64,000 bases of DNA, from contig NZ_WITC01000057.1 in the NCBI RefSeq assembly GCF_009601505.1, forward strand, positions 186,001 through 250,000, read 5' to 3'. The notes below the pieces were generated by a model, which ran no database searches, was not told the origin of the DNA, and saw only the letters and a list, made by a program, of their open reading frames with translations. This DNA is from Sinorhizobium terangae (GTDB taxonomy: Bacteria > Pseudomonadota > Alphaproteobacteria > Rhizobiales > Rhizobiaceae). The translations under genes were made by a program, and so were the position numbers. This document shows positions 1-64,000 of the stretch, piece by piece (position 1 is the first letter of the stretch; every line of letters starts with the position of its first letter).

Positions 1-186
1 TTTGTCTGACGCCTTCGCAGTCAGCCGGCGCAGCGCATATGCCTTGTGCGCGACATAATCACGACGCAACACAATCACAAAATGTGTTTCAGCCCCCGGT
101 TTCTGGCGCGCGCTGATTGCATCACATCATTTATTCGAGCAAACTTATATGGACGAGGTCGAACCGTTCCGAGGAGAATCACTGCG

Positions 187-645
187 ATGAATAAAAAGGA
201 TCCCAACCCGATAGATACCTTTGTCGGTTCTCGTGTCCGAATGCGCAGACTGATGGTCGGGCTGAGCCAGGAGAAGCTGGCCGACGGCTTGGGCATCACG
301 TTCCAGCAGGTACAGAAATACGAAAAGGGCACAAACCGCATCGGCGCGAGCCGCCTGCAGGCGATCGCCGATATCCTGGGCGTCCACCCGAGCTTCTTCT
401 TCCAACGCGAAGACGACAAGCCGTCGGGACGGGACAGCGCCGGCGACATGCATGAATCGAACGAGATTTCTTCCTTCGTGGCCTCGAAGGAAGGCATCGC
501 GCTCAACAGGGCCTTCCTGAAGATCGCCGATCCGGTGTTGCGCAAGAAGATCATCTCGCTCGTTGCCGCCATGGCCCAGGCACCGGATATGGAGTCGACG
601 AGCGCGATCTCCGGGGCGCGTCGCACCGAGCCTCTGCACGGCTAG
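187..645 (+). CDS. XRE-family transcriptional regulator (PraR/PhrR-like)
   Basis: A 152-residue DNA-binding protein. A Cro/C1-type helix-turn-helix occupies roughly residues 10-65, with the recognition-region signature LSQEKLADGLGITFQQVQKY followed by GTNRIGASRLQ, which is typical of the rhizobial PraR/PhrR group. The C-terminal part (about 70-152) is a low-complexity linker plus a short helical tail. The frame is open further upstream to position 46, but the ATG at 187 is chosen because a GAGGAG ribosome site sits at 171-176 and the homology starts there. It is monocistronic and followed by a palindromic repeat. The target genes are unknown; family members control biofilm, quorum sensing or acid response, so the specific role here is inference. 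Confidence 0.88.
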   Translation: MNKKDPNPIDTFVGSRVRMRRLMVGLSQEKLADGLGITFQQVQKYEKGTNRIGASRLQAIADILGVHPSFFFQREDDKPSGRDSAGDMHESNEISSFVASKEGIALNRAFLKIADPVLRKKIISLVAAMAQAPDMESTSAISGARRTEPLHG

Positions 646-651
646 AGACCA

Positions 652-748
652 CGGCGCTGCGCGTCTTATCAGACGCGCAAAGAGCGCGGTAGCGCTTTGA
701 ATTGCTGCATGTTTTCTTAAATCGGTCGCGATTTAAGAAAACATGCAG
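652..748 (+). repeat. Palindromic intergenic element, family A (complete copy)
   Basis: Two hairpins separated by a short conserved linker. The first is the GCGCGTCT/AGACGCGC stem at 659-678. The second is a perfect 20-bp stem (705-724 against 729-748) with a 4-nt loop, whose ends read CTGCAT and ATGCAG. Related copies occur at 42.2, 50.3, 53.3, 54.0, 56.1, 62.8 and 62.95 kb. It resembles the mosaic palindromic elements known from rhizobial intergenic regions; the family name is inferred. Confidence 0.85.
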
Positions 749-781
749 TACAGATAACCTTACCGTCAGCGAGGGGGCCGC

Positions 782-2650
782 ATGACCTATAGGTTGCAGA
801 CTCTGGGACGATTGCGCCTATTAAATGAAACGGGGCGCGAAGTCGCCTTTCCCGAGAAGGGTCTGCTCATCCTGTGTCTCGCGATTGCCAACGGCTGTCG
901 CGAACAATCCCGGGCGGAAATCGCCAGGCTGCTCTGGGACGGGGTCGAGCCCAGTCAGGCCTATGTCAACCTGCGCAAGACAATTTCCCGCATCACCGCG
1001 CAACAGATGGAGCTCGGTCGAACCTTCCTGACCTTTTCGCAGTCGTCGATCCTGCTCAATCCCGGAAGCTTGACGAGCGATCTCGATGCCGTGACCGACG
1101 ACGGCGACGACGCCGTCGCTCGCTTCTGCCGCATTGCCACTGTGCTGCGCGACGACTTCCTGAAGGACGCGAAATCGCACGGGAAGGCGCTTGATGCCTG
1201 GATCAACCGCCAGCGCGAGACGCATATGTCCCTGCTCAGGGAGAGCCTGCTTGCCGCGGCGCCCGCTGCCGCGGGCAAGCATCGCGACCTTCTCAAGTCG
1301 GCGGCAATGCGATTGCTCGAACGCAGCCCGTTGGACGAGGAAGTCCGCAAAATCTTGAAGGCTGCGCTGGAGTCGGAAGGACGGCACCATGATGCGCAGG
1401 TCATCTTCGAAAGCGTCAGCCGGTCGGTGCCGATCATCGGCAACCAACCGTCCGCGCCCGTCGAGATCCTCCCCCGGGACGACTCTCACCAGAGAAAGCC
1501 GCCGCGGCTCGTGCTGCTGCCGCCCAACTCCGAGCGTGGAGACAGCACCGCGGCGATCTTTGCAAGTTCGCTCATCGAGGACGTGACGATCGGCCTATGC
1601 GCCCTTCGCTCCGTCAGTGTCATCGCGCCCTATACCGCGGCGCAGATCGGCCTTCAGGCCGACAAGGCCAACACCTACGAACGGCATGCCATCAGCTATA
1701 TCCTCGACACACGATTGACCGACGAGGGTGACCGCCAGAGCCTCTTTGCCCAGCTGATCTTCTTCGCCAACGACGAGGTCATCTGGGCCGACCGGTTCAA
1801 TCTCATCGGCGATGGGCTGATGCAGTCGCGCAGGGGCATTGCGCATCGGATCGCTGCGGCTATTGCCAGTCAGATTGAACAGAACGAAGCCGTTCGCGGT
1901 TCCTATGAGGGCCACGCGGATTCCTATCGAAGCTATCTTCTCGGCCAGCGACACCTGAAGGACCTCAACCTTCCCGAGATCCGCCGCGCCCGCAAGAGCT
2001 TCAGGGAGGCACTGGGCCAACAGGCGGGTTTCGCACCCGCGATGGGCGGACTGGCCCGGACCTATTTCTTCGAATGGCTGCTGACGGCACGCAATGATCG
2101 TGAGCTGCTGGGGCTGGCCGAGCGACATGCCCGGGAGGCCGTGGTCGCCGACGAAACACTCGCCTCCGGCTATCTGGAACTCGGCGTCGTCAAGCTCTAC
2201 ATGCGCCAATTCGACGAGAGCGTTGAGTTCCTCGACAGGGCGGAAGCTTTGAGCCCGCACTACGCCAATGTCCTCGCCAGCTACGGCGACACCCTCGTGC
2301 AGGCGTCACGCCCAGCGGAGGGACTTCAAAAGATCAAGACGGCGATCGATCTCAATCCGATCGCACCCGACAACTATTTTTGGGCGGCGGCTGGTGCCAG
2401 CTATTCCCTTGGCCAATACGAAGAGGCCCTCGGCTACATTGATCGGATGCGGGACAGAGCGCCCGCCGACCGGCTATCGGCGGCAAGCTGGGGCATGCTC
2501 GGCGACCGCAGAAAGGCGCGCCAGTTCGTGCGCAAAACATTCGATGTCCACCCGGATTTCGATCTCGACAGATGGATGGCGATCGTGCCCTTTCGCGAGG
2601 AGTGGCAGAGGGAGCATTACCGCGAGGGCTTGAAGAAGGCAGGCTTTTGA
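782..2650 (+). CDS. SARP/BTAD-type transcriptional regulator with TPR repeats
   Basis: A 622-residue regulator. Residues 1 to about 95 form an OmpR/SARP-like winged helix (start MTYRLQTLGRLRLL, then the AEIARLLW and AYVNLRKTISRI segments). Residues about 100-210 look like the bacterial transcriptional activation region of SARP proteins. Residues about 235-365 resemble the TolB-like domain found in CadC/adenylate-cyclase-type regulators. The C-terminal half (about 370-600) is a TPR array (for example AEALSPHYANVLASYGDTL). The ATG at 782 follows a GAGGGGG ribosome site. It ends 38 bases before the small precursor-like gene, so it is the obvious candidate regulator of the YcaO/TfuA locus. No transmembrane helix was seen, so it is probably cytoplasmic. 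Confidence 0.85.
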   Translation: MTYRLQTLGRLRLLNETGREVAFPEKGLLILCLAIANGCREQSRAEIARLLWDGVEPSQAYVNLRKTISRITAQQMELGRTFLTFSQSSILLNPGSLTSDLDAVTDDGDDAVARFCRIATVLRDDFLKDAKSHGKALDAWINRQRETHMSLLRESLLAAAPAAAGKHRDLLKSAAMRLLERSPLDEEVRKILKAALESEGRHHDAQVIFESVSRSVPIIGNQPSAPVEILPRDDSHQRKPPRLVLLPPNSERGDSTAAIFASSLIEDVTIGLCALRSVSVIAPYTAAQIGLQADKANTYERHAISYILDTRLTDEGDRQSLFAQLIFFANDEVIWADRFNLIGDGLMQSRRGIAHRIAAAIASQIEQNEAVRGSYEGHADSYRSYLLGQRHLKDLNLPEIRRARKSFREALGQQAGFAPAMGGLARTYFFEWLLTARNDRELLGLAERHAREAVVADETLASGYLELGVVKLYMRQFDESVEFLDRAEALSPHYANVLASYGDTLVQASRPAEGLQKIKTAIDLNPIAPDNYFWAAAGASYSLGQYEEALGYIDRMRDRAPADRLSAASWGMLGDRRKARQFVRKTFDVHPDFDLDRWMAIVPFREEWQREHYREGLKKAGF

Positions 2651-2688
2651 GGCGCAATTCCGCGCGAGAGCAAGAGGGGATGAAATGA

Positions 2689-2907
2689 ATGGCTGAAGTT
2701 GTTGTTTTCGGCATTGCCGGAGAGGATCATTTGTGGCTTGCGGACCTCAAGGCGGGGACGGTCACCAGGATCGATCCGCCAAAGCAGGGTGCGCTGGCCG
2801 ACGCCGACACATTGCGCAAGTCCGGGTGCACGGTTGTCAAAACAGTCAATCTGGCAGCTGCGGCAAGTTCCGCCGACGCCGTCTTCGGTGGCTACATGGA
2901 CGGCTAG
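2689..2907 (+). CDS. 72-residue small protein, candidate RiPP precursor peptide
   Basis: A small protein starting MAEVVVFGIAGEDHLWLADL, with an AGAGGGGA ribosome site at 2673-2680 ideally spaced from the ATG at 2689. The N-terminal half is hydrophobic/acidic and could be a leader. The C-terminal part holds a single Cys, several Ser/Thr and ends GGYMDG. It lies 38 bases after the SARP/TPR regulator and 63 bases before a YcaO gene, with TfuA next, which is the position occupied by precursor genes in YcaO-TfuA loci. I do not recognise the family and see no similarity to TfxA. The precursor role is inferred only from size and context; it could instead be an accessory protein. Confidence 0.7.
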   Translation: MAEVVVFGIAGEDHLWLADLKAGTVTRIDPPKQGALADADTLRKSGCTVVKTVNLAAAASSADAVFGGYMDG

Positions 2908-2970
2908 CCGCCGGCCATGCGCGACGGGCGGTAGACCAAGGGGGTTCCGCCCGCACGTCTCTTCAAAACC

Positions 2971-4164
2971 ATGTCCAGCTCAATTCGCTATTCCGATCGG
3001 ATCTGCCCCGCCGAAGCGACCTTCGGCCGGATAGAGGCGCTTTTGCCGGAGTTCGGCATCACGCGGCTGGCGCGCCTGACCGGACTGGATTGCATCGGCA
3101 TACCCGTCTGGAATGCCGTGTCTCCGAACTCAAAGTCCCTGGTCATCAATCAGGGCAAGGGCATAACGGACATCGACGCAAAAGTCTCGGCGGCCATGGA
3201 GGCGCTCGAGCGCGCCGTCGCATGCGCGCCGCGCGTGCCGGCGAGAGTTGCGAGCCGCAGCGACCTGTTGGCCGAAGGCAATCAAGCCTTGTCTCTGCCG
3301 GGGTTAATCGCGAGCGGCCAGCCGGACCTTGCCGACAACGAGCCTATCCGCTGGGTTCTCGGCCGCAACCTCGACGGCGGAGTGTCGACATGGGTTCCGC
3401 TGGAGGCCGCCCTGCTCGACAGGACGGTGGAGAACTGCCGGTACTGGCAATCCTCCGATGGTCTCGCCTCCGGCAACAGTGAAACCGAAGCGGTGCTGCA
3501 TGGGCTCCTCGAACGGATCGAACGCGATGCGGAGGTGCTGTGGCGCATCACGCCAATAGCCTCGAGGCTTCGAAGCTGCGTTTTACCCCAGGCGCTCGGC
3601 GATGCGGTGCTTGCTGCGATGGCCGGGAAGATTGCCGCGGCCGACCTGGAGCTGCGCCTTTTCGACATCACCAGCGATGTCGGCATACCGTGCTTCACCG
3701 CCGTCGTAGCCGGGAAGGACATCCTCACGGCGAAGGCGCCGCTTTTCCACCATGTCACGGTTGGACACGGCGCACATCCGAATGCAGTGAGAGCGGCAAT
3801 CCGCGCCGTGACCGAGGCGGCCCAATCGAGACTCACCTATATCAGCGGCGCGCGCGACGACGTCTATCCGGAGACGTTCGTTCGCCCTCTGCCGCAGCAG
3901 ACGCAAAAACTGTTCGAGGCTCTGCCGCAAGAGCGGACACGCGTCCACGCCGGACAAGAGGGGGGACCGGATGCGCTCTTGTCTTTCGTCCTGCAACGGC
4001 TGCGCAATGCCGGCATCGGTCCGGTCGTCTCCGTGCCGTTGCTTGGCGATGACCTGCCCTTTGCGGTTGTCAAAGTGTTCGTTCCGGAGCTGGAAAACCC
4101 GGAGGGCGAGCGCAAGCGCCGCTTCGGCACACGGGCGCTCTCCTGGGCACTGGAGGCGGCGTGA
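2971..4164 (+). CDS. YcaO-domain protein (TfuA-associated cyclodehydratase/thioamidase family)
   Basis: A 397-residue stand-alone YcaO protein. The family's ATP/Mg-binding motifs are visible: SAAMEALER at 73-81 (SxxxExxER type) and ETEAVLHGLLERIERD at 171-186 (ExxxxxxxEhxExD type). YcaO enzymes phosphorylate a peptide backbone amide to form azolines, amidines or, with a TfuA partner, thioamides. The next gene is TfuA-like and overlaps by 4 bases, which points to backbone modification of a peptide and most likely thioamidation or azoline formation. The ATG at 2971 is the first possible start because an in-frame stop lies at 2932-2934; its ribosome site is weak. No RRE domain was seen inside the protein. 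Confidence 0.9.
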   Translation: MSSSIRYSDRICPAEATFGRIEALLPEFGITRLARLTGLDCIGIPVWNAVSPNSKSLVINQGKGITDIDAKVSAAMEALERAVACAPRVPARVASRSDLLAEGNQALSLPGLIASGQPDLADNEPIRWVLGRNLDGGVSTWVPLEAALLDRTVENCRYWQSSDGLASGNSETEAVLHGLLERIERDAEVLWRITPIASRLRSCVLPQALGDAVLAAMAGKIAAADLELRLFDITSDVGIPCFTAVVAGKDILTAKAPLFHHVTVGHGAHPNAVRAAIRAVTEAAQSRLTYISGARDDVYPETFVRPLPQQTQKLFEALPQERTRVHAGQEGGPDALLSFVLQRLRNAGIGPVVSVPLLGDDLPFAVVKVFVPELENPEGERKRRFGTRALSWALEAA

Positions 4165-4880
4165 AGATCGTCTTCGTCGGCCCGACCGTCCCCGATGCGC
4201 CCGAACGCGCCGGTGCGGCCTTCGCGATCCGGCCGCCGGCGATGCAGGGAGACATCTTGCGCGCCATACGCGCCGGCGCGACGATCATCGGCCTTGTCGA
4301 CGGCAATTTCGAACGTGTGGCTCCTGTCTGGCACAAGGAGATTCTGTTCGCCCTTTCAGAAGGCGTACAGGTCTTTGGTGCGGCGAGCATGGGCGCCTTG
4401 CGCGCCGCCGAATGCGCGGCCTTCGGAATGGTCGGGATCGGGGAAATATACCGCCAATATGCCGCGGGCGAGCTCGCGGACGACTCGGATGTGGCGCTGC
4501 TTCACGCTCCCGCCGAGCTCGGCTATGCGCCGCTCACGGTCCCGCTGGTCAATGTGCGCGCGACGCTTGCACGCCTCAGGCAGGGCGGCTCGATCACCGC
4601 AGCGGATGCAGCACGGATCGAGGCGGCAGCCGGGCAGATATTCTACAAGCGGCGCACATGGGCAGCGATCGTTGCCGACGCAGACCTTCCAGCGGATGGC
4701 GATCGCGTCGCCTTGGCGGCAAGGCTGCAACAGGAGATGGTTGACCAGAAGCGCGCCGATGCCCTCGCGCTTTTCGACGCGGTCCGGGCTCAGCCGAACG
4801 AACGGCGCGGCGAAAGACCCGGCTGGGCGTTCCATTCGACAACTATGTGGAAGGTTTTGCTTAATCAACCGGAGACGTAG
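4161..4880 (+). CDS. tfuA: TfuA-like protein, YcaO partner
   Basis: A 239-residue protein with the TfuA-domain signature VFGAASMGALRAAE at residues 71-84 and the N-terminal VFVGPT segment. TfuA was first described in the trifolitoxin locus of Rhizobium leguminosarum. In archaea and actinobacteria TfuA proteins work with YcaO enzymes in thioamide formation, probably by supplying sulfur. The start is GTG at 4161, overlapping the YcaO stop (GTGA), with GGAGG at 4152-4156, so translation is coupled. A sulfur-delivery role is by family analogy; the catalytic mechanism is not evident from the sequence. Confidence 0.88.
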   Translation: MKIVFVGPTVPDAPERAGAAFAIRPPAMQGDILRAIRAGATIIGLVDGNFERVAPVWHKEILFALSEGVQVFGAASMGALRAAECAAFGMVGIGEIYRQYAAGELADDSDVALLHAPAELGYAPLTVPLVNVRATLARLRQGGSITAADAARIEAAAGQIFYKRRTWAAIVADADLPADGDRVALAARLQQEMVDQKRADALALFDAVRAQPNERRGERPGWAFHSTTMWKVLLNQPET

Positions 4881-4906
4881 GACGGGTCGCTTTTCCCATT
4901 CAGCGT

Positions 4907-4951
4907 GTGTCACGCTCGTGTCACGCCCACGGCCCGGAAGTCACGCTATAT
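4907..4951 (+). promoter_or_regulatory. Candidate activator-dependent promoter with GTCACGC direct repeats
   Basis: GTGTCACGC occurs at 4907-4915 and 4918-4926 (11-base period), and GTCACGC again at 4940-4946 (20 bases further). The last copy runs straight into CTATAT at 4946-4951, the rhizobial -10 form, with no recognisable -35. Heptamer direct repeats with about 11-base spacing next to a -10 are the classical SARP binding arrangement. The link to the regulator at 782 is inference. Confidence 0.45.
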
Positions 4952-5001
4952 TGCTGACGAAAGCGGGTCGCAGTGACCCCCGAGTGGCACTGGGGAAAAT
5001 C

Positions 5002-5238
5002 ATGAAGCAATCCATCAAGTTACCTACCGACGTGGAAGACAGGGAGAAGGAACTTCTGGCCCTTGCCCGCCTCGTCAGCTACGCGCGAGACTCCGCCAAG
5101 ACATTGAACGTCGAAGGCGTGCAGTATTGCCTTGAACTGGCTTTGGCCTCCCTGCTCCAGGAAGTCGAATACATGACCGACAAGAACGTTCTTCCGACAG
5201 TCGACCTGATGGCACTGGGCAGCCTGGGCCGCTGCTGA
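5002..5238 (+). CDS. Small protein of unknown function (78 aa)
   Basis: A 78-residue protein starting MKQSIKLPTDVEDREKEL. It is mostly helical and charged, has no signal peptide and has single Cys residues near the middle and at the C-terminus. The ATG at 5002 follows a GGGGA ribosome site at 4992-4996. I do not recognise the family. It lies 121 bases after TfuA, in the same direction, behind its own apparent promoter with direct repeats. It could be part of the YcaO/TfuA regulon, for example immunity or accessory, or an unrelated gene. Coding status rests on codon bias and the ribosome site. Confidence 0.6.
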   Translation: MKQSIKLPTDVEDREKELLALARLVSYARDSAKTLNVEGVQYCLELALASLLQEVEYMTDKNVLPTVDLMALGSLGRC

Positions 5239-5249
5239 AATAGGGACAA

Positions 5250-5305
5250 ACGTAGTTTCAAAGAGTTAGATCGTTCACTGTTTCAATGAGACAATGAAAT
5301 GATCC
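5250..5305. repeat. Short imperfect repeat, family D
   Basis: The GTTTCAAAGAGTTAGATC segment and what follows match a stretch at about 29064-29116 with the same GTTTCAAGGAGTCAGATCAT layout and a closing GATGATC. Both lie just downstream of genes. It looks like a dispersed rhizobial intergenic sequence. Confidence 0.5.
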
Positions 5306-5314
5306 GGAGAGGGG

Positions 5315-5362
5315 CGAGGAGCATGGAGCGGTTTCCACCGGGATCCCGCTCCATGCTCCTCG
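5315..5362. terminator. Strong 17-bp hairpin between convergent genes
   Basis: A perfect 17-bp inverted repeat: the left arm 5315-5331 begins CGAGGAGCATGG and the right arm is 5346-5362, with a 14-nt loop. It lies between the 78-residue gene and the convergent protease gene. There is no U-run on either side, so a bidirectional terminator role is probable but not proven. Confidence 0.55.
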
Positions 5363-5382
5363 GACTCGTTGGCGTCGCCCGC

Positions 5383-6339
5383 TCATGATCGGGCGATGGG
5401 CACCAAGGTCCTCTTTTCGATCTTGCCCGCCACCGAAAAGATCAGGAATTCGGTCGCCTGGCCGATCCTCTCACCGTCCATCAGCCTGACGACATCGTCC
5501 ACGCCGCCGAGAGGCTTGCCGTCGATCGACAGGATATAGTCGCCTTCCCGAAGACCACCGCGCTCGGCCGGGCCGCCGGGTTCCAGCCGTCTCAGACGGA
5601 CCGACGTCGTCCGGTCGGTTCCGGCTGCCAGCGCGATCCTGCGCGGCAGTTCGATCGTGTCGCCGGCAATGCCGATATACGCCCGCCTGACATGGCCGTA
5701 TCGGAGGATCTCGGAAATCACGAAATTTGCCGTGTTCGAGGCGACTGCAAAGGCGATGCTCTGCGCGCCCTGGATCACGGCCGTGTTGACCCCGATCACT
5801 TCGCCGCCCGACGAGACCAGCGGCCCTCCCGAATTTCCTGGATTGAGGGCCGCATCCGTCTGGATGACGTCGTCCATCAGACGCCCGTTCGCCGCCCGCA
5901 TCGTGCGTCCGAGTGCCGAGACGATGCCCGCCGTGACGGTCCATTCGAAACCCAGCGGATTACCGATGGCGATTGCGATGTGCCCTCGCCGCAGCCGCTT
6001 TGAATCCCCCAGCTTCGCCCAGGCGCCGACGCCCGAGTTCGCCCGTATGAGCGCGATGTCGGTGTCGACGTCGCGACCAAGCACACGGCCTTCCGTCACG
6101 AAGCCGTCCGGCGTCGTGACACGAACGGCCTTGGAATCCCCGACGACGTGATTGTTCGTCACGATCAGCCCGTCGGAAGAAACCGCAAAGCCCGAGCCAT
6201 GACCGGCCCTGCCGCCAACCCGCTCGATGCGGCTGACCGCCGGGCCGACCACATCGACCGCGCCGGCAATTGCATGCGAATAGGCATCCGTCAGCGCGCC
6301 GTCGTCGACGGGCGCTATTTCCTTGTCGATGAAACCCAT
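5383..6339 (-). CDS. HtrA/DegP-like trypsin-fold serine protease with PDZ domain
   Basis: A 318-residue protein. The trypsin-like catalytic triad is visible: His in TNNHVVG, Asp in DTDIALI and Ser in PGNSGGPLV. A PDZ domain covers about residues 225-318 (GLREGDYILSIDGKPLGG). There is no signal peptide or transmembrane segment, unlike periplasmic DegP, so the enzyme is probably cytoplasmic. The start at 6339 (MGFIDKE) is preferred over the longer frame because GAGGA lies just upstream. It is divergent from nasT across about 225 bases. Its substrate is unknown; it is a protein quality-control or regulatory protease by family. Confidence 0.88.
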   Translation of the reverse strand: MGFIDKEIAPVDDGALTDAYSHAIAGAVDVVGPAVSRIERVGGRAGHGSGFAVSSDGLIVTNNHVVGDSKAVRVTTPDGFVTEGRVLGRDVDTDIALIRANSGVGAWAKLGDSKRLRRGHIAIAIGNPLGFEWTVTAGIVSALGRTMRAANGRLMDDVIQTDAALNPGNSGGPLVSSGGEVIGVNTAVIQGAQSIAFAVASNTANFVISEILRYGHVRRAYIGIAGDTIELPRRIALAAGTDRTTSVRLRRLEPGGPAERGGLREGDYILSIDGKPLGGVDDVVRLMDGERIGQATEFLIFSVAGKIEKRTLVPIARS

Positions 6340-6564
6340 GATCTGATCCTCAAACGGCGGCGACCATCGCCGCCGAACCAACGGACCGAAACAATTTGGT
6401 ACTGTTGTTCAAAATAGATGGAGAGACCTGCAGATCGGTTCAAGCCTTGGCTCGATCTGGGCATTTCGCCCACCACAATGCCTTAAATTCATGCATTTCA
6501 TGACGTCGCAAAATTTTTAGGCAAACATATTGCGAAATTTGCTGCGCTGCATCATGATCGCCGC

Positions 6565-7158
6565 ATGACCCGCCGCGACCTGACCATTCTTGTGATTGAC
6601 GAGAACGCCATCCGCGCCTCGATCATCGAGGAAGGCTTGCGCGATGCGGGCCACAACCGCGTGAGCATCGTGCACGATGTCCATGGCGTCGGGCGGGTGA
6701 TCGAAAGGTTGCAACCGGACGTGATCGTCATTGATCTCGAAAATCCCAACCGCGATCTGCTGGAGAGCATGTTCCAGCTCTCCCGCTCGGTAAAGCGCCC
6801 GATCGCCATGTTCGTTGACCGATCCGACAGCAGCATGATCGAAGCGGCGATCGACGCCGGCGTCTCGGCCTATGTCGTCGACGGACTGCGGCAGGAGCGG
6901 GTGAAGTCGATCCTCGACATGGCGATCAGCCGTTTCAACGCCTTTTCACGCATGGAGCGCGAGTTGGCGGAAGCACGCAGCGAGCTTGCAGACCGCAAGG
7001 TGATCGACCGGGCCAAGGGCATCCTGATGAAGTCGCGCGGCATCGGCGAAGAAGAGGCCTACAAGCTCCTGCGCACGACCGCGATGAACCAGAACCGCAA
7101 GATAGCCGAAATCGCACAGAGCCTGGTGCTCGCGGCAGGATTGCTGGAGGACCTGTAA
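6565..7158 (+). CDS. nasT: NasT, ANTAR-domain response-regulator-like antiterminator
   Basis: A 197-residue protein with a receiver-like N-terminal domain (about 1-120; LTILVIDENAIRASIIEEGL) and a C-terminal ANTAR RNA-binding domain (about 130-190; DRAKGILMKSRGIGEEEAYK). NasT binds two-hairpin leader RNAs and prevents transcription termination in nitrate assimilation operons; NasS sequesters it when nitrate is absent. The stop codon abuts the nasS start (TAAATG), so the pair is co-translated. A target leader is present 1.4 kb downstream in front of nrtA. The weak ribosome site at 6565 is the only plausible start. Confidence 0.95.
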   Translation: MTRRDLTILVIDENAIRASIIEEGLRDAGHNRVSIVHDVHGVGRVIERLQPDVIVIDLENPNRDLLESMFQLSRSVKRPIAMFVDRSDSSMIEAAIDAGVSAYVVDGLRQERVKSILDMAISRFNAFSRMERELAEARSELADRKVIDRAKGILMKSRGIGEEEAYKLLRTTAMNQNRKIAEIAQSLVLAAGLLEDL

Positions 7159-8379
7159 ATGGCTGCCACCGCCGACATCACCCTCGGCTTCATGCCGCTC
7201 TTCGACAGCGCCGTGCTCATTGCCGCCAGCGAAAAAGGCTTCGTCGCCGACGAGGGCCTCACGGTGCAGCTCGTCCGGGAAACCTCCTGGGCCAATATCC
7301 GCGATCGGATCGCCGTCGGCCATTTCCAGGCGGCCCACATGCTGGCGCCAATGCCGATTGCAGCCAATCTCGGCCTCACGCCCCTGTCGCTGGACCTCGT
7401 GGCGCCCTTTGCGCTCGGACTTGGCGGCAATGCAGTGACGGTGTCGCGCGGTCTCTGGGAAGGCATGGTCGCTGAGGGCGCCAGGCCCGGCACCGACCCG
7501 GGCACCAACGGCGCAGCCTTGAGGCGCGTCGTCGAACGCCGCCGTGAAGCGGGCGAGCCGCCGCTGCGTTTTGCCGTCGTCCACCCCTTCTCCGGCCATA
7601 ACTACGAGTTGCGCTATTGGCTCGCGGGCTGCGGCATCGATCCGGAAAGCCACGTCGAAATTGTCGTCGTTCCCCCGCCGCTGATGGCCGATGCACTGTC
7701 GACTGGCGCGATCGACGGGTTCTGCGTCGGCGAACCGTGGAACAGCGTCGCGGTCGCACGCCATGCCGGACGCATTGTCACCACCAAGGCGTCGATCTGG
7801 CGACTGAGCCCGGAAAAGGTGCTCGGTGTGTCAGCCCGGTTCGCCTCCGAGAACCGCCCCGCGCTGGACGCGCTGCTGCGCGCGCTCTACCGAAGCTCGA
7901 TGTGGTGCGGCGAAAGCGCAAATCACGAAGAACTCGCGGCGCTGATGAGCAGCCCTGCCTATCTCGACCTTCCGCGCAAGATGCTGATGCCGATCCTCAC
8001 GGGCCGACTGACGCTCGGTGACGGCGCGACCGGCGACATTCCCGAATTCTTTGTCCCGCATGCCAAGGGAGCGACCTTTCCCTGGCAGAGCCACGCCCTC
8101 TGGTTCTACAGCCAAATGGTGCGCTGGGGACACACGCCGCATTCGGCAGCACTTGCCGAGCGTGCGCGTGACACCTATCGGCCGGACATCTACAGACAGG
8201 CGCTGAAGCCGATCGCTGCGCCGATGCCCGGCGCCAACATGAAGGTCGAGGGCGCCCTGACCGTGGCGGCACCGGTCGGCGCTTCGGAAAAAGGGCTTAT
8301 TCTCGGTCCCGACGGCTTTTTCGACGGCCGGATCTTCGACCCGGACCGCCTCGAGGGCTACCTGGCGAGCCAGCGCTGA
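7159..8379 (+). CDS. nasS: NasS, cytoplasmic nitrate/nitrite sensor (NrtA/CmpA family)
   Basis: A 406-residue protein of the nitrate-binding NrtA family, for example the [15 protein letters not shown] segment shared with the NrtA encoded downstream. It has no signal peptide, which separates the cytoplasmic sensor NasS from transport-binding proteins. NasS holds NasT in an inactive complex and releases it when nitrate or nitrite binds, allowing antitermination of the nas operon. It follows nasT directly. A sigma-54 promoter and leader for the structural genes start right after it. Confidence 0.93.
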   Translation: MAATADITLGFMPLFDSAVLIAASEKGFVADEGLTVQLVRETSWANIRDRIAVGHFQAAHMLAPMPIAANLGLTPLSLDLVAPFALGLGGNAVTVSRGLWEGMVAEGARPGTDPGTNGAALRRVVERRREAGEPPLRFAVVHPFSGHNYELRYWLAGCGIDPESHVEIVVVPPPLMADALSTGAIDGFCVGEPWNSVAVARHAGRIVTTKASIWRLSPEKVLGVSARFASENRPALDALLRALYRSSMWCGESANHEELAALMSSPAYLDLPRKMLMPILTGRLTLGDGATGDIPEFFVPHAKGATFPWQSHALWFYSQMVRWGHTPHSAALAERARDTYRPDIYRQALKPIAAPMPGANMKVEGALTVAAPVGASEKGLILGPDGFFDGRIFDPDRLEGYLASQR

Positions 8380-8394
8380 CGACCTGCTCGATTA

Positions 8395-8456
8395 TTGTGC
8401 ACTGCGCAAAATTTATTCAAGAGACAGCTTAATCGCCTCTCACCAGCGCACTGCGC
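8395..8456. promoter_or_regulatory. Candidate NtrC enhancer sites
   Basis: The nonamer GCACTGCGC occurs twice, at 8399-8407 and 8448-8456, each inside an imperfect palindrome (TTGTGCACTGCGCAA at 8395-8409; AGCGCACTGCGCT at 8445-8457). They sit about 55 and 105 bases upstream of the sigma-54 promoter, a normal enhancer distance. Assignment to NtrC is inference from position and GCAC half-sites. Confidence 0.4.
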
Positions 8457-8505
8457 TTTGGGCCCAATCACCGAAAAATCATGAGAATCCGTCCGTCCAC
8501 GAAAC

Positions 8506-8521
8506 TGGCACGGTTCCTGCA
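8506..8521 (+). promoter_or_regulatory. Sigma-54 (RpoN) promoter of the nrt-nir-nas operon
   Basis: TGGCACGGTTCCTGCA matches the -24/-12 consensus TGGCACGNNNNTTGCW at all but one constrained position. The invariant GG and GC are correctly spaced. The predicted start at about 8532 leaves a 187-base leader before nrtA. Confidence 0.8.
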
Positions 8522-8564
8522 TTGTGGAGAGCGTAGGGCCCTTGGGGTCCGCTTGAAATAATCG

Positions 8565-8598
8565 GCGTCCAATGAAGGGCGCAGAAGGCAAGGCTGCC
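8565..8598 (+). promoter_or_regulatory. ANTAR two-hairpin leader RNA (NasT target)
   Basis: Hairpin P1 has stem GCGTCC/GGGCGC (8565-8570 with 8577-8582) and hexaloop AATGAA. After a 4-nt linker, hairpin P2 has a 3-bp stem GGC/GCC (8587-8589 with 8596-8598) and hexaloop AAGGCT. Both loops have A at position 1 and G at position 4, the known ANTAR recognition bases. P2 overlaps the 5' arm of the terminator, so binding would block termination. Confidence 0.75.
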
Positions 8599-8660
8599 AA
8601 ACCGGGAACGCGCTCTGAACGAGGCAGAGCGTCGGACTGCGGTTTGGCAGCCTTTTTATT
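8590..8660 (+). terminator. Intrinsic attenuator terminator in the nrtA leader
   Basis: A 15-bp perfect stem (8590-8604 with 8640-8654; arm AAGGCTGCCAAACCG) is followed by a T-rich run TTTTTATTT. The loop contains a second small stem (CGCTCTG 8611-8617 with 8625-8631). It lies between the sigma-54 promoter and nrtA and is mutually exclusive with ANTAR hairpin P2. Confidence 0.85.
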
Positions 8661-8718
8661 TGCCCCGAACGTCGCAACCGCAGGCGAGCCTCCCATCGCC
8701 GGCACACAGGAGAAAAAC

Positions 8719-10116
8719 ATGACGAGGCCTTCCACCGGAAAATTCGCGAAGTGTTCGCTCGCCGCCTGGGCGGCCACACTCTATGTCGGCGCCGGCTCTT
8801 TCGCGTCTGCCGAGATGCTCGTGCCCGAGAAGGACGAACTCAAGCTCGGTTTCATAAAGCTCACCGACATGGCGCCTCTCGCGATCGCCTATGAGAAGGG
8901 CTTCTTCGAGGAAGAGGGGCTGTTCGTCACGCTCGAACCGCAGGCCAACTGGAAGGTGCTGCTCGACCGCGTGATAACAGGCGAACTGGACGGCGCGCAT
9001 ATGCTCGCCGGTCAGCCGCTCGCCGCCACCATCGGCTTCGGCACCAAGGCGCATATCGTGACGCCCTTCTCCATGGACCTCAACGGCAACGGCATCACCG
9101 TTTCGAATGACGTCTGGGCGATGATGAAGGAGAATATTCCGCTCGGCGCGGACGGCAAGCCGGCCCACCCCATCAAGGCCGACGCGCTGAAGCCCGTCGT
9201 CGATGCATTCAAGGCCGAGGGCAAGCCATTCAATCTCGGCATGGTGTTTCCGGTTTCCACTCACAACTACGAGCTTCGTTACTGGCTGGCCGCCGGCGGC
9301 ATTCATCCGGGGTTCTATTCGCCGGAAAACGTCACGGGACAGATCAGGGCGGACGCGCTTCTTTCCGTGACGCCGCCGCCACAGATGCCCGCCACGCTCG
9401 AAGCCGGCACGATTGTCGGCTACAGCGTCGGCGAGCCCTGGAACCAGGCCGCCGTCTTCAAGGGCATCGGCGTTCCGGTGGTGACCGACTACGAAATCTG
9501 GAAGAACAATCCGGAGAAGGTCTTCGGGCTGACCAAGGAATTCACCGAGAAGTATCCGAACACGACCCTTGCGCTGACAAAGGCGCTCATCCGCGCCGCC
9601 AAATGGCTGGACGAAAACAACAACGCCAACAGGGCCGAGGCAGTCGAAATCCTGTCGCGCAGCGAATATGTCGGCGCCGACGCGGACGTGATCGCCAACT
9701 CGATGACCGGCACCTTCGAATACGAGCGGGGCGACAAGCGCGACGTTCCCGACTTCAACGTCTTCTTCCGCCACAACGCGACCTATCCGTTCTACTCCGA
9801 TGCCATCTGGTACCTGACGCAGATGCGCCGCTGGGGTCAGATCGCCGAGCACAAGGACGACGCCTGGTACGCGGAAACGGCGAAGTCCGTCTATCTGCCC
9901 GACATCTACATGAAGGCGGCAGGGATGCTGGTCGAAGAGGGCAAGGCGGACAAGGGCGACTTCCCCTTCGGCACCGACGGCTACAAGGCGCCGACCTCCG
10001 ACTTCATCGACGGCGTCACCTTCGATGCCAAGGCGCCGAACGCCTACATCGACTCCCTCAAGATCGGGCTGAAGAACGAACAGACGATATCCGGGTCGGA
10101 TGTCGTTGGCGGCTGA
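8719..10116 (+). CDS. nrtA: NrtA, nitrate ABC transporter substrate-binding protein
   Basis: A 465-residue nitrate-binding protein. The N-terminus (residues 1 to about 31, ending SFASAEM) is an export signal, and the mature part shares the family segments [20 protein letters not shown] and [11 protein letters not shown]. It captures nitrate in the periplasm for the NrtB/NrtC permease. The start is the ATG at 8719 with AGGAG at 8708-8712; the frame extends upstream through the attenuator but that part is leader RNA. It is the first structural gene of the nitrate operon, controlled by the RpoN promoter and NasT-dependent antitermination. Confidence 0.94.
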
Positions 10117-10186
10117 ACACTGGACTGGCGGCGCGAAACCCGAGGCCGCCTGTTCCCGACCAAATTTCAACAGATGAGACAAATCG

Positions 10187-11260
10187 ATGACTCAAGCGAT
10201 CACCGTGGCTGACCCGAAACTCGCACGACGAGAGCGTCTGTTTCAGCGGATCAATAAAGCCGCCGGCTGGCTCAACGCGCTTGGCCTCGGCTGGGTGACC
10301 CCGATCCTGCGCATGGCAGCCGGCGACAATGTCGCCGAGCAGATGTCCGAAATTCGCAAGGTGCTGCTGGTGCCGCTCGCGGGCATCCTGTGCTTCCTCG
10401 CGCTTTGGGGCTTTCTTGCGCCGAAGGTTCAAACCTCGCTTGGCGCCATTCCCGGGCCTGCGGCCGTCTTCGGCCAGGCCAACGTGCTTCTGCAGGATCA
10501 TTTCGTGGAACGGAGCAAGGCAACGGCTTTCTATGCCCGGCAGGACGAACGCAACGCCAAGCTCGTTGCCGATGGCAAGGCCGATCAGGTGAAGCATCGC
10601 GTGTTCACCGGCAAGCCGACCTATATCGACCAGATCACGACCTCGCTGATGACGGTCGGGCTCGGCTTCGTGATCGCGACGCTGGTCGCCGTGCCGCTCG
10701 GGATAGCCTCCGGTCTCTCCAAGACGATCAACGGTGCCATCAACCCGCTGATCCAGATCTTCAAGCCCGTCTCGCCGCTGGCATGGCTGCCGATCGTAAC
10801 AATGGTCGTCTCGGCGCTTTATGTCGATCCGTCGAGCCTGCTGCCGAAGTCACTGGTGATCTCGGCCGTTACCGTGACCCTCTGTTCGCTGTGGCCGACG
10901 CTGATCAATACGGCGCTCGGCGTGGCTTCGATCGACAAGGACCTGGTGAACGTCGGCAAGGTGCTTCAGCTTTCGACCGCGACGACGATCCGCAAGCTGG
11001 TTTTGCCTTCCGCCCTTCCGTTGATCTTCACCGGGCTGAGACTCTCGCTCGGTGTGGGCTGGATGGTGCTGATCGCGGCCGAAATGCTCGCCCAGAATCC
11101 CGGCCTCGGAAAGTTCGTCTGGGACGAATTCCAGAACGGCTCTTCCGACTCGCTCGCCCGCATCATGGTTGCGGTGCTGACGATCGGCATCATCGGCTTC
11201 ATTCTGGACCGCATCATGTATGCCCTCCAGTCCGCCTTCACCTTCTCGTCGAACCGATAG
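10187..11260 (+). CDS. nrtB: NrtB, nitrate ABC transporter permease
   Basis: A 357-residue integral membrane protein of the BPD_transp_1 permease family. The first membrane segment is at about 59-77 ([16 protein letters not shown]). The remaining helices lie in the C-terminal two-thirds with the permease loop around [17 protein letters not shown]. There is a long periplasmic/cytoplasmic insert between about 80 and 145. It forms the channel for nitrate imported by NrtA, powered by the tandem ATPase encoded next. It sits 70 bases after nrtA and 10 bases before nrtC, so it is in the same operon. Confidence 0.93.
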
Positions 11261-11270
11261 GACGCGCCCC

Positions 11271-13049
11271 ATGACCGTTCTAGGCGGGACCATTCTTCAA
11301 CTGAGCGATGTCTCGAAGTCCTTCGGCGAGGGAAAATCGCGCAATGACGTCCTTTCAGGCGTCAACCTCAAGGTCGAGGAAGGCGAGTTCATTGCCATCG
11401 TCGGTTTTTCCGGCTCAGGCAAATCGACGCTGATTTCCCTCCTCGCCGGCCTGACGATGCCGGATCGCGGTGCGGTGCTCTTCCGCGACAAGGAAGTGTC
11501 GGGTCCGGGGCCGGAGCGCGGCGTCGTCTTCCAATCCTATTCGCTGATGCCCTGGCTGTCGGTCCGCGCCAATGTCGCCCTTGCCGTCGATGCGGTGCAT
11601 TCCGCCAAGAGCAAAGCCGAAAGGGCGAGCCTCGTTCAGTACTATATCGAGATGGTCGGTCTCGCCCACGCGACAGAGCGCCGGCCTGCGGAGCTCTCGG
11701 GCGGCATGCGCCAGCGCGTGGCCGTGGCAAGAGCGCTCGCGATGCAGCCCGACGTGCTCCTGCTCGACGAGCCGCTCTCGGCACTCGACGCGCTCACCCG
11801 CTCGAAGCTTCAGGACGAATTCGCCGAGATCTCGTCGAAGGAAAAGAAGACCATCATCCTCATCACCAACGACGTCGATGAGGCGATCCTGCTTGCCGAC
11901 AGGATTGTCCCCTTGACGCCCGGTCCGAATGCCTCGCTCGGTCCCAGCTTCGAGGTGAACCTGCCGCGACCGCGCGACCGTGCGGAAATGAACTCGAACG
12001 CCGAGTTCATCCGTCTTCGCGGCGCCGTCACCGAATATCTGATGGATCTGGGCGCCGGACGAACCACCGCAGAAAGCGGCGCCGTCGCCTTGCCCAACGT
12101 CGTGCCGATCACCCAGAAACTTGCCGGCACCAAGCTGCCCGACGCCTATGCGCGAAAGGCGCGCTCCGCGATCGAAAAGAGCTACGTCGAGTTTTTCGAG
12201 GTCCGAAAGGTCTATCCGACGCCGAAAGGTCCGTTGACAGTGGTCGATGGCTTCAACCTCAAGATGAATAGAGGCGAGTTCATCTCGATCATCGGCCATT
12301 CGGGATGCGGCAAGTCGACCGTTCTGTCGATGATGGCCGGCCTCAATCCGATCTCGTCCGGCGGCATCATCCTCGATGGACGGGAAATTTCCGGCGCCGG
12401 TCCGGATCGGGCGGTGGTTTTCCAGGCTCCATCGCTGCTTCCCTGGCTGACCGCCCGCGAAAACGTCGCGCTCGGCGTCGACCGGGTCTATCCGGACGCG
12501 ACGCCCGCCGAGCGCCGCGACGTGGTCGAATATTACCTGCAGCGCGTCGGCCTCGGCGATGCGATGCACCGGCTTGCGGCGGACCTCTCGAACGGCATGA
12601 AGCAGCGCGTCGGCATCGCCCGGGCGTTCGCGCTGTCCCCTAAGCTGCTGCTGCTCGATGAGCCCTTCGGCATGCTCGACAGCCTCACCCGCTGGGAGCT
12701 GCAGGAAGTGCTGATGGACGTGTGGAAGCGGACGCAGGTGACGGCGATCTGCGTGACGCATGACGTCGACGAGGCGATCCTGCTCGCCGATCGGGTGGTG
12801 ATGATGTCGAACGGCCCCAATGCACGGATCGGCAACATCATGGAGGTGAACCTGCCGCGGCCTCGCTCGCGCAAGGAGCTCCTGTCGCACCCCGACTACT
12901 ACGCCTACCGCGAGGAGCTCCTGGACTTCCTGGAGGCCTATGAAGGCGGGGCCAGCCCCGCTCCCGAACATCTCGAAGCGATCCGGGCGAAGCGCGCCGC
13001 CCGAACGATGTTGTCCGCCCAGACCCTCAAGAAACAAGCCGCGGAGTAA
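11271..13049 (+). CDS. nrtC: NrtC/NrtD-type fused nitrate transporter ATPase
   Basis: A 592-residue protein with two complete ABC ATPase domains, as if NrtC and NrtD were fused. Domain 1 has Walker [10 protein letters not shown], signature LSGGMRQR and Walker [12 protein letters not shown]. Domain 2 (from about residue 305) has [17 protein letters not shown] and [11 protein letters not shown]. Neither half carries the NrtA-like regulatory domain known from cyanobacterial NrtC. The ATG at 11271 is preferred over an upstream in-frame start that would overlap nrtB. Its role is ATP hydrolysis for nitrate import. Confidence 0.92.
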
Positions 13050-13053
13050 TGGA

Positions 13054-15504
13054 ATGACCGAGAAACTGGTGATCGTTGGCAACGGCATGGCGCCGGGCCG
13101 CATGCTGGAAGAACTCTTCGAGAAGGCGCCAGGGCGCTATGAAGTAACGATCTTCAACGCCGAGCCGCGTGTCAATTACGACCGCATCATGCTCTCGCCG
13201 GTGCTGTCCGGCGAGAAGGATTACGAAGAGATCATCATCCATGGCGACGGTTGGTACATCAAGCACGGCATCACGCTGTACAAAGGCCACAAGATCATCG
13301 CCATCGACCGGAATGCCAAGACGGTCACCTCCGACCATGGTGTGACGGAAAGCTACGACAAGCTGGTGATCGCCACCGGTTCCGTGCCCTTCATCATTCC
13401 GGTGCCCGGCAAGGATTTGCGCGGCGTCATCACCTATCGCGATCTCGACGACGTGCAGGCGATGCTGCTCGCGGCGCAGTCGCGCGAAACGGCCGTCGTC
13501 ATCGGCGGCGGTCTCCTTGGCCTCGAAGCGGCGGCAGGCCTGAAAGCCCGCGGCATGGATGTCACCGTGCTGCACGTCATGCCGACGCTGATGGAGCGCC
13601 AGCTCGACCCGGCCGCCGGCTACCTCCTGCAGAAGGCGGTCGAGGAACGCGGCATCAAGGTCATCACCAAGGCAAATACCAAACGGATCGTCGGCGAGGA
13701 GAAGGTCGAGGGCATCGAGCTCGACGACGGCCGCATCATCCCGGCAACACTGGTGGTGATGGCGGTCGGCATCAGGCCGAATGCCAGCCTCGCGAAGGAA
13801 GCCGGGCTTGCCGTCAACCGTGGCATCGTCGTCGACGCCGGCATGCAAACCTCCGACGGAGACATCATGGCACTCGGCGAATGCGCCGAAGTCGACGGCA
13901 TGGTCTACGGCCTGGTGGCGCCGCTCTATGAGATGGCGCGGGTTGCCGCACGCCACCTGGCCGGTGATCGCAGCGCCGCCTTTGTCCATTCCGATACGCC
14001 CACAAAGCTGAAGGTGACCGGCATCAATCTCTATTCGGTCGGCGATTTCGCCGATGGCGACGGCCGCGAGGAAATCGTGCTGCGCGACGCCACCGCCGGA
14101 ATCTACAAGCGGCTGGTCTTGAAGGACAACCGCATCATCGGCACGGTGCTCTATGGGGACACCGGGGACGGCGCCTGGTTCAACGACCTGTTGAAGCGCG
14201 GCACCGACATTACCGAAATGCGCGACACGTTGATCTTCGGCCAGGCCTATCAGGGAGGGTCTCCGCTGGACCCTATGGCGGCCGTTGCAGCCTTGCCGGA
14301 TGATGCGGAAATCTGCGGCTGCAACGGCGTCTGCAAGGGCAAGATCGTCTCGACGATCACCGGAAAGGGCCTGACGTCGCTCGACGACGTGCGTGCCCAC
14401 ACCAAGGCTTCGGCCTCCTGTGGTTCATGCACCGGCCTCGTCGAGCAACTGATGTCGCTCACCCTCGGCGACGCCTACAATCCGGCCGCCGTGCAGCCGA
14501 TGTGCGGCTGCACGGACCTCGGCCATGACGACGTCCGCCGCCTCATCAAGGCGAAGAAACTGAAGACCATTCCCGCCGTCATGCAGGAGCTCGAATGGAA
14601 GACCTCCTGCGGCTGCGCGAAATGCCGGCCGGCGCTCAATTACTACCTCGTCTGTGACTGGCCGGACGAATATGCCGACGACTACCAGTCGCGCTTCATC
14701 AACGAACGCGTCCACGCCAACATCCAGAAGGATGGCACCTATTCGGTGGTGCCGCGCATGTGGGGCGGCGTGACCAATTCCAAGGAACTGCGCGCCATCG
14801 CCGATGTCGTCGACAAGTTCGATGTCCCGCTCGTCAAGGTCACCGGCGGCCAGCGCATCGACCTGCTCGGCATTCAGAAGGAAGACCTGCCGGCCGTCTG
14901 GGCCGATCTCGGCAAGGCCGGCTTCGTCTCGGGCCAGGCCTATGCCAAGGGATTGCGGACGGTGAAGACCTGCGTCGGCTCTGATTGGTGCCGCTTCGGC
15001 ACGCAGGATTCGACGGGGCTCGGCATCCGCATCGAGAAGTTCATGTGGGGCTCGTGGACTCCCGCCAAGGTGAAGATGGCCGTCTCCGGCTGTCCAAGGA
15101 ATTGCGCCGAGGCCACCTGCAAGGACGTCGGCGTCATTTGCGTCGACTCCGGCTTCGAGATCCATTTCGCCGGCGCCGCCGGGCTCGACATCAAGGGCAC
15201 CGAGGTCCTGGGGCTCGTCAAGACCGAGGACGAGGCGCTGGAGCACATCGTTGCCCTGACGCAGATGTATCGCGAGCAGGCCCGCTATCTCGAACGCATC
15301 TACAAATGGGCAAAACGCATCGGCCTTGACGAGATCCGCCGCCAAATCATGAACGATGCGGAGAAGCGCAAGGCCTATTTCGACCGCTTCGTCTTCAGCC
15401 AGAAATTCGCCCAGGTCGACCCCTGGTCGGAGCGCGTCTCCGGCAAGGACAAGCATGAGTTCCGGCCGATGGCGACGGTCGGTTTCAATCAGGCAGCGGA
15501 GTGA
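13054..15504 (+). CDS. nirB: NirB, assimilatory nitrite reductase [NAD(P)H] large subunit
   Basis: An 816-residue enzyme that reduces nitrite to ammonium. The domains in order are an FAD/NAD(P)-binding pyridine nucleotide reductase (IVGNGMAPG at about 6; VVIGGGLLGLEAA at about 148), a BFD-like [2Fe-2S] region (CGCNGVCKGKI ... SCGSCTG), and the siroheme/4Fe-4S sulfite/nitrite reductase domains with the cluster motif CVGSDWCRFG ... SGCPRNCAEATC. The start at 13054 lies 4 bases after the nrtC stop. It works with NirD, encoded 4 bases downstream, and needs siroheme, for which a cysG-like gene ends the operon. Confidence 0.96.
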   Translation: MTEKLVIVGNGMAPGRMLEELFEKAPGRYEVTIFNAEPRVNYDRIMLSPVLSGEKDYEEIIIHGDGWYIKHGITLYKGHKIIAIDRNAKTVTSDHGVTESYDKLVIATGSVPFIIPVPGKDLRGVITYRDLDDVQAMLLAAQSRETAVVIGGGLLGLEAAAGLKARGMDVTVLHVMPTLMERQLDPAAGYLLQKAVEERGIKVITKANTKRIVGEEKVEGIELDDGRIIPATLVVMAVGIRPNASLAKEAGLAVNRGIVVDAGMQTSDGDIMALGECAEVDGMVYGLVAPLYEMARVAARHLAGDRSAAFVHSDTPTKLKVTGINLYSVGDFADGDGREEIVLRDATAGIYKRLVLKDNRIIGTVLYGDTGDGAWFNDLLKRGTDITEMRDTLIFGQAYQGGSPLDPMAAVAALPDDAEICGCNGVCKGKIVSTITGKGLTSLDDVRAHTKASASCGSCTGLVEQLMSLTLGDAYNPAAVQPMCGCTDLGHDDVRRLIKAKKLKTIPAVMQELEWKTSCGCAKCRPALNYYLVCDWPDEYADDYQSRFINERVHANIQKDGTYSVVPRMWGGVTNSKELRAIADVVDKFDVPLVKVTGGQRIDLLGIQKEDLPAVWADLGKAGFVSGQAYAKGLRTVKTCVGSDWCRFGTQDSTGLGIRIEKFMWGSWTPAKVKMAVSGCPRNCAEATCKDVGVICVDSGFEIHFAGAAGLDIKGTEVLGLVKTEDEALEHIVALTQMYREQARYLERIYKWAKRIGLDEIRRQIMNDAEKRKAYFDRFVFSQKFAQVDPWSERVSGKDKHEFRPMATVGFNQAAE

Positions 15505-15508
15505 GGTG

Positions 15509-15847
15509 ATGGAAATGAACTGGATCGCAATCGGCAATGTTTCCGATATCCCTCTGCGCGGCGCGCGTTGCGTGAGAACGCCGCAGGGCAAGATCGCCGT
15601 CTTCCGGACCGCGGAGAACGAGGTCTTCGCGATCGAAGACCACTGCCCGCACAAGGGCGGGCCGCTCAGCCAAGGGATCGTCCACGGCACCGCCGTGACT
15701 TGCCCGCTGCACAACTGGGTGATCTCGCTCGAAACCGGCAAGGCGCTCGGCGCCGACGAGGGCGAGGTCCGCACGGTCCCGGTGAAAAACGACAACGGCG
15801 CGCTTTTCATCGCGCTCGAGAGCCTGGCGCTGGCAGCGGCGGAGTAG
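15509..15847 (+). CDS. nirD: NirD, nitrite reductase small subunit
   Basis: A 112-residue Rieske-fold protein. Both Rieske cluster half-motifs are present: CPHKGGPL at about 47 and CPLHNW at about 67, giving the C-x-H and C-x-x-H ligands. Many NirD proteins lack these ligands, so this copy probably binds a [2Fe-2S] cluster. It starts at 15509 with GAGGTG just upstream and lies between nirB and nasA with 4- and 2-base gaps, indicating tight co-expression. Confidence 0.94.
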   Translation: MEMNWIAIGNVSDIPLRGARCVRTPQGKIAVFRTAENEVFAIEDHCPHKGGPLSQGIVHGTAVTCPLHNWVISLETGKALGADEGEVRTVPVKNDNGALFIALESLALAAAE

Positions 15848-15849
15848 GC

Positions 15850-18507
15850 ATGGCGCGCGAGGTCAAGACCACCTGCCCCTATTGCGGCGTCGGCTGCGGC
15901 GTCATCGCCCGCGTGGACGATGAGGGCGCCGTCAGCGTCAAGGGCGATCCTGAGCATCCGGCCAATTTCGGCCGGCTCTGTTCCAAAGGCTCGGCACTTG
16001 CCGAAACCCTCGATCTCCACGGTCGCCTTCTCCATCCGGAGATCGGTGGCCGCCGCGCAGGCTGGGACGAAGCGCTCGATCTCGTCGCCAGCCGCTTCGC
16101 GCAAACCATTGCCGAGCACGGCCCGGATTCGGTCGCCTTCTATGTCTCCGGCCAATTGCTGACCGAGGACTATTACATCGCCAACAAGCTGATGAAGGGT
16201 TTTATCGGTTCGGCGAACATCGACACGAACTCGCGCCTGTGCATGTCGTCCTCCGTTGCCGGTCACCGCCGCGCCTTCGGGTCCGACACGGTTCCGGGCG
16301 CCTATGAAGACCTTGAGCTTGCCGATCTCGTCGTGCTCACCGGCTCCAATCTCGCCTGGTGCCACCCGGTCCTTTACCAGCGCCTTGCCGCGGCCAAGGC
16401 AAACCGCCCCGAGATGAAGGTCGTCGTCATCGATCCACGCCGCACGATGACCGCCGACATCGCCGACATGCATCTGGCGCTTGCCCCGGACAGCGACGTT
16501 CCGCTTTTCAACGGGCTGTTTGCCCATCTGGCGGCGAGCGGCGCCGTCGATCAAAACTATATCTCGGCGCACACAAAGGGCTTCGCCGAGGCCTTTGCGG
16601 CCGCTTCGGCGCTGGATCTCGCGGAACTTTCGGCGCTGACCGGACTTTCGCAGACGCAATTGCGCGATTTCTTCCGCCTGTTCGAAACGACCGAGAAGGT
16701 CGTCACCTGTTACAGCCAGGGCGTCAACCAGTCGGCTTGCGGCACGGACAAGGTCAACGCCATCATCAACTGCCATCTCGCGACCGGCCGGATCGGCCGG
16801 CGGGGCATGGGTCCCTTCTCGCTGACGGGCCAGCCCAACGCCATGGGCGGACGCGAGGTCGGCGGGCTCGCCAACATGCTCGCCGCCCATCTCGACATCG
16901 AGAAAGCCGCTGACCGTGATCTCGTCCGGCGCTTCTGGGGCGCACCCGCGCTCGCAGGCAAGCCGGGCCTCAAGGCCGTGGACATGTTCCGCGCCGTCGC
17001 CGACGGCCGGATCAAGGCGCTCTGGATCATGGCGACGAATCCGGTTGTCTCGATGCCCGACGCTAACGCGGTCGAGGCCGCGATCAAGGCCTGTCCCTTC
17101 GTCGTCGTCTCCGACATCCTTAGTGAGACCGATACCGCGCGCCATGCCCACGTGTTGCTTCCTTCGCTCGGCTGGGGCGAGAAAGACGGCACCGTCACCA
17201 ATTCCGAACGGCGCATCTCCCGCCAGCGCGTCTTCCTCCATGCTCCCGGCGAGGCCCGCGCCGACTGGTGGCAAATGGCGGAGGTCGGGCGGCGCATGGG
17301 CTTTGCGCAAGCCTTCGCCCATGCCTCCGCCGCCGAAGTCTTCGCCGAACATGCCGCGCTTTCCGGTTTTGAAAACGATGGCCGCCGCGATTTCGACATC
17401 AGTGCTCACGCGACGATCGACAAGGCGAGCTATGACGATCTCAAGCCTTTCCAGTGGCCGCAGCCGCAAGGCACGCGGCCTCGGGAGAGGCGGTTTTTCG
17501 CCGAGGGCGGGTTCTACCATGCGGACGGGCGCGCCAGTTTCATAACCGTCGACGTGTCCCCCTCCAAACGGGCAAACGATGCCTATCCTTTCACGCTCAA
17601 TACGGGTCGGGTGCGCGATCATTGGCACACGATGACCCGGACCGGGAAGAGCGCCCGGCTCTCCGCCCATATCGCCGAACCTTTCGTCGAAATTCATCCG
17701 CGCGATGCCGAGAGGCTTGCCGTCGCGGACGCCGATCTGGTGACGATCGAGAGCGCCTACGGACAAGCGACCGTCCGCGCGCTCCTCACCGAGCGCCAAG
17801 CGGAGGGAAGCCTTTTCGTGCCGATGCACTGGAACGATCAGTTCGCCTCGAAGGGCCGCATCGACGCGCTGGTGCCGCCGATCACGGACCCCGTTTCCGG
17901 CCAGCCGGCGTCGAAGAACGTGGCGGTAAAGGCTACGCGCTTGGACGCCCGGGCCTATGGTTTCGCGGTCTCCGCCGAAAAACCGCAAGGTATTGATGCT
18001 GCTTACTGGGCGATCGCCAAGGCCGACGGCGGCTGGCGCCTGGAACTTGCCTTCTCCGAGCCGCAAGCAGACTGGATCGGCTGGTGCCGGCGGGCCTTTT
18101 CCATCCCGGCCGGAATCGAGCCGATCGGCTATACTGATCGTCAGTCCGGCGAACTCCGCCTCGCCTTCTTCGACAGCGACAGGCTGCTTGCCGCGCTGTT
18201 CCTTGCGTCCCGCCCCGTGGCGGTCGCCCGCAACTGGGCGGTCTCTCAGCTTCTTGCCTCGCATACCGACCTCGGCACGCGCTTCGCCGTGGCGGCGGGT
18301 CGTCCCGGCGCCGGCAGAGAGGACCCGGGCGCAACGGTCTGCTCCTGCTTCAGCGTCGGCGTCAATCAGATCACGGCCGCCATTCGCGACGGCTGCCACA
18401 GTGTCCAGGCGATCGGCGAGAGGCTTAGCGCCGGCACCAATTGCGGCTCCTGCCGCGCAGAGATAAGGGGGATCATCGATGGATGCCTTGCCGCTGCCGC
18501 TGAATGA
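15850..18507 (+). CDS. nasA: NasA, assimilatory nitrate reductase catalytic subunit
   Basis: An 885-residue molybdopterin oxidoreductase reducing nitrate to nitrite. The N-terminal [4Fe-4S] motif is CPYCGVGC with the downstream RLCSKG Cys. The Mo-ligating Cys is in NSRLCMSSSVAGH, and the molybdopterin dinucleotide-binding domain is near residues 560-700. The C-terminus carries an extra BFD-like [2Fe-2S] domain (VCSCFSVGVN ... TNCGSCR) that probably takes electrons from a flavoprotein or ferredoxin. There is no Tat signal, as expected for the cytoplasmic assimilatory enzyme. It follows nirD by 2 bases and overlaps cysG by 29 bases. Confidence 0.95.
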   Translation: MAREVKTTCPYCGVGCGVIARVDDEGAVSVKGDPEHPANFGRLCSKGSALAETLDLHGRLLHPEIGGRRAGWDEALDLVASRFAQTIAEHGPDSVAFYVSGQLLTEDYYIANKLMKGFIGSANIDTNSRLCMSSSVAGHRRAFGSDTVPGAYEDLELADLVVLTGSNLAWCHPVLYQRLAAAKANRPEMKVVVIDPRRTMTADIADMHLALAPDSDVPLFNGLFAHLAASGAVDQNYISAHTKGFAEAFAAASALDLAELSALTGLSQTQLRDFFRLFETTEKVVTCYSQGVNQSACGTDKVNAIINCHLATGRIGRRGMGPFSLTGQPNAMGGREVGGLANMLAAHLDIEKAADRDLVRRFWGAPALAGKPGLKAVDMFRAVADGRIKALWIMATNPVVSMPDANAVEAAIKACPFVVVSDILSETDTARHAHVLLPSLGWGEKDGTVTNSERRISRQRVFLHAPGEARADWWQMAEVGRRMGFAQAFAHASAAEVFAEHAALSGFENDGRRDFDISAHATIDKASYDDLKPFQWPQPQGTRPRERRFFAEGGFYHADGRASFITVDVSPSKRANDAYPFTLNTGRVRDHWHTMTRTGKSARLSAHIAEPFVEIHPRDAERLAVADADLVTIESAYGQATVRALLTERQAEGSLFVPMHWNDQFASKGRIDALVPPITDPVSGQPASKNVAVKATRLDARAYGFAVSAEKPQGIDAAYWAIAKADGGWRLELAFSEPQADWIGWCRRAFSIPAGIEPIGYTDRQSGELRLAFFDSDRLLAALFLASRPVAVARNWAVSQLLASHTDLGTRFAVAAGRPGAGREDPGATVCSCFSVGVNQITAAIRDGCHSVQAIGERLSAGTNCGSCRAEIRGIIDGCLAAAAE

Positions 18508-19678
18508 CCGGACCGCAAGGCCGTCGCAGCAACGTGTCGCTCCGCTCGCCACCCTGCCGCTGTTCTGGACTTTGAAAAAGAAGCGCGTCGTCGTCGCCGG
18601 CGGCAGCGATGCCGCCGCCTGGAAGGCGGAATTGCTGGCAGCCTGCGGCGCGGAGGTTCATCTCCATGCGCCACGCACGGAGCTTAGCAATGTCTTCCTC
18701 GATCTCTTGAGACGCGGCGCCGCCCACGAAGACGGCCGCCTCGTCCATCACGACGAGATATGGCACTCCGGCGCCTTTTCCGGGGCCACGCTTGCGATTG
18801 CCGATTGCGACGACGACGCAGAAGCGGAGGCATTCTTCAATGCGGCGCGTGTCGCCGGCGTTACCGTCAACGTCATCGACAAGCCGGCCTTCTGCCAGTT
18901 CCAGTTCGGCTCGATCGTCAATCGCTCGCCGGTCGTCGTGTCGATTTCGACCGACGGCGCCGCGCCGATCCTCGCGCAAGCGATCCGCCGTCGGATCGAG
19001 GCCTTGCTGCCGCCGGCAATCAAGGACTGGGCAACGATCGCGCAGGCGATCCGCGAAAGGGTCAACGCACGACTGAAACCGGGCGCGGCGCGCCGCACCT
19101 TCTGGGAGCGGTTCGTCGATCGCGCCTTTCTGGAGACACCGGAGGAGGGTGTCGAGACGCGGCTGATGGAGGAGCTGGGTTGCCTTTCCGCGACCCGCTC
19201 TGCCATCGGCCGCGTCACGATCGTCGGCGCGGGTCCGGGCGATGCTGAACTCTTGACGTTGAAGGCCGTTCGTGCCCTGCAGGCCGCCGATGTCATTGTC
19301 TTCGACGAACCGATCTCAAACGACGTGCTCGAACTTTCCCGCCGGGAAGCAAGGCGGCAATTCGTCGGCCGGCCGGATAGCCGGGTCTCAGATGGCCGGG
19401 GCGATATCCACAATGCCATGGTTGAGCTGGTCCTGGCCGGCAAGCGCGTGGTGCGCCTCAAATCCGGTGACCCCACCGCTTCCATCGGAATGCGTGAGGA
19501 AATCCGACTGCTGGAAATCGAAGGCATTTCCGTCGAGATCGTGCCGGGGGTAAAGGCCGAGCGCCGTCGCTCACGAACGGAGGTCCCGGACGAAATCGGC
19601 GGGCTCGCCAATGTCGGTATTGCGGCCGGCCTGGCCGACGCAGCCGCGACGCAGGTCGCCCACATCGCCAATCATTGA
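18479..19678 (+). CDS. cysG: CysG-like siroheme synthase with truncated methyltransferase half
   Basis: A 399-residue protein. The N-terminal half (about 25-215) is the precorrin-2 dehydrogenase/ferrochelatase module (RVVVAGGSDAAAWKAELLAA; NVIDKPAFCQFQFGSIVNR). The C-terminal half begins like uroporphyrinogen-III methyltransferase (VTIVGAGPGDAELLTLKAVRAL; GKRVVRLKSGDP) but diverges after EIVPGV and ends about 80 residues early, losing the second SAM-methylase subdomain. The full bifunctional enzyme is normally about 460-480 residues. It overlaps nasA by 29 bases and is last in the operon. It probably supplies the dehydrogenase/chelatase steps for NirB siroheme, with methylation done by a separate SUMT elsewhere; that division is inference. 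Confidence 0.85.
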   Translation: MDALPLPLNDRTARPSQQRVAPLATLPLFWTLKKKRVVVAGGSDAAAWKAELLAACGAEVHLHAPRTELSNVFLDLLRRGAAHEDGRLVHHDEIWHSGAFSGATLAIADCDDDAEAEAFFNAARVAGVTVNVIDKPAFCQFQFGSIVNRSPVVVSISTDGAAPILAQAIRRRIEALLPPAIKDWATIAQAIRERVNARLKPGAARRTFWERFVDRAFLETPEEGVETRLMEELGCLSATRSAIGRVTIVGAGPGDAELLTLKAVRALQAADVIVFDEPISNDVLELSRREARRQFVGRPDSRVSDGRGDIHNAMVELVLAGKRVVRLKSGDPTASIGMREEIRLLEIEGISVEIVPGVKAERRRSRTEVPDEIGGLANVGIAAGLADAAATQVAHIANH

Positions 19679-19708
19679 CCGTGCGAGCCTTCGCCGACTT
19701 TCCGAAAG

Positions 19709-20173
19709 CTATTTGGGTGACAACGAGGCCTCGAGGCGATCAAGAAAAGCACGCTGGGACGCGTTTATTTTCTCCCGCGCTTCCGGCAGGCTGAACCATC
19801 CGGCGCGATCGACTTCCGGAAAGGCCTGTGTCTGGCCGCTGTGTGGCGGCCATTCCATTTCGAACATATTGCTGCGGATATCGGTGATGTCGACATCGCT
19901 CTCGCCGGCGAAGGCGGTGACGAGCTTGCCGCCTTTCTGGCGCAGCTCGCCAAGGTTCACCAAGGTCCCGTTCATCGCGACGCCGGTTTCCTCAAGGAAC
20001 TCGCGCCGCGCAGCAGCCTCTGGCTCTTCATCCGAGTCATATTCCCCCTTTGGGATAGACCACGCCCCAGCATCCCTGTTGCTCCAGAAGGGACCGCCGG
20101 GGTGGACAAGCAGGACACGCAACGCCTCGCCGTCGTATTTGTAGAGCAGGATGCCTGCGCTTCTTTTCGGCAT
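19709..20173 (-). CDS. Nudix (NUDIX) hydrolase
   Basis: A 154-residue protein with a complete Nudix box, roughly G-x5-E-x7-REFLEETGV at about residues 43-65, preceded by WSIPKGE. Nudix enzymes hydrolyse nucleoside diphosphates linked to another moiety; this DATP-pyrophosphohydrolase-like subgroup (start MPKRSAGILLYKYDG) is often of uncertain substrate. The gene is convergent with cysG and divergent from the alcohol dehydrogenase gene. No operon partner is evident. Confidence 0.88.
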   Translation of the reverse strand: MPKRSAGILLYKYDGEALRVLLVHPGGPFWSNRDAGAWSIPKGEYDSDEEPEAAARREFLEETGVAMNGTLVNLGELRQKGGKLVTAFAGESDVDITDIRSNMFEMEWPPHSGQTQAFPEVDRAGWFSLPEAREKINASQRAFLDRLEASLSPK

Positions 20174-20281
20174 TTGCGATCCTTTCGACGTCCGTGGCCC
20201 GAAAGGATATCATTGCTGAGCCGCATTTCGAACAGAGCGAGCGGCAATCGGGCTTATGCAACTTCAAGGAGGCCAAAGCCG

Positions 20282-21265
20282 ATGCGCGCGATGGTCCTTG
20301 AGAGGGTCGGGGAACCGTTGAAAGCGGTGGAGCGGCCGCTTCCCGAACCGCTTGCCGGTGAGATCCGGCTGCGCGTCGAGGCCTGCGCTGTCTGCCGCAC
20401 CGATCTGCACGTGGTCGACGGCGACCTGCCGCGGCCGAAGCTGCCGCTCGTTCCGGGCCACGAGATCGTCGGCATCATCGAAGCGGTAGGCTCCGGCGTC
20501 GATCCGGCGCGCATCGGCCGGCGCGCCGGGGTCCCCTGGCTCGGCCATACCTGCCAGCACTGCCTCTACTGCCGGTCGGGCGCAGAAAACCTTTGCGACG
20601 ATCCGCTGTTCACCGGCTATACCCGCGACGGTGGCTTCGCCACCGATGTCATTGCGGATGCCGACTATGCTTTCGATCTCGATCGCGACGGCGATCCCGT
20701 GGCGCTTGCGCCCCTCCTCTGCGCCGGGCTCATCGGCTGGCGGTCACTAAAACGCGCCGGCGACGGCAAGAGGATCGGGATCTATGGCTTTGGCGCCGCC
20801 GCGCATATCATCGCCCAGATCTGCGTCTGGCAGGGCCGGCAGGTCTACGCCTTCACTCGCCCCGACGATGCACCCGCACAGCGCTTCGCCCTCGACCTGG
20901 GCGCGCTCTGGGCCGGCGGTTCGCACGAGCCGCCGCCGGAGCCGCTCGACGCTGCGATCATCTTCGCGCCGGTCGGAAATCTCGTGCCTGCAGCACTGAA
21001 AGCAGTGCGCAAGGGCGGACGGGTGGTGTGCGGCGGCATCCACATGAGCGATATTCCCGCCATGCCCTATGCCGTGCTTTGGGGCGAACGCGAACTGGTT
21101 TCGGTCGCCAACCTCACGCGCCGGGATGGCCGCGAGTTTTTTGCCATCGCGGCGGAAGCAGGTGTCAAGACGCACACGATCGTCTACCCGCTTGATGAGG
21201 CCAACCGTGCCCTTGCCGACCTTCGCGCCGGTGGGCTGAGCGGCGCAGCCGTACTCGTTCCCTAA
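20282..21265 (+). CDS. Zinc-dependent alcohol dehydrogenase (MDR family)
   Basis: A 327-residue medium-chain dehydrogenase. The catalytic zinc residues are Cys in ACAVCRTDLH (about 35) and His-Glu in PGHEIVG. The structural zinc site is TCQHCLYCRSGAENLC with four Cys. A Rossmann stretch IGIYGFGAAAH replaces the usual GxGxxG with GFGAAAH. The ATG at 20282 is chosen because AAGGAGG lies at 20266-20272; the longer frame overlaps the Nudix gene. The family oxidises alcohols with NAD(P) or reduces aldehydes; the substrate cannot be read from the sequence. The stop overlaps the convergent tetR stop by 4 bases. Confidence 0.9.
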   Translation: MRAMVLERVGEPLKAVERPLPEPLAGEIRLRVEACAVCRTDLHVVDGDLPRPKLPLVPGHEIVGIIEAVGSGVDPARIGRRAGVPWLGHTCQHCLYCRSGAENLCDDPLFTGYTRDGGFATDVIADADYAFDLDRDGDPVALAPLLCAGLIGWRSLKRAGDGKRIGIYGFGAAAHIIAQICVWQGRQVYAFTRPDDAPAQRFALDLGALWAGGSHEPPPEPLDAAIIFAPVGNLVPAALKAVRKGGRVVCGGIHMSDIPAMPYAVLWGERELVSVANLTRRDGREFFAIAAEAGVKTHTIVYPLDEANRALADLRAGGLSGAAVLVP

Positions 21266-21930
21266 GTGGGCCGGGTGGACGCAGGCCCGCCTTCCGATTT
21301 CAGGTAGCTGATCACAGCATCGGCAATCATCGTGCGATGCCGTTCGATGGTTGCCTCTTCCGAGAGATCACGGCGGAAGATGGTGCCGAACGTGTAGCGG
21401 TTCGACACACGGAAGAAGCAGAAGGCGCTGATCAGCATGTGAACATCGATCGGATCGGCCTTGCGGCGAAAGGTGCCGTCGGCGAGACCGCGCGCGATGA
21501 TCGCCTCGATCATCTGAATGACCGAGACATTGAGCTCACGGATCGCCTCCGAACGCAGCATATGCGCCGCGTGGTGGATGTTCTCGATGCTGACCAGACG
21601 GACGAAATCCGGATTGGCCTCATCGTGATCGAAGGTTGTTTCGATCAAGGTCCTCAGCGCCTTTTCCGGCGGCAGGTTGGCGAGTTCGAGATCGGCTTCG
21701 AGCGTGCGGATCCTGCGATAGGAGCGCTCGAGCACGGCGAGATAGAGCCCCTCCTTGCTGCCGAAATAGTAATAGATCATCCGCTTCGAGGTGCGCGTGC
21801 GCTCAGCGATCGCATCCACCCTGGCACCGGCCAGCCCATGCGTCGAAAACTCTTCCGTCGCTACCGCAAGGATATCCTCCTGCGTCCTTTGCGGATCGTT
21901 CTTTCTGCCATTCCCCTGCCGCTCCGCCAT
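21262..21930 (-). CDS. TetR-family transcriptional regulator (RutR/YcdC-like C-terminus)
   Basis: A 222-residue regulator. The TetR helix-turn-helix is at about 17-64 (ILAVATEEFSTHGLAGARVD; TSKRMIYYYFGSKEGLY), followed by a ligand-binding domain of the YcdC-like type. It is divergent from the TRAP transporter genes and the quinate/shikimate-type catabolic genes. Together with a palindrome in the intergenic promoter region, this makes it the likely repressor of that cassette, with an aromatic or hydroaromatic acid as inducer; that is inference. Confidence 0.9.
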   Translation of the reverse strand: MAERQGNGRKNDPQRTQEDILAVATEEFSTHGLAGARVDAIAERTRTSKRMIYYYFGSKEGLYLAVLERSYRRIRTLEADLELANLPPEKALRTLIETTFDHDEANPDFVRLVSIENIHHAAHMLRSEAIRELNVSVIQMIEAIIARGLADGTFRRKADPIDVHMLISAFCFFRVSNRYTFGTIFRRDLSEEATIERHRTMIADAVISYLKSEGGPASTRPT

Positions 21931-22148
21931 TTCCGCACTGCTTCCCGGCCCCGACAGGCCATTGAATCATCATGCCTATTTCCTGCGGGTCCCACGGCGC
22001 CTCGATGGACACCTGAAACGCCTCGTCTCGCGATCCGAGACCGCCAACGTCGTCGAAGATGGCTGCGATTTTCGACCCTTAGCTGTGCCCCGCAAGAGCA
22101 ATTCCTCAAGTCATATTCACGTTATCATCCTCTTTCAATAGCACAGCA

Positions 22149-22180
22149 CTTGACATTCGAACTAGTTAGTACATTTTATA
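22149..22180 (+). promoter_or_regulatory. Candidate promoter and TetR operator for the TRAP/quinate cassette
   Basis: CTTGACA at 22149-22155 resembles a -35. An AT-rich ATTTTATA segment at 22173-22180 is in -10 position. The perfect palindrome AACTAGTT (22160-22167), extended as CTAGTTAG, lies between them, a repressor-type location. The intergenic region spans 21931-22311; nothing else was seen in it. Confidence 0.45.
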
Positions 22181-22311
22181 AATCCATTGCCGAACCGCGC
22201 TGAGGAGCGTGGTGGCCGCCGGCGAACCGCCGCGCGTTGGAGGAGGAGGCCTGCCACTGGCGCGTCGTCGCGACGTGCCGCCGGTACGCCCTATCGCTTT
22301 GGGAGGAGCGA

Positions 22312-22875
22312 ATGGCCCGCATCATCGATTTCTATTTCTTCGTGCTGAAGGTGACGATCGCTCTGCTGCTCGCCGGCATGGTCGTGCTCGTCTTCGGCAA
22401 TGTCGTCCTGCGCTACGCCTTCAACCAGGGCATCACCGTTTCCGAGGAGCTGTCGCGGATGTTCTTCGTCTGGCTCACCTTTCTCGGCGCCGTCGTTGCC
22501 ATGCGCGAGCATGGCCATCTTGGCGTGGACTCCCTGATCAAGCGCTTGCCGCCGTCTGCCGCAAAGGTGGCCGTGCTTTGCGGCCATGCACTGATGCTCT
22601 ATGCCACATGGCTGGTGATCAGCGGCAGTTGGACGCAGACGCTGATCAACCTCCATGTCGGCGCGCCGGCGACCGGCATCCCGATGGCGTTTTTCTATGG
22701 CGCTGGCATCGCCTTCGGCGTTCCGGCCTTCCTGATCCTGCTTGCCGACGCCTTCGCGGTCGCGACCGGCCGCATCGACGTGACGACGGCCGACCTCGTG
22801 CGCGAAAGCGAGGATGAGGCGGCCCTCGACGATCTGCCCGAGCCCATGCTCGGCCAGCTCTCGCCGAAGCACTGA
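22312..22875 (+). CDS. TRAP transporter small permease subunit (DctQ family)
   Basis: A 187-residue membrane protein with four predicted helices (ALLLAGMVVLVFGNVVLRY; then FFVWLTFLGAVVAM, about 85-105 and about 130-150). The DctQ signature region is SEELSRMFFVWLTFLGA. It forms the membrane complex with the large subunit encoded 10 bases downstream. The ATG at 22312 follows GGGAGGAG; an upstream in-frame start at 22237 is less likely. This is the first gene of the TRAP and hydroaromatic acid cassette. Confidence 0.92.
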   Translation: MARIIDFYFFVLKVTIALLLAGMVVLVFGNVVLRYAFNQGITVSEELSRMFFVWLTFLGAVVAMREHGHLGVDSLIKRLPPSAAKVAVLCGHALMLYATWLVISGSWTQTLINLHVGAPATGIPMAFFYGAGIAFGVPAFLILLADAFAVATGRIDVTTADLVRESEDEAALDDLPEPMLGQLSPKH

Positions 22876-22885
22876 GGAGGCGACG

Positions 22886-24166
22886 ATGACCGTCACCATC
22901 TTTCTCGGCGCGCTTCTCGGACCCATGGCACTCGGCGTGCCGATCGCCTTCGCCCTGATCTTGAGCGGCGTCGCGCTAATGCTCCATCTCGGGCTCTTCG
23001 ACGCCCAGATCGTCGCGCAGAACGTCCTGAACGGCGCCGACAGCTTCCCGCTGATGGCAGTTCCCTTCTTCCTGCTCGCCGGCGAGGTGATGAATACCGG
23101 CGGCCTTTCCCGCCGCATCGTCGCGCTGGCGATGGCGATGGTCGGCCATATCCGCGGCGGCCTCGGCTTCGTCGCGATCTTCGCAGCCTGCATTCTTTCA
23201 AGCCTCTCGGGCTCTGCCGTCGCCGACGCGGCCGCCCTTGGCGCCCTCCTCCTGCCGATGATGCTGAAAAGCGGCCACAACCCGGCGCGCGCCGGCGGGT
23301 TGCTTGCGTCCGCCTCGGTCATCGGGCCGATCATTCCGCCGTCGATCGGTTTCATCCTCTATGGCGTGGTCGGCGGCGTCTCGATCACCAAGCTCTTCCT
23401 CGCCGGCATCTTCCCCGGGCTGATGATCGCCGTGGCGCTTTCGATTACGTGGCTCATCGTCGCCCGCAAGGAGCAGTTCGAACTGCCGCCGAGAGAGAGC
23501 GGCGCAGTGCGCCTCAAGGCCTTCATCGACAGCTTCTGGGCGCTCATGCTGCCGGTGATCATCATCGTCGGGCTGAAGTTCGGCGTCTTCACGCCGACGG
23601 AAGCGGGCGTGGTGGCGGCCGTCTACTCGCTCTTCGTTTCGATGGTCATTTACCGCGAACTGCCGCCGGCACAGCTCTTCCACGTCTTCGTCGCGGCCGC
23701 CAAAATCACCGCCGTCGTCATGTTCCTGGTCGCCTGCGCGGCGGTCTCGGCCTGGCTGATCACGGTCGCCGACGTACCGGGCGCGCTCGCCGCCCTCGTC
23801 GAACCGCTGATGGACAACCAGACGGCGCTCCTCGTCGCCATCATGGCCCTGATCGTCGTCGTCGGCACTGCCATGGACATGACGCCAACCATTCTGATCA
23901 TGACGCCGGTCTTGATGCCAATCATCAAGCAGGCGGGCATCGACCCGGTCTATTTCGGCGTGCTCTTCATCATCAACAACTCGATCGGTCTCATTACCCC
24001 GCCTGTCGGCACGGTTCTGAACGTCATCTGCGGCGTCTCGAAACTATCGATGGAAGACCTGATGAAGGGCGTCATGCCGTTCATGATCGCCGAACTGATC
24101 GTTCTTTTCCTGCTCGTCCTGTTCCCTCAGCTGGTGACCGTTCCGGTCTCCTGGTTCGGGCACTGA
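22886..24166 (+). CDS. TRAP transporter large permease subunit (DctM family)
   Basis: A 426-residue protein with about 12 membrane segments. Family segments include FLGALLGPMALGVPIAFAL, SGSAVADAAALGALLLPMM, GPIIPPSIGFILYG and the C-terminal NNSIGLITPPVGTVLNV. The large subunit carries out sodium-driven transport of an organic acid delivered by the periplasmic binding protein. The start at 22886 has GAGGAGG about 8 bases upstream. It lies in the same operon as the DctQ and DctP genes. Confidence 0.95.
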   Translation: MTVTIFLGALLGPMALGVPIAFALILSGVALMLHLGLFDAQIVAQNVLNGADSFPLMAVPFFLLAGEVMNTGGLSRRIVALAMAMVGHIRGGLGFVAIFAACILSSLSGSAVADAAALGALLLPMMLKSGHNPARAGGLLASASVIGPIIPPSIGFILYGVVGGVSITKLFLAGIFPGLMIAVALSITWLIVARKEQFELPPRESGAVRLKAFIDSFWALMLPVIIIVGLKFGVFTPTEAGVVAAVYSLFVSMVIYRELPPAQLFHVFVAAAKITAVVMFLVACAAVSAWLITVADVPGALAALVEPLMDNQTALLVAIMALIVVVGTAMDMTPTILIMTPVLMPIIKQAGIDPVYFGVLFIINNSIGLITPPVGTVLNVICGVSKLSMEDLMKGVMPFMIAELIVLFLLVLFPQLVTVPVSWFGH

Positions 24167-24231
24167 CGGGCATGGCTTCACGCACTGTCAACACGGCCGG
24201 TCTGAACACCGGTCCAACCTGGGAGGAAAAC

Positions 24232-25248
24232 ATGTTGAACAGACTGACGAAACTGGCATTGGGCCTCGCCCTGCCACTGGCACTGCTGACGGCAGGACCG
24301 GCGCTCGCTGAGATCCGCGACCAGACCATCAAATTCGCGTCCGCCAACAACAAGGGCCACCCGCAGGTGACCGGCATGGAGAAATTCGCCGAACTCGTCA
24401 ACGAGAAGAGCGGCGGCAAGATCGCGGTGAAACTGTTCCCGGGCGGCACGCTCGGCGGCGACGTCCAGACCGTCTCGGCGCTGCAGGGTGGCGTCATCGA
24501 GATGACGGTGCTGAATGCCGGCATTCTCGCAAGCAACGTCAAGGAGTTTGGCGCAGTCGACCTTCCCTTCCTGTTCAACAGTGGCGAGGAGGCCGACAAG
24601 GTGATGGATGGTCCGTTCGGCACCGGCCTGATCGAGCGCCTGCCCGACACCGGCCTCGTCGGCCTTGCCTATTGGGAACTCGGCTTCCGCAATCTCACCA
24701 ACAACCGCCATCCGGTGACTAAGCTCGAGGACATCAAGGGCCTCAAGATCCGCACGATCCAGTCGCCGATCCCGGTCGAACTCTTCAACTCGCTCGGCGC
24801 CAACGCCGTGCCGCTCCCCTATACGGAGCTTTACACCGCGCTCGAAACCGGAACCGTCGACGGCCAGGAGAACCCGGCCGCAAACATCCTCAACGCGAAG
24901 TTCTACGAGGTGCAGAAATACATGACGCTGACCCGTCACCAGTACAACCCGCAGATCGTGCTGATCTCGAAGAAGTTCTGGGACGGCCTCAATGACGAAG
25001 AGAAGGCGGTCCTGCAGCAGGCCGCGGTCGAAGCACGCGACTTCCAGCGCAAGGTGTCGCGCGAGCAAGATGCCGCAGCGCTCGAGGAAATCCGCAAGAC
25101 CGGCATGGAGGTCAGCGAACTCAGCCCGGAGGAAACGCAGAAACTGCGCGATGCCGTCAAGCCGATGATCGAGAAGTTCAGCGCCGACATCGGTCAAGAA
25201 ACGGTGCAGAGCCTCTTCAAGGAAATCGGCGCCGTGCGCGGCCAGTAA
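24232..25248 (+). CDS. TRAP transporter substrate-binding protein (DctP family)
   Basis: A 338-residue protein with a Sec signal peptide (1-26, ending GPALAE) and a DctP solute-binding domain. Family landmarks are GHPQVTGMEKFAELV, the FPGGTLGG turn, and the conserved arginine region DIKGLKIRTIQSPI, whose Arg normally salt-bridges the substrate carboxylate. It delivers an organic acid to the DctQM complex. The ATG at 24232 follows GGGAGG. The adjacent shikimate dehydrogenase and dehydroshikimate dehydratase genes suggest quinate or shikimate as cargo; the sequence alone does not define it. Confidence 0.94.
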   Translation: MLNRLTKLALGLALPLALLTAGPALAEIRDQTIKFASANNKGHPQVTGMEKFAELVNEKSGGKIAVKLFPGGTLGGDVQTVSALQGGVIEMTVLNAGILASNVKEFGAVDLPFLFNSGEEADKVMDGPFGTGLIERLPDTGLVGLAYWELGFRNLTNNRHPVTKLEDIKGLKIRTIQSPIPVELFNSLGANAVPLPYTELYTALETGTVDGQENPAANILNAKFYEVQKYMTLTRHQYNPQIVLISKKFWDGLNDEEKAVLQQAAVEARDFQRKVSREQDAAALEEIRKTGMEVSELSPEETQKLRDAVKPMIEKFSADIGQETVQSLFKEIGAVRGQ

Positions 25249-25329
25249 CGAGGAAAGCCGCCGGCCCGCCTGCTGCGAAAGGTGGGTCGGCTTCAGCGGC
25301 GCTGCGGATGCCGTCGGCGCGGAAAGCAC

Positions 25330-26205
25330 ATGGAACGGGAAACCATGACCGATACGCTCGTAAGATCTTTGAAGGCCGGCCTGATCGGCTCTGGCATCCA
25401 GGCCTCACTGACACCGGCGATGCATGTGGCGGAGGGCGCGGCGCAGGGACTGCGCTATGAGTACGAGCTGATCGATCTCAATGCGCTCGGCGCGACGGAG
25501 AATGATTTGCCGCATCTCATCGCCGATGCCGAGCGGCGCGGCCTTGCCGGGCTGAACATCACCCATCCCTGCAAGCAGGCGATCATTTCCTTTCTCGATG
25601 AGCTCTCCCCCGACGCCCGGCGGCTCGGTGCCGTCAATACCGTGGTGCTCAAGGGCGGCCGGCGCTACGGCCACAACACGGACTGGTGGGGTTTCGCCGA
25701 AGGCTTCCGGCGCGGTCTGCCGGATGCGGACCTCGCCTCAGCCGTGCAGCTCGGCGCCGGCGGCGCGGGCGTGGCGACGGCTTACGCTGCCCTCTCGCTC
25801 GGTTTGCGGCGGCTTACCGTCTTCGACCGCGAGCCGGAGCGCGCGCAATCGCTTGCCGAGATGCTTTCGCCCATTTTTCCTGAGGCCGACATTGTGGCCG
25901 GTACGGATCTCGCCGCCGCGATGCGGGACGCATCGGGCCTCATCCACGCCACGCCGACCGGGATGACGAAATATCCGGGGCTGCCGCTCGACGCCGAGCT
26001 CCTCGACGAGCGCCACTGGGTCGCCGAGATCGTCTATTTCCCGCTGGAAACGGCGCTGCTCCGGGAAGCGAGAAGACGCGGTTGCCGCACGCTCGACGGC
26101 GGCGGCATGGCCGTGTTCCAGGCGGTCGGCGCCTTTCGCCTATTCACCGGGCTCGAGCCGGACGCGGCGCGGATGCTCGGCCATTTCAGGGCGCTGACGG
26201 GCTGA
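25330..26205 (+). CDS. Shikimate/quinate 5-dehydrogenase (AroE family, catabolic paralog)
   Basis: A 291-residue protein with the AroE substrate-binding N-domain (LIGSGIQASLTPAMHV, GLNITHPCKQAII with the catalytic Lys, GAVNTVV) and a Rossmann C-domain (QLGAGGAGVATAYAAL). In AroE the substrate Ser-x-Ser motif is SLSPxMH; here it reads QASLTPAMH, as in catabolic quinate/shikimate dehydrogenases. It converts shikimate or quinate to the 3-dehydro form. Two starts are possible, 25330 and 25345. It is clustered with the TRAP transporter and the dehydroshikimate dehydratase, so it is likely catabolic rather than the biosynthetic aroE. Confidence 0.9.
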   Translation: MERETMTDTLVRSLKAGLIGSGIQASLTPAMHVAEGAAQGLRYEYELIDLNALGATENDLPHLIADAERRGLAGLNITHPCKQAIISFLDELSPDARRLGAVNTVVLKGGRRYGHNTDWWGFAEGFRRGLPDADLASAVQLGAGGAGVATAYAALSLGLRRLTVFDREPERAQSLAEMLSPIFPEADIVAGTDLAAAMRDASGLIHATPTGMTKYPGLPLDAELLDERHWVAEIVYFPLETALLREARRRGCRTLDGGGMAVFQAVGAFRLFTGLEPDAARMLGHFRALTG

Positions 26206-26241
26206 CGATCGCTCGGTTGGACGCGAGCCTGGCCGGGAATA

Positions 26242-26420
26242 CCCCCCTCTGCCCTGCCGGGCATCTCCCCCACAAGGGGGAGATTCGAGAAAGGCGCCGT
26301 CGGCACCAATGCCACCTCTCTCACAGCGGGACTTGGCGTTGTCGATGAGAAGACCGGGGAGCCCGCCGCTTGCCGATCTCCCCCCTTTGTGGGGGAGATG
26401 CCCGGCAGGGCAGAGGGGGG
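26242..26420. repeat. C-rich inverted intergenic element, family B (RIME-like)
   Basis: Two near-identical arms in inverted orientation: 26242-26285 (contains CCTGCCGGGCATCTCCCCC) and 26375-26420. About 90 bases lie between them. A second copy lies at 41129-41340. The sequence matches my recollection of common rhizobial intergenic mosaic elements. It lies between the dehydrogenase and dehydratase genes. Confidence 0.85.
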
Positions 26421-26478
26421 TGCACCAACACCCCCTTCCCGCTTCCTGCCTTTGCAATCTAGAACCGAGGACAGGACC

Positions 26479-28368
26479 ATGAAAACCTCGATAGCGACAG
26501 TCTCCTTGAGCGGCGATCTCAAGGACAAGCTGCAGGCGATTGCCAGAGCCGGCTTCGACGGCGTGGAAATCTTCGAGAACGATTTCCTCGCTTTCGATGA
26601 AGGCCCGCGAGAGGTCGGCCGCATGGCGCGCGACTTCGGCCTCGAGATCACCTTGTTCCAGCCGTTCCGGGATTTCGAGGGCATGCCGGAACCGCTTCGC
26701 ACGCGAACTTTCGACCGTGCCGAACGCAAGTTCGACGTGATGCAGGAGCTTGGCACGGATCTCGTCCTCGTCTGCTCCAACGTATCGCCGGCCGCCCAGG
26801 GCGGCATCGACCGCGCGGCCGCCGACTTTCGCGAGCTCGGCGAGCGGGCGGCGAAGCGAAACCTCAGGGTCGGCTACGAGGCGCTCGCCTGGGGCCGGCA
26901 CATCAACGATCATCGCGACGCCTGGGAGATCGTCCGGCGTGCCGACCACCCCAATGTCGGTCTCATCCTCGACAGTTTCCACACGCTTTCGCGCAAGATC
27001 GAAGTCAATTCGATCCGGTCGATCCCGAAAGAACAAATCTTCATCATCCAGCTCGCCGACGCGCCGCTGATCGACATGGACCTGCTCTACTGGAGCCGGC
27101 ATTTCCGCAACATGCCCGGCGAAGGTGATCTTCCGGTCACCGACTTCATGCGCGCCGTCGCCGCCACCGGGTACGACGGCTATCTGTCGCTGGAAATTTT
27201 CAACGATCAGTTCCGCGGGGGCAATGCCGGCGCAATCGCGGTCGATGGGCGCCGCTCGCTGATCTATCTCGGCGACCAGGTCAAGCGCTCCGAACCGGAC
27301 ACGCCCTTGTCGGTACCTGCGATGCCGGCGCCCGCGGAGGTCAAGGGCGTCGCCTTCATCGAATTCGCCGCCGACGAGGAGCAGGCGGCCGAATTGGAGG
27401 CCCTGGTCAGAGCGCTCGGTTTTCAGAAGACTGCGACGCACAAGAGCAAACGGGTCGCGCTTTATCGCCAGGGCGCAATCAATCTGGTCGTCAATACGGA
27501 GCGCGAGGGGTTCGCCAGTGCCTCCTACCTGGTGCACGGCACGTCGGCCTATGCCTTCGGGCTGATGGTCGACGACGCCGCGGCGACGGTCGAGCGCGCA
27601 AAGGCGCTCGGCGCTGAACCCTTCGCACAGGCCGTCGGCCCCGGCGAGCTTTCGGTACCGGCGATCCGTGGCGTTGGCGGCGGGGTCATCTATTTTCTCG
27701 ACGAAAAGTCGGAGCTTGCGCGCATCTGGGAGATCGAATTCGAGCCGGTGGAAGATGACCTGCCAACGACGCCGGCCGGCCTCGCCTCGGTCGACCATGT
27801 CGCCCAGACCGTCAAATACGAGGAGATGCTGACCTGGCTTCTCTTCTACAACTCGCTGCTCGACGTGCATAAGACGCCGATGGTCGACATCGTCGATCCG
27901 GCCGGGTTGGTACGCAGTCAGGTGGTGGAGAATGACGCAGGCTCGCTGCGCATCACGTTGAACGGCGCCGAAAACCGCAACACGCTTGCGGGGCATTTCA
28001 TCGCCGAGACCTTCGGCTCCGGCATCCAGCATCTCGCCTTTGCCACGAATGACATCTTTGCGGCGGCCGATGCGTTGCGGGCAAACGGCTTTCGCGCGCT
28101 GCCGATCTCGCCGAACTACTATGACGACATCGAGGCGCGCTTCGCACTCGAGCCGGAGCTGATCGAGCGCCTGAAGGAGGCCAATATTCTCTACGATCGC
28201 GACGAGCACGGAGAGTACTTCCAGCTCTATAGTCCGACCTATGGCGAGGGATTTTTCTTCGAGATCGTGGAGCGACGCGGCTACCGCGGCTACGGCGCCG
28301 CCAATGCCATCTTCCGCATCGCCGCTTTGAAGAAACAGTTGCGGCCGGCGGGGCTGCCGAGAGATTAG
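26479..28368 (+). CDS. quiC: 3-dehydroshikimate dehydratase fused to an HPPD-like VOC domain (QuiC/QsuB type)
   Basis: A 629-residue two-domain protein. Residues 1 to about 265 form a xylose-isomerase-like TIM barrel typical of 3-dehydroshikimate dehydratases (GFDGVEIFENDFLAF; VGYEALAWGRHINDH; GLILDSFHTLSR; GYLSLEIFND), with metal-binding Glu, Asp, His and Glu at the strand ends. Residues about 290-625 are two vicinal-oxygen-chelate modules resembling 4-hydroxyphenylpyruvate dioxygenase (VDHVAQTV; GIQHLAFATNDIF; GEGFFFEIVERRG). The reaction is dehydration of 3-dehydroshikimate to protocatechuate. The start at 26479 is marked by ACAGGA. It is the last enzyme of the cassette; a family-B repeat separates it from the dehydrogenase. 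Confidence 0.93.
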   Translation: MKTSIATVSLSGDLKDKLQAIARAGFDGVEIFENDFLAFDEGPREVGRMARDFGLEITLFQPFRDFEGMPEPLRTRTFDRAERKFDVMQELGTDLVLVCSNVSPAAQGGIDRAAADFRELGERAAKRNLRVGYEALAWGRHINDHRDAWEIVRRADHPNVGLILDSFHTLSRKIEVNSIRSIPKEQIFIIQLADAPLIDMDLLYWSRHFRNMPGEGDLPVTDFMRAVAATGYDGYLSLEIFNDQFRGGNAGAIAVDGRRSLIYLGDQVKRSEPDTPLSVPAMPAPAEVKGVAFIEFAADEEQAAELEALVRALGFQKTATHKSKRVALYRQGAINLVVNTEREGFASASYLVHGTSAYAFGLMVDDAAATVERAKALGAEPFAQAVGPGELSVPAIRGVGGGVIYFLDEKSELARIWEIEFEPVEDDLPTTPAGLASVDHVAQTVKYEEMLTWLLFYNSLLDVHKTPMVDIVDPAGLVRSQVVENDAGSLRITLNGAENRNTLAGHFIAETFGSGIQHLAFATNDIFAAADALRANGFRALPISPNYYDDIEARFALEPELIERLKEANILYDRDEHGEYFQLYSPTYGEGFFFEIVERRGYRGYGAANAIFRIAALKKQLRPAGLPRD

Positions 28369-28482
28369 ACCGTGGATACATAACGATCTGATCCAAATCC
28401 TTGCTGCGGCGAGTTTGACTGCATCAAGGAAATTCAATGGGTCTTTGTCATAGCGAGTCGCTATTCCTCTGAAGTTCTTGAA
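28369..28482 (-). pseudogene. Remnant of an IS5-family transposase (C-terminal end)
   Basis: On the minus strand one frame reads FKNFRGIATRYDKDPLNF followed by a segment ending AARIWIRSL. This is the C-terminal signature of IS5-type transposases (FRxIATRYDK and LAAAxIW). Only about 37 codons remain. The frame is closed by TGA just upstream (28483-28485) and runs into the end of the dehydratase gene on the other side. No terminal inverted repeats or target duplication were recognised, so this is a decayed insertion-sequence fragment. Confidence 0.75.
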
Positions 28483-28566
28483 TCATGGCCCGGCGGAGGC
28501 GAAAGTGATTTTTGAATCGCATCGGAGCGAAGATTCATGAATGAGCGATAAAGGCTGAGGAACACT

Positions 28567-28995
28567 ATGGCTGAAGTGCATCGAACCGCCGCATCCCTAC
28601 GCTTTTGCGGCGACGACCTTGATCCGGAGGAAATATCCCGCACGCTTGGGGCGCAGCCGACAAAATGCGCGAAAAAGGGGGGTATTTGGTGTACGCCTAA
28701 CGGGAAAGAGATAGTTGCTCGGCACGGCTTCTGGCATCTATCCGCTACTGAAGAAAGTCCCGGCGATCTCGACAAGCAAGTAGGCGCACTCTTCTCCGCA
28801 TTGAGTAATGATCTCGATGCGTGGAGGGCACTTGCAGCACGCTTTCGCGGAAACATATTCGTAGGTCTGTTCCTATACGGCTGCAATGAAGGACTTGGCC
28901 TCTCGCCGGCGACAACGAGTGCGATCGGATTACGTGGATTAGAGCTCGATCTCGACATCTATAGTGGCGATGACACCGACCAAGAGATCGTTTGA
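28567..28995 (+). CDS. DUF4279 domain protein
   Basis: A 142-residue protein matching the DUF4279 pattern: TAASLRFCGDDLDPEEISRT at the N-terminus, LGAQPTKCAKKGG, and the C-terminal LRGLELDLDIY. DUF4279 proteins are small cytoplasmic proteins of unknown function, often found singly and near mobile or toxin-like loci. It has no signal peptide. It starts at 28567 about 85 bases after the transposase remnant. Codon usage is less GC3-biased than in neighbouring genes, consistent with recent acquisition. Confidence 0.8.
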   Translation: MAEVHRTAASLRFCGDDLDPEEISRTLGAQPTKCAKKGGIWCTPNGKEIVARHGFWHLSATEESPGDLDKQVGALFSALSNDLDAWRALAARFRGNIFVGLFLYGCNEGLGLSPATTSAIGLRGLELDLDIYSGDDTDQEIV

Positions 28996-29021
28996 AGCCA
29001 TCTCGTTATGGGTTTACGGCT

Positions 29022-29119
29022 TAGAGCAATTCCAGGAAAAGTGTGTAACGTCCGAAATTGCGTTGTTTCAAGGAGTCAGATCATTTCACTTTTTCAGTTA
29101 GATTGTGAGATGATCTAGG
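29022..29119. repeat. Dispersed imperfect repeat, family D
   Basis: It begins AGAGCAATTCCAGGAAAAG and continues through GTTTCAAGGAGTCAGATCAT to GATGATC. The second half matches 5255-5304. The GAGCAATTCC...AAAGTG beginning is typical of dispersed rhizobial intergenic sequences. It lies between the DUF4279 and slipin genes. Confidence 0.5.
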
Positions 29120-29138
29120 AGCAAAGCAACGTCCCGCT

Positions 29139-29912
29139 TTATTGCGAAGAACCGCCCATCTTGGTCGCGAGGATGTTCGCCAGATCCATCGGGAACGGAA
29201 AGATGATCGTAGAGCTCTTTTCAGCGGCGATCACGTTCAGCGTGCTGAGATAACGCAATTGCATGGCCTGCGGCTGCCGGGCGAGAATTTCCGCCGCTTC
29301 GAGCAATTTTGCCGCCGCCTGCTGTTCGCCCTCGGCGTTGATGACCTTCGCCCGCCGCTCGCGTTCCGCTTCCGCTTGGCGCGCGATTGCCCGGATCATA
29401 GATTCATTGATGTCGACATGCTTGATCTCGACGGTGGCGACCTTGATCCCCCAGGCATCCGTCTGGACGTCCAGTATCTTCTGGATATCTTCGTTGAGCC
29501 TGTCGCGCTCGGCCAGCATCTCGTCGAGGTCGTGCTTGCCGAGCACGGAGCGCAACGTCGTCTGGGCGAGCTGGCTCGTCGCTGCCATGAAGTCCTCGAC
29601 CTGGATCGTCGATTTTTCCGCATCGATCACCCGGAAATAAATGACCGCGCTGACGCGGACCGAAACGTTGTCGTGGGAGATGACGTCCTGGCTCGGAACA
29701 TCGAGCACTCGCGTCCTGAGATCGACCCGCACCATCTGCTGGACAATGGGTACGAGCAGGATCAGCCCCGGTCCCTTGACGCCGGTGAACCGGCCCAGTG
29801 TGAAGACGACGGCACGTTCGTATTCGCGCAAAATCCTGATCGCGTAGGCAATAACGATGAGCAGCACCACGAGCGCCGCTATGAAGGGGGCGAGACTTCC
29901 GACTATGTCCAT
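29139..29912 (-). CDS. Slipin (stomatin-like SPFH-domain membrane protein)
   Basis: A 257-residue protein. The N-terminal membrane anchor is at about 9-30 ([19 protein letters not shown]). An SPFH/band-7 domain follows, with [19 protein letters not shown] and [20 protein letters not shown], then a coiled-coil-forming Ala/Glu-rich region ([20 protein letters not shown]). Slipins assemble into membrane microdomains and are partnered by NfeD proteases, one of which is encoded 21 bases upstream in the same direction. The role is membrane protein quality control by family. Confidence 0.93.
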
Positions 29913-29933
29913 GACCTTCTCCTGTCGAGGCAG

Positions 29934-31277
29934 TCAGCTTTGCGATTCACTGCGCGCGACTTTCAGCGTCAATCCGTTGCGGTCTATGATCGTCACATCT
30001 TCTCCCGCGGAGAGCGGCTCGCCGCTGACGGCTTTCCAGCGTTCGCCGCGGGCAATGACGTAGCCTGTGCCGTCCGTCCAACTGTCGACTGTGCCTGACA
30101 TGCCGATCATCTGCTCCCCACCGGTGACGACCTTGTGCCGGCGCGAGATGAAGGCGAGCCGGGCGACGAGAGCGCTGAAGGCAAGGCTTGCGATGGCGAC
30201 ACCGCCGAGCACAGGCCAGGAGACCTGCAGGCCCGGGACGTCCGTGTCGAAAAGGATTGCTGCGCCGAGAACAAGCGCGACCCCGCCGCCGAGTCCAAGC
30301 GCCCCGAACGACGGCGCATGCGCCTCGGCAATCAGCAGCCCCACGCCGAGGATGATCAGCCCGATGCCGGCGTAGCTCACCGGCAGGACGGCGAGCGCGT
30401 AGAGCCCGAGCAGGAGGCTGATGCCGCCGATTGTGCCGGGCAAAACCGTTCCCGGCGTCAGAAACTCGAAGATCAGCCCATAGATGCCGACGATCATCAG
30501 GAGCAGCGCAACATTCGGATCGGTGATCACAGACAGGAGGCGGGTCCGCCAGTCGGGCAGAACGTCCTCGACCGCGAGACCCGCCGTATCGAGGCGGAGA
30601 TCGGCCTGGCCGACACGGACCGTGCGGCCATGGGCCTGCTTCAACAAATCCTCGATGCTGACGGCGATGAAATCGACAACCTTTTCGCGGACGGCGGCGG
30701 TCGACGAAAGGCTCGCTGCCTCGCGCACGGCGCGCTCCGCCCAGTCAGCGTTCCGATTGCGCAGTTCGGCAAGACCACGGATATAGGCGACCGCGTCGTT
30801 TATCATCTTCGCTTCGCCGGCATTGGCCGGTTGCTTCGCGCCACTCTTCTTGTCGCCCTCGTCGTCGCCGCCGAACAGTCCACCGCCTATGGCAATAGGC
30901 GTGGCCGCGCCGAGATTTGTGCCCGGGGCCATCGCCGCGACGTGGCTCGCATAGAGGATATAGGTACCGGCGCTCGCCGCCCTCGCCCCGCTCGGCGCCA
31001 CGAAACTTGCGACCGGTACGGAGGAATCGAGGATGGCGCGGATGATGTCACGCATCGACGTGTCGAGGCCGCCGGGCGTGTCCATCTGCAATATGACGAG
31101 GGAGGCGCCTCGCGCTTCGGCCCGCCCAAGGCCACGGATCACATATTCCGCGGTCGCCGGACTGATCGCGCCGTTCACATGCAGGACCATAGCCCGACGC
31201 TCGGCCGCGGAAGCGGACGGGGCAGGAAACGCGAACGCCGATATCAATGCCAAGAGCAGGATGAGGATTCGGGACAT
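29934..31277 (-). CDS. NfeD-family membrane serine protease (long form)
   Basis: A 447-residue protein. It has a signal peptide (1-24, ending ASAAE) and a ClpP-like protease domain of about 25-210, with PGGLDTSMRD and the nucleophile region SGARAASAGTYI. Four membrane helices follow at about 235-370 (LLLMIVGIYGLIFEF; IGGISLLLGLYALAVLPV), then a C-terminal NfeD OB-fold soluble domain. In archaea the homologous enzyme cleaves the stomatin partner. The start is placed at 31277 (MSRILILLLA) because it opens the signal peptide. It forms an operon with the slipin gene downstream. Confidence 0.92.
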   Translation of the reverse strand: MSRILILLLALISAFAFPAPSASAAERRAMVLHVNGAISPATAEYVIRGLGRAEARGASLVILQMDTPGGLDTSMRDIIRAILDSSVPVASFVAPSGARAASAGTYILYASHVAAMAPGTNLGAATPIAIGGGLFGGDDEGDKKSGAKQPANAGEAKMINDAVAYIRGLAELRNRNADWAERAVREAASLSSTAAVREKVVDFIAVSIEDLLKQAHGRTVRVGQADLRLDTAGLAVEDVLPDWRTRLLSVITDPNVALLLMIVGIYGLIFEFLTPGTVLPGTIGGISLLLGLYALAVLPVSYAGIGLIILGVGLLIAEAHAPSFGALGLGGGVALVLGAAILFDTDVPGLQVSWPVLGGVAIASLAFSALVARLAFISRRHKVVTGGEQMIGMSGTVDSWTDGTGYVIARGERWKAVSGEPLSAGEDVTIIDRNGLTLKVARSESQS

Positions 31278-31633
31278 TCGCCGCCACAACCTCAGAGTTT
31301 CTTTGGATCGCGATGATTTTGCGCCCAATAGATCCATTCCAATATAGGCCAGAACTGCCGAAAGGGTAAGGCTCCCGCAACCTGCCGTGGAAGTCGCGCG
31401 GAGGAATTCGGTCCGTGCCGTCGCTCAGAGCGGCGGCGAAGCAGGTACCTGATCGCCCTTACCGAGCACCGCCGAAATCTGATGGCTGCGCGCGACGACA
31501 TCGAGCAACTCGGCAAGCGGATCGGCGGCCTCATCGACGCAGGCGACGTATCACGGCAGCTCGATTGACGTTGCCAGGGTGCTCCCATACGCTGATTGCG
31601 CGGTTCTGCTGCACCTCTTCCCGGGAGGAGAAC

Positions 31634-32806
31634 ATGAAGGGGAACGCTATCGCCGTCATTGGCGCCGGCATGATCGGCGCCGCGCACGCCTTCGGCTACC
31701 GAACGAACCTACCGCGCTTCGAGAAGCGCATTTCAGGTCTTCGTCTTGCAACGGCCTGCGACGGCAACGACACGCTCGCGGGCCGCCTCGCCGCGACGTG
31801 GGGGTTCGAAAAGACGGAAACAGATCTCAACGCGGTTCTCGCCGATCCCGAAATCGGCATCGTCAGTGTCTGCCTGCCGAACGCGCTCCACGCGGAGGTG
31901 ACGCTGGCGGCGATCGCCGCCGGAAAGCACGTTCTCTGCGAAAAGCCGCTCGCTCTCAATGCCGAGGAGGCGCTGCGCATCCATCGCGCCGCGACGGCAT
32001 CGCCGGTCGTCTCCGCAACCGTCTTCAACTACCGGCGCATTCCGGCCGTTGCGGCGATACGCGACATCATCGCTGCGGGAGAGATCGGCGACCTCGTCAA
32101 TCTACTGGTCCAGTACGAAAGCGAATATGCCGCCGATCCCAACCTGCCACACAGCTGGCGGTACGAGCGTAGCCGCGCCGGCGCCGGTGCATTGCTCGAT
32201 ATCGGCACCCATGCCATCGACATCGTCCGCTTTCTCTGCGGGGAGGTCTCCGAGGTCGCCGGCGCGATCGCCACGGTTTCGATCAGGGAGCGTTTCCTGC
32301 CGGCCGCCGACGGCATCGGCCACGACAAGGTTGCGCTCAGTACCGAAAAGAGGCCCGTCGACAACGACGATGTCATGTCCGCCCTGCTTCGCTTCGAAAA
32401 TGGCTGCCAAGGCATGTTTCTGGCGAGCCGGGTGGCGGTTGGCATGGGCAATACGCTTTCCTTCTCGATCACCGGGACGAAGGGTGCACTACGCTACAAT
32501 TCGCGCCTGCCGGCGCACTATGAAATCGCGCGTTTCGACGGCAGCGGACAATCGCCCTTTGCGCTGGTGACGAACAACCCGGCCCTCCCCTATGCCGAAC
32601 TGCTCCCCGTTCCTCACGACGGCGTGGCGATCGGCTACGCGGAAGTGTTCGGATTCATGATCCACGAATTTCTCGAAGCGATCGCCGACAACCATCCCAT
32701 GCACAACGGATCGACGCTCGACGGCCTGCGCGCCGCACAGATTCTCGACGCGATCCAATTGGCTGCGGATACCGGTGCGCCGGTGAGGGTTTCGCACGCC
32801 GATTGA
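31634..32806 (+). CDS. Gfo/Idh/MocA-family oxidoreductase
   Basis: A 390-residue NAD(P)-dependent dehydrogenase. A Rossmann fold is at the N-terminus (AVIGAGMIGAAHAFGYR), the Lys-Pro motif VLCEKPLALN lies at about 100, and the C-terminal alpha/beta domain contains GALLDIGTHAIDIVRF with the conserved catalytic-region His. Such enzymes oxidise or isomerise sugars and inositols. The ATG at 31634 follows GGGAGGAG. A TIM-barrel isomerase gene follows 29 bases later, so the pair probably acts on one carbohydrate; which one is unknown. Confidence 0.92.
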   Translation: MKGNAIAVIGAGMIGAAHAFGYRTNLPRFEKRISGLRLATACDGNDTLAGRLAATWGFEKTETDLNAVLADPEIGIVSVCLPNALHAEVTLAAIAAGKHVLCEKPLALNAEEALRIHRAATASPVVSATVFNYRRIPAVAAIRDIIAAGEIGDLVNLLVQYESEYAADPNLPHSWRYERSRAGAGALLDIGTHAIDIVRFLCGEVSEVAGAIATVSIRERFLPAADGIGHDKVALSTEKRPVDNDDVMSALLRFENGCQGMFLASRVAVGMGNTLSFSITGTKGALRYNSRLPAHYEIARFDGSGQSPFALVTNNPALPYAELLPVPHDGVAIGYAEVFGFMIHEFLEAIADNHPMHNGSTLDGLRAAQILDAIQLAADTGAPVRVSHAD

Positions 32807-32835
32807 ACGGCCATCGCGCCGATCGGGAGGAATGG

Positions 32836-33786
32836 ATGAAGATCGGCCTGAACACCGACGGCTTCGCGGCGCTCTCGCTGGAAGCATGCCTGGACCGCGC
32901 CGCCGAACTCGGGTTCGCTTGCGTCGAATTCGGCCTCGGCGGCTGGTCGAGCGCACCGCATCTCGACATTGCCGAATTGCTTGCGAGCGGCGCGGCGCGT
33001 GATCGGCTTCTCGGCATGCTGCGTGACCGCAATCTCGAAATCTCCGCGCTCAACTGCTCCGGAAACCCGCTGCATCCGGGCGAGAGCGGGGCAAAAGACA
33101 CAGATCTCGCCCATGACACGCTGGAACTCGCGGTGCTGCTCGGCGTCCGGCGCATCGTTATGATGTCCGGTCTGCCGGCCGGCGGTCCGAGCGATGCCTT
33201 CCCGAACTGGATCACCTCCTCCTGGCCGCCGGAAGCGATGGCGATGCTCGAATGGCAGTGGTGCGAGCGCGTCATCCCCTTCTGGGAGGACTATGCAGCC
33301 GCGGCAGAGAAGAAGGGACTCCGCCTCTGCGTCGAGCAGCATGGCCGGCAGGCCGTCTACAATGTCGAGAGCTTCTTCCGCTTGCGCGACGCCGTCGGCC
33401 CAACCGTCGGCGTCAATTTCGATCCGAGCCACCTGATCTGGATGGGCGGCGATCCGGTTTCGGCGATCCGCGCGCTCGGCGACTGCATCTACCATGTCCA
33501 CGGCAAGGATACGCGCATCGAGCCGAGGGCGCGTATCGACGGTCTGCTCGACCCGAAGCATGTACTGCCGGTCCGCGGACGATCATGGAATTTCGTCTCG
33601 CTCGGGCACGGCACGCCGGTCCGGGGCTGGCTGGAGATTCTCAAGGCCCTCAGGGAGGTCGGCTATGACGATGTGATCAGCATCGAGAACGAGGACTATG
33701 CCCTCGACGCCGACAAGGCCGTCGCCACCTCCGCGACGACGCTGCGCTTCTGCATCGAGCAGCTGAGCACTGACAGCCGGCTCTAA
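32836..33786 (+). CDS. Sugar phosphate isomerase/epimerase (AP endonuclease 2-type TIM barrel)
   Basis: A 316-residue xylose-isomerase-like TIM-barrel protein. Recognisable segments are the N-terminal strand KIGLNTDGF, LCVEQHG with a metal-binding Glu, VGVNFDPSHLIWMGG, and DVISIENEDY with a further Glu near the end. The family isomerises or epimerises keto-sugars using a divalent metal. It forms an operon with the Gfo/Idh/MocA gene and the two probably work in one carbohydrate pathway. The start at 32836 is favoured by GGGAGG just upstream. The stop overlaps the convergent FAD-protein stop by 4 bases. Confidence 0.9.
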   Translation: MKIGLNTDGFAALSLEACLDRAAELGFACVEFGLGGWSSAPHLDIAELLASGAARDRLLGMLRDRNLEISALNCSGNPLHPGESGAKDTDLAHDTLELAVLLGVRRIVMMSGLPAGGPSDAFPNWITSSWPPEAMAMLEWQWCERVIPFWEDYAAAAEKKGLRLCVEQHGRQAVYNVESFFRLRDAVGPTVGVNFDPSHLIWMGGDPVSAIRALGDCIYHVHGKDTRIEPRARIDGLLDPKHVLPVRGRSWNFVSLGHGTPVRGWLEILKALREVGYDDVISIENEDYALDADKAVATSATTLRFCIEQLSTDSRL

Positions 33787-35255
33787 CTCATCGATGCAGG
33801 CCGCAACTCCTCCGATCCGCCGTCTCGCGATTGAGCGGCTTTCGCCGCTCCTCGCCCGCCGGCGAGCGCGGCCACCTGCTCCGCCACGAAGATGGCGTGA
33901 TCGTTGACCTGCGGCAGCCCCATTAGCTCCCCGAAAGTTCCGCGAGCGAGCGGTCCGGCGATGAATAGCGTCTCCGTCTCCCGGCCCTCACTGTCGAGCG
34001 CGCGGCTTGTCTCGCTGCAGGCAAGGCCGAGCCCGACGGCATCCGGCTGCAGGTAGCCATCGGCCGAAAGCGTTTCGAGGAAAGGCTGGCTTTTCAAGAT
34101 GGATTTGTGTGCCGGCCCGGTGGTGATCACCACCGCATCGACAGCCCAGCGCTCGATCCCGGCACCGTAGCGCCGCCGGAACGCCACGGCGATCTCGTCG
34201 CCGTTTCTCTCGAGCCGATCGATCCGGCCCGCCAGAATGCGGATGTCGCCGGACTGCAGTCCGGCCCTGACGATGGCATCGATCTGCGGTGCGATGCGAA
34301 AGCGGTGAACGTCCCAGAAGGGGCGCAGATGGCGGATCAGCCGGCGCCGTTCCGTGACTGGCAGGCTGCGCCAGATCTCCCCTCCTTGGCTGCGAAGCGC
34401 ATCGAAGACCGCATGCCAGGAAAAGCCGTCCGCTTCGGCGTCGGCGACCGCCCGCCGCACGCGCACGAGAAGTTCCGTCGCCGTTCGCGACGGCGCCGCC
34501 GTAAAGTCTCCGTAGGGGTCCTGGGCTTGGGCCGGGTGCCCGCGCGAGCGGAGGCCGCGCCGGGAATAGGCGGTGATCGGCCCCGTCCGCCCGGTCGTGC
34601 GCAAGGAAGCGATGACGTCCGCCGCGGTGAGGCCTGTGCCTATGATCAGGACGTGGTCGTCGGGGCGGATGGCAGCGAGAGCCGCCGGGACGGTGGTATC
34701 CGGTACATAGCGCGGGTGCCCCCGCAACGTGGCGTCGATGCCAGCCGGCGCCGCTGGGGCCGGATGGGTGGTTGCGATCACCAGTATGTCGGCGCGAACC
34801 ATCGTGCCGGCGTCACCCCGGATTTCCCAATCTCCGTCACGCCTTTCCGCGCTGATCACCCGCTGCCGGTGGTGGACGATGCAGCCGTTGCCGAGGTGCG
34901 GCGCCACGGCATCGGCGACATAGCGGCCAAAGAGGCCGCGGCGCGGATAGAGATGGCCGTCCGGCGCCCGTGCCTCTCGGTCGTCGCGCGGCTCGCCCCG
35001 AAGCTCCATCCAGCGGACGAATTCGTCGGCGTCGTCCGGATCGAGGCTCATACGCCCGGCCGGCACATTGACCCGGTGCGCCGGATCGTCGGTGTCATAA
35101 GCAAGGCCACAGCCGAGGCGCTCGCGCGGCTCGAAGACGGCGATCTGCCACCCTTCCATGCTCTTGTTGCGTGCGAGAGTTGCGGCGACGACCGCCCCGG
35201 TAAAACCGCCGCCAACGATAACGACCGTGGGGCGCCCCCCGCTCACGAAATTCAT
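33783..35255 (-). CDS. FAD/NAD(P)-binding oxidoreductase (NAD_binding_9 type)
   Basis: A 490-residue flavoprotein. The FAD motif VVIVGGGFTGAVVAATLA is near residue 11 and a second dinucleotide motif HVLIIGTGLTAADVIASL is near 195. NVPAGRMSLD is a family signature. A paralog of the same type lies at 48699-50105. The substrate is not known; members are often associated with sulfur or metallophore loci. The start at 35255 is supported by GGAGGG upstream and by a 4-base overlap with a possible small upstream ORF. Its C-terminal stop overlaps the isomerase gene. Confidence 0.88.
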   Translation of the reverse strand: MNFVSGGRPTVVIVGGGFTGAVVAATLARNKSMEGWQIAVFEPRERLGCGLAYDTDDPAHRVNVPAGRMSLDPDDADEFVRWMELRGEPRDDREARAPDGHLYPRRGLFGRYVADAVAPHLGNGCIVHHRQRVISAERRDGDWEIRGDAGTMVRADILVIATTHPAPAAPAGIDATLRGHPRYVPDTTVPAALAAIRPDDHVLIIGTGLTAADVIASLRTTGRTGPITAYSRRGLRSRGHPAQAQDPYGDFTAAPSRTATELLVRVRRAVADAEADGFSWHAVFDALRSQGGEIWRSLPVTERRRLIRHLRPFWDVHRFRIAPQIDAIVRAGLQSGDIRILAGRIDRLERNGDEIAVAFRRRYGAGIERWAVDAVVITTGPAHKSILKSQPFLETLSADGYLQPDAVGLGLACSETSRALDSEGRETETLFIAGPLARGTFGELMGLPQVNDHAIFVAEQVAALAGGRGAAKAAQSRDGGSEELRPASMS

Positions 35256-35443
35256 TTCGCGTCCCTCCGCTTCAGCAAGGGCACCTCGGCGATCTTCCTC
35301 ACCACGTGCGGAGGCTCGCCCCGCGTCGCGCAATTGTCAATGGTGCGCGCGCCCACCTGCTTGCCGCGCAAAGGAACCAGCTCCACCGATGTTGCGGAGA
35401 GTAACCCCTTCACGTCCCCGCGCGCCGTCGCCGGCCCCTTCAC
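35252..35443 (-). CDS. Possible small protein coupled to the FAD oxidoreductase
   Basis: A 63-codon frame starting at GTG whose TGA stop overlaps the next start (ATGA). The product contains VELVPLRGKQVGARTIDN and ends VVRKIAEVPLLKRRDAK, which looks protein-like and basic. It has no clear ribosome site and no family was recognised. It could be a genuine coupled small gene, the end of a decayed gene, or chance. The rest of the 35256-35608 intergenic stretch holds nothing else clear. Confidence 0.3.
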   Translation of the reverse strand: MKGPATARGDVKGLLSATSVELVPLRGKQVGARTIDNCATRGEPPHVVRKIAEVPLLKRRDAK

Positions 35444-35608
35444 GGATCGTCATATCGCCGTTACCGCCCCGCCGCTCGGAAAAGCTGAAAAAACAAACAG
35501 TAAGACTGCTTGCGCGCGCGCAGGACCGCTTGCCATCGAAGATGATTTGAGGGAACATTTAGAGCTGGCCCTTGAGGCCTGGGCAATCTCCGGTGAAGGG
35601 AGAATACC

Positions 35609-35773
35609 ATGCCTCTTAAATTTCTGATTGCAGCGTTGGCACTCCTGGCGCTTTCAGGATGCGCAAGCACCGGCACAGGTGACATCAACACGACCTATGC
35701 GCAATGGCAGGGCGCCTATCCTGAGCCTGAATTCGCCGCGAGCGAGACGGGTAGCATTCGAATCCCATACTGA
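35609..35773 (+). CDS. Small lipoprotein (54 aa)
   Basis: A 54-residue product starting MPLKFLIAALALLALSGC. It is a canonical lipoprotein signal with lipobox LSGC (Cys at 18), followed by a short Ser/Thr/Gly-rich mature part ending SIRIPY. GGTGAAGGGAG lies 7 bases before the ATG at 35609. It should be exported and anchored to a membrane by its acylated Cys. No family was recognised; small rhizobial lipoproteins of this size are common and often uncharacterised. The stop is immediately followed by a palindromic element. Confidence 0.75.
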   Translation: MPLKFLIAALALLALSGCASTGTGDINTTYAQWQGAYPEPEFAASETGSIRIPY

Positions 35774-35871
35774 TGCATGTCGCCCTGTGTAGCGGTTTTG
35801 GGACGACGACATGCATAAAAGCAATGACCTAAAGCGCGTCGCAAGACTCCGATTGAACGCGACGCGCTTTA
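35773..35871. repeat. Palindromic element, family C (with possible terminator role)
   Basis: The first hairpin pairs ATGCATGTCG (35773-35782) with CGACATGCAT (35807-35816). The second pairs TAAAGCGCGTCGC (35830-35842) with 35859-35871 in a perfect 13-bp stem. It directly follows the lipoprotein stop. An inverted copy of the first hairpin lies at 37896-37944. Confidence 0.75.
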
Positions 35872-36055
35872 GCCGTGTCGCGTTCATCCGGCTTCGGTCC
35901 CGAGCCGCTCGGTTTTGGGCCGATACTGCGCCGACTTTCCACCGCAGACACGGCGCAATCCATCGCCTTGAAGCGTGCGCTTCACAGTTCCAGCGAACTG
36001 TGAAGCGCAGGCGGCATGGACGTCCCATGGAAGGAGGCGCGCGGAAGCGGCTCGC

Positions 36056-36826
36056 TCAGTGCAGCCCGAACTCGCGGAGCAGATCCTTGCGGTACTGGAC
36101 GAAGCGCGTCTCACTTCGATCGCGTGGCCGGGCGAGATCGATCTCGATGATCTTCGGGTTGCTCTCCTTGTTCGTCGGAAGAACCAGGACACGGTCCGCG
36201 AGATAGACCGCCTCCTCGAGATCGTGCGTGACGAGAACCATCGTTACGTTCTCATCCCGCCATATTCGCTCCAACTCCTCCTGCATCGTCAGTTTTGTCA
36301 TCGCATCGAGCGCGCCAAACGGCTCGTCAAGCAGCAGGATCTCCGGTTGGACCGTCAGCGCCCGCGCAATGCCGACCCTTTGCGCCATGCCGCCCGAGAG
36401 CTGCTTGGGGTAGGCGTCCGCAAATTCGGCCAGTCCCACCAACGAGATGTAATGGCGTGCACGCTCCTTGGCGTGACGAGCCTGGCCGCCCCTCACCTCC
36501 AGCCCGAACGCGACGTTTTCGAGCACCGTCTGCCAGGGAAGCAGCCGTGGCTCCTGGAACATGACGGCGCGTTCGTTGCCAACGCCGCTGATCGGCTCGT
36601 TGTCGATGAGCACCTTGCCGGCATCTGCGGCCTCGAGGCCCGCAAGGATGCGCAGCAATGTCGTCTTGCCCGATCCGCTGGCCCCGACGATCGCAAGGCA
36701 TTCGCCCGCGCGGATGTCCAGATTCATGTTCCTGAGAACCCGGAGCGAACGGCCGCCGATCTGGAAGGATTTCGAGAGATCGCGCAGTGCGATCTCCCCT
36801 TTTCGCAAAGCCTGGACGTCTCCCAT
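36056..36826 (-). CDS. ssuB: Aliphatic sulfonate-type ABC transporter ATPase (SsuB)
   Basis: A 256-residue ABC ATPase. It has Walker A GASGSGKTT, Q-loop FQEPRLLPWQ (typical of the SsuB/TauB/NrtD subgroup), signature LSGGMAQR, Walker [12 protein letters not shown] and H-loop VTHDLEEAV. It energises uptake by SsuA and SsuC. The start at 36826 (MGDVQALRKG) is 10 bases after the ssuA stop. It is the last gene of a minus-strand operon of reductase, monooxygenase, permease, binding protein and ATPase, all pointing to organosulfur acquisition. Confidence 0.9.
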   Translation of the reverse strand: MGDVQALRKGEIALRDLSKSFQIGGRSLRVLRNMNLDIRAGECLAIVGASGSGKTTLLRILAGLEAADAGKVLIDNEPISGVGNERAVMFQEPRLLPWQTVLENVAFGLEVRGGQARHAKERARHYISLVGLAEFADAYPKQLSGGMAQRVGIARALTVQPEILLLDEPFGALDAMTKLTMQEELERIWRDENVTMVLVTHDLEEAVYLADRVLVLPTNKESNPKIIEIDLARPRDRSETRFVQYRKDLLREFGLH

Positions 36827-36836
36827 GGCTGTCCCC

Positions 36837-37826
36837 TCAGTTTGCAGCAGTGCTGGCGATGTTCTGGAGTAGAAGATCGGAGGCCTTGTACTTGCCTTCG
36901 GGCAGGCTGCCCTCGCGCTCGAGAACGCCAATCCAGAAATCCAGATCTCTTTCGGTCGCTCGCGCCCCCGGGCGCAGCCCGAAGCCGGTCCAGTGCTTTG
37001 CCAGTGCGCCATTCTCGCCGCGTTTTTCGAGAATTTTTGCAAGCAGCGCCCGTGCTTCTTCCGGATTTTCCCTCGACCAGTCGGCCGCGCGGGCAGACTG
37101 TTCGACAAAATTCCTGGCCGCTTCCGGGTGTTCCTCGACGAAGTCGCGGCGAAGAACCGCAAAACCACCGGCAATCTCGCCAAGGACGTCGGTGTCATCG
37201 AAGATCGCGCGCACGCCGCCATTGTCCAGGATCTGGCCGTTGAACGTTGCCTGCCAGTATCCGACAGCCGCGATGTCAACCTGCTTCGAGCGCAAGGTCT
37301 GCTCCAGCTGCGGGCCCGGCACGGCGACGAGGTTGGCGGCATTCTGCGGCAAGCCCTTGCTGTGCAGCGCTTCCCGCACCGCGTAGTCGAGGTGGGCACC
37401 GAGCGTGTTCACCGCAATGGTCTTGCCGACGATATCCTCGATGGATTTGATCGGGCTGTCTTCGAGCACGTAGAAGATGCTCTTCACCTGTTCGTTGATG
37501 CCATTGGTCGGATAGGCGGCGACAAAATCGTTGCCGCTGGCGATCGAGTTGATGACGGCCGCGGTTGCCGCCGAGCCTATGTCTACGCTGCCGGATGCGA
37601 GCCCGAAGAGCGACTCCGGACCGCCGCTCGCATAGCCGACGTTCTCGAGCTTTATGCCCGTGCCGTCGAAGTAGCCGAGTTCGGCAGCGAACTCGTGCGC
37701 CGATACGCTGCCGTGGCTGGCAAGGTAGCGCAGGGTCACCTCATCGGGCGACTGCGCCGCCGCGTAGCCGGAGAGGCCGATGGCAAACAGCGTGCCAAGA
37801 CCGAGGGAGCGGATGGAGATGGTCAT
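36837..37826 (-). CDS. ssuA: Sulfonate-type ABC transporter substrate-binding protein (SsuA)
   Basis: A 329-residue periplasmic protein with a Sec signal peptide (1-24, ending YAAAQ). Its binding domain is of the NMT1/SsuA type (TLRYLASHGSVSAHEFAAEL; GGPESLFGLASGSVDIGSAA). It captures an organosulfur compound such as an alkanesulfonate or taurine for the SsuBC transporter. The start at 37826 has AGGAAAG upstream. A family-C palindrome fills the gap to ssuC. Substrate preference cannot be read from the sequence. Confidence 0.9.
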   Translation of the reverse strand: MTISIRSLGLGTLFAIGLSGYAAAQSPDEVTLRYLASHGSVSAHEFAAELGYFDGTGIKLENVGYASGGPESLFGLASGSVDIGSAATAAVINSIASGNDFVAAYPTNGINEQVKSIFYVLEDSPIKSIEDIVGKTIAVNTLGAHLDYAVREALHSKGLPQNAANLVAVPGPQLEQTLRSKQVDIAAVGYWQATFNGQILDNGGVRAIFDDTDVLGEIAGGFAVLRRDFVEEHPEAARNFVEQSARAADWSRENPEEARALLAKILEKRGENGALAKHWTGFGLRPGARATERDLDFWIGVLEREGSLPEGKYKASDLLLQNIASTAAN

Positions 37827-37895
37827 GTGTTCGTCTTTCCTGGTTGGAGAAGTTGATGGCGAAGCGCGTCGCACCCGCTTTAAGTCTTTGTTTGC

Positions 37896-37944
37896 ATGCA
37901 TGTCGTTGTCCCGAAACCGCTGCACACTTTCGGGCGACATGCAT
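37896..37944. repeat. Palindromic element, family C, inside the ssu operon
   Basis: ATGCATGTCG (37896-37905) pairs with CGACATGCAT (37935-37944). The loop holds a second GTCCCGAAA/TTTCGGG pairing. The right end touches the ssuC stop codon (37944-37946). A relative lies at 35773-35816. It could act as an intra-operon processing or attenuation hairpin; that is inference. Confidence 0.75.
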
Positions 37945-38789
37945 TAGATCGAAACATCGCTCCAGCGGCACAGGCGGCGCTGAGCAAAGACAAGCGCGTA
38001 GTTGGCGATGAGCCCCAGCCCGGCGAGGATGAAGATCGCCGCGAACATCAGCGGTATCTGAAAGTTGTACTGGGCGTTCATGACCTGGAAGCCGACCCCC
38101 TTGTTGGCGCCAATCATCTCGGAGGCGATCAGCAACAGAAGCGCAGTCGTGGCACTCAGGCGCAGACCAACGAAGATGGAGGGGATGGCTCCCGGCAGGA
38201 CGACGCGGCGGAAGACGGTCGCGCGGGACGCTCCGTAGACACGCGCCATTTCGATCAGCTTCGAATCGACTTCCTTGACCCCGCTGATCGTGTTCAAGAG
38301 GAGCGGGAACAATGTCGCCCAGAAGATCACAAAGACTTTAGATGCCTCGCCGAGCCCGAGCAGCAGGATGAACACCGGATAAAGCGCCAGCGCCGATGTC
38401 TGCCTGAAAAGCTGAAGGATAGGATCGAGCGCCTGCTCGATCGAGCGCACCTGCCCCATGAACAGGCCGAGCGGTATCGCCACGACCACGGCCGCCACGA
38501 ATGCCAGGCCGGATCGTTGAAGGCTGATGGCGATGTCGTCGAGCAAGGCTCCGCCGAAGACGCCTCTCCACAGGGCAGAAAGGATCGCGTCGATCGGCGG
38601 GAAAACGGCCGGATTGATCCAGCCGCTGCTGCTGGCTGCCTGCCAGAAGACGAGAAAGGCAGCGAGAAGTCCGTAGCGCGACAGCCAGTTTCGAAGTTTT
38701 ACGCTGGCCCGCAGAAGATATTCTTCGGCCTTCGCCCCACCGGCGCCGCCGTTGGCGAGGATTGATCTGTCGACATCTTGCAAGCTCAT
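37944..38789 (-). CDS. ssuC: Sulfonate-type ABC transporter permease (SsuC)
   Basis: A 281-residue permease of the BPD_transp_1 family with six predicted helices (LLAAFLVFWQAASSSGW; AFVAAVVVAIPLGLFMG; FVIFWATLFPLLLNTISGV; FAAIFILAGLGLIANYALV). The cytoplasmic EAA loop reads ARVYGASRATVFRRVVLPGA, the contact for SsuB. It imports the organosulfur substrate bound by SsuA. The start at 38789 (MSLQDVDRS) follows GAGGAGGG. It lies 25 bases after the upstream monooxygenase gene. Confidence 0.9.
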   Translation of the reverse strand: MSLQDVDRSILANGGAGGAKAEEYLLRASVKLRNWLSRYGLLAAFLVFWQAASSSGWINPAVFPPIDAILSALWRGVFGGALLDDIAISLQRSGLAFVAAVVVAIPLGLFMGQVRSIEQALDPILQLFRQTSALALYPVFILLLGLGEASKVFVIFWATLFPLLLNTISGVKEVDSKLIEMARVYGASRATVFRRVVLPGAIPSIFVGLRLSATTALLLLIASEMIGANKGVGFQVMNAQYNFQIPLMFAAIFILAGLGLIANYALVFAQRRLCRWSDVSI

Positions 38790-38814
38790 CTGCTTGGCCC
38801 TCCTCTTTGGCGTT

Positions 38815-40164
38815 TCATTCGGCGGCCTGAACGGCCCCGCGCGATTGCGTCCACGGATTTTCCGGTCTGGGGAGGCCGAGGTTTTCGCGAAGCGTGCGGC
38901 CTTCATATGCGGTCCGGAACAGCCCCCGACGCTGCAGTTCGGGAATCACCAGGTCGACAAAGTCGTCGAGCGCGCCGGGAAGCCACGGCGGCAGGATGTT
39001 GAACCCGTCCGCGGCTTCGTTGCGGAACCATTCCTCGAGCTGGTCGGCAACCTGCTCGACGCTGCCGACGACGGTGTAGTGACCTCTCGCTGTCGCGATC
39101 CACTGGTAGAGCTGCCGTATCGTGAAACCGTGCTCGTCGGCGATCTTGCGGATCAGCGCCTGGCGGCTCTTCATTCCTTCCGTCTCCTGGCTGACGGGCA
39201 GCGGGCCGTCGAGCGGATATCCCGTCAGGTCGAGCGTTCCGCCGGTCAATCCGTTGAGCAGCGCGACGCCGTCTTCAGGAACGATGAGATCGTTCAGCCG
39301 CTCGTACTTGCTGCGCGCCTCTTCTTCCGTGCGGCCGACAAAGGGTGCGACCCCCGGCATGATCAGCACGTGTTCGGGATTGCGTCCCGCGCGTCGGACA
39401 CGCGCCTTGATGTCCCGGTAGAACTCCTGGGCAGAACTGAGATTCTGGTGGGCGGTGAAGATTACTTCCGCCGTCGCAGCGGCAAGCCTGCGTCCGTCTT
39501 CGGATTGTCCCGCCTGGACGACGACCGGGTGGCCCTGTATCGGGCGCGGCACGTTGAGCGGCCCTTTCACAGAGAAATGCTTGCCCCGATGATTGACGTC
39601 GTGGACGCGTGCGGCATCGAAGAAGCGGCCGGTCGTCTTGTCACGTATAAAGGCGTCGTCCTCCCAGCTGTCCCAGAGGGCCTTCACCGTTTCGACATGC
39701 TCGCGAGCGCGCTCATAGCGCTCGGCATGGGCCGGCTGCGTTTCCCGGTTGAAGTTGCGAGCCGTCTCGTCGCCCGCCGACGTCACCACGTTCCAGCCGG
39801 CCCGGCCGTTGGACAGAAGGTCGAGCGACGCAAATTTGCGGGCGAGCGTATAGGGCTCTTCGTAGGTGGTCGACGCGGTTGCGATGAAGCCGAGATGCGT
39901 CGTCAGCGGTGCGAGTGCGGCAAACAGCGTGACCGGTTCGAACCCTGCTATCTTGGCGTTTCCGCCCTCACGACCGCCGAGCCCGACGGAGAGGTTGTCC
40001 GCGAGAAAATAGGCGTCGAACAGGCCGCGTTCGGCCGTCTGCGCCAGCTTCCTGTGAAACTCGAAACTTGTCGCGCCGTCGGCCGGAGCCTCCGGGTGTC
40101 GCCAGGCGGCAATATGCTGGCCGCCGCCGGGCAGAAAGGCGCCGAGCTTGATCTTTTTGGTCAT
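38815..40164 (-). CDS. LLM-class flavin-dependent monooxygenase (NtaA/SnaA/DszA family)
   Basis: A 449-residue FMNH2-dependent monooxygenase. Family landmarks are KIKLGAFLPGGGQHIAAWRH at the start, FLADNLSVG, GRAGWNVVTSAGDETARNF, and HPVVVQAGQSEDGRRLAA. The family oxidises nitrilotriacetate, pristinamycin intermediates or dibenzothiophene sulfone using reduced FMN from a separate reductase, and one is encoded immediately upstream. With the Ssu-type transporter here it most likely releases sulfite from an organosulfur compound; that is inference. The operon position is second. Confidence 0.92.
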   Translation of the reverse strand: MTKKIKLGAFLPGGGQHIAAWRHPEAPADGATSFEFHRKLAQTAERGLFDAYFLADNLSVGLGGREGGNAKIAGFEPVTLFAALAPLTTHLGFIATASTTYEEPYTLARKFASLDLLSNGRAGWNVVTSAGDETARNFNRETQPAHAERYERAREHVETVKALWDSWEDDAFIRDKTTGRFFDAARVHDVNHRGKHFSVKGPLNVPRPIQGHPVVVQAGQSEDGRRLAAATAEVIFTAHQNLSSAQEFYRDIKARVRRAGRNPEHVLIMPGVAPFVGRTEEEARSKYERLNDLIVPEDGVALLNGLTGGTLDLTGYPLDGPLPVSQETEGMKSRQALIRKIADEHGFTIRQLYQWIATARGHYTVVGSVEQVADQLEEWFRNEAADGFNILPPWLPGALDDFVDLVIPELQRRGLFRTAYEGRTLRENLGLPRPENPWTQSRGAVQAAE

Positions 40165-40232
40165 TGAACCCTCCGAGAGTTTTCGGCCGATCGGCCATGA
40201 GCGAGTGATTGCTTCACGATGCTTGTTCGCGG

Positions 40233-40790
40233 CTAAGCGGCGATGCTGCGTCGGTCGGAGCGTCCGAGGACCCGCGTTGCTTCCTCGACCGCCTGCCCGA
40301 CCCGAGCATGGATCGCTTCCGAAATGAGGGCGCCGTCCGCGAAGTCCTTGTCCGACGTGTAGATGGCCGTCGGCATTGCGAGCGCTTCAAAGAAGCCGAA
40401 CAGTGGACGCAGCTGGTGCTCGACGATCAGCGAATGACGCTCGCCGCCGCCGGTTGCCGCAAGGATGACCGGCTTGCCGCGCAGGGACGAGGGATCGAAA
40501 AGGTCGAAGCAGTGCTTGAACAGCCCGGTGTAGCTGCCTTTGTACGTCGGTGAACCGACGACCAGCACGTCGGCCGAAATCGCCTGATTGACGATATACC
40601 GCGCTTCGGGAGCGAGATCATCCAGCCGCCTTGCATGCGGCAGGGAAGGACCAAAGTCCTCGATGTCGAATGTCTGTGCCGCGGCTCCCACATTCAGTGC
40701 AAGCCGATGGACGATATGATCGACGAAAGTCCGGGTTTTGGACGGGCGCGTGATGTTACCCGAGATTCCGACCACTCTTTTTTCCGGCAT
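40233..40790 (-). CDS. ssuE: NAD(P)H-dependent FMN reductase (SsuE/MsuE type)
   Basis: A 185-residue flavodoxin-fold reductase. The FMN-binding loop GISGNITRPSKTRTFVD is at the N-terminus, VVGSPTYKGSYTGLFKHCFD at about 76-95 matches the SsuE/MsuE family, and ATGGGERHSL lies at about 111. It supplies FMNH2 to the LLM monooxygenase encoded next. It is the first gene of the minus-strand organosulfur operon; the upstream region carries an inverted repeat at 40834-40855. Confidence 0.9.
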   Translation of the reverse strand: MPEKRVVGISGNITRPSKTRTFVDHIVHRLALNVGAAAQTFDIEDFGPSLPHARRLDDLAPEARYIVNQAISADVLVVGSPTYKGSYTGLFKHCFDLFDPSSLRGKPVILAATGGGERHSLIVEHQLRPLFGFFEALAMPTAIYTSDKDFADGALISEAIHARVGQAVEEATRVLGRSDRRSIAA

Positions 40791-40833
40791 CGGTGACCTC
40801 CGTCGAAGCCGTTTCAGATGTGATCATCTAAAT

Positions 40834-40855
40834 CTATAATTTTTGTGAATTATAG
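40834..40855. promoter_or_regulatory. Inverted repeat upstream of the organosulfur operon
   Basis: A perfect 8-bp inverted repeat CTATAATT-N6-AATTATAG lies 44-65 bases before the ssuE start on the minus strand. It could be an operator for a sulfur regulator, and it also contains a -10-like sequence. The regulator is not identified. The wider gap 40791-41367 otherwise contains only a family-B repeat. Confidence 0.4.
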
Positions 40856-41128
40856 CAACACAGTTCCATTTCGCATCGCTGAAGGAGAAGAGTTTGCCAT
40901 GGTACCGCACCTGTCTGCGGCCATCTTGGCGGCAGGTGAATGACGGGCGCTTTTCCGCTGAATGCGCCCGGGACCGTCGGTGCTCTGCCAAAGCTGCATT
41001 GCACGTGCAACGATCGCTGCGACGGCCGGTCTCAGCTTGGGCAAGACCCGCTCCGAGTGAATCGTCGTCGTGACCACAGAGTACGGATTAGGCCTCCTGA
41101 TCTACCTGAGAACGGCACTCCCCACGGC

Positions 41129-41340
41129 CTTGCCGGGCATCTCCCCCACAAGGGGGGAGATCGGCAAGCGGCCAATGTCCCACTCAGCTCTAACCGCCTG
41201 TGCGCGGCGTTTAGTGACCCTATGCGCGCGATGGTGAGTTGAGAGACTTCGGCATCTGCGATTTCACTGTCGGCCAGGACCTTGCTTCTGGCCAATCTCC
41301 CCCCTTGTGGGGGAGATGCCCGGCAGGGGAGAGAGGAGGG
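41129..41340. repeat. C-rich inverted intergenic element, family B (RIME-like), second copy
   Basis: The left arm 41129-41169 (TTGCCGGGCATCTCCCCC...) and right arm 41294-41340 are inverted relative to each other, and their core matches the arms at 26242-26420. About 125 bases lie between the arms. Confidence 0.85.
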
Positions 41341-41367
41341 TGTTAACTCCGCTGGTCCGGCTCCGTC

Positions 41368-42072
41368 CTAGAGAGAACGCGTCAGCCCGCCATCGACCCG
41401 GATGTTCTGGCCGGTGATATAAGCCGCGCCGTCTGAAGCAAGGAATGCAACGGTGGCGGCAATCTCCGCGCTCGTTCCATAGCGCTTCATCGGCACGCTA
41501 TCACGACGCTCCTCGGTCGCGGGCAGGCTGTCGATCCAGCCGGGAAGAACGTTGTTCATCCGGATATTCTCGCCCGCATAGGTGTCCGCGAAAATCTTGG
41601 TGTAGGCGGCGAGACCCGCGCGGAAAACGGCTGAAGTCGGAAACATGGCGCTGGGTTCGAACGCCCATGCCGTGGATATATTGATGATCGCGCCGGACTT
41701 CTGCTTCTGCATTATGGGCGTCACGAAACGCGTCGGCCGGATCACGTTCAGAAGATACGTGTCCATCCCTCGGTGCCAGTCTTCGTCGGTGATTTCGAGG
41801 ATCGGAGCGCGCGGGCCATGACCGGCGCTGTTGACCAGCACGTCGATGCGGCCCCACGTTGAAACGGCAAGATCCACGAGCCGCTTCAGGTCTTCATTCG
41901 ACTGGTTCGAACCCGTGACACCCACGCCGCCGAGCTCCTTGGCCAGCGCTTCGCCCTTCCCCGAGGAAGAGAGAACTGCAACCTTGTAGCCATCGGCCGA
42001 GAGCTTGCGTGCAGCCTCCGCTCCCATGCCGCTCCCGCCTGCCGTAACCAGCGCGACCTTCTCTGTACCCAT
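41368..42072 (-). CDS. SDR-family protein lacking the canonical YxxxK motif
   Basis: A 234-residue short-chain dehydrogenase/reductase fold. The nucleotide motif ALVTAGGSGMGAEAA is at the N-terminus, DVLVNSAGHGP is at about 86, and INISTAW marks the strand carrying the catalytic Ser. The C-terminus is typical (TGQNIRVDGGLTRS). At the usual Tyr-x-x-x-Lys position the sequence reads SAVFRAGLA, so Tyr and Lys appear replaced by Ser and Arg. Enzymatic activity by the normal mechanism is therefore doubtful, although a divergent SDR subgroup with this pattern exists. The start at 42072 is favoured by AGGAAA. Confidence 0.85.
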   Translation of the reverse strand: MGTEKVALVTAGGSGMGAEAARKLSADGYKVAVLSSSGKGEALAKELGGVGVTGSNQSNEDLKRLVDLAVSTWGRIDVLVNSAGHGPRAPILEITDEDWHRGMDTYLLNVIRPTRFVTPIMQKQKSGAIINISTAWAFEPSAMFPTSAVFRAGLAAYTKIFADTYAGENIRMNNVLPGWIDSLPATEERRDSVPMKRYGTSAEIAATVAFLASDGAAYITGQNIRVDGGLTRSL

Positions 42073-42244
42073 GTCATTTCCTTTCAGGACGTTCACTCAA
42101 GAGTCGCGCGAACTTTGACATAAAGGGTGCGCGGCGGCTAAACAGAAATACACGCACGAGCCTGTAAAACTATTGGATGTCCACTGAGCTTTCGAGACTG
42201 GCTGCTCGGCCAGATCGGAAGGCCGCGGTGATGGGCGGACCCGC

Positions 42245-42302
42245 GCGTTACAACGCCGCGCGTCCAGGACGCGCAAAGATCGCTGCAGCACTTTGAATTG
42301 CC
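42245..42302 (+). repeat. Family-A palindromic element, partial and degenerate
   Basis: The hairpin GCGCGTCC/GGACGCGC (42258-42274) is followed by the family-A linker CTGCAGCACTTTGAATTGC. The second hairpin is missing. It lies between the SDR gene and the end of the molybdenum dehydrogenase gene. Confidence 0.65.
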
Positions 42303-42309
42303 TGATCAA

Positions 42310-44562
42310 TCAAGCGCGTCCAACGGCGTTTCGTATTCGCTCTCTGGTGAAGGGCAAATCATAGAGACGCTTGCCGGTGGCGTTTCTGATCGCGTTGGCG
42401 ACAGCCGCTGCCGCAGGTCCCTGGGCGGCCTCGCCGGTGCCTAGGAAGGGTTCGCCGGGGCGCTCGATGATATGCACCTCGACACTGTCCGGGACGCTTG
42501 CAAAACGCAGGATCGGATAGCTCGACCAATCGGTGCTGGTGATCCTCGTCCTGTCGAATGCCACGGCCTCGTAGAGCGTCCAGCTGATCGATTGCAGGAT
42601 GCCGCCCTCCGTCTGGTTGCGGATACCGTCCGGATTGACAATTTCGCCGCTGTCGATGGCGGATACGACGCGGACGATGCGCACACGACCGGTTTCCGGC
42701 TCGACTTCCGCTTCCATCGCAACCGCCAGGTAGGCGGCGAGATTCTTGTAGCGGGCAAAGGCGAAGCCGCGTCCGCGATTCCTCGGCATTTGCGCCTTGT
42801 CCCAGCCGAAGCGCTCCGCAGCCAGTTCTATGACCGCACGCGCGCGCGGATCCTCCATGTGGCTCAGCCGGAATTCGACCGGATCGGCTTCGGCCATCAG
42901 CGCCAGTTCGTCGATCGTGCTTTCGATCGCGAAGACATTGGCATAGCCGCCCAGCGCCCGGAGCGCCGAGACGCGCAGCGGCATGTCGGGCAGGAAGTGC
43001 CAGAGCACACGCTTGTTCGGAATCGCGTAGAGCGGATTGGCGTTTCGGTCGCCATTGCCGGAGGGACTGATTCTGAGCTCGGCCGGCTCCGGCTGGAAAG
43101 CTTGAGCCTTGTGGCGCGCCGCGAGCAACGCGCCGGCCCCGCCGGGACGCGTGGAGTGCGTATTGCTCCAAAGATCATAGGCCCAGCTCGCGATCTTGCC
43201 TTGACCGTCGAGTGTCGCACTGACCTTCATCAGCATCGCAGGGCCATAGGGCTCCCAGCTGTGCTCCTGCTCACGCATCCACTGAACGCGCACCGGCTTG
43301 CCGGGAATTTTGCTGGCGATGAGCGCCGCGTCGCCAGCCGCGTCGTCGGCACCGTTGTGTCCGTAGCACCCCGACCCTTCCATGTGGATGACATGGACCT
43401 TTTCTTCCGGCATCGCCAGCATCTCGGCGATCGCCCCGCGGTCGGGAAAGACCCCTTGCGTGTGCGACCAGACGTCCAGTGTCCCATCCGCCTTCATATG
43501 CGCGACCGCACAGGACGGGCCGATCGAGCCGTGGATCTGGTAGGGCCGCGTGTAGGTCGCCTCGAACACCTTGCCGTTGGACGATAGCGCACCCGCCTCT
43601 GCGACGGTACCTACCTCGCGCTCAAGCCCTTGAAGGACAGCCGGCAGGGTCGTCTGGTCGGGAAGCGTGTCGCGTTCCTGCCACCGCGCTGCCGCCGCCA
43701 GAGCCCGCATGGCGCTCACCGCCTGGAACTCTTTCTCGGCGACGACGGCGAGGAAGTTGCCGTCGCGCACGACGGAAATGACGCCGGGCATCCCCTCGGC
43801 CGCGCCTTGATCAAGTTCCGTCAGCGTCGCTGCCGGGCTCGGGGGCCGCACGACTCGCGCGTGCAGCATGCCGTCCATGCGTAGGTCATGCACATAGGCA
43901 GGCCGGCCCGTCACCTTCGCGGGGATATCGACGCGCGGAAGCGGCTTGCCCATCACGCGGAAGGTCCCGGGCTGCTTCAAGGCCGACTGTGGCTGCGCCT
44001 CCACGTGCAGCATCTGGCCCGAAACAAGCTCGCCATAGGTCGCGCTTCTCCCATCCTTTGCCAGCACCGATTTGTTTTCGGCCCTGAGTTCCGCCGGCGC
44101 TGTCCCGAAGCGCTTGGCGGCTTCCGCCAGAAGCAGCGCGCGCACCTGCGCTGCGGCGTTCCTGATGGCAGTACCGCTGTTTTGCATCGACTGGCTGCCG
44201 GCCGTGAACCCCTCGTTTGGCGTGCGACCGGTGTCGGCCGTCACAAACTTGATCTCCTGAGGGTCGACCTCCAGCTCCTCGGCGGCGACCTGCAGGAGGG
44301 CGGTGCGGATGCCTTGGCCGAGCTCCGCCTTGCCAGTGAAGACGGTTACCGAATTGTCAGGATCGATCCGGATCCAGGAATCGAGGAAACGATCGTCGTC
44401 AAGGCTGCCGGGCAGGGACGCGGGCGGTGCCGGTGGCGTCGCTGCCGGTGGCGTTGGCGCGGGCGCCTGGGCAAATGCGCGGCCGAGCGAAAAGCTGACG
44501 ACGAGGCCTCCGGTGCCGGCGATCACGGTGCGGCGGGTGATTTCGTGCTGGAGAATACCCAT
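42310..44562 (-). CDS. Molybdopterin-binding subunit of a xanthine-dehydrogenase-family enzyme (IorB/CoxL type)
   Basis: A 750-residue catalytic subunit. It has a Tat signal with twin arginine (EITRRTVIAGTGG, residues about 8-20) and an Ala/Pro-rich linker. Mo-cofactor domain landmarks are GKAELGQGIRTALLQV, DVWSHTQGVFPDRGA, SALRALGGYANVFAIE and GTGEAAQGP near the C-terminus. The IorB-type Mo subunit oxidises an N-heterocycle or aldehyde in the periplasm. It starts one base after the FeS gene stop and forms an operon with the 2Fe-2S and triheme cytochrome subunits. The substrate is unknown. Confidence 0.93.
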   Translation of the reverse strand: MGILQHEITRRTVIAGTGGLVVSFSLGRAFAQAPAPTPPAATPPAPPASLPGSLDDDRFLDSWIRIDPDNSVTVFTGKAELGQGIRTALLQVAAEELEVDPQEIKFVTADTGRTPNEGFTAGSQSMQNSGTAIRNAAAQVRALLLAEAAKRFGTAPAELRAENKSVLAKDGRSATYGELVSGQMLHVEAQPQSALKQPGTFRVMGKPLPRVDIPAKVTGRPAYVHDLRMDGMLHARVVRPPSPAATLTELDQGAAEGMPGVISVVRDGNFLAVVAEKEFQAVSAMRALAAAARWQERDTLPDQTTLPAVLQGLEREVGTVAEAGALSSNGKVFEATYTRPYQIHGSIGPSCAVAHMKADGTLDVWSHTQGVFPDRGAIAEMLAMPEEKVHVIHMEGSGCYGHNGADDAAGDAALIASKIPGKPVRVQWMREQEHSWEPYGPAMLMKVSATLDGQGKIASWAYDLWSNTHSTRPGGAGALLAARHKAQAFQPEPAELRISPSGNGDRNANPLYAIPNKRVLWHFLPDMPLRVSALRALGGYANVFAIESTIDELALMAEADPVEFRLSHMEDPRARAVIELAAERFGWDKAQMPRNRGRGFAFARYKNLAAYLAVAMEAEVEPETGRVRIVRVVSAIDSGEIVNPDGIRNQTEGGILQSISWTLYEAVAFDRTRITSTDWSSYPILRFASVPDSVEVHIIERPGEPFLGTGEAAQGPAAAAVANAIRNATGKRLYDLPFTRERIRNAVGRA

Positions 44563-45065
44563 CAGCCTGCCCTCCCTTTATCAAGTTCAGGCAGCGACGC
44601 AGCCTGCATCAGTTCGCCCGCCCGCCGGATCGCTGCCAGAATTCGCATATGCGTGCCGCAACGACAGAGATTCGTCGTCAGCGCCTCGCGGATCTCCGCG
44701 TCGCTGGGCCGCGCATTGCGGCGCAAGAGAGCGTGCGCACTCATCATCATGCCCGGGATGCAGTAACCGCATTGCGCCGCCTGCAATGCGATGAATGCCT
44801 GCTGCAACGGTCCGGGCTCGTCGATCGTGCCCAAGCCCTCGATGGTCGTGATTTCGCGGCCTTCCAGCAGCATGACCGGCACCATGCAGGAAAGCACCGC
44901 CTCGCCATCCACAACAACGGTGCAGGAACCGCACTGGCCGAGTCCGCAGCCGTATTTGGCGCCGTTCAAGGCCAGGTCATCGCGAAGTACGTAAAGCAGG
45001 GGCGTCGCCGGATCGACATCGACCTGATGCGGGCTGCCGTTGACTGTCAGCGAAATGCTCATCAT
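44562..45065 (-). CDS. [2Fe-2S] subunit of the molybdenum dehydrogenase (IorA type)
   Basis: A 167-residue protein with two [2Fe-2S] clusters. The plant-type ferredoxin motif CGLGQCGSC plus a downstream Cys is at about 40-60, and the alpha-helical cluster motif CGYCIPGMM ... CRCGTH is at about 100-140. It passes electrons from the Mo centre to the cytochrome. It overlaps the cytochrome gene by 4 bases upstream and the Mo subunit by 1 base downstream, so all three are translationally coupled. Confidence 0.94.
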   Translation of the reverse strand: MMSISLTVNGSPHQVDVDPATPLLYVLRDDLALNGAKYGCGLGQCGSCTVVVDGEAVLSCMVPVMLLEGREITTIEGLGTIDEPGPLQQAFIALQAAQCGYCIPGMMMSAHALLRRNARPSDAEIREALTTNLCRCGTHMRILAAIRRAGELMQAASLPELDKGRAG

Positions 45066-46450
45066 CCCTCCTCGGCGCCGACATTGTGCGGCGCCCTTTC
45101 AATGCCGTCCGACGGCCGGATGGTGACCTTGTGCGCGCCGGATCGGGTATTGGCGATCAGTTCCACGAGCCCGGGCCACGGCTGCTCCTCGGAAAACCGA
45201 TCGCGCATGTAGGTGAGAACGTCGGCCACCTGCTGGTCGCTGAGCAGATGCCGGAAGGCGGGCATCACCGCACTTGCCTCGCCGTCCGCCGGCGGAAGGC
45301 CGAACAGCACGACGTTGACGATATTTTGCGGGTTCGGCGCATTGACGGCGGTGCTCAGCTCGAAATTCAGGCCTCCGAACGGCTGGCGTCGCTGGCCTTC
45401 GTGACAGCTTGCACAGGCGGCAGCATAGATCGCCTCGCCGGGGCTGCCGCCGGAAGCGCTCACAGGGGTACTCTGGCTATCGGCCGCCTGTTCCCGGTAG
45501 TCCCCCCCGAACTGCTCGCGCAGTTGCGCCGCTCTTTGCCCGCGTTCGGGCGTGGGATCGCCCATGATCGAGGTGACATAGGTGGCGATCGCCATGATGT
45601 CGCTATCGGGGAGGCCCGACAGATTGCCCGTGACCTCGGCCATGGGCCCACGCGAAACGCCATGGAATTCATGCCAGCCGTTACGAAGGTAAAAGGCGAG
45701 GCTTTGCTCGTCCCATGGAATCGGCGCCTTGGAATCCTTGTTGATCGCGTAAGCCTGCCAGCCCTCCGCCTCGCCGCCGCCAAAATGCTGGTCGCGATCT
45801 TGGGCGCCGAAGGCGTTTCGGGGAGTGTGGCAGGCGCCGCAGTGGCCGAGACCCTCGACAAGATAGCGCCCGCGCGTCCATGCCTCGCTCTGGCTGGTAT
45901 CCGGTTCGAGCGCACCCCTGTCGAGAAAGGCGAGCTTCCAAGCAGCAAGAAGGGGCCGGTATGTGAGTGGAAACTGGAGATCGTTCTGAGGCGCTTCGGC
46001 CTTTACCGCGGCCCGCGTCATTAGGAAGGCATAAAGGGCGCGGTTATCCTCTGCCGAGACATGCGTGAAATGATCGTAAGGAAACGCCGGATAGAGGTGG
46101 CTGCCCTTCCGATCCACGCCTTCGTTCATGGCCCGCTGGAAGGCCTCTTCGCTCCAACCGCCAATGCCGGTCTCACGATCGGGGGTGATGTTGGTGGAGT
46201 AAATCGTTCCGAACGGCGTCGGCACGGCAAGGCCACCCGAAAATGCGGGCTTTCCGGGAACGGTGTGGCAGGCGATGCAATTGCCAAGCGCCGCCAGTTG
46301 CGCTCCCTTCGCAACGAGTTCCGGAGCGAACGTCGCCTCTGCCGCGGCAGCTTCCTCGGGAATCTCGGAACGCCACGCCAGAAAAAAGAACGCGCCTGCG
46401 GCCAGAACTATGGCCGCCACGAAAACGATCAACGCCCGCAAGGCCCACAT
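45062..46450 (-). CDS. Membrane-bound triheme cytochrome c subunit
   Basis: A 462-residue protein with an N-terminal membrane anchor or uncleaved signal (1 to about 26, ALIVFVAAIVLAAGAFFFLA). Three c-type heme sites are present: CIACH at 58-62, CGACH in the middle and CASCH in the C-terminal third, with distal Met candidates. This is the electron-accepting subunit typical of three-component periplasmic aldehyde or nicotinate-type dehydrogenases and hands electrons to the respiratory chain. First in its operon. The upstream region holds a tandem repeat. Confidence 0.93.
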   Translation of the reverse strand: MWALRALIVFVAAIVLAAGAFFFLAWRSEIPEEAAAAEATFAPELVAKGAQLAALGNCIACHTVPGKPAFSGGLAVPTPFGTIYSTNITPDRETGIGGWSEEAFQRAMNEGVDRKGSHLYPAFPYDHFTHVSAEDNRALYAFLMTRAAVKAEAPQNDLQFPLTYRPLLAAWKLAFLDRGALEPDTSQSEAWTRGRYLVEGLGHCGACHTPRNAFGAQDRDQHFGGGEAEGWQAYAINKDSKAPIPWDEQSLAFYLRNGWHEFHGVSRGPMAEVTGNLSGLPDSDIMAIATYVTSIMGDPTPERGQRAAQLREQFGGDYREQAADSQSTPVSASGGSPGEAIYAAACASCHEGQRRQPFGGLNFELSTAVNAPNPQNIVNVVLFGLPPADGEASAVMPAFRHLLSDQQVADVLTYMRDRFSEEQPWPGLVELIANTRSGAHKVTIRPSDGIERAPHNVGAEEG

Positions 46451-46626
46451 GGCAGATCTCCGCCGATTGGGGGAAACGTCGCACTTGCCGATCGGTTCCC
46501 CGGTGGTGAAATGACGTCTGCGTGAACTCTACTGCGTGTTCCCCTTAAAATCGTACCGATGCAGCAAGTCAAAGTAACGCGCGACCAATCAGACATCTGA
46601 TGAGACGCGCCGCTATAAGGCTACAA

Positions 46627-46675
46627 ATACTAGCCCCCGTCTGTACCGCTGATACTAGCCCCGTCTGTACCGCTG
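46627..46675. repeat. Tandem direct repeat (25 + 24 bases)
   Basis: Two adjacent copies of ATACTAGCCCC(C)GTCTGTACC ending GCTG (46627-46651 and 46652-46675), differing by one C. They lie in the 317-base gap 46451-46767 between the cytochrome gene start and the DUF1127 gene end. Confidence 0.85.
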
Positions 46676-46701
46676 ACCCGCGAGTGGGCGCGCGGGCATT
46701 C

Positions 46702-46732
46702 GGTGGAGGGGCGCGCTGGACGCCCCTCCACC
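46702..46732 (-). terminator. 12-bp GC-rich hairpin downstream of the DUF1127 gene
   Basis: The arm GGTGGAGGGGCG (46702-46713) pairs perfectly with 46721-46732, with a 7-nt loop. It lies 36 bases past the DUF1127 stop. It lacks a U-run, so it is a possible terminator or processing hairpin. Confidence 0.4.
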
Positions 46733-46767
46733 CGCAATCACGATCGCCTTCCTGCTCGGACGGCACC

Positions 46768-47004
46768 TCAAAGCCGGACATCCCAAATCGAAAATTTGGC
46801 TTCGAGGAGCCCGCGCTCCCCGTCGGGGAGGCCGATGTCGCGGCGCATGCGATCCGACAGGTGCGAGACCTGGTTCATCGTCTGACGATGCCTCCAGGCG
46901 GCCATGATCAGCGCACGCGCGGTGTTCCGGACGCCGAATTTGCGGCACAGGTCCTCGATCGTTGCGGCAAGGGTATCAACAACTAAAAATTGTGCTTCAC
47001 GCAT
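46768..47004 (-). CDS. DUF1127 (YjiS-like) small protein
   Basis: A 78-residue protein. The conserved DUF1127 pattern is the C-terminal LSDRMRRDIGLPDGE, preceded by a helical amphipathic part (AWRHRQTMNQVSHL). DUF1127 proteins in Rhizobiales and related bacteria bind RNA or influence phosphate/stress metabolism; the function of this long form is not defined. The start at 47004 (MREAQFL) is chosen from the DUF1127 pattern. Between it and the aldo-keto reductase (47005-47493) lies a possible 34-codon frame with a strong ribosome site (47153-47257, minus), which I cannot assign. Confidence 0.8.
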   Translation of the reverse strand: MREAQFLVVDTLAATIEDLCRKFGVRNTARALIMAAWRHRQTMNQVSHLSDRMRRDIGLPDGERGLLEAKFSIWDVRL

Positions 47005-47152
47005 GATTTTTCCGTCCCGGCACGACAATGCGGCCAGTCCTCTCGAAGGTCAAAGAGACGTGCGGATGCGGACGCGGAAATGCGAACAGTCGCTCCGCCA
47101 GCCGGTCACGTCAGGTCAAATGGGAAAGCGCCAATCGGCAGAAATCCGGGGT

Positions 47153-47257
47153 TTAGAGACCCTGGAAGCAAAATCGGCTCGAGCAAGATGTGCGATACAT
47201 CGTCGTGCTGCCAGCCGTCCCGCCAGAGAGGCGCATAGTCACGAGAACAGGATTCAT
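47153..47257 (-). CDS. Possible 34-residue ORF with strong ribosome site
   Basis: A minus-strand frame of 34 codons starting MNPVLVTMRLSGG, with GAGGAGG 6 bases before the ATG. The product resembles nothing known and has an unusual Ser/Thr/Arg-rich composition, so it may be a chance ORF, a leader peptide or a decayed small gene. It precedes the DUF1127 gene on the same strand. No other gene was seen in 47005-47493. Confidence 0.2.
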   Translation of the reverse strand: MNPVLVTMRLSGGTAGSTTMYRTSCSSRFCFQGL

Positions 47258-47493
47258 TTCACGCCTCCTCTGATTTGAATTGCGAGTGTGGCCACCTTAC
47301 ACGAGACCGGCCGATCTGCAAAGACACAATTTCGGATTGCAGAAATCACCTCGGGTCCGTTGCGGGAATGCAACACTTGTTCAAGGGCACGTTCCTCGCC
47401 GTGCCGGCGAGCCAATCTTCCGAGTGTGTCGCTCGCGGAAACGACAGCGCTCGGCCGGCTCTCACTGCCGGAGCACTGCCCTCCTCAGAGAAT

Positions 47494-48510
47494 TCATCGG
47501 TGACCAGCGTCGTTTGCAAGGAGCGTTTTGATTTCGGCTACTGTCGCTTCCGGCAGCGGTCCCTTCTCCAGCGCCGCCAGATTTTCACGTACCTGCGCCT
47601 CCGTTTTGAAACCGGGTATCGGAAAGGTGCTGGGCGAACGGGCAAGGATCCAGCCGAGCGCGCCTTGCGCCAAGGTCCGACCACCGCTCTTAAGGAGTTC
47701 CCGCACCCGCGCGAGGCGGTCGAGGTAATCGGCACGCGGCCGTCCGTCCTCAAAGAACCGCACCCAGCTATGGCCGGCGGCGCGCACGTCGCTCGGCGGC
47801 AGCCGCATTTGCGGACCGAACTTGCCGGTCAGGAAACCCATCGCGAGCGGCGATCGATTGAGGCTGGCGAGATTGTTGCCCTCACACATTGCCAGCATCT
47901 CCGGCCCATCAATGAAGACATTCAGTTCCTGCTGAACCGCGACGAAATGCGGGAACTTCACCATACGCTTCGCCGCGGCGGCGTTGTCCGTGCTCCAGCC
48001 CCAGAAACGGATGGCACCTTTTTCCGCGAGCCTTTCAAGCGTCTCGCCGGCCGCGTCCGCCTGATCGTCCCGAAGCTCCCCGACATGAATTTGATAGAGG
48101 TCGATATGGTCGGTCGCCAAGCGCTCGCGCGATGCCGCGCAGGCCCGTTCGATGTAGGCCGGGCTGACATCGGTGCCGACAAGGGCGCGGGCAGCGCGAT
48201 CGTGGGTGTATCCGAACTTGGTCGCGATGATTGCGTCACCCCGTCGCCCACGCAGCGCTCGGCCGATCACCTCCTCGCTGTGCCCGGTTCCATAGGCATC
48301 GGCCGTATCGATCAACGACGCACCCATCTCGAGCCCAAGATGAATGGCGCGGATAGACTGTTCGTCGTCAATCTCGCCCCAGCCGTCCGGCTTTCCGTTG
48401 AGCGTGAAATGGCCTCCGATCGCCCAGCAGCCTAATCCGATGGGTGCAGCCGACAGGCCGGAGCGGCCCAGTGGCCTGCGGCTGGCCGCAGAGATGTCGC
48501 TGGCAAGCAT
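47494..48510 (-). CDS. Aldo-keto reductase
   Basis: A 338-residue NADPH-dependent aldo/keto reductase. The family features are LGCWAIGG, DTADAYGTGHSEEVIGRAL with the catalytic Asp and Tyr, IIATKFGY with Lys, and DHIDLYQIHVG with His. Near the C-terminus IPGFKTEAQVRENLAAL binds the cofactor phosphate. It reduces aldehydes or ketones of unknown identity. The start at 48510 is preferred because GGAAAGGAA lies just upstream; the frame is open further to 48546. Confidence 0.92.
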   Translation of the reverse strand: MLASDISAASRRPLGRSGLSAAPIGLGCWAIGGHFTLNGKPDGWGEIDDEQSIRAIHLGLEMGASLIDTADAYGTGHSEEVIGRALRGRRGDAIIATKFGYTHDRAARALVGTDVSPAYIERACAASRERLATDHIDLYQIHVGELRDDQADAAGETLERLAEKGAIRFWGWSTDNAAAAKRMVKFPHFVAVQQELNVFIDGPEMLAMCEGNNLASLNRSPLAMGFLTGKFGPQMRLPPSDVRAAGHSWVRFFEDGRPRADYLDRLARVRELLKSGGRTLAQGALGWILARSPSTFPIPGFKTEAQVRENLAALEKGPLPEATVAEIKTLLANDAGHR

Positions 48511-48698
48511 GGCATTCCTTTCCAGTCGTGGAGCAATGCTGGCCACTATGCCATTGGTCGCTTGGCGATCAGAAGCTTCGATTCCGCAGGAGATTTTTCA
48601 GCGGTGAAAAACTGTTCCGGGATTCGGCCAAGGCAAGCGCTCACGGCGCGGCTGCTCGCGCAATTGGGAAGACTGCGGCGCGGAACCGCCGGTTCGAT

Positions 48699-50105
48699 CT
48701 ATCCCGCCTTCAGTGCCATCCGTTTGCCGGCCGCGATCAGGCGTGCCGCCGCATAAGTCTGGGTGACGATCTCCGGAACGAGATCGATGTCAGGCAGGCT
48801 CCCCACGCCGAGCGGCCCGATCGCAAAGAGGTTCGGCGTGCGGCCGCTGCTGCCGAGCACTTCTCCGGTGGGGCTGACGGCAAGTCCGAGTTCGAGCTCG
48901 TCCGGCATGGCCAATCCGCCGACAAAAAGGCTTTGAAACAGCGGCGCCTGCATGTCCGGCGCCGAGCAGCGGCAGTCGATCACCTGGTCGGCGCGCAGCA
49001 ATTCCTCCGCCGGCTGGCCGGACCAGCGGACCATCAGTCCTTCCGGCACGCGCCGCCCGGCCCATCCGCAGCGAAGCACGGTTCGCCCTTCGGCAAGCTC
49101 CTGCTGGAGACGCGCATGCACGGCCGCCGGCAGGCGGTTTCTATGGCTGTCGTAAATGGCGCGCAGATGCCGGTTGAACTGGCGCTTCTCCCGCGCGGGA
49201 AGCGCCTGCCAGAGCGAGCGCGCCCGGCGGCGAAGGCCGTTCATCGCCGATTGCCAGCTCTGCCCCTTGGCCTCGGCATCGGCGCAGGCCTTGCGGACGA
49301 ACCGGACGATCTCCCTGAGGGTCGACGGCATCGGATCGACAGGGAAGCTCGGCGCCGCCGACAGGCGCGTATGCGACTGCGGCAGGAAACCATGTCGCGA
49401 GAGCAGCGTGATCGTGCCTGCGTACCCCCCGTCGCGCATCTGGAACAACTGGTTCACGACGCGGATGCCGCTGCCGAGCAGGACCGCATGGCGCGGATCG
49501 ACGAGCCGGCGGGCTCTGACGACCGGCCGCTCTTCATCCGAAATCTCGACATTGCGTGACCTGACGCCGAAGCCCGTCGCGAGAACGACGACATCGCTTT
49601 CGTCCGTTCCGCCATCGCGAACCAGCGTGAAGCGGCCGGTGGCGAGCTTGCGCAGGGCGTGGACCGGCTCATGAGAAAACTTCACGGTGATATCGGATCG
49701 GCGCGCAAGCGCCTCGGAAAAGCGCTGATGCACATAGTCGCTGAAAATGCCCTTGGGCACGAAAATCTGCTGGAAGCCGGGAATGGCCGCCGGCACCGCC
49801 GCCCGGAATTCACCGTTGGCACAAAGCCAGTCGTTGAAATCGTCAGGCTGCCCGGCGGCGACCGACAGATCACGCACGCGGCTGTTGAGGATCTCCGTGC
49901 TCTGCGGCGACGACAGGGCCTGGCCGCCGCTGATCGACGGGTGCGGATCGTACATGGTCAAATGGAAGGAAACGCGGACCGACTTCATGAGCGCGATCGC
50001 CATCATGATGCCCGAAAATCCACGCCCGATGATGGCAATCTCGGGCCTCGACGATAGGCCGGCAGCCGCGGACGACTTGGCTGCAAACAATCCGTGCACA
50101 GTCAT
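48699..50105 (-). CDS. FAD/NAD(P)-binding oxidoreductase, paralog of the 33.8-kb protein
   Basis: A 468-residue flavoprotein of the NAD_binding_9 group. The FAD motif is IAIIGRGFSGIMMAIALM at about 23, and HAVLLGSGIRVVNQLFQM at about 203 is the second dinucleotide site. The segment EILNSRVRDLSV replaces the NVPAGRMSL of its paralog. The C-terminal part NLFAIGPLGVGSLPDIDLVP matches the other copy. The substrate is unknown. It starts at 50105. A family-A repeat lies in the 333-base upstream gap (50106-50438), and the 188-base gap to the aldo-keto reductase gene contains nothing clear. Confidence 0.87.
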   Translation of the reverse strand: MTVHGLFAAKSSAAAGLSSRPEIAIIGRGFSGIMMAIALMKSVRVSFHLTMYDPHPSISGGQALSSPQSTEILNSRVRDLSVAAGQPDDFNDWLCANGEFRAAVPAAIPGFQQIFVPKGIFSDYVHQRFSEALARRSDITVKFSHEPVHALRKLATGRFTLVRDGGTDESDVVVLATGFGVRSRNVEISDEERPVVRARRLVDPRHAVLLGSGIRVVNQLFQMRDGGYAGTITLLSRHGFLPQSHTRLSAAPSFPVDPMPSTLREIVRFVRKACADAEAKGQSWQSAMNGLRRRARSLWQALPAREKRQFNRHLRAIYDSHRNRLPAAVHARLQQELAEGRTVLRCGWAGRRVPEGLMVRWSGQPAEELLRADQVIDCRCSAPDMQAPLFQSLFVGGLAMPDELELGLAVSPTGEVLGSSGRTPNLFAIGPLGVGSLPDIDLVPEIVTQTYAAARLIAAGKRMALKAG

Positions 50106-50260
50106 GTGAGCTCCTTTGCGCCCCGGCCGCAGCCGGACCAGTCATGGGCAACCCCTACGCAGGACCTTGAGACACACACATAGCTGCCGTTTGAATTTTC
50201 AGGGATGTCTGGGACTAGACGCCGCACGCCTCCCGCGAAGTCTCCGCTCCTTTGGCCAGC

Positions 50261-50363
50261 CTACAGCGCCGTGCGTCTAATCAAATACGCAAAGGACGCT
50301 GTAGCACTTTGAATTGCTGCATGTTCTATCCTTAAATCTCCTAGGATTTAAGGAAATATGCAG
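50261..50363 (+). repeat. Family-A palindromic element (complete copy)
   Basis: Linker TGTAGCACTTTGAATTGC followed by the second hairpin CTGCATGTTC...AATATGCAG (50317-50363). The first hairpin (CGTCTAATCAAATACG) is degenerate. It lies in the 50106-50438 gap. Confidence 0.8.
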
Positions 50364-50438
50364 TGGCCCTTTAGCTCTTGGGCATTGTTATACGGCATAG
50401 TCTATCAAGTTAGTATTTTATGACAAAGGGGCCGATCA

Positions 50439-50573
50439 TCAAGCATTTTGTTCAGCCGCTTGTCTCCGGCGGCCGCCACCGAAGAGCGCAGCGTGCTCTT
50501 TCCGATTGAAATCAAACGACGATTCCCCTTCATCGGTGTTGCGCCACACGAGCGTCATTTGCCGCGCGACCAT
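50439..50573 (-). CDS. Small protein (44 aa), unknown
   Basis: A 44-residue frame starting MVARQMTLVWRNTDEGESSF and ending RRRQAAEQNA. The ATG at 50573 is preceded by AGGAAAGGAG at perfect spacing, which is strong support for translation. The frame is open upstream to 50627. The product is charged, has no signal, and contains an Arg-rich tail. No family was recognised. It is monocistronic, divergent from the acyl-CoA dehydrogenase-like gene. Confidence 0.45.
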   Translation of the reverse strand: MVARQMTLVWRNTDEGESSFDFNRKEHAALFGGGRRRQAAEQNA

Positions 50574-50867
50574 AGCTCCTTTCCTGCGACCGGACCGATA
50601 TTTGGCTGATGAAAGAATAAGTTTCATGCTTCATACTATGGAAAGAAGCTCGACGCGAGCGAAGCAAAGAAAGTTCAATATCCATAAATTCTATAGAACA
50701 ACCTTTCTTACCCGGTGTAAGATGTTCGTTCAGTGATACCGGCCGATGCCGGAGAGGTTGCGGAACGTACGACCCAGCCTCCATCCGCAGCGAAGTTCTG
50801 GGAATCGGTCGCGATGGTCCTGGATTGATGCGATCCAGGACCTATTTGCGACCCACGGAGGATCGAT

Positions 50868-52085
50868 ATGGGAACCATCTCGCAGTTCGCCGAGAAGACG
50901 AGGCCGCCCGCGCAGCGCATCGAGAGCGAAGAAGAGGCCTTGTCGGTTGCAAGAGAGCTGGCGAGCCGTTTTGCGGCACGTGCCAGCGAACGCGACCTGG
51001 AGCGCGTTCTTCCCTATGAGGAACTCGATCAGCTTGCGCAATCCGGCCTGCTGGCGATCAGCATTCCATCCGACTATGACGGGATCGATGTCTCGAACGC
51101 CGTGCTTGCGGAGGTCGCGGCGATCCTTTCCGAGGCCGACAGTTCGATCGGCGAGATTCCCCAGAACCATTTCTATGCGCTCGAGGCCCTCCGTCACGAT
51201 GGGACCGAGGAGCAGAAGAAGTTCTTTTTCGGCCGGGCGCTTGCCGGCGACCGGTTCGGCAATGCGCTTGCCGAAGACGGGACGAGGACCGGCGGCCGTT
51301 ACAGCACGCGCCTTAGCGAAGATGGTGCCGGTTATCGCGTAAACGGCCGCAAATATCATTCCACCGGTGTACTCTTTGCCGACTGGATCGCCGTTTTCGC
51401 GCTCGATCCCGCCGACCAGCTCACCATGTCCTTCGTGCCGCGCAGCGCCGATGGTGTCCAGATCATCGACGACTGGGACAGTTTCGGGCAGCGCGTCACC
51501 GGCAGCGGCACGACCGTTTTGCAGAACGTCCATGTGGACCTCGGATGCGTCGTCAGGCTCGATCGCGGCTTCCAACGACCCGCCACCATCGGTTCCGTCG
51601 GCCAGATCATCCATGCCGGCGTCGACCTCGGCATCGCGCGCGCCGCCTTCCGGGAAACCGTCGATTACGTCCGCAACAAGGCCCGACCCTGGATCGACAG
51701 CGGCGTCGACAAGGCTTCGGAGGATCCGCTGACGATCGCCAGGATCGGCGAGATCGCCATCCGCCTGGAGGCGGCTACGGCGGTGGTCGAACATGCGGGA
51801 CGAAAGGTCGACGTCGCCCAAATCGATCCGACCGAACAACACGCAATCGAAGCAAGCCTCGCCGTCGCCACCGCCAAGGTCCTGACGACCGAGGTGGCGC
51901 TTGACGCCAGCAACACGCTCTTCGAGCTGGCCGGCACCACCTCGACGAAGGTCGCGCTCAACCTCGACCGCTATTGGCGCAATGCGCGCACCCACACGCT
52001 GCACGATCCGGTGCGCTGGAAATATCACGTCGTCGGCAACTACCATCTCAACGACGTGGCACCGCCTCGAAACGGGGCCCTTTGA
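50868..52085 (+). CDS. SfnB/DszC-like acyl-CoA dehydrogenase-fold monooxygenase
   Basis: A 405-residue flavoprotein with the acyl-CoA dehydrogenase fold. The family start is AQRIESEEEALSVARELASR, with EADSSIGEIPQNHF, GYRVNGRKYHSTG and DDWDSFGQRVTGSGT typical of SfnB/DszC enzymes that act on organosulfur compounds (dimethylsulfone or dibenzothiophene chemistry) with reduced FMN. A role in sulfur acquisition would match the ssu operon 10 kb away. The start at 50868 follows a GGAGG ribosome site. The stop is 66 bases from the convergent MBL gene. Confidence 0.88.
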   Translation: MGTISQFAEKTRPPAQRIESEEEALSVARELASRFAARASERDLERVLPYEELDQLAQSGLLAISIPSDYDGIDVSNAVLAEVAAILSEADSSIGEIPQNHFYALEALRHDGTEEQKKFFFGRALAGDRFGNALAEDGTRTGGRYSTRLSEDGAGYRVNGRKYHSTGVLFADWIAVFALDPADQLTMSFVPRSADGVQIIDDWDSFGQRVTGSGTTVLQNVHVDLGCVVRLDRGFQRPATIGSVGQIIHAGVDLGIARAAFRETVDYVRNKARPWIDSGVDKASEDPLTIARIGEIAIRLEAATAVVEHAGRKVDVAQIDPTEQHAIEASLAVATAKVLTTEVALDASNTLFELAGTTSTKVALNLDRYWRNARTHTLHDPVRWKYHVVGNYHLNDVAPPRNGAL

Positions 52086-52151
52086 CTTGCTCGAGCCGGG
52101 CGGCCGCCGTCTCTCGTTCATATCAATCGTGTCGATTGTCTTCCGTTTGCC

Positions 52152-53162
52152 TCAAGGACCCGCATCAGGAGCTTTGCTGGCAAGGCCTGCCCGGAACTCA
52201 TCGATCAGCGATTGTTCCCGACCGAGATAGCGCGGTGAGAAATGCATAGGAACGGACCTTGCTACCCGCGCGGCTGCGGCGATGCTGCCCGCCTGCAATG
52301 CGGTCAGATGTTTTTTGGAAGCTGCAACGGCCTTGTCCTCGTCAAGGAAGCCGCCCTCGATGAAGAGGTAGTCCGACCCGTTTGCCAACTTAAGCAAGCG
52401 CGAGACGTTCGCGTCGGTGAATGCCAGGTCCGTTGCGTAACAGACTCGTTCTCCGGGGCCAGTGACGAGCGCCTTAGCATTGAGGAGATCGCCCAGTTTC
52501 ATGTCGCGGTGGCCGGGAATTTGCACGATCGCGCCCGGGTCCCCGCGAGACCTCACGAGACGCTTGGCCTCCGTCAACCAGGGCCCCACCGGGAGACCAA
52601 GCCGATCCAGCACCGCCTTGTGCACGTTTACCCGCAGGCTCTCCTGAAACGCGAATGCGAGGCATGGAATCCCGTGATCGAGATCGATCGCTTCGACATG
52701 GAAGTCCGGATCCACGAGGAGATGCGGGGAAGTTAGCACCTCGACACCGAGCGTTTCGCGACCGAATCGGTTGCGTGCCCTGAACCGGGATCGCGTCAGT
52801 TCGTCCTTGAGATTCCACTCGGCCGCAACGATCGAGAAATCCTCGGAAGTCTCATTGAGAAGATTCCACGTGTAAGATCGCAGCTTTGCCTCGACGGCGT
52901 CTGTCAGGCCGGGAGGACCGAATATTTGAAACTCTGCCGTCCGGTTGAGGAGAAACCGGAGCATCCGGTCGAAGCCGGCGAAATGATCCATATGCATGTG
53001 AGACACGAATACGTGCCGGATCCTGGAAAGGGTGCCAGCCGGAAGAGGAGACAGGTCGCCGAGATCGAACAGGATCGCTCGCGACTTGAAAGTGAAATCA
53101 AGCAGCAGACCTGCATCGCCGAACGGCTCATTGACCAGCCTGGGTTGAACAAGGAACACCAC
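52152..53162 (-). CDS. Metallo-beta-lactamase-fold hydrolase (RNase Z-like)
   Basis: A 336-residue MBL protein. The HxHxDH zinc motif appears as SHMHMDHF at about 54-61, with further ligands in CYATDLAF and the C-terminal MHFSPRYLG. The layout resembles RNase Z/arylsulfatase-type MBL proteins, but the tRNA-binding exosite was not evident, so the substrate is unknown. It starts at 53162. It is convergent with the SfnB-like gene. Confidence 0.85.
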   Translation of the reverse strand: MVFLVQPRLVNEPFGDAGLLLDFTFKSRAILFDLGDLSPLPAGTLSRIRHVFVSHMHMDHFAGFDRMLRFLLNRTAEFQIFGPPGLTDAVEAKLRSYTWNLLNETSEDFSIVAAEWNLKDELTRSRFRARNRFGRETLGVEVLTSPHLLVDPDFHVEAIDLDHGIPCLAFAFQESLRVNVHKAVLDRLGLPVGPWLTEAKRLVRSRGDPGAIVQIPGHRDMKLGDLLNAKALVTGPGERVCYATDLAFTDANVSRLLKLANGSDYLFIEGGFLDEDKAVAASKKHLTALQAGSIAAAARVARSVPMHFSPRYLGREQSLIDEFRAGLASKAPDAGP

Positions 53163-53284
53163 ATGCCGCTCCTGCGGAATCGGAAGGGCGGTAAACCGCT
53201 CTCCTGCGCGGGGGAGTGCCGCGGAGCGCAGTTCTCAAGTCATCTGACGCCCACCGCCTGGCCTCTGTCAACCGCCCGGCCCCT

Positions 53285-53383
53285 CAGCGCCGCGCGTCTG
53301 ATCGGACCCGGAAAGACAGCTTTGGCGCCTGGTATCGCTGCATGTTTTATCCTTATTTGACGCCGCTTTGAGGAAACATGCAG
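53285..53383 (+). repeat. Family-A palindromic element, degenerate copy
   Basis: CAGCGCCGCGCGTCTGATC, then a decayed linker, then CTGCATGTTTTATCC...GGAAACATGCAG (hairpin 53338-53383). It lies in the gap between the MBL gene and the GXWXG gene. Confidence 0.7.
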
Positions 53384-53451
53384 TCGCAGCATGCCGCCCG
53401 ATTTAACGGGAGCATGGACGTTCGTGCAGTCGCGCGCTAGGTAAACGCGGC

Positions 53452-54024
53452 ATGTGTAATGACTTGGGCACGCCGTTGAGCAAGGGCATCGAGATGCGCT
53501 CCCAGCACGAGGCTCTCGCCTACTTCGATAGCCTGGATGCGGTGTCGGTGACCGAGATGGTCGGGCTTTGGAAAGGGCGTGGAGTTCCGACCGACCATCC
53601 GCTGGACGGGGTGCTGGAGAACCTGGGCTGGTTCGGCAAACGCTTCCGCGCCGATCTGCGCGCCGACGCTCTGTTGTTCAATACATATGGCAACCGCCTC
53701 GTGCCGGTCGATCCATCTCCAATCCCGCTTCGTCTGGCCCTTCGCTTCCATCGGCTCGGTCGTAGCACCGCCGCGCGGAATTTGTTCTCCCATTTGGTCA
53801 AATATTTGCGCGCGCAAAGCCCGACAGGCACTCTGCGGACGTCCCGCTTTCGAAACCGGACCAGCGCGGCCATGCTCTACGACCGCAAGCCCATCATCGA
53901 CCATTTCCGAAGGATCGATCCGAAGAGGCTGCTCGGAGTAATGGTCCTGGAGGGAGACGACCGATATTTCTTCTTTCAACTCGACTACGTGGACGATCCC
54001 AGTCCATCGCTTTGGTACGACTAA
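53452..54024 (+). CDS. GXWXG/DUF4334 domain protein
   Basis: A 190-residue protein. The GXWXG motif is seen in VGLWKGRGVPTDHPLDGVLE at about 37-56, followed by a DUF4334 C-terminal part (AAMLYDRKPIIDHFRRID ... YFFFQLDY). These soluble proteins are of unknown function, sometimes linked to lipid or stress metabolism. Two starts are possible, 53452 and 53494; neither has a convincing ribosome site. No operon partners; flanked by family-A repeats on both sides. Confidence 0.8.
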   Translation: MCNDLGTPLSKGIEMRSQHEALAYFDSLDAVSVTEMVGLWKGRGVPTDHPLDGVLENLGWFGKRFRADLRADALLFNTYGNRLVPVDPSPIPLRLALRFHRLGRSTAARNLFSHLVKYLRAQSPTGTLRTSRFRNRTSAAMLYDRKPIIDHFRRIDPKRLLGVMVLEGDDRYFFFQLDYVDDPSPSLWYD

Positions 54025-54060
54025 TGCGCCGCGTCCATCAGACGCGCGAAGGACATAGCA
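54025..54060 (+). repeat. Family-A element, short remnant
   Basis: GCGCCGCGTCCATCAGACGCGCGAAGG is the first hairpin of a family-A element, directly after the GXWXG stop. The rest is absent. Confidence 0.6.
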
Positions 54061-54100
54061 GGATCTTCCGCTTACCCGGGCAGTTTTCTGATAGCCAAGC

Positions 54101-54832
54101 TCACTTGCGCACGAGGCTGAAGGAGAAATGGCTGCCGCGGTGATAGTCGATCGCGTAGTTCACTGGCGTGCCGGCAGCATTGAAGCAGGTCTCGGTGATG
54201 AGCAGCGCCGGTCCGAAATCGCGCAGGTCATTGCGCTGGACAACCTCGTCGGGCAGCATGACGGCAGAGACGGTGGCAGCCGACATGCGCGGCCGGTTCT
54301 TGTATTCCTCCAGCAGGGAAAGCAGCGAACCGCTCCAGTCGATGTCATAGAGCCTGGCCGGAATGATGCTGCGCGGCACGTAATCGAGGCAATAGAGGAT
54401 CGGCTCGTCGCCCTGCAGCCGCAGCCGCTCAATGCGGATGACCCGGTCTGTCGCGGTCAGTTGAAGCTGTGCGGCCACATGCTTGTCAGGAGTTTCCTCA
54501 GCGATCGAAAGCACCTTGTTGAGCGGCCTGTAGCCGTAATGGTGCGCCATGTCGGTCACGCTCTCGAAGACCGTAATAGGCCGGTCGACGTGGACGGCGG
54601 AGATCGCCGAGACGAAGCGGCCACGGCCGTGCTCGACGTAGATGAGCCCATTCTGTTCCAGCAGCTTCAGCGCCTCGCGCAGCGCAGGCCGGGAGATCTT
54701 GAAGCGCTGGGTCAGCTGCGCCTCGGTCGGCAGCTTGTCGCCCGGCTTGAGGCCCTCGCCGCGGATGAGATCGGCGATGCGGTCACGAAGCTGGATGGCC
54801 AGGGTACGCGAATCGCGAAGGGGTTCGTCCAT
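54101..54832 (-). CDS. GntR-family regulator with UTRA domain (FrlR-like role)
   Basis: A 243-residue regulator. A GntR winged helix occupies about 10-75 (LRDRIADLIRGEGLKPGDKL; PTEAQLTQRF; RPALREALKLLEQNGLI), and a UTRA effector-binding domain runs from about 90 (PLNKVLSIAEETPDKHVA; LYCLDYVPRSIIPARLYD). It is divergent from a deglycase/kinase pair and so probably senses an Amadori-type or amino-sugar metabolite. The start at 54832 follows GGAGG. The motif TTGTCTGACAA at 54870-54880, just upstream of its own start, could be its operator. Confidence 0.9.
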   Translation of the reverse strand: MDEPLRDSRTLAIQLRDRIADLIRGEGLKPGDKLPTEAQLTQRFKISRPALREALKLLEQNGLIYVEHGRGRFVSAISAVHVDRPITVFESVTDMAHHYGYRPLNKVLSIAEETPDKHVAAQLQLTATDRVIRIERLRLQGDEPILYCLDYVPRSIIPARLYDIDWSGSLLSLLEEYKNRPRMSAATVSAVMLPDEVVQRNDLRDFGPALLITETCFNAAGTPVNYAIDYHRGSHFSFSLVRK

Positions 54833-54869
54833 GGCGGGCCTCCGGCAAGAAATGATCTCGGCCCTGTTC

Positions 54870-54880
54870 TTGTCTGACAA
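54870..54880. promoter_or_regulatory. Palindrome TTGTCTGACAA near the gntR start
   Basis: A perfect 5-bp inverted repeat around a central T (TTGTC-T-GACAA). Similar sequences occur at 55000-55010 (TTGTCTTACAA) and 61931-61941 (ATGTCTGACAA), in front of the other two transcription units of the locus, consistent with one shared GntR regulator. Confidence 0.5.
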
Positions 54881-54993
54881 ATTCGCGGAGGTCAAGCGAA
54901 TCAAACGGCTCTCAGTCCAAAGGAGCGTTCTGCTGTCACGGGAAACTGCAACGAAAAATCAGAAGGGTGTGGCTTGACTCGTTCTCGGCAAGA

Positions 54994-55009
54994 TGTCAGT
55001 TGTCTTACA
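54994..55009 (+). promoter_or_regulatory. Candidate GntR operator upstream of frlB
   Basis: TGTCAGTTGTCTTACA lies 57 bases before the frlB start. The same pattern TGTCAG-N3-TCTTACA recurs on the opposite strand at 61925-61940 before the binding-protein gene. Confidence 0.55.
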
Positions 55010-55065
55010 ACATTCGGAAGCTCAGGCTCCCGACGATCACCACCCATTTTACCGAGAGCAGGACC

Positions 55066-56079
55066 ATGCTGAATTTTGACGAACAGAGATTTCTCCGCAT
55101 ACAGTCGGGGGCTATCGCGCTGCAGAAGCGCCTCGAAACGGTGATCGCGTCCTGCCTTTCGGCCGGCGCCGAAAATATCTTCTTTCTCGGCACGGGCGGA
55201 GCGGCGATTCTGATGCAGCCGGCTGCTCAGCTGCTGCTGCGCCGTTCGCGCTTCCCCGCCTTCCTCGACATGCCGGCCGAACTCGTCGTTACGGGCTGCG
55301 CGCATCTGACGGAGAAGTCGATCGTCGTTGTGCCGTCGCTCTCCGGCACGACGAAAGAGAGCGTCGCTTTGCTTGGCAAGCTCAAGGAGATCGGGGCGAC
55401 CGTCATCACGCTCGTCGGCCATGAGGAAACGCCGTTGGGCAAGGGGGGCGATCATGTCTTCGTCAACTTCGCCGAGGACGACACGTCCTGCGAGTCCTTC
55501 TATCTGCAGTCGCTGTTCATCGCACTCGCCATCCTGAAGCAGCGCGGCGAGATCGCGAACCACGCCGAGATCGTCGCCGAATTGGCGCGGATGCCGGAAC
55601 TGCTCTTGGAGGTGAAACGCGCCTACGAGCCGAAGGCCGAGACCTTCGCGGAGATCCTCGCAGGGTCCGACTATCACATCGTCACCGGCGCCGGGAACGT
55701 ATGGCCGCAGGCCTTCTACTACGGCATGTGCATTTTGGAAGAGATGCAGTGGATCCGCACCCGGCCGGTGCATGCCTCCGACTTCTTCCATGGCACTCTG
55801 GAACTGGTCGAAAAGGGCGTTAGTGTCATCCTCTTCAAGGGCGAGGATGCGCTCCGTCCGCTCGCCGAACGTGTCGAGAACTTCGCGCCGAACTACACCG
55901 ACAAGCTGACGGTACTCGACACGGCGGATTTTGCGCTGCCCGGCATTTCCTCCGAGGTCCGCGCGCTCGTTTCGCCGGTGTTGCTCGCCACCGTGCTCGA
56001 ACGCATCAGTGCCCATCTCGAAGTCATGCGCAACCATCCGCTCACGACTCGCCGCTACTACAAGCGCGTCGCCTACTGA
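55066..56079 (+). CDS. frlB: SIS-domain sugar isomerase/deglycase (FrlB-like)
   Basis: A 337-residue protein with two SIS domains: IFFLGTGGAAILMQPAAQL at about 38 with VVPSLSGTTKESVALLGK at about 87, and a second at about 190-300 (HIVTGAGNVWPQAFYYGM; VHASDFFHGTLELVEKGV). This is the FrlB/fructoselysine-6-phosphate deglycase layout, which releases an amino acid and glucose 6-phosphate from a phosphorylated Amadori compound. The ATG at 55066 is chosen from the homology start with GAGCAGGA upstream. The kinase gene follows after 164 bases that contain a palindromic repeat. Confidence 0.88.
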   Translation: MLNFDEQRFLRIQSGAIALQKRLETVIASCLSAGAENIFFLGTGGAAILMQPAAQLLLRRSRFPAFLDMPAELVVTGCAHLTEKSIVVVPSLSGTTKESVALLGKLKEIGATVITLVGHEETPLGKGGDHVFVNFAEDDTSCESFYLQSLFIALAILKQRGEIANHAEIVAELARMPELLLEVKRAYEPKAETFAEILAGSDYHIVTGAGNVWPQAFYYGMCILEEMQWIRTRPVHASDFFHGTLELVEKGVSVILFKGEDALRPLAERVENFAPNYTDKLTVLDTADFALPGISSEVRALVSPVLLATVLERISAHLEVMRNHPLTTRRYYKRVAY

Positions 56080-56104
56080 CCGCGGATGCTAGACTCCCCG
56101 GGCC

Positions 56105-56185
56105 GCTACAGCGCCGCGCGTGTAATCAGACGCGCAAAGGTCGCCGTACAGCTTTGGTCTCTGCATGATTTAAGGAATCATGCAG
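56105..56185 (+). repeat. Family-A palindromic element between frlB and frlD
   Basis: GCGCCGCGCG...AGACGCGC hairpin followed by the CTGCATGATT/AATCATGCAG hairpin at 56161-56185 (10-bp stem, 5-nt loop). It occupies half of the 164-base gap inside the operon. Confidence 0.8.
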
Positions 56186-56243
56186 TAGCCGCGAATGCAC
56201 GTCGTCGCATTCGCGGCTTTAATGTCCGATCACGAGGGCCCGC

Positions 56244-57056
56244 ATGAAACCCCTTCGATTCGCCACCGTCGGCGACAATTGCATCGACCGCTTCCAGCCG
56301 CCCCTGTCGCAGTCACTCGTCGGCGGCAACGCCGTGAACGTTGCCGTACAGCTCTCCCGGATGGGGCATGTCGCCTACTACTTCGGTGCCGTCGGGCGTG
56401 ATGCGGACGGCGTGCGCACGCGCCGGCTGCTGCAGAACAACGGCGTCACCCTGGATCATCTTCAGGAGCGGCCGGGCATCACCGCCTACACCGATATTGA
56501 CGTGCTGCCGTCGGGCGAGCGCCTCATCTCCTACGAGGATTTTGGCGTCTGTGCCGGCTATGCACCGGACGACGCGGAGGTGGCTGTGCTGAAGACGTTC
56601 GACCATGTCCATATCGGCTGGATGGACGACGGCGGCGCGCTCAGGCGCAGGCTGGTGGCGGTAGGGGTCAGCCTGTCGCAGGATATTTCGGTAAATGCCA
56701 ACCCGGACGACCTCGGAGTCACGGGGCTTGCCATCGCCTTCGCCTCGGCCGGTCCCGACGAAGTGGCGGCGGAGCGGATCGCAGCCGAACTTCTGGCGCA
56801 GGGTGCCCGTGTCGCCGTCGTCACGCGCGGATCGAAGGGTTCCGTGGCAACCGACGGGATTATCCGCGTCGAAGCCGGCATCAGGCCAGTCGCGGTCGTC
56901 GACACGACGGGTGCCGGCGACAGTTTCATCGCTGCGTTTCTCGCGGCTCATGTCGCCGGAAAGCCGCTTCCCGCATGTCTGGAGGCCGGTCGGGACTGGG
57001 CCGCCGAGACCTGCACCCACGTCGGCGGCTTTCCGCAGGAGCCTTTGTCATTCTAG
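56244..57056 (+). CDS. frlD: PfkB-family sugar kinase (FrlD-like)
   Basis: A 270-residue ribokinase-fold kinase. GGNAVNVAVQLSRMG at about 28 is the substrate-side signature, and VVDTTGAGDSFIAAFLA at about 226 is the PfkB anion-hole motif with the catalytic Asp. FrlD phosphorylates fructoselysine or fructosyl amino acids at C6, making the substrate of the FrlB deglycase. The short N-terminal segment and overall length match the FrlD type rather than standard ribokinases. The start at 56244 is clear. It is convergent with the ABC ATPase gene, whose stop lies 24 bases away. Confidence 0.87.
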   Translation: MKPLRFATVGDNCIDRFQPPLSQSLVGGNAVNVAVQLSRMGHVAYYFGAVGRDADGVRTRRLLQNNGVTLDHLQERPGITAYTDIDVLPSGERLISYEDFGVCAGYAPDDAEVAVLKTFDHVHIGWMDDGGALRRRLVAVGVSLSQDISVNANPDDLGVTGLAIAFASAGPDEVAAERIAAELLAQGARVAVVTRGSKGSVATDGIIRVEAGIRPVAVVDTTGAGDSFIAAFLAAHVAGKPLPACLEAGRDWAAETCTHVGGFPQEPLSF

Positions 57057-57080
57057 GCCGCGGGAGGTCCGGGGGCCGCT

Positions 57081-57833
57081 TCAGTGGAGAAGCTGGCTCA
57101 GGAACAGGCTCGCACGCTCCGTCCTGGGGCGCGCGAAGAACTCGTCCGGCGTCCCCTCTTCGACGATCCGGCCGCGGTCCATGAAGATCACGCGGTCGGC
57201 GACCTGACGTGCAAAGCCCATCTCGTGCGTGACGCAGACCATCGTCATGCCCTCGCCGGCAAGCGCCACCATCGTATCGAGCACTTCCTTGACCATTTCC
57301 GGATCGAGCGCGGAGGTCGGCTCATCGAAGAGCATGACGCGCGGGTTCATGCAGAGCGCCCGCGCGATCGCGACGCGCTGCTGCTGGCCGCCGGACAGTT
57401 GCCCCGGATATTTGTTCGCCTGTTCGGGAATGCGCACACGCTCAAGGAAATGCATCGCGATCTGGCGCGCCTCCTTCTTCGGCATCTTTTTCACCCACAT
57501 CGGTGCCAGCGTGCAGTTTTCGAGGATTGTCAGATGCGGAAAGAGATTGAACTGCTGAAACACCATGCCGACGTCGCGGCGGATCGCCTCCACCCGCTTC
57601 TCGTCATGATCTAGCTCGACGCCGGCAACGACGATCCGGCCGCTTTCATGCGTCTCCAGACGATTGACGCAGCGGATGAGCGTCGACTTTCCTGAGCCGG
57701 AGGGGCCACAGATCACGACTTTTTCGCGTGGGGCGATCGAGAGGTTTATGTCGTCAAGCGCATGGTAGTGGCCGTACCATTTATGAACGCCACGCAGCTG
57801 GATTTCCGACAGTCCTTCGGCGGACGTGGGCAT
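57081..57833 (-). CDS. Polar amino acid ABC transporter ATPase (GlnQ/HisP type)
   Basis: A 250-residue ABC ATPase. It has Walker [11 protein letters not shown]-loop [10 protein letters not shown], signature LSGGQQQR, Walker [13 protein letters not shown] and H-loop VTHEMGFAR, all typical of the polar amino acid uptake subfamily. It powers uptake through the permease encoded upstream. The start at 57833 is preferred because GGGAGA precedes it; an in-frame ATG at 57854 overlapping the EamA stop is also possible. It is last of a five-gene operon of binding protein, FAD oxidoreductase, permease, EamA and ATPase. Confidence 0.92.
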
Positions 57834-57850
57834 GATGAGTCTCCCGGATG

Positions 57851-58735
57851 TCATTTGAGCACGAACCAGCCGGACAGGACGATGATCCCGGCGCCAGCCA
57901 GCGTGTGGAATTCGAGTGGTGTTGAGAAGAGGAACACGCCGTAGAGGCCGCCCCAGACGATTTGGCTATATTGGAAGGGGGCGACAACCGAGGCTTCGCC
58001 AATGCGAAACGCCCGGACCAGCAGAGCGTGGCCGCCAAGAAGCAACGCTCCGCCGGCGAACGCGAGCGCGAAGTCTTGCGCGCTGACGGGGACGATGCCG
58101 CCGACGAGTGCCACGCCGAGCGAAAGCGGCGTCAGAACGACGAGCAGGCTCGCGACCAGCGCCTCATCGGTCTCCGCCGCCTTCGCCCGACGCAGGAGAA
58201 CGAGCGAGAGCGCGAAAAGAACCGCCGAGCCGAGGGCGGCAGCATGGCCGAGGTTCAGCGGCGCGACGCCAGGCTTCAACGCCACCGCCACGCCGGCGAA
58301 ACCGATCACCACGCCTGCCCAGCCGATCGGAGAAAGCCGTTCCCCAAGCAGCACAAATCCGAGCATCGCCACAAGAATCGGCGTCAGGAAGGCAAGCAGA
58401 TAGGCCTCGGCGAGCGGCAGGGCCGCAAAGGCATAATGGATGAGCAAGGTGTCGCCGGCTAGAAGAAGTGCACGCAGCAGCGCGAGACCGGGCTGGCGCG
58501 GCACGAGCCGCCGGAGGCGTCCAACGACGCCAGCATGGCAGAAGAGGATCAGCAGCGCCGCCGCCGTTACCAGAAACGTCACTTGCGGCGCCGCGATTCC
58601 GGCGGCAAGCACTTTCACGATCGCATCCGTACCGGAAAAGACGGCGAAGGCAAGAAGCACCACGAGCGCGGCCCGCCCGTTGGCGGGCGCGGGCGCCGCA
58701 CCGTCGGCACCCGCAGAGGAGACCTCAACGGACAT
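57851..58735 (-). CDS. EamA/DMT-family transporter
   Basis: A 294-residue inner-membrane protein with ten predicted helices and the EamA internal repeat ([17 protein letters not shown] in the first half; [20 protein letters not shown] in the second). DMT proteins usually export amino acids or metabolites. It is embedded between the permease and ATPase genes of an amino-acid-type ABC system, overlapping the permease gene by 11 bases, so it is part of the same operon. A role in exporting a by-product or the released amino acid is inference. Confidence 0.88.
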
Positions 58736-59696
58736 CGAAGCGTCCGAAGCGTTCCTCGATGCGAGCCTGGGCGTATTCGAGGCAGATCGAGAGGATCCAG
58801 TAGATCATCGAGGCGGTGATCAGCATCTCGATGTGGCGGAACTCCGTCTGACCTTGGGTACGCGCGAGATACATGATTTCCCAGACGCCGACGACCGACA
58901 CAAGTGAGGAGTCCTTCAGCATCGCGATGAACTGGTTGCCCGTCGGCGGGATGATGACCCGCATCGCCTGCGGCAGGATCACGAGGCCCATTGTCTGGGC
59001 GGGGCTGAGGCCGAGCGCGGTCGCGCCTTCCGTCTGGCCGCGTGGAATGCTCTCGATGCCGGCACGGAAGATCTCGGTCATGTAGGCGCCGTAGCAGAGC
59101 GACAGCGCCAGGATGCCGGCGGGAACAGCGCTGATCACGTAGCCGACCTGCGGCAAGCCGAGATAGATGATGTAGATTTGCATGAGCAGCGGAAGGCCGC
59201 GGAACAGCGAGGTGTAGAAAGTAGCGAGCCCGTAGACGACGCCGTTGCTGGAGAGCTTCGCAATGGCGCCGGCAAGCGCAATGACCGTCGCGATCACGAT
59301 GGAGATCGCCGAGATGTAGAGCGTGGTCACCACACCCTGCGTGACGAGGAATCCGATTTTCTTTGCGATGAAGGCGAAGGATAGATCGAAGGAATAGAAG
59401 AACAGCATCAGGAGCGCGAAGAGTTCGGCCCAAACGGCGACGATCTGCTGGCGACGGGAAAGCTGGCGTAGCGCCTTCCAGTTCGCCGCCACGATCAGCG
59501 CGATCAGGAGTGCCGAAACGAGGCGGCCGGCCGCCGGATTTTCCCCGAGCCAGCCTTGCGACGCCGGCAGCAGCCGGCCGATCCAGGCGGAGCTGATCCC
59601 GAGTTGATAAAGCGCAAGTGTCACGAGCGCGAGCACGAGAAGGGCACCGGCGCGCCGGGATGCTTCCGGATAGGTAAGGATCAATCGACCGATCAT
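58725..59696 (-). CDS. Polar amino acid ABC transporter permease (HisM/GlnP type)
   Basis: A 323-residue permease. The N-terminal part has three extra helices (ALLVLALVTLALYQLGI; VSALLIALIVAANWKA; LFALLMLFFYSFDLSFAF). The conserved HisM/GlnP domain spans about 135-320, with GVVTTLYISAISIVIATVIA, SLFRGLPLLMQI and the EAA loop GATALGLSPAQTMGLVILPQ. It imports the substrate bound by the periplasmic protein encoded at 61.1-61.9 kb. It overlaps the EamA gene by 11 bases. Confidence 0.93.
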   Translation of the reverse strand: MIGRLILTYPEASRRAGALLVLALVTLALYQLGISSAWIGRLLPASQGWLGENPAAGRLVSALLIALIVAANWKALRQLSRRQQIVAVWAELFALLMLFFYSFDLSFAFIAKKIGFLVTQGVVTTLYISAISIVIATVIALAGAIAKLSSNGVVYGLATFYTSLFRGLPLLMQIYIIYLGLPQVGYVISAVPAGILALSLCYGAYMTEIFRAGIESIPRGQTEGATALGLSPAQTMGLVILPQAMRVIIPPTGNQFIAMLKDSSLVSVVGVWEIMYLARTQGQTEFRHIEMLITASMIYWILSICLEYAQARIEERFGRFDVR

Positions 59697-59714
59697 GGGT
59701 GGGTCTTTCCTGTC

Positions 59715-60995
59715 TCAGGCGGCGCGTTCGCGCCACCAGTCCTGCGCCTGGAGTTTCCAATAGGTGAGCTGAGCGACGGCGAGCCCGGCAAGCCCGCCCG
59801 CCCAAACGAGTCCGAACGGCTGATAGAGCTTGTAGCGCTCCGATTGGCCGAGGATGCCCTCGGCGACGACCTTGCCGCCGATTGCCGTCGTGTTGAGCCC
59901 ATGGCCGCCAAAGGCCGTGCAGTACCATACGCCCGGGCTCATCCGGCCGATCTGGGGCATCAGGTGCCGGGCGTAAGACATTAGGCCCGACCAGGCGAGC
60001 TCGGTCTTCAGACCGGAAAGCTGCGGATAGGTACCAACCATCTCCGCCCTCAGTTCCCGCACGAGCGCATCCGTCGAGGCGGCGCGCGTGGTGATACGCC
60101 CACCCCACAGCAGGCGCTTTCCGCCGTCGACGACGCGATAATAATCGCCGGCACGACGGTTATCGCCGATCGCGTCGCCGGTCGCGATCGCCGAAGCGAC
60201 GAGATCGGGCGCTTCCTCGCTGACCATCACGTAGGTCGCGATCGGCAGGAAGGCGCGCTTGAGCCTGCCATGAAGCGATCCCGTGTAGCCGCCCGTCGTA
60301 AAGACGACGGTGCGGGCGCGGACCTCGCCACCCCCGGTCAAGACTCGCTTCTCGGCGCCGTCGAGCACCACCTTGGTCACTGCAGAGGACTCGTAGATCA
60401 GGCCGCCGAGGCGCTCGATCTCGGCGGCCAGCGCGCGCAAATAGTTGAGCGGATGCATGTGGAAGGCTCGCCTGTCGCGCAGCGCCTGGAAATAGCGCTT
60501 GGACTTCAGCACTGAACGGACCTGGTCGCGGTCGAGGTAGTCGAGTTCGTAGTCGTACAGACGACGCATTTTCTCCGCATGCGCCTTCAGGCTGGCACCG
60601 TCCTCATAGCGCAGCACGCTTGTGATTCCGCGTGTCGGCAGGGCATCGCGGATCGCCAACGCCTCGATCGTTTCGCGCACGAAGTCCATGCCTTCGATCG
60701 ACAGCAGATGGAGGCGACGGGCGGCGTCCTGACCGGCGATCCGTGCGATCTCGGCGCTGCCGGTCGCATAGCCGGGACTGACGAAGCCTCCGTTACGGCC
60801 GGAAGCTCCGAAGCCGATGCTCTCGGCCTCCAGGACCGCAACCGCCTGCCCGCCCCTTGCAAGCTGCAGTGCCGTGGTGAGGCCCGCGAGGCCCCCGCCG
60901 ATGATAACGGTGTCGCAGTCCACTTTGCCTGCGAGCGACCGGCGCACCGTCTGGTCCGCCATGGTTCGTCTGTAATAGCTGTCTGGGTAGGTCAT
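59715..60995 (-). CDS. FAD-dependent oxidoreductase (DadA/PuuB-like)
   Basis: A 426-residue flavoprotein of the D-amino-acid/glycine oxidase superfamily. The FAD-binding Rossmann motif is TVIIGGGLAGLTTALQLARG at about 30. GASGRNGGFVSPGYATG follows at about 63, and GVWYCTAFGGHGLNTTAIGG at about 360 is the C-terminal FAD contact. In the context of an Amadori-compound locus it could oxidise a fructosyl amino acid or a released amine, similar to gamma-glutamylputrescine oxidase; the substrate is not readable. It lies second in the ABC operon. Confidence 0.9.
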   Translation of the reverse strand: MTYPDSYYRRTMADQTVRRSLAGKVDCDTVIIGGGLAGLTTALQLARGGQAVAVLEAESIGFGASGRNGGFVSPGYATGSAEIARIAGQDAARRLHLLSIEGMDFVRETIEALAIRDALPTRGITSVLRYEDGASLKAHAEKMRRLYDYELDYLDRDQVRSVLKSKRYFQALRDRRAFHMHPLNYLRALAAEIERLGGLIYESSAVTKVVLDGAEKRVLTGGGEVRARTVVFTTGGYTGSLHGRLKRAFLPIATYVMVSEEAPDLVASAIATGDAIGDNRRAGDYYRVVDGGKRLLWGGRITTRAASTDALVRELRAEMVGTYPQLSGLKTELAWSGLMSYARHLMPQIGRMSPGVWYCTAFGGHGLNTTAIGGKVVAEGILGQSERYKLYQPFGLVWAGGLAGLAVAQLTYWKLQAQDWWRERAA

Positions 60996-61055
60996 GTCGT
61001 GCCGGTCCGCTGAAAACGCAAAGGGCGCGAGCGAAAAACGCCCGCGCCCATCCTG

Positions 61056-61883
61056 TCAGTCCGCGCTGTAGTCCTTGCCGTACCACTTGGTGGTCAGCGT
61101 CGCCAGCGTTCCGTCCTTCTTCATCTCTTCGATGATGCCGCCGACCTTCTCGGTCCACTCCGGATCGACTTTCTCGGCGATGACGACCAGCGGCTCCTTG
61201 AAGGCGTATTCGCCGTCCATTACGCGCAGCGGATAGCCGTTCTTGATCGCGTTGAGCGCGGTCTGCTCGGGTGCGATCACCGCGTCGAGGCGCACACCGT
61301 TGCCGAGGCGCAGGTCATCGAAGGGCAGCATCGAGTCGGCAAAGGTCCGCACCTCGCCCGGCTCCAGCTTGTACTTGATCGGCGGCAAGCCCGGCGCGTC
61401 GATTTCAAGTCGGCGGTTGATGAAGTCTTCCGAGGTTGTCGCCGTCTCGACGCCGATCACCTTGCCCTTCAGATCGTCGGTCGACTTCGCCTCGCTGTCC
61501 TTGTGCAGGACGTAGACGTACGGGCTGTAGTAGTAGATGCCGGCGAAATCGATGACCTGGGCGCGCGCCTTGGTGGGTGTCACCGAGCCGACGCCGAGGT
61601 CGTAGCGCCCCTGCCAACGGCCACCGGTAAGCGTCGCCCAGTCCGGCGTCTCGAAGCTCACCTCGACGCCGAGGCGCTTGGCGATCTCACGCGAGACATC
61701 GATGTCGAAGCCGACCATCTCGTTGTTGTCGTCCAGGTAGCTCTGGGGCGGCCAGCCGCTGTTGGTCGCGACGACCATCGCCTTCTTTTCCATGACGCGA
61801 TCTAACGTCTCTCCGGCATGGGCAGAGACTGCAGCAGCGACGAATGCAACCCCGATGGCAAGTCGTGCGATGAGCTTTTTCAC
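61056..61883 (-). CDS. Polar amino acid-type ABC transporter substrate-binding protein
   Basis: A 275-residue periplasmic protein with a Sec signal peptide (1-23, ending AHA) and the type-II SBP fold (LDRVMEKKAMVVATNSGWPP; DIDVSREIAKRLGVEV; DLKGKVIGVETATTSEDFI). It captures an amino acid or amino-acid conjugate for the permease and ATPase downstream. In the context of the deglycase and kinase encoded nearby, a fructosyl amino acid is a reasonable guess. First gene of the operon; a TGTCAG-type operator lies 42 bases upstream. Confidence 0.92.
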   Translation of the reverse strand: MKKLIARLAIGVAFVAAAVSAHAGETLDRVMEKKAMVVATNSGWPPQSYLDDNNEMVGFDIDVSREIAKRLGVEVSFETPDWATLTGGRWQGRYDLGVGSVTPTKARAQVIDFAGIYYYSPYVYVLHKDSEAKSTDDLKGKVIGVETATTSEDFINRRLEIDAPGLPPIKYKLEPGEVRTFADSMLPFDDLRLGNGVRLDAVIAPEQTALNAIKNGYPLRVMDGEYAFKEPLVVIAEKVDPEWTEKVGGIIEEMKKDGTLATLTTKWYGKDYSAD

Positions 61884-61924
61884 ATGATCCTCCTCTTCGA
61901 TCCGTCAGCCACGATCCCTCTTTA

Positions 61925-61940
61925 TGTAAGATGTCTGACA
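61925..61940 (-). promoter_or_regulatory. Candidate GntR operator upstream of the binding-protein gene
   Basis: On the minus strand this reads TGTCAGACATCTTACA, matching the frlB upstream site TGTCAGTTGTCTTACA at 13 of 16 positions, with both halves identical. It lies 42 bases before the start. The gap to the Rrf2 gene otherwise holds only a doubtful small ORF. Confidence 0.55.
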
Positions 61941-62083
61941 ACTCCATGTGTAAAGGTGCACCGGCAGGAGTCAAGGGCGATGCCGGATGCGAATCATGAA
62001 ACGATTAGATGAGACGATGCGATTCCGTGATGAATGATGGCGAAGTTCTGCGGGGCCGAAGGGCCGGGAATCCCGAGAGAGTT

Positions 62084-62269
62084 TCAGTGCTGAGGAGCGG
62101 GGGAGGCCTGGTCCAGAAGGATGCGGTCGAAGGGGTCGATTACGATCTGGAAAGACGGACCAACGTCTGTCTGGCGACCATCGATCAGAACGCCCAGTGC
62201 GTTGCGCGCCGGCATCGCACCCCCGCGCCGAACGACAAAGCACGCGGCACACTTCAAACTGCAGACCAT
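62084..62269 (-). CDS. Possible small protein downstream of the Rrf2 gene
   Basis: A 61-codon minus-strand frame; the likely translated part is 43 residues from MPARNALGVLIDGRQTDVGP, with a GGGGGTG ribosome-like site. It has strong GC3 bias and ends ILLDQASPAPQH, which looks protein-like. It follows the Rrf2 gene on the same strand. No family was recognised and it may not be expressed. The 61884-62298 region contains no other gene. Confidence 0.3.
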   Translation of the reverse strand: MVCSLKCAACFVVRRGGAMPARNALGVLIDGRQTDVGPSFQIVIDPFDRILLDQASPAPQH

Positions 62270-62298
62270 CAGTCCGGTTGTTTACGAAGGGTAAGACC

Positions 62299-62769
62299 TC
62301 AACCGGCTTCGCTGCGAAGCGCGGCCACGGTCTCTTTCTTCTCGCCCTCTTCCTTCTCGCCGGCGGCGAACTGTTCGAGCGTCATGTTGTCGAGAATTCC
62401 TGCCATGGCATCGCGCACGACCACCATCGAGCGCCGCACGTGACAGTTTTCCGGATCACGACAGTCGTCGCAGGCTTCGAAGGCCGTGCGGCTGGCGCAG
62501 CGGATCGGCGCGAGCGGGCCGTCGAGGGTGCGGATCACCTGGCCGACGCGGATTTCTGTTGCCGGACGCGCCAGCGAATAACCGCCGCCCGGGCCCTTCT
62601 TGGAGCGAAGGAACCCGGCGTTCCTAAGTTCCAGCATGATCGTGTCGAGGAATTTCTTCGGCAAATTGTTTCGGACGGCGATGTCGGTGATAAAGGCCGT
62701 CTCGCCCGGCTGAAGCTGGGCAAGGTCAACCATTGCCTTCAGACCGTATTTTCCTTTTTTCGTGAGCAT
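62299..62769 (-). CDS. Rrf2-family transcriptional regulator
   Basis: A 156-residue regulator. The winged helix starts MLTKKGKYGLKAMVDLAQL, with the recognition part NLPKKFLDTIMLELRNAGFL and wing SKKGPGGGYSLARP. Four Cys lie in the CASRTAFEACDDCRDPENC region, spaced like the cluster ligands of IscR/RsrR-type sensors, so a [Fe-S] or redox-sensing role is likely. It is not RirA (no RirA-type N-terminus). The start at 62769 is chosen from homology. It is near the siderophore-type ATPase gene but divergent from nothing, so its target is unclear. Confidence 0.87.
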   Translation of the reverse strand: MLTKKGKYGLKAMVDLAQLQPGETAFITDIAVRNNLPKKFLDTIMLELRNAGFLRSKKGPGGGYSLARPATEIRVGQVIRTLDGPLAPIRCASRTAFEACDDCRDPENCHVRRSMVVVRDAMAGILDNMTLEQFAAGEKEEGEKKETVAALRSEAG

Positions 62770-62798
62770 GAGGCATCGCTTTCGAGAAGGAATTTTGC

Positions 62799-62893
62799 AC
62801 CGCATGTTCCCTTAAATCGTAGCCGGTTTAAGGGCGAAAACTTGCGGCAATTCAACGTACTACGACGTCCTTTCGCGTCAGACAGACGCGCCG
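62799..62893 (-). repeat. Family-A palindromic element, reverse orientation
   Basis: The hairpin GCATGTTCCCTTAAATCG...GTTTAAGGG comes first, then the linker, then CGCGTCAGACAGACGCG. It is in the upstream region of the Rrf2 gene. Confidence 0.75.
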
Positions 62894-62948
62894 CGCGGGG
62901 GGTAGCGCCCAACACGCCGCGCATCGTGACGGCCCAGACGTTCCCTTT

Positions 62949-63053
62949 CTGCATGTTGCCTTTAATCGTAGCCGATTAAAGGACAAAAACATGCAGCAAT
63001 TCAAAGTGCTACAGCGACCTTAGCGCGTCTGATAAGACGCGCGACGCTGTAGG
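62949..63053 (-). repeat. Family-A palindromic element, reverse orientation (complete copy)
   Basis: Hairpin CTGCATGTTGCC...AAACATGCAG at 62949-62996, linker GCAATTCAAAGTGCTACAG, and the perfect GCGCGTCT/AGACGCGC stem at 63023-63042. It lies in the 62770-63301 gap between the Rrf2 and ATPase genes; the rest of that gap shows only an AT-rich stretch near 63060-63085. Confidence 0.85.
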
Positions 63054-63301
63054 CATCTTAGATATATATTATATAGATCAAGCCCATTCCGGCGGCAAGA
63101 ATTCAAATCAGTTTGCAGATAGATTTACTATGAAGCTGACCGTCGAGCGTGTTGCAGAAACGGGCATTGCGGTTGCCGGACTGCTTTCGTACCGCCGATG
63201 ACATCCCCGGCGACAATCGCTCCCGTCCCAGCGGCAAACCGGGTCGATCGCTGCGGCGGCAGCGATCCTCGGACGGACAGCATTTAGGTCTCGGCCGACT
63301 G

Positions 63302-64000
63302 TCAGGCGGCCTGGATGGAATCGTCGACGATGACGACCGGGCGGCCCATGGAGCAGGCCTCGACGCGGGCTTCGACGCGATAGACGGATTTCAGCATCGC
63401 GGCCGTGATCACGTCCGGCGTCGCGCCGCTGGCGATCACCGATCCGTTGCTGATCACGATGGTGTCGTCGCAATAGCGCAGCGCGTGGTTGAGGTCGTGA
63501 AGCGCGATCAGCACCGCCATCCCGGATTGCGCCGACAACCGCTTCATGAAGCCGAGCACCTCGATCTGGCGGAAGAGATCGAGCGCGGATGTCGGCTCGT
63601 CCATCAGCAAGACTTCGGGCTTGCGCACCAGCGCCTGCGCGATCGAGACGAGCTGGCGCTGACCGCCGGAAAGTTCGCCAAGACCGCGGAATGCCAGGTC
63701 ATCGATCCTGAGTGCGGCGAGCACACGATCGATTTCGGCAAGCTCGCCGTCCTTGACCTTCCAGCCGGAGGATCCCTGCTTCGCTGAAAGCAGGACCGAC
63801 TCGTAAACGGTCAGCACTGCATTCGCCCCGGTGTCCTGCGGCATATAACAGATCGCCTCCGGCCCCTTCGCCGTATCGGAGAGGTGAACGAGGCCGGGGC
63901 CGCCAGCGAGCCCGGCAATGCGCTTGAAGAGCGTCGATTTGCCGGCGGCATTCGGACCGATCACGGCAGTCAGGCCACCACCCCGCAGCATGCCCGTATT
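63302..64000 (-). CDS. Siderophore/iron-type ABC transporter ATPase (partial, runs off the right edge)
   Basis: The C-terminal 230-plus residues of an ABC ATPase. Walker A is GPNAAGKST, the signature is LSGGQRQ, Walker B is [12 protein letters not shown], and the H-loop is IALHDLNHAL. The pattern is that of FecE/FhuC/BtuD iron-siderophore or cobalamin importers. The N-terminus continues beyond base 64000, so the start is not visible. A family-A repeat and the Rrf2 regulator precede the stop region. Confidence 0.88.
   Translation of the reverse strand, partial: NTGMLRGGGLTAVIGPNAAGKSTLFKRIAGLAGGPGLVHLSDTAKGPEAICYMPQDTGANAVLTVYESVLLSAKQGSSGWKVKDGELAEIDRVLAALRIDDLAFRGLGELSGGQRQLVSIAQALVRKPEVLLMDEPTSALDLFRQIEVLGFMKRLSAQSGMAVLIALHDLNHALRYCDDTIVISNGSVIASGATPDVITAAMLKSVYRVEARVEACSMGRPVVIVDDSIQAA

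Follow-up and report, generated by a model that had tools for sequence, protein, structure and literature searches.

A candidate locus for a thioamidated RiPP in Sinorhizobium terangae, with a TfuA-YcaO pair, a linked SARP/TPR regulator and a precursor family with tandem cores

The window considered here, a 64,000-nt stretch of Sinorhizobium terangae DNA, contains a complete locus of six genes on the plus strand, in the order HTH154-SARP-SP-YcaO-TfuA-down78. HTH154 (187..645, from the ATG at 187) encodes a Cro/C1-type helix-turn-helix (HTH) regulator, and the reading frame from 181 to 645 matches PF01381 (E 2.1e-14). Between this gene and the next lies a perfect inverted repeat with 20-base arms and a 4-base loop (705..748), for which Rfam gives no match. 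The gene for a SARP/TPR regulator (782..2650; 622 aa) is separated by 38 bases from that of a 72-aa putative precursor peptide, SP (2689..2907), which is preceded by a ribosome-binding site recognizable in the sequence, AGAGGGGA (2673..2680). After a gap of 63 bases comes the gene for YcaO (2971..4164; 397 aa; PF02624, E 1.1e-59), a predicted ATP-dependent backbone-modifying enzyme. It overlaps by 4 bases the gene for TfuA (4161..4880; GTG start; PF07812, E 1.4e-45), the presumed sulfur-delivery partner. The last gene, down78 (5002..5238), encodes a conserved protein of 78 aa that matches no Pfam family. ORF and Pfam checks reproduce all of the coordinates, spacings and domain calls given in an earlier, sequence-only reading of this DNA, including the bounds 782..5238; its text, however, is silent on the 78-aa gene that this span includes. 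Both down78 and the upstream HTH gene are members of the locus.

SP is a real gene, since it shows a dN/dS ratio of about 0.12 (the window sequence plus 10 close relatives, 11 sequences and 55 pairs) and is carried by 33/33 genomes of the window's genus. It is also no orphan: it belongs to a conserved, unnamed family whose members, within the samples searched, occur only in Hyphomicrobiales (one of the searches with SP scored the 7997 candidates with most words in common). The N-terminal part of SP is conserved across the family alignments. In the window this putative leader comprises about residues 1-50 (2689..2838), a boundary that we infer from the conserved alignment columns and an AlphaFold2 model (mean pLDDT 83.1) with predicted strands at residues 4-8, 15-19 and 24-28 and a helix at 35-44. 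When SP was checked for an RRE fold, 5why and 5v1u came out on top in Foldseek, weakly (E 0.39 and 0.5), and neither was among the 7 matches listed by a second structure aligner.

The C-terminal end, in turn, is tandemly copied in 12/49 non-redundant SPs (10/47 without two hand-added members). Repeat units are 7 aa (L118, L089, L094 and L174, with L118 borderline because its score equals the highest shuffle score), 9 aa (L188), 13-14 aa (L096, L302b and L303b), 23-24 aa (L067 and L205) or 28 aa (L103 and L104), with up to eight tandem core copies in L104. In the window, residues 53-72 (VNLAAAASSADAVFGGYMDG; 2845..2904) form the putative core region and, compared by eye, correspond to the repeat unit of 22-24 aa in other members. 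Within it, residues 66-72, FGGYMDG (2884..2904), are a candidate minimal core, the counterpart of the unit of 7 aa that Shinella precursors repeat; an example of a tandem array in the family is SGGYMDA-SGGYMDA-DGGYMDK. A core pattern, xG[H/aromatic/aliphatic]x[D/E], fits 83/84 SP sequences, the sole misfit being a doubtful minus-strand ORF (L176); the Gly and the limits on positions +1 and +3 are built into the pattern itself. Immediately before the core Gly, 24/83 sequences have G or A. The conserved C-terminal core that the sequence-only reading had proposed looking for is present and in part tandemly duplicated. Judged from the alignments, a conserved N-terminus with a repeated C-terminus is a leader/core anatomy like that of thiovarsolin, and SP is very probably a RiPP precursor.

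Linkage was assessed in the best 80 of 104 loci found via SP alone, many of which are close relatives. In this set a SARP/TPR gene stands immediately 5' of SP in 80/80, a YcaO gene downstream in 61/80 and a TfuA gene downstream in 51/80 (divergent in another 10); YcaO and TfuA both lie 3' of SP in 51/80. HTH154 is found upstream in at least 55/80, a down78 homolog 3' in at least 47/80 and all six genes together in at least 37/80. The HTH154 and down78 counts are lower bounds because genes were called at E cut-offs of 1e-5 (phmmer) and 1e-3 (SP profile); a down78 match 9 kb away in L113 was left out, which lowered the down78 count from 48 to 47 and that of complete loci from 38 to 37. The small gene is thus conserved next to YcaO-TfuA, as had been proposed, and the locus with its candidate 72-aa precursor has passed the sequence tests of conservation and of a C-terminal core.

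Homologs of SP occurring apart from YcaO-TfuA had been named as the outcome that would speak against a precursor. At the level of the locus such cases exist: within the same best 80 of 104 loci, YcaO is absent within 10 kb in 19/80, neither YcaO nor TfuA lies within 10 kb in 9/80, and TfuA does not adjoin YcaO in 10 of the 61 YcaO-bearing loci. At the level of the genome, however, they do not, as the genomes with a YcaO-less SP locus carry YcaO elsewhere (19/19). In a 247-genome sample of the GTDB family, moreover, the 39 genomes with SP are the same 39 that carry this YcaO clade, although the match is weaker than its formal odds because the genomes are related, and absences are uncertain because no more than 20 SP and 7 YcaO candidates per genome were scored. 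In that sample 38/41 SP copies lie upstream of a clade YcaO, at a distance of 720 bases or less. The clade cut-off of 240 bits was chosen after a gap between 244 and 228 bits was visible; three genomes with YcaO scores of 220-228 bits (G925, G992 and G1047) were counted as a separate clade, and the two inspected, G925 and G992, have no SP and a different small ORF instead. TfuA is present in 33/33 genomes of the genus. Genome searches yielded no more than 30 loci for reading. Among 30 TfuA neighbourhoods read of the 33 best TfuA places (of the other three, G003 and G024 were covered by separate reads), an unlinked TfuA adjoins HTH154 in 17/30, and these are the 17 split cases; HTH154 also adjoins the SP-less YcaO in 12/19 genomes. 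Split loci thus keep the gene set within the genome.

The best explanation, to which we give a probability of about 0.8, is that the locus directs biosynthesis of a thioamidated RiPP with SP as its precursor, from a family confined to Hyphomicrobiales in the samples searched. The family, gene order, co-occurrence and leader/core anatomy with tandem cores are read directly from sequence. From these we infer a pathway in which the SP leader, predicted to be a beta-beta-beta-alpha unit, would presumably be recognised by the enzymes. Using ATP, YcaO would then activate an amide in the backbone of the C-terminal core, which is FGGYMDG in the window SP, and TfuA would deliver sulfide, exchanging O for S with a gain of 16 Da per core. 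The site of the sulfur would most likely be the conserved core Gly or an adjacent position. Cellular peptidases may then free a short thioamidated peptide, while the SARP/TPR and HTH proteins would regulate the gene set and down78 would act as an accessory protein. An intracellular modified protein, the product suggested by the sequence-only reading, is still conceivable, but the short repeated cores favour a peptide. Counting against the RiPP reading, neither an exporter nor a protease that is conserved across genera was found beside the six genes.

The role of the regulator raises the most serious alternative. The SARP protein matches several TPR Pfam models and, weakly, BTAD (E 0.0017; 19.1 bits, under the 22.1 cut-off); Trans_reg_C and BTAD are each detected in 2/29 family members. 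Its AlphaFold2 model (mean pLDDT 84.5) contains a winged-helix-like part, BTAD-like helices, a disordered linker and a half that combines a CadC-like alpha/beta portion with TPRs, and Foldseek matches it to TPR chains and to the CadC sensor domain (E 2.7e-6). Within the genus, 36/38 clade SARPs are paired with an intact SP within 150 bases, the exceptions being one SARP with a frameshifted SP and one truncated by a contig end. The sequence-only reading had described the locus as SARP-regulated and the SARP partner as unusual; linkage is what is observed, regulation itself being a further step, and a SARP partner is normal for the SP family. It is possible, though doubtful, that SP serves the SARP protein as a ligand or small partner and that modification by YcaO-TfuA switches the regulator, giving a sensing circuit and no natural-product pathway; the core, perhaps thioamidated, would be bound by the CadC-like alpha/beta and TPR half. 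Consistent with this, SP is linked more tightly to SARP than to YcaO, the modelled C-terminal half of SARP is similar to TPR superhelices and to the CadC sensor domain, and the neighbourhood of the six genes shows no exporter conserved across genera. However, tandem cores suit the making of many peptides, and many RiPP loci have a linked regulator that does not sense the peptide.

Even so, the tight pairing of regulator and precursor suggests that the CadC-like/TPR half of SARP may sense the peptide, and renders the idea testable. Rather speculatively, the thioamidated core could be the cognate ligand of the adjacent SARP/TPR protein in a rhizobial peptide-sensing circuit. Each SARP-precursor pair would then be a separate signal/receptor channel, its specificity set by the x-G-[H/aromatic/aliphatic]-x-[D/E] core, and extra pairs without their own YcaO would be served in trans by YcaO-TfuA elsewhere. 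Firmicutes have TPR peptide receptors, and such a circuit would be their Gram-negative, modified-peptide counterpart.

To return to a thioamidated RiPP, YcaO and TfuA both align with the archaeal thioamidation pair over most of their length, which speaks for this reading. The nearest solved relatives are MJ1094 (6pe3, E 1.7e-29) for YcaO and 6xp8 (E 4.4e-27) for TfuA. In NCBIfam, YcaO finds its best match, and TfuA its sole match, in models for McrA thioamidation, each under the equivalog cut-off (TIGR03266, 190.5 vs 365 bits; NF033432, 177 vs 235.2 bits). TfuA-linked YcaOs are described as preferring Met, His and Ala in three ATP motifs (PMC8120280); the window YcaO contains SAAMEALER, LHGLLERIERD and TEAAQSR, which we place tentatively at these motifs. 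That YcaO instead forms azolines, or some other ring, in the core of SP is an unlikely alternative. Ser occurs at -1 to the core Gly in 57/83 sequences and Ser or Thr at -7 in 73/83, which leaves an azoline at -7 conceivable. However, the minimal units of the window SP (FGGYMDG) and of L174 have no Ser, Thr or Cys, neither does a core such as ANGLHEV, the conserved partner is TfuA, and no E1/ThiF-like partner was found among 24 ORFs Pfam-scanned around the window locus. As no Ser, Thr or Cys is obligatory in the minimal core, thioamidation of the backbone is a better fit than an azoline; a Ser/Thr/Cys-rich C-terminal half is not the argument for a precursor. Still less probable is a housekeeping target for YcaO-TfuA, in the manner of McrA or uL16 thioamidation, with SP as adaptor or chaperone: the predicted fold of the N-terminal part of SP and the sub-cut-off McrA matches suit this, but repeated, diversified C-termini would serve no evident purpose and a patchy locus (39/247 family-sample genomes) is unlike a housekeeping function.

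Among known systems, thiovarsolin is one of the closest. Its Streptomyces varsoviensis cluster is described as having a precursor, VarA, that ranges in the family from non-repeating to five repeats, the YcaO VarY, the TfuA VarT, no cluster protease and short thioamidated peptides as products (PMC6511847). The SP locus shares the TfuA-YcaO pair, the range of precursors and the lack of a specific protease. It differs in host (Hyphomicrobiales vs Streptomyces), in partners (SARP, HTH and down78 vs heme-oxygenase-like, ATP-grasp, amidinotransferase and MFS genes) and in core, xG[H/aromatic/aliphatic]x[D/E] replacing APR/GPR (PMC6511847). Lacking the repeated APR/GPR core, the SP locus would work like thiovarsolin but is not a member of that family. 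The McrA system of methanogens resembles the SP locus in alignable YcaO and TfuA proteins, in overlapping ycaO/tfuA genes and in a thioamidated Gly, a plausible target here as well; its target, however, is a large enzyme (PMC5589413), unlike SP, and both window proteins score below the McrA equivalog cut-offs. Phazolicin of Rhizobium is likewise a YcaO-dependent RiPP of rhizobia, but as a linear azol(in)e-containing antibiotic it differs in product class (PMC6783444).

An earlier survey of TfuA-related clusters from Rhizobium and other proteobacteria lists more than 500 TfuA clusters in Rhizobium (PMC8120280), and the SP locus type is probably among them. The precursors mentioned there are CCRG-2-, Nif11-, berninamycin- and albusnodin-like, and the words SARP and tandem are absent from the text searched (PMC8120280). 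In the literature searched there is no account of the SP precursor family, its core repeats or the SARP link. The SP locus is best read as a variant of the TfuA-YcaO RiPPs. According to the text of the same 2021 survey, every TfuA-YcaO product then known came from actinobacteria (PMC8120280). Multi-core relatives, in Shinella and others, predict a number of modifications that can be checked by mass spectrometry. The SP family is also present in well-studied species (Sinorhizobium meliloti 4H41, S. medicae USDA1037 and Rhizobium johnstonii 3841), and because leader and core can be assigned in these precursors, a direct search for the product is possible in genetically tractable symbionts.

The candidate precursor (SP, 72 residues, 2689-2907, + strand) lies, as the sequence-only reading had it, second in a run of four consecutive genes that begins with a SARP/TPR regulator (782-2650, +) and continues with YcaO (2971-4164, +) and TfuA (4161-4880, +), the spacing being 38 and 63 bases and then a 4-base overlap. 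YcaO (PF02624, E 1.1e-59) and TfuA (PF07812, E 1.4e-45) are identified with certainty; the assignment of SARP is based on a sub-threshold BTAD match (E 0.0017) together with TPRs. Two further genes form part of the locus: a Cro/C1-type helix-turn-helix gene upstream (HTH154, 187-645) and a 78-residue last gene downstream (down78, 5002-5238). Between the HTH and SARP genes is a perfect inverted repeat with 20-base arms and a 4-base loop (705-748), for which an Rfam comparison gave no match. Directly upstream of the HTH gene, an Lrp/AsnC-type regulator is encoded together with a LysE-type translocator (L347:6755-8010 in the extended locus, ending at about window position 9). Downstream, an HtrA-like trypsin/PDZ protease is convergent to the locus (5383-6381, - strand); it adjoins the locus in 6 of the best 80 of 104 loci, all from the window's own lineage. 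The genes that follow (6565-18507: an ANTAR response regulator, two NMT1-like binding proteins, a permease, an ABC ATPase, nitrite-reductase-like and molybdopterin oxidoreductase genes) look like nitrate assimilation, with no relation to the SP locus. The source genome comprises 7.08 Mb in 139 contigs, and the nearest named relatives at the locus are Ensifer/Sinorhizobium strains.

Used as the query of one search, the 72-residue sequence returned a single relative. A profile built from SP alone, scanned against named genomes, led to 104 confirmed loci, of which the best 80 were kept and counted; these come from Sinorhizobium/Ensifer, Rhizobium, Shinella, Pararhizobium, Agrobacterium, Neorhizobium and Pseudorhizobium. 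Whole-genome searches placed SP in 33/33 genomes of the genus, in 29 of 397 sampled from the order and, among 385 sampled from the class, in the window's own genome only. Within a set of 5.8 billion proteins, 67 SP clusters were found among the candidates scored; wherever a source name is given, it reads hypothetical or uncharacterized, and no Pfam domain is listed for any of the 67.

Conservation of SP beside YcaO-TfuA, proposed from the sequence alone as a check, was borne out in rhizobial genomes. Among the best 80 of 104 loci, YcaO is downstream of SP in 61 (10 of these without TfuA nearby), TfuA follows downstream in 51 and lies in divergent orientation in 10, HTH154 is upstream in 55, down78 is downstream in 47, the complete six-gene set is present in 37, and 9 have neither YcaO nor TfuA nearby. 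Occurrence of homologs apart from YcaO-TfuA, named beforehand as what would speak against the pairing, is thus seen at the level of the locus (19/80 without YcaO) and not at that of the genome, since YcaO is encoded elsewhere in 19/19 of these genomes (43-66% identity). Reading 1500 bases of flank around the best unlinked copy of each genome revealed a second SARP-SP-YcaO-TfuA locus in 6/19, HTH154 alongside but SP absent in 12/19, and weaker HTH and SARP matches, again with SP absent, in the remaining one (L204). One of the 12 HTH154-YcaO genomes, G447, also has a second YcaO with TfuA and a repeat-type precursor (L205). In a GTDB family sample of 247 genomes, YcaO matches fell into one group of at least 244 bits (39 genomes) and a remainder of at most 228 bits, the clade cut-off being chosen after this gap was seen; SP is present in the same 39 genomes, and 38/41 SP copies lie upstream of a clade YcaO, at most 720 bases away. 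TfuA does not adjoin YcaO in the S. meliloti-like lineage, and TfuA matches of at least 224 bits occur in 33/33 genomes of the genus; the 30 TfuA loci read comprised 17 HTH154-TfuA loci without YcaO, 12 SP-YcaO-TfuA loci and one TfuA alone. Because the genes separate on the chromosome yet remain together in the genome, there is strong evidence that SP, YcaO and TfuA act in one pathway.

The SARP gene is immediately upstream of SP in 80/80 of the best 80 of 104 loci. Since 36 of the 38 clade SARPs in the genus have an intact SP at most 150 bases away (of the other two, one has a frameshifted SP and one is truncated at the end of its contig), the SARP-SP linkage is tighter than that between SP and YcaO. 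The predicted SARP structure (mean pLDDT 84.5) begins at the N-terminus with a winged-helix-like part followed by a helical one; a low-confidence linker (201-237) leads on to an alpha/beta part (242-340) and then to a helical superhelix (369-620). TPR superhelices head the Foldseek matches to this model, and the CadC sensor domain appears from rank 24 onwards (E 2.7e-6). That SARP senses the peptide is attractive but unproven; regulation of the locus by SARP, without peptide sensing, explains the data equally well.

Alignments place the conserved part of SP in its N-terminal half (GE.GLW.ADL..GTV) and more of the variation in the C-terminus. The C-terminal core that had been anticipated there is present: 83/84 sequences match xG[HYFLIVRK]x[DEV], in which Gly is fixed by the pattern itself, the acid position is D or E in 82/83, and the residue preceding Gly (n=83) is S in 57, G in 17, A in 7 and T in 2. 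Distant members, e.g. L098, L100, L101, L103 and L104, do not keep the pattern; L103 and L104 retain the beginning of the leader and have an entirely different core. Tandem repeats, counted when their score is reached by at most 1/200 shuffles, occur in 12/49 non-redundant SPs (10/47 before two members were added by hand), and in 11/12 the repeated stretch begins at residue 44 or later. Repeat units vary with lineage: 7 residues (SGGYMDA, SGGFLEV or ANGLHEV), 13 (RSDPSDRAFSFDG), 14 (GLFERSExxTxAAG, seven copies in L096) or 22-24 (DVAVAFEPKEAAFSGHFYKTP-like), and SHYYYPS or SHHYFPNR lies inside longer units, of which L103 has five copies and L104 eight. Precursor genes also occur two in a row (L115, L131, L302-L304). 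Comparison with single-core members identifies FGGYMDG as the minimal core of the window SP. The minimal core has no obligatory Ser, Thr or Cys, which argues against azolines there, although Ser/Thr at -7 from the core Gly in 73/83 leaves the door ajar to azoline formation.

YcaO and TfuA are a thioamide-forming pair and probably act as such here. The window proteins align over much of their lengths with solved archaeal relatives, YcaO with 6pe3 and TfuA with 6xp8. SP is predicted to form three strands and one helix between residues 4 and 44, its C-terminal end being less certain; the folded part would be the leader recognised by the enzymes, and the tail their likely substrate. According to the discussion of a 2026 paper, TfuA-type YcaOs tend to obtain sulfide via a thiocarboxylated carrier and the TfuA hydrolase (PMC13063428). 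The closest precedent for the SP locus is thiovarsolin, whose precursors range from none to five repeats and whose cluster is described as having no protease, endogenous peptidases being proposed instead (PMC6511847). Beside the SP locus, no exporter, immunity gene or protease was found to be conserved across genera.

A 2021 survey lists more than 500 TfuA clusters from Rhizobium and gives actinobacteria as the origin of the TfuA-YcaO products then known (PMC8120280). The SP-type locus is probably among these catalogued clusters; sections 11-12 and further passages of the survey hold no description of the SP family, its core repeats or the SARP, and a search of the wider literature found nothing closer. 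SP-type loci are rated as a putative new variant of TfuA-YcaO RiPPs, which matters because they are widespread among model symbionts and open to direct testing.

A second precursor subfamily has 22-24-residue repeats (AVAFEPKEAAFSGHxYKTP) and is represented by L067:8020-8394, L068:8317-8616, L205 and the sequences P0002, P0012, P0017, P0023 and P0035. In L067 and L068 it lies directly upstream of YcaO-TfuA and divergent from the SARP-SP pair; thus, one locus contains two precursor genes. A sister YcaO clade (220-228 bits; L307, L308) has SARP-YcaO-TfuA without the window-type SP, and so the SARP linkage may be older than the SP-type precursor. Both L307 and L308 have a different small ORF before YcaO, ending TNATSNIVHAVRFR, possibly a second precursor family. 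The window's own genome contains two further YcaO-TfuA pairs of other clades, L075 (G000:C98:161000-175000) and L076 (G000:C107:36000-51000), in which SARP and SP matches are absent; in L075 a 99-residue ORF without a Pfam match directly precedes YcaO. Extra SARP-SP pairs are found in decay, with SP split across two frames in L344 (G026:C21) and SARP in pieces in L071 (G029:C21).
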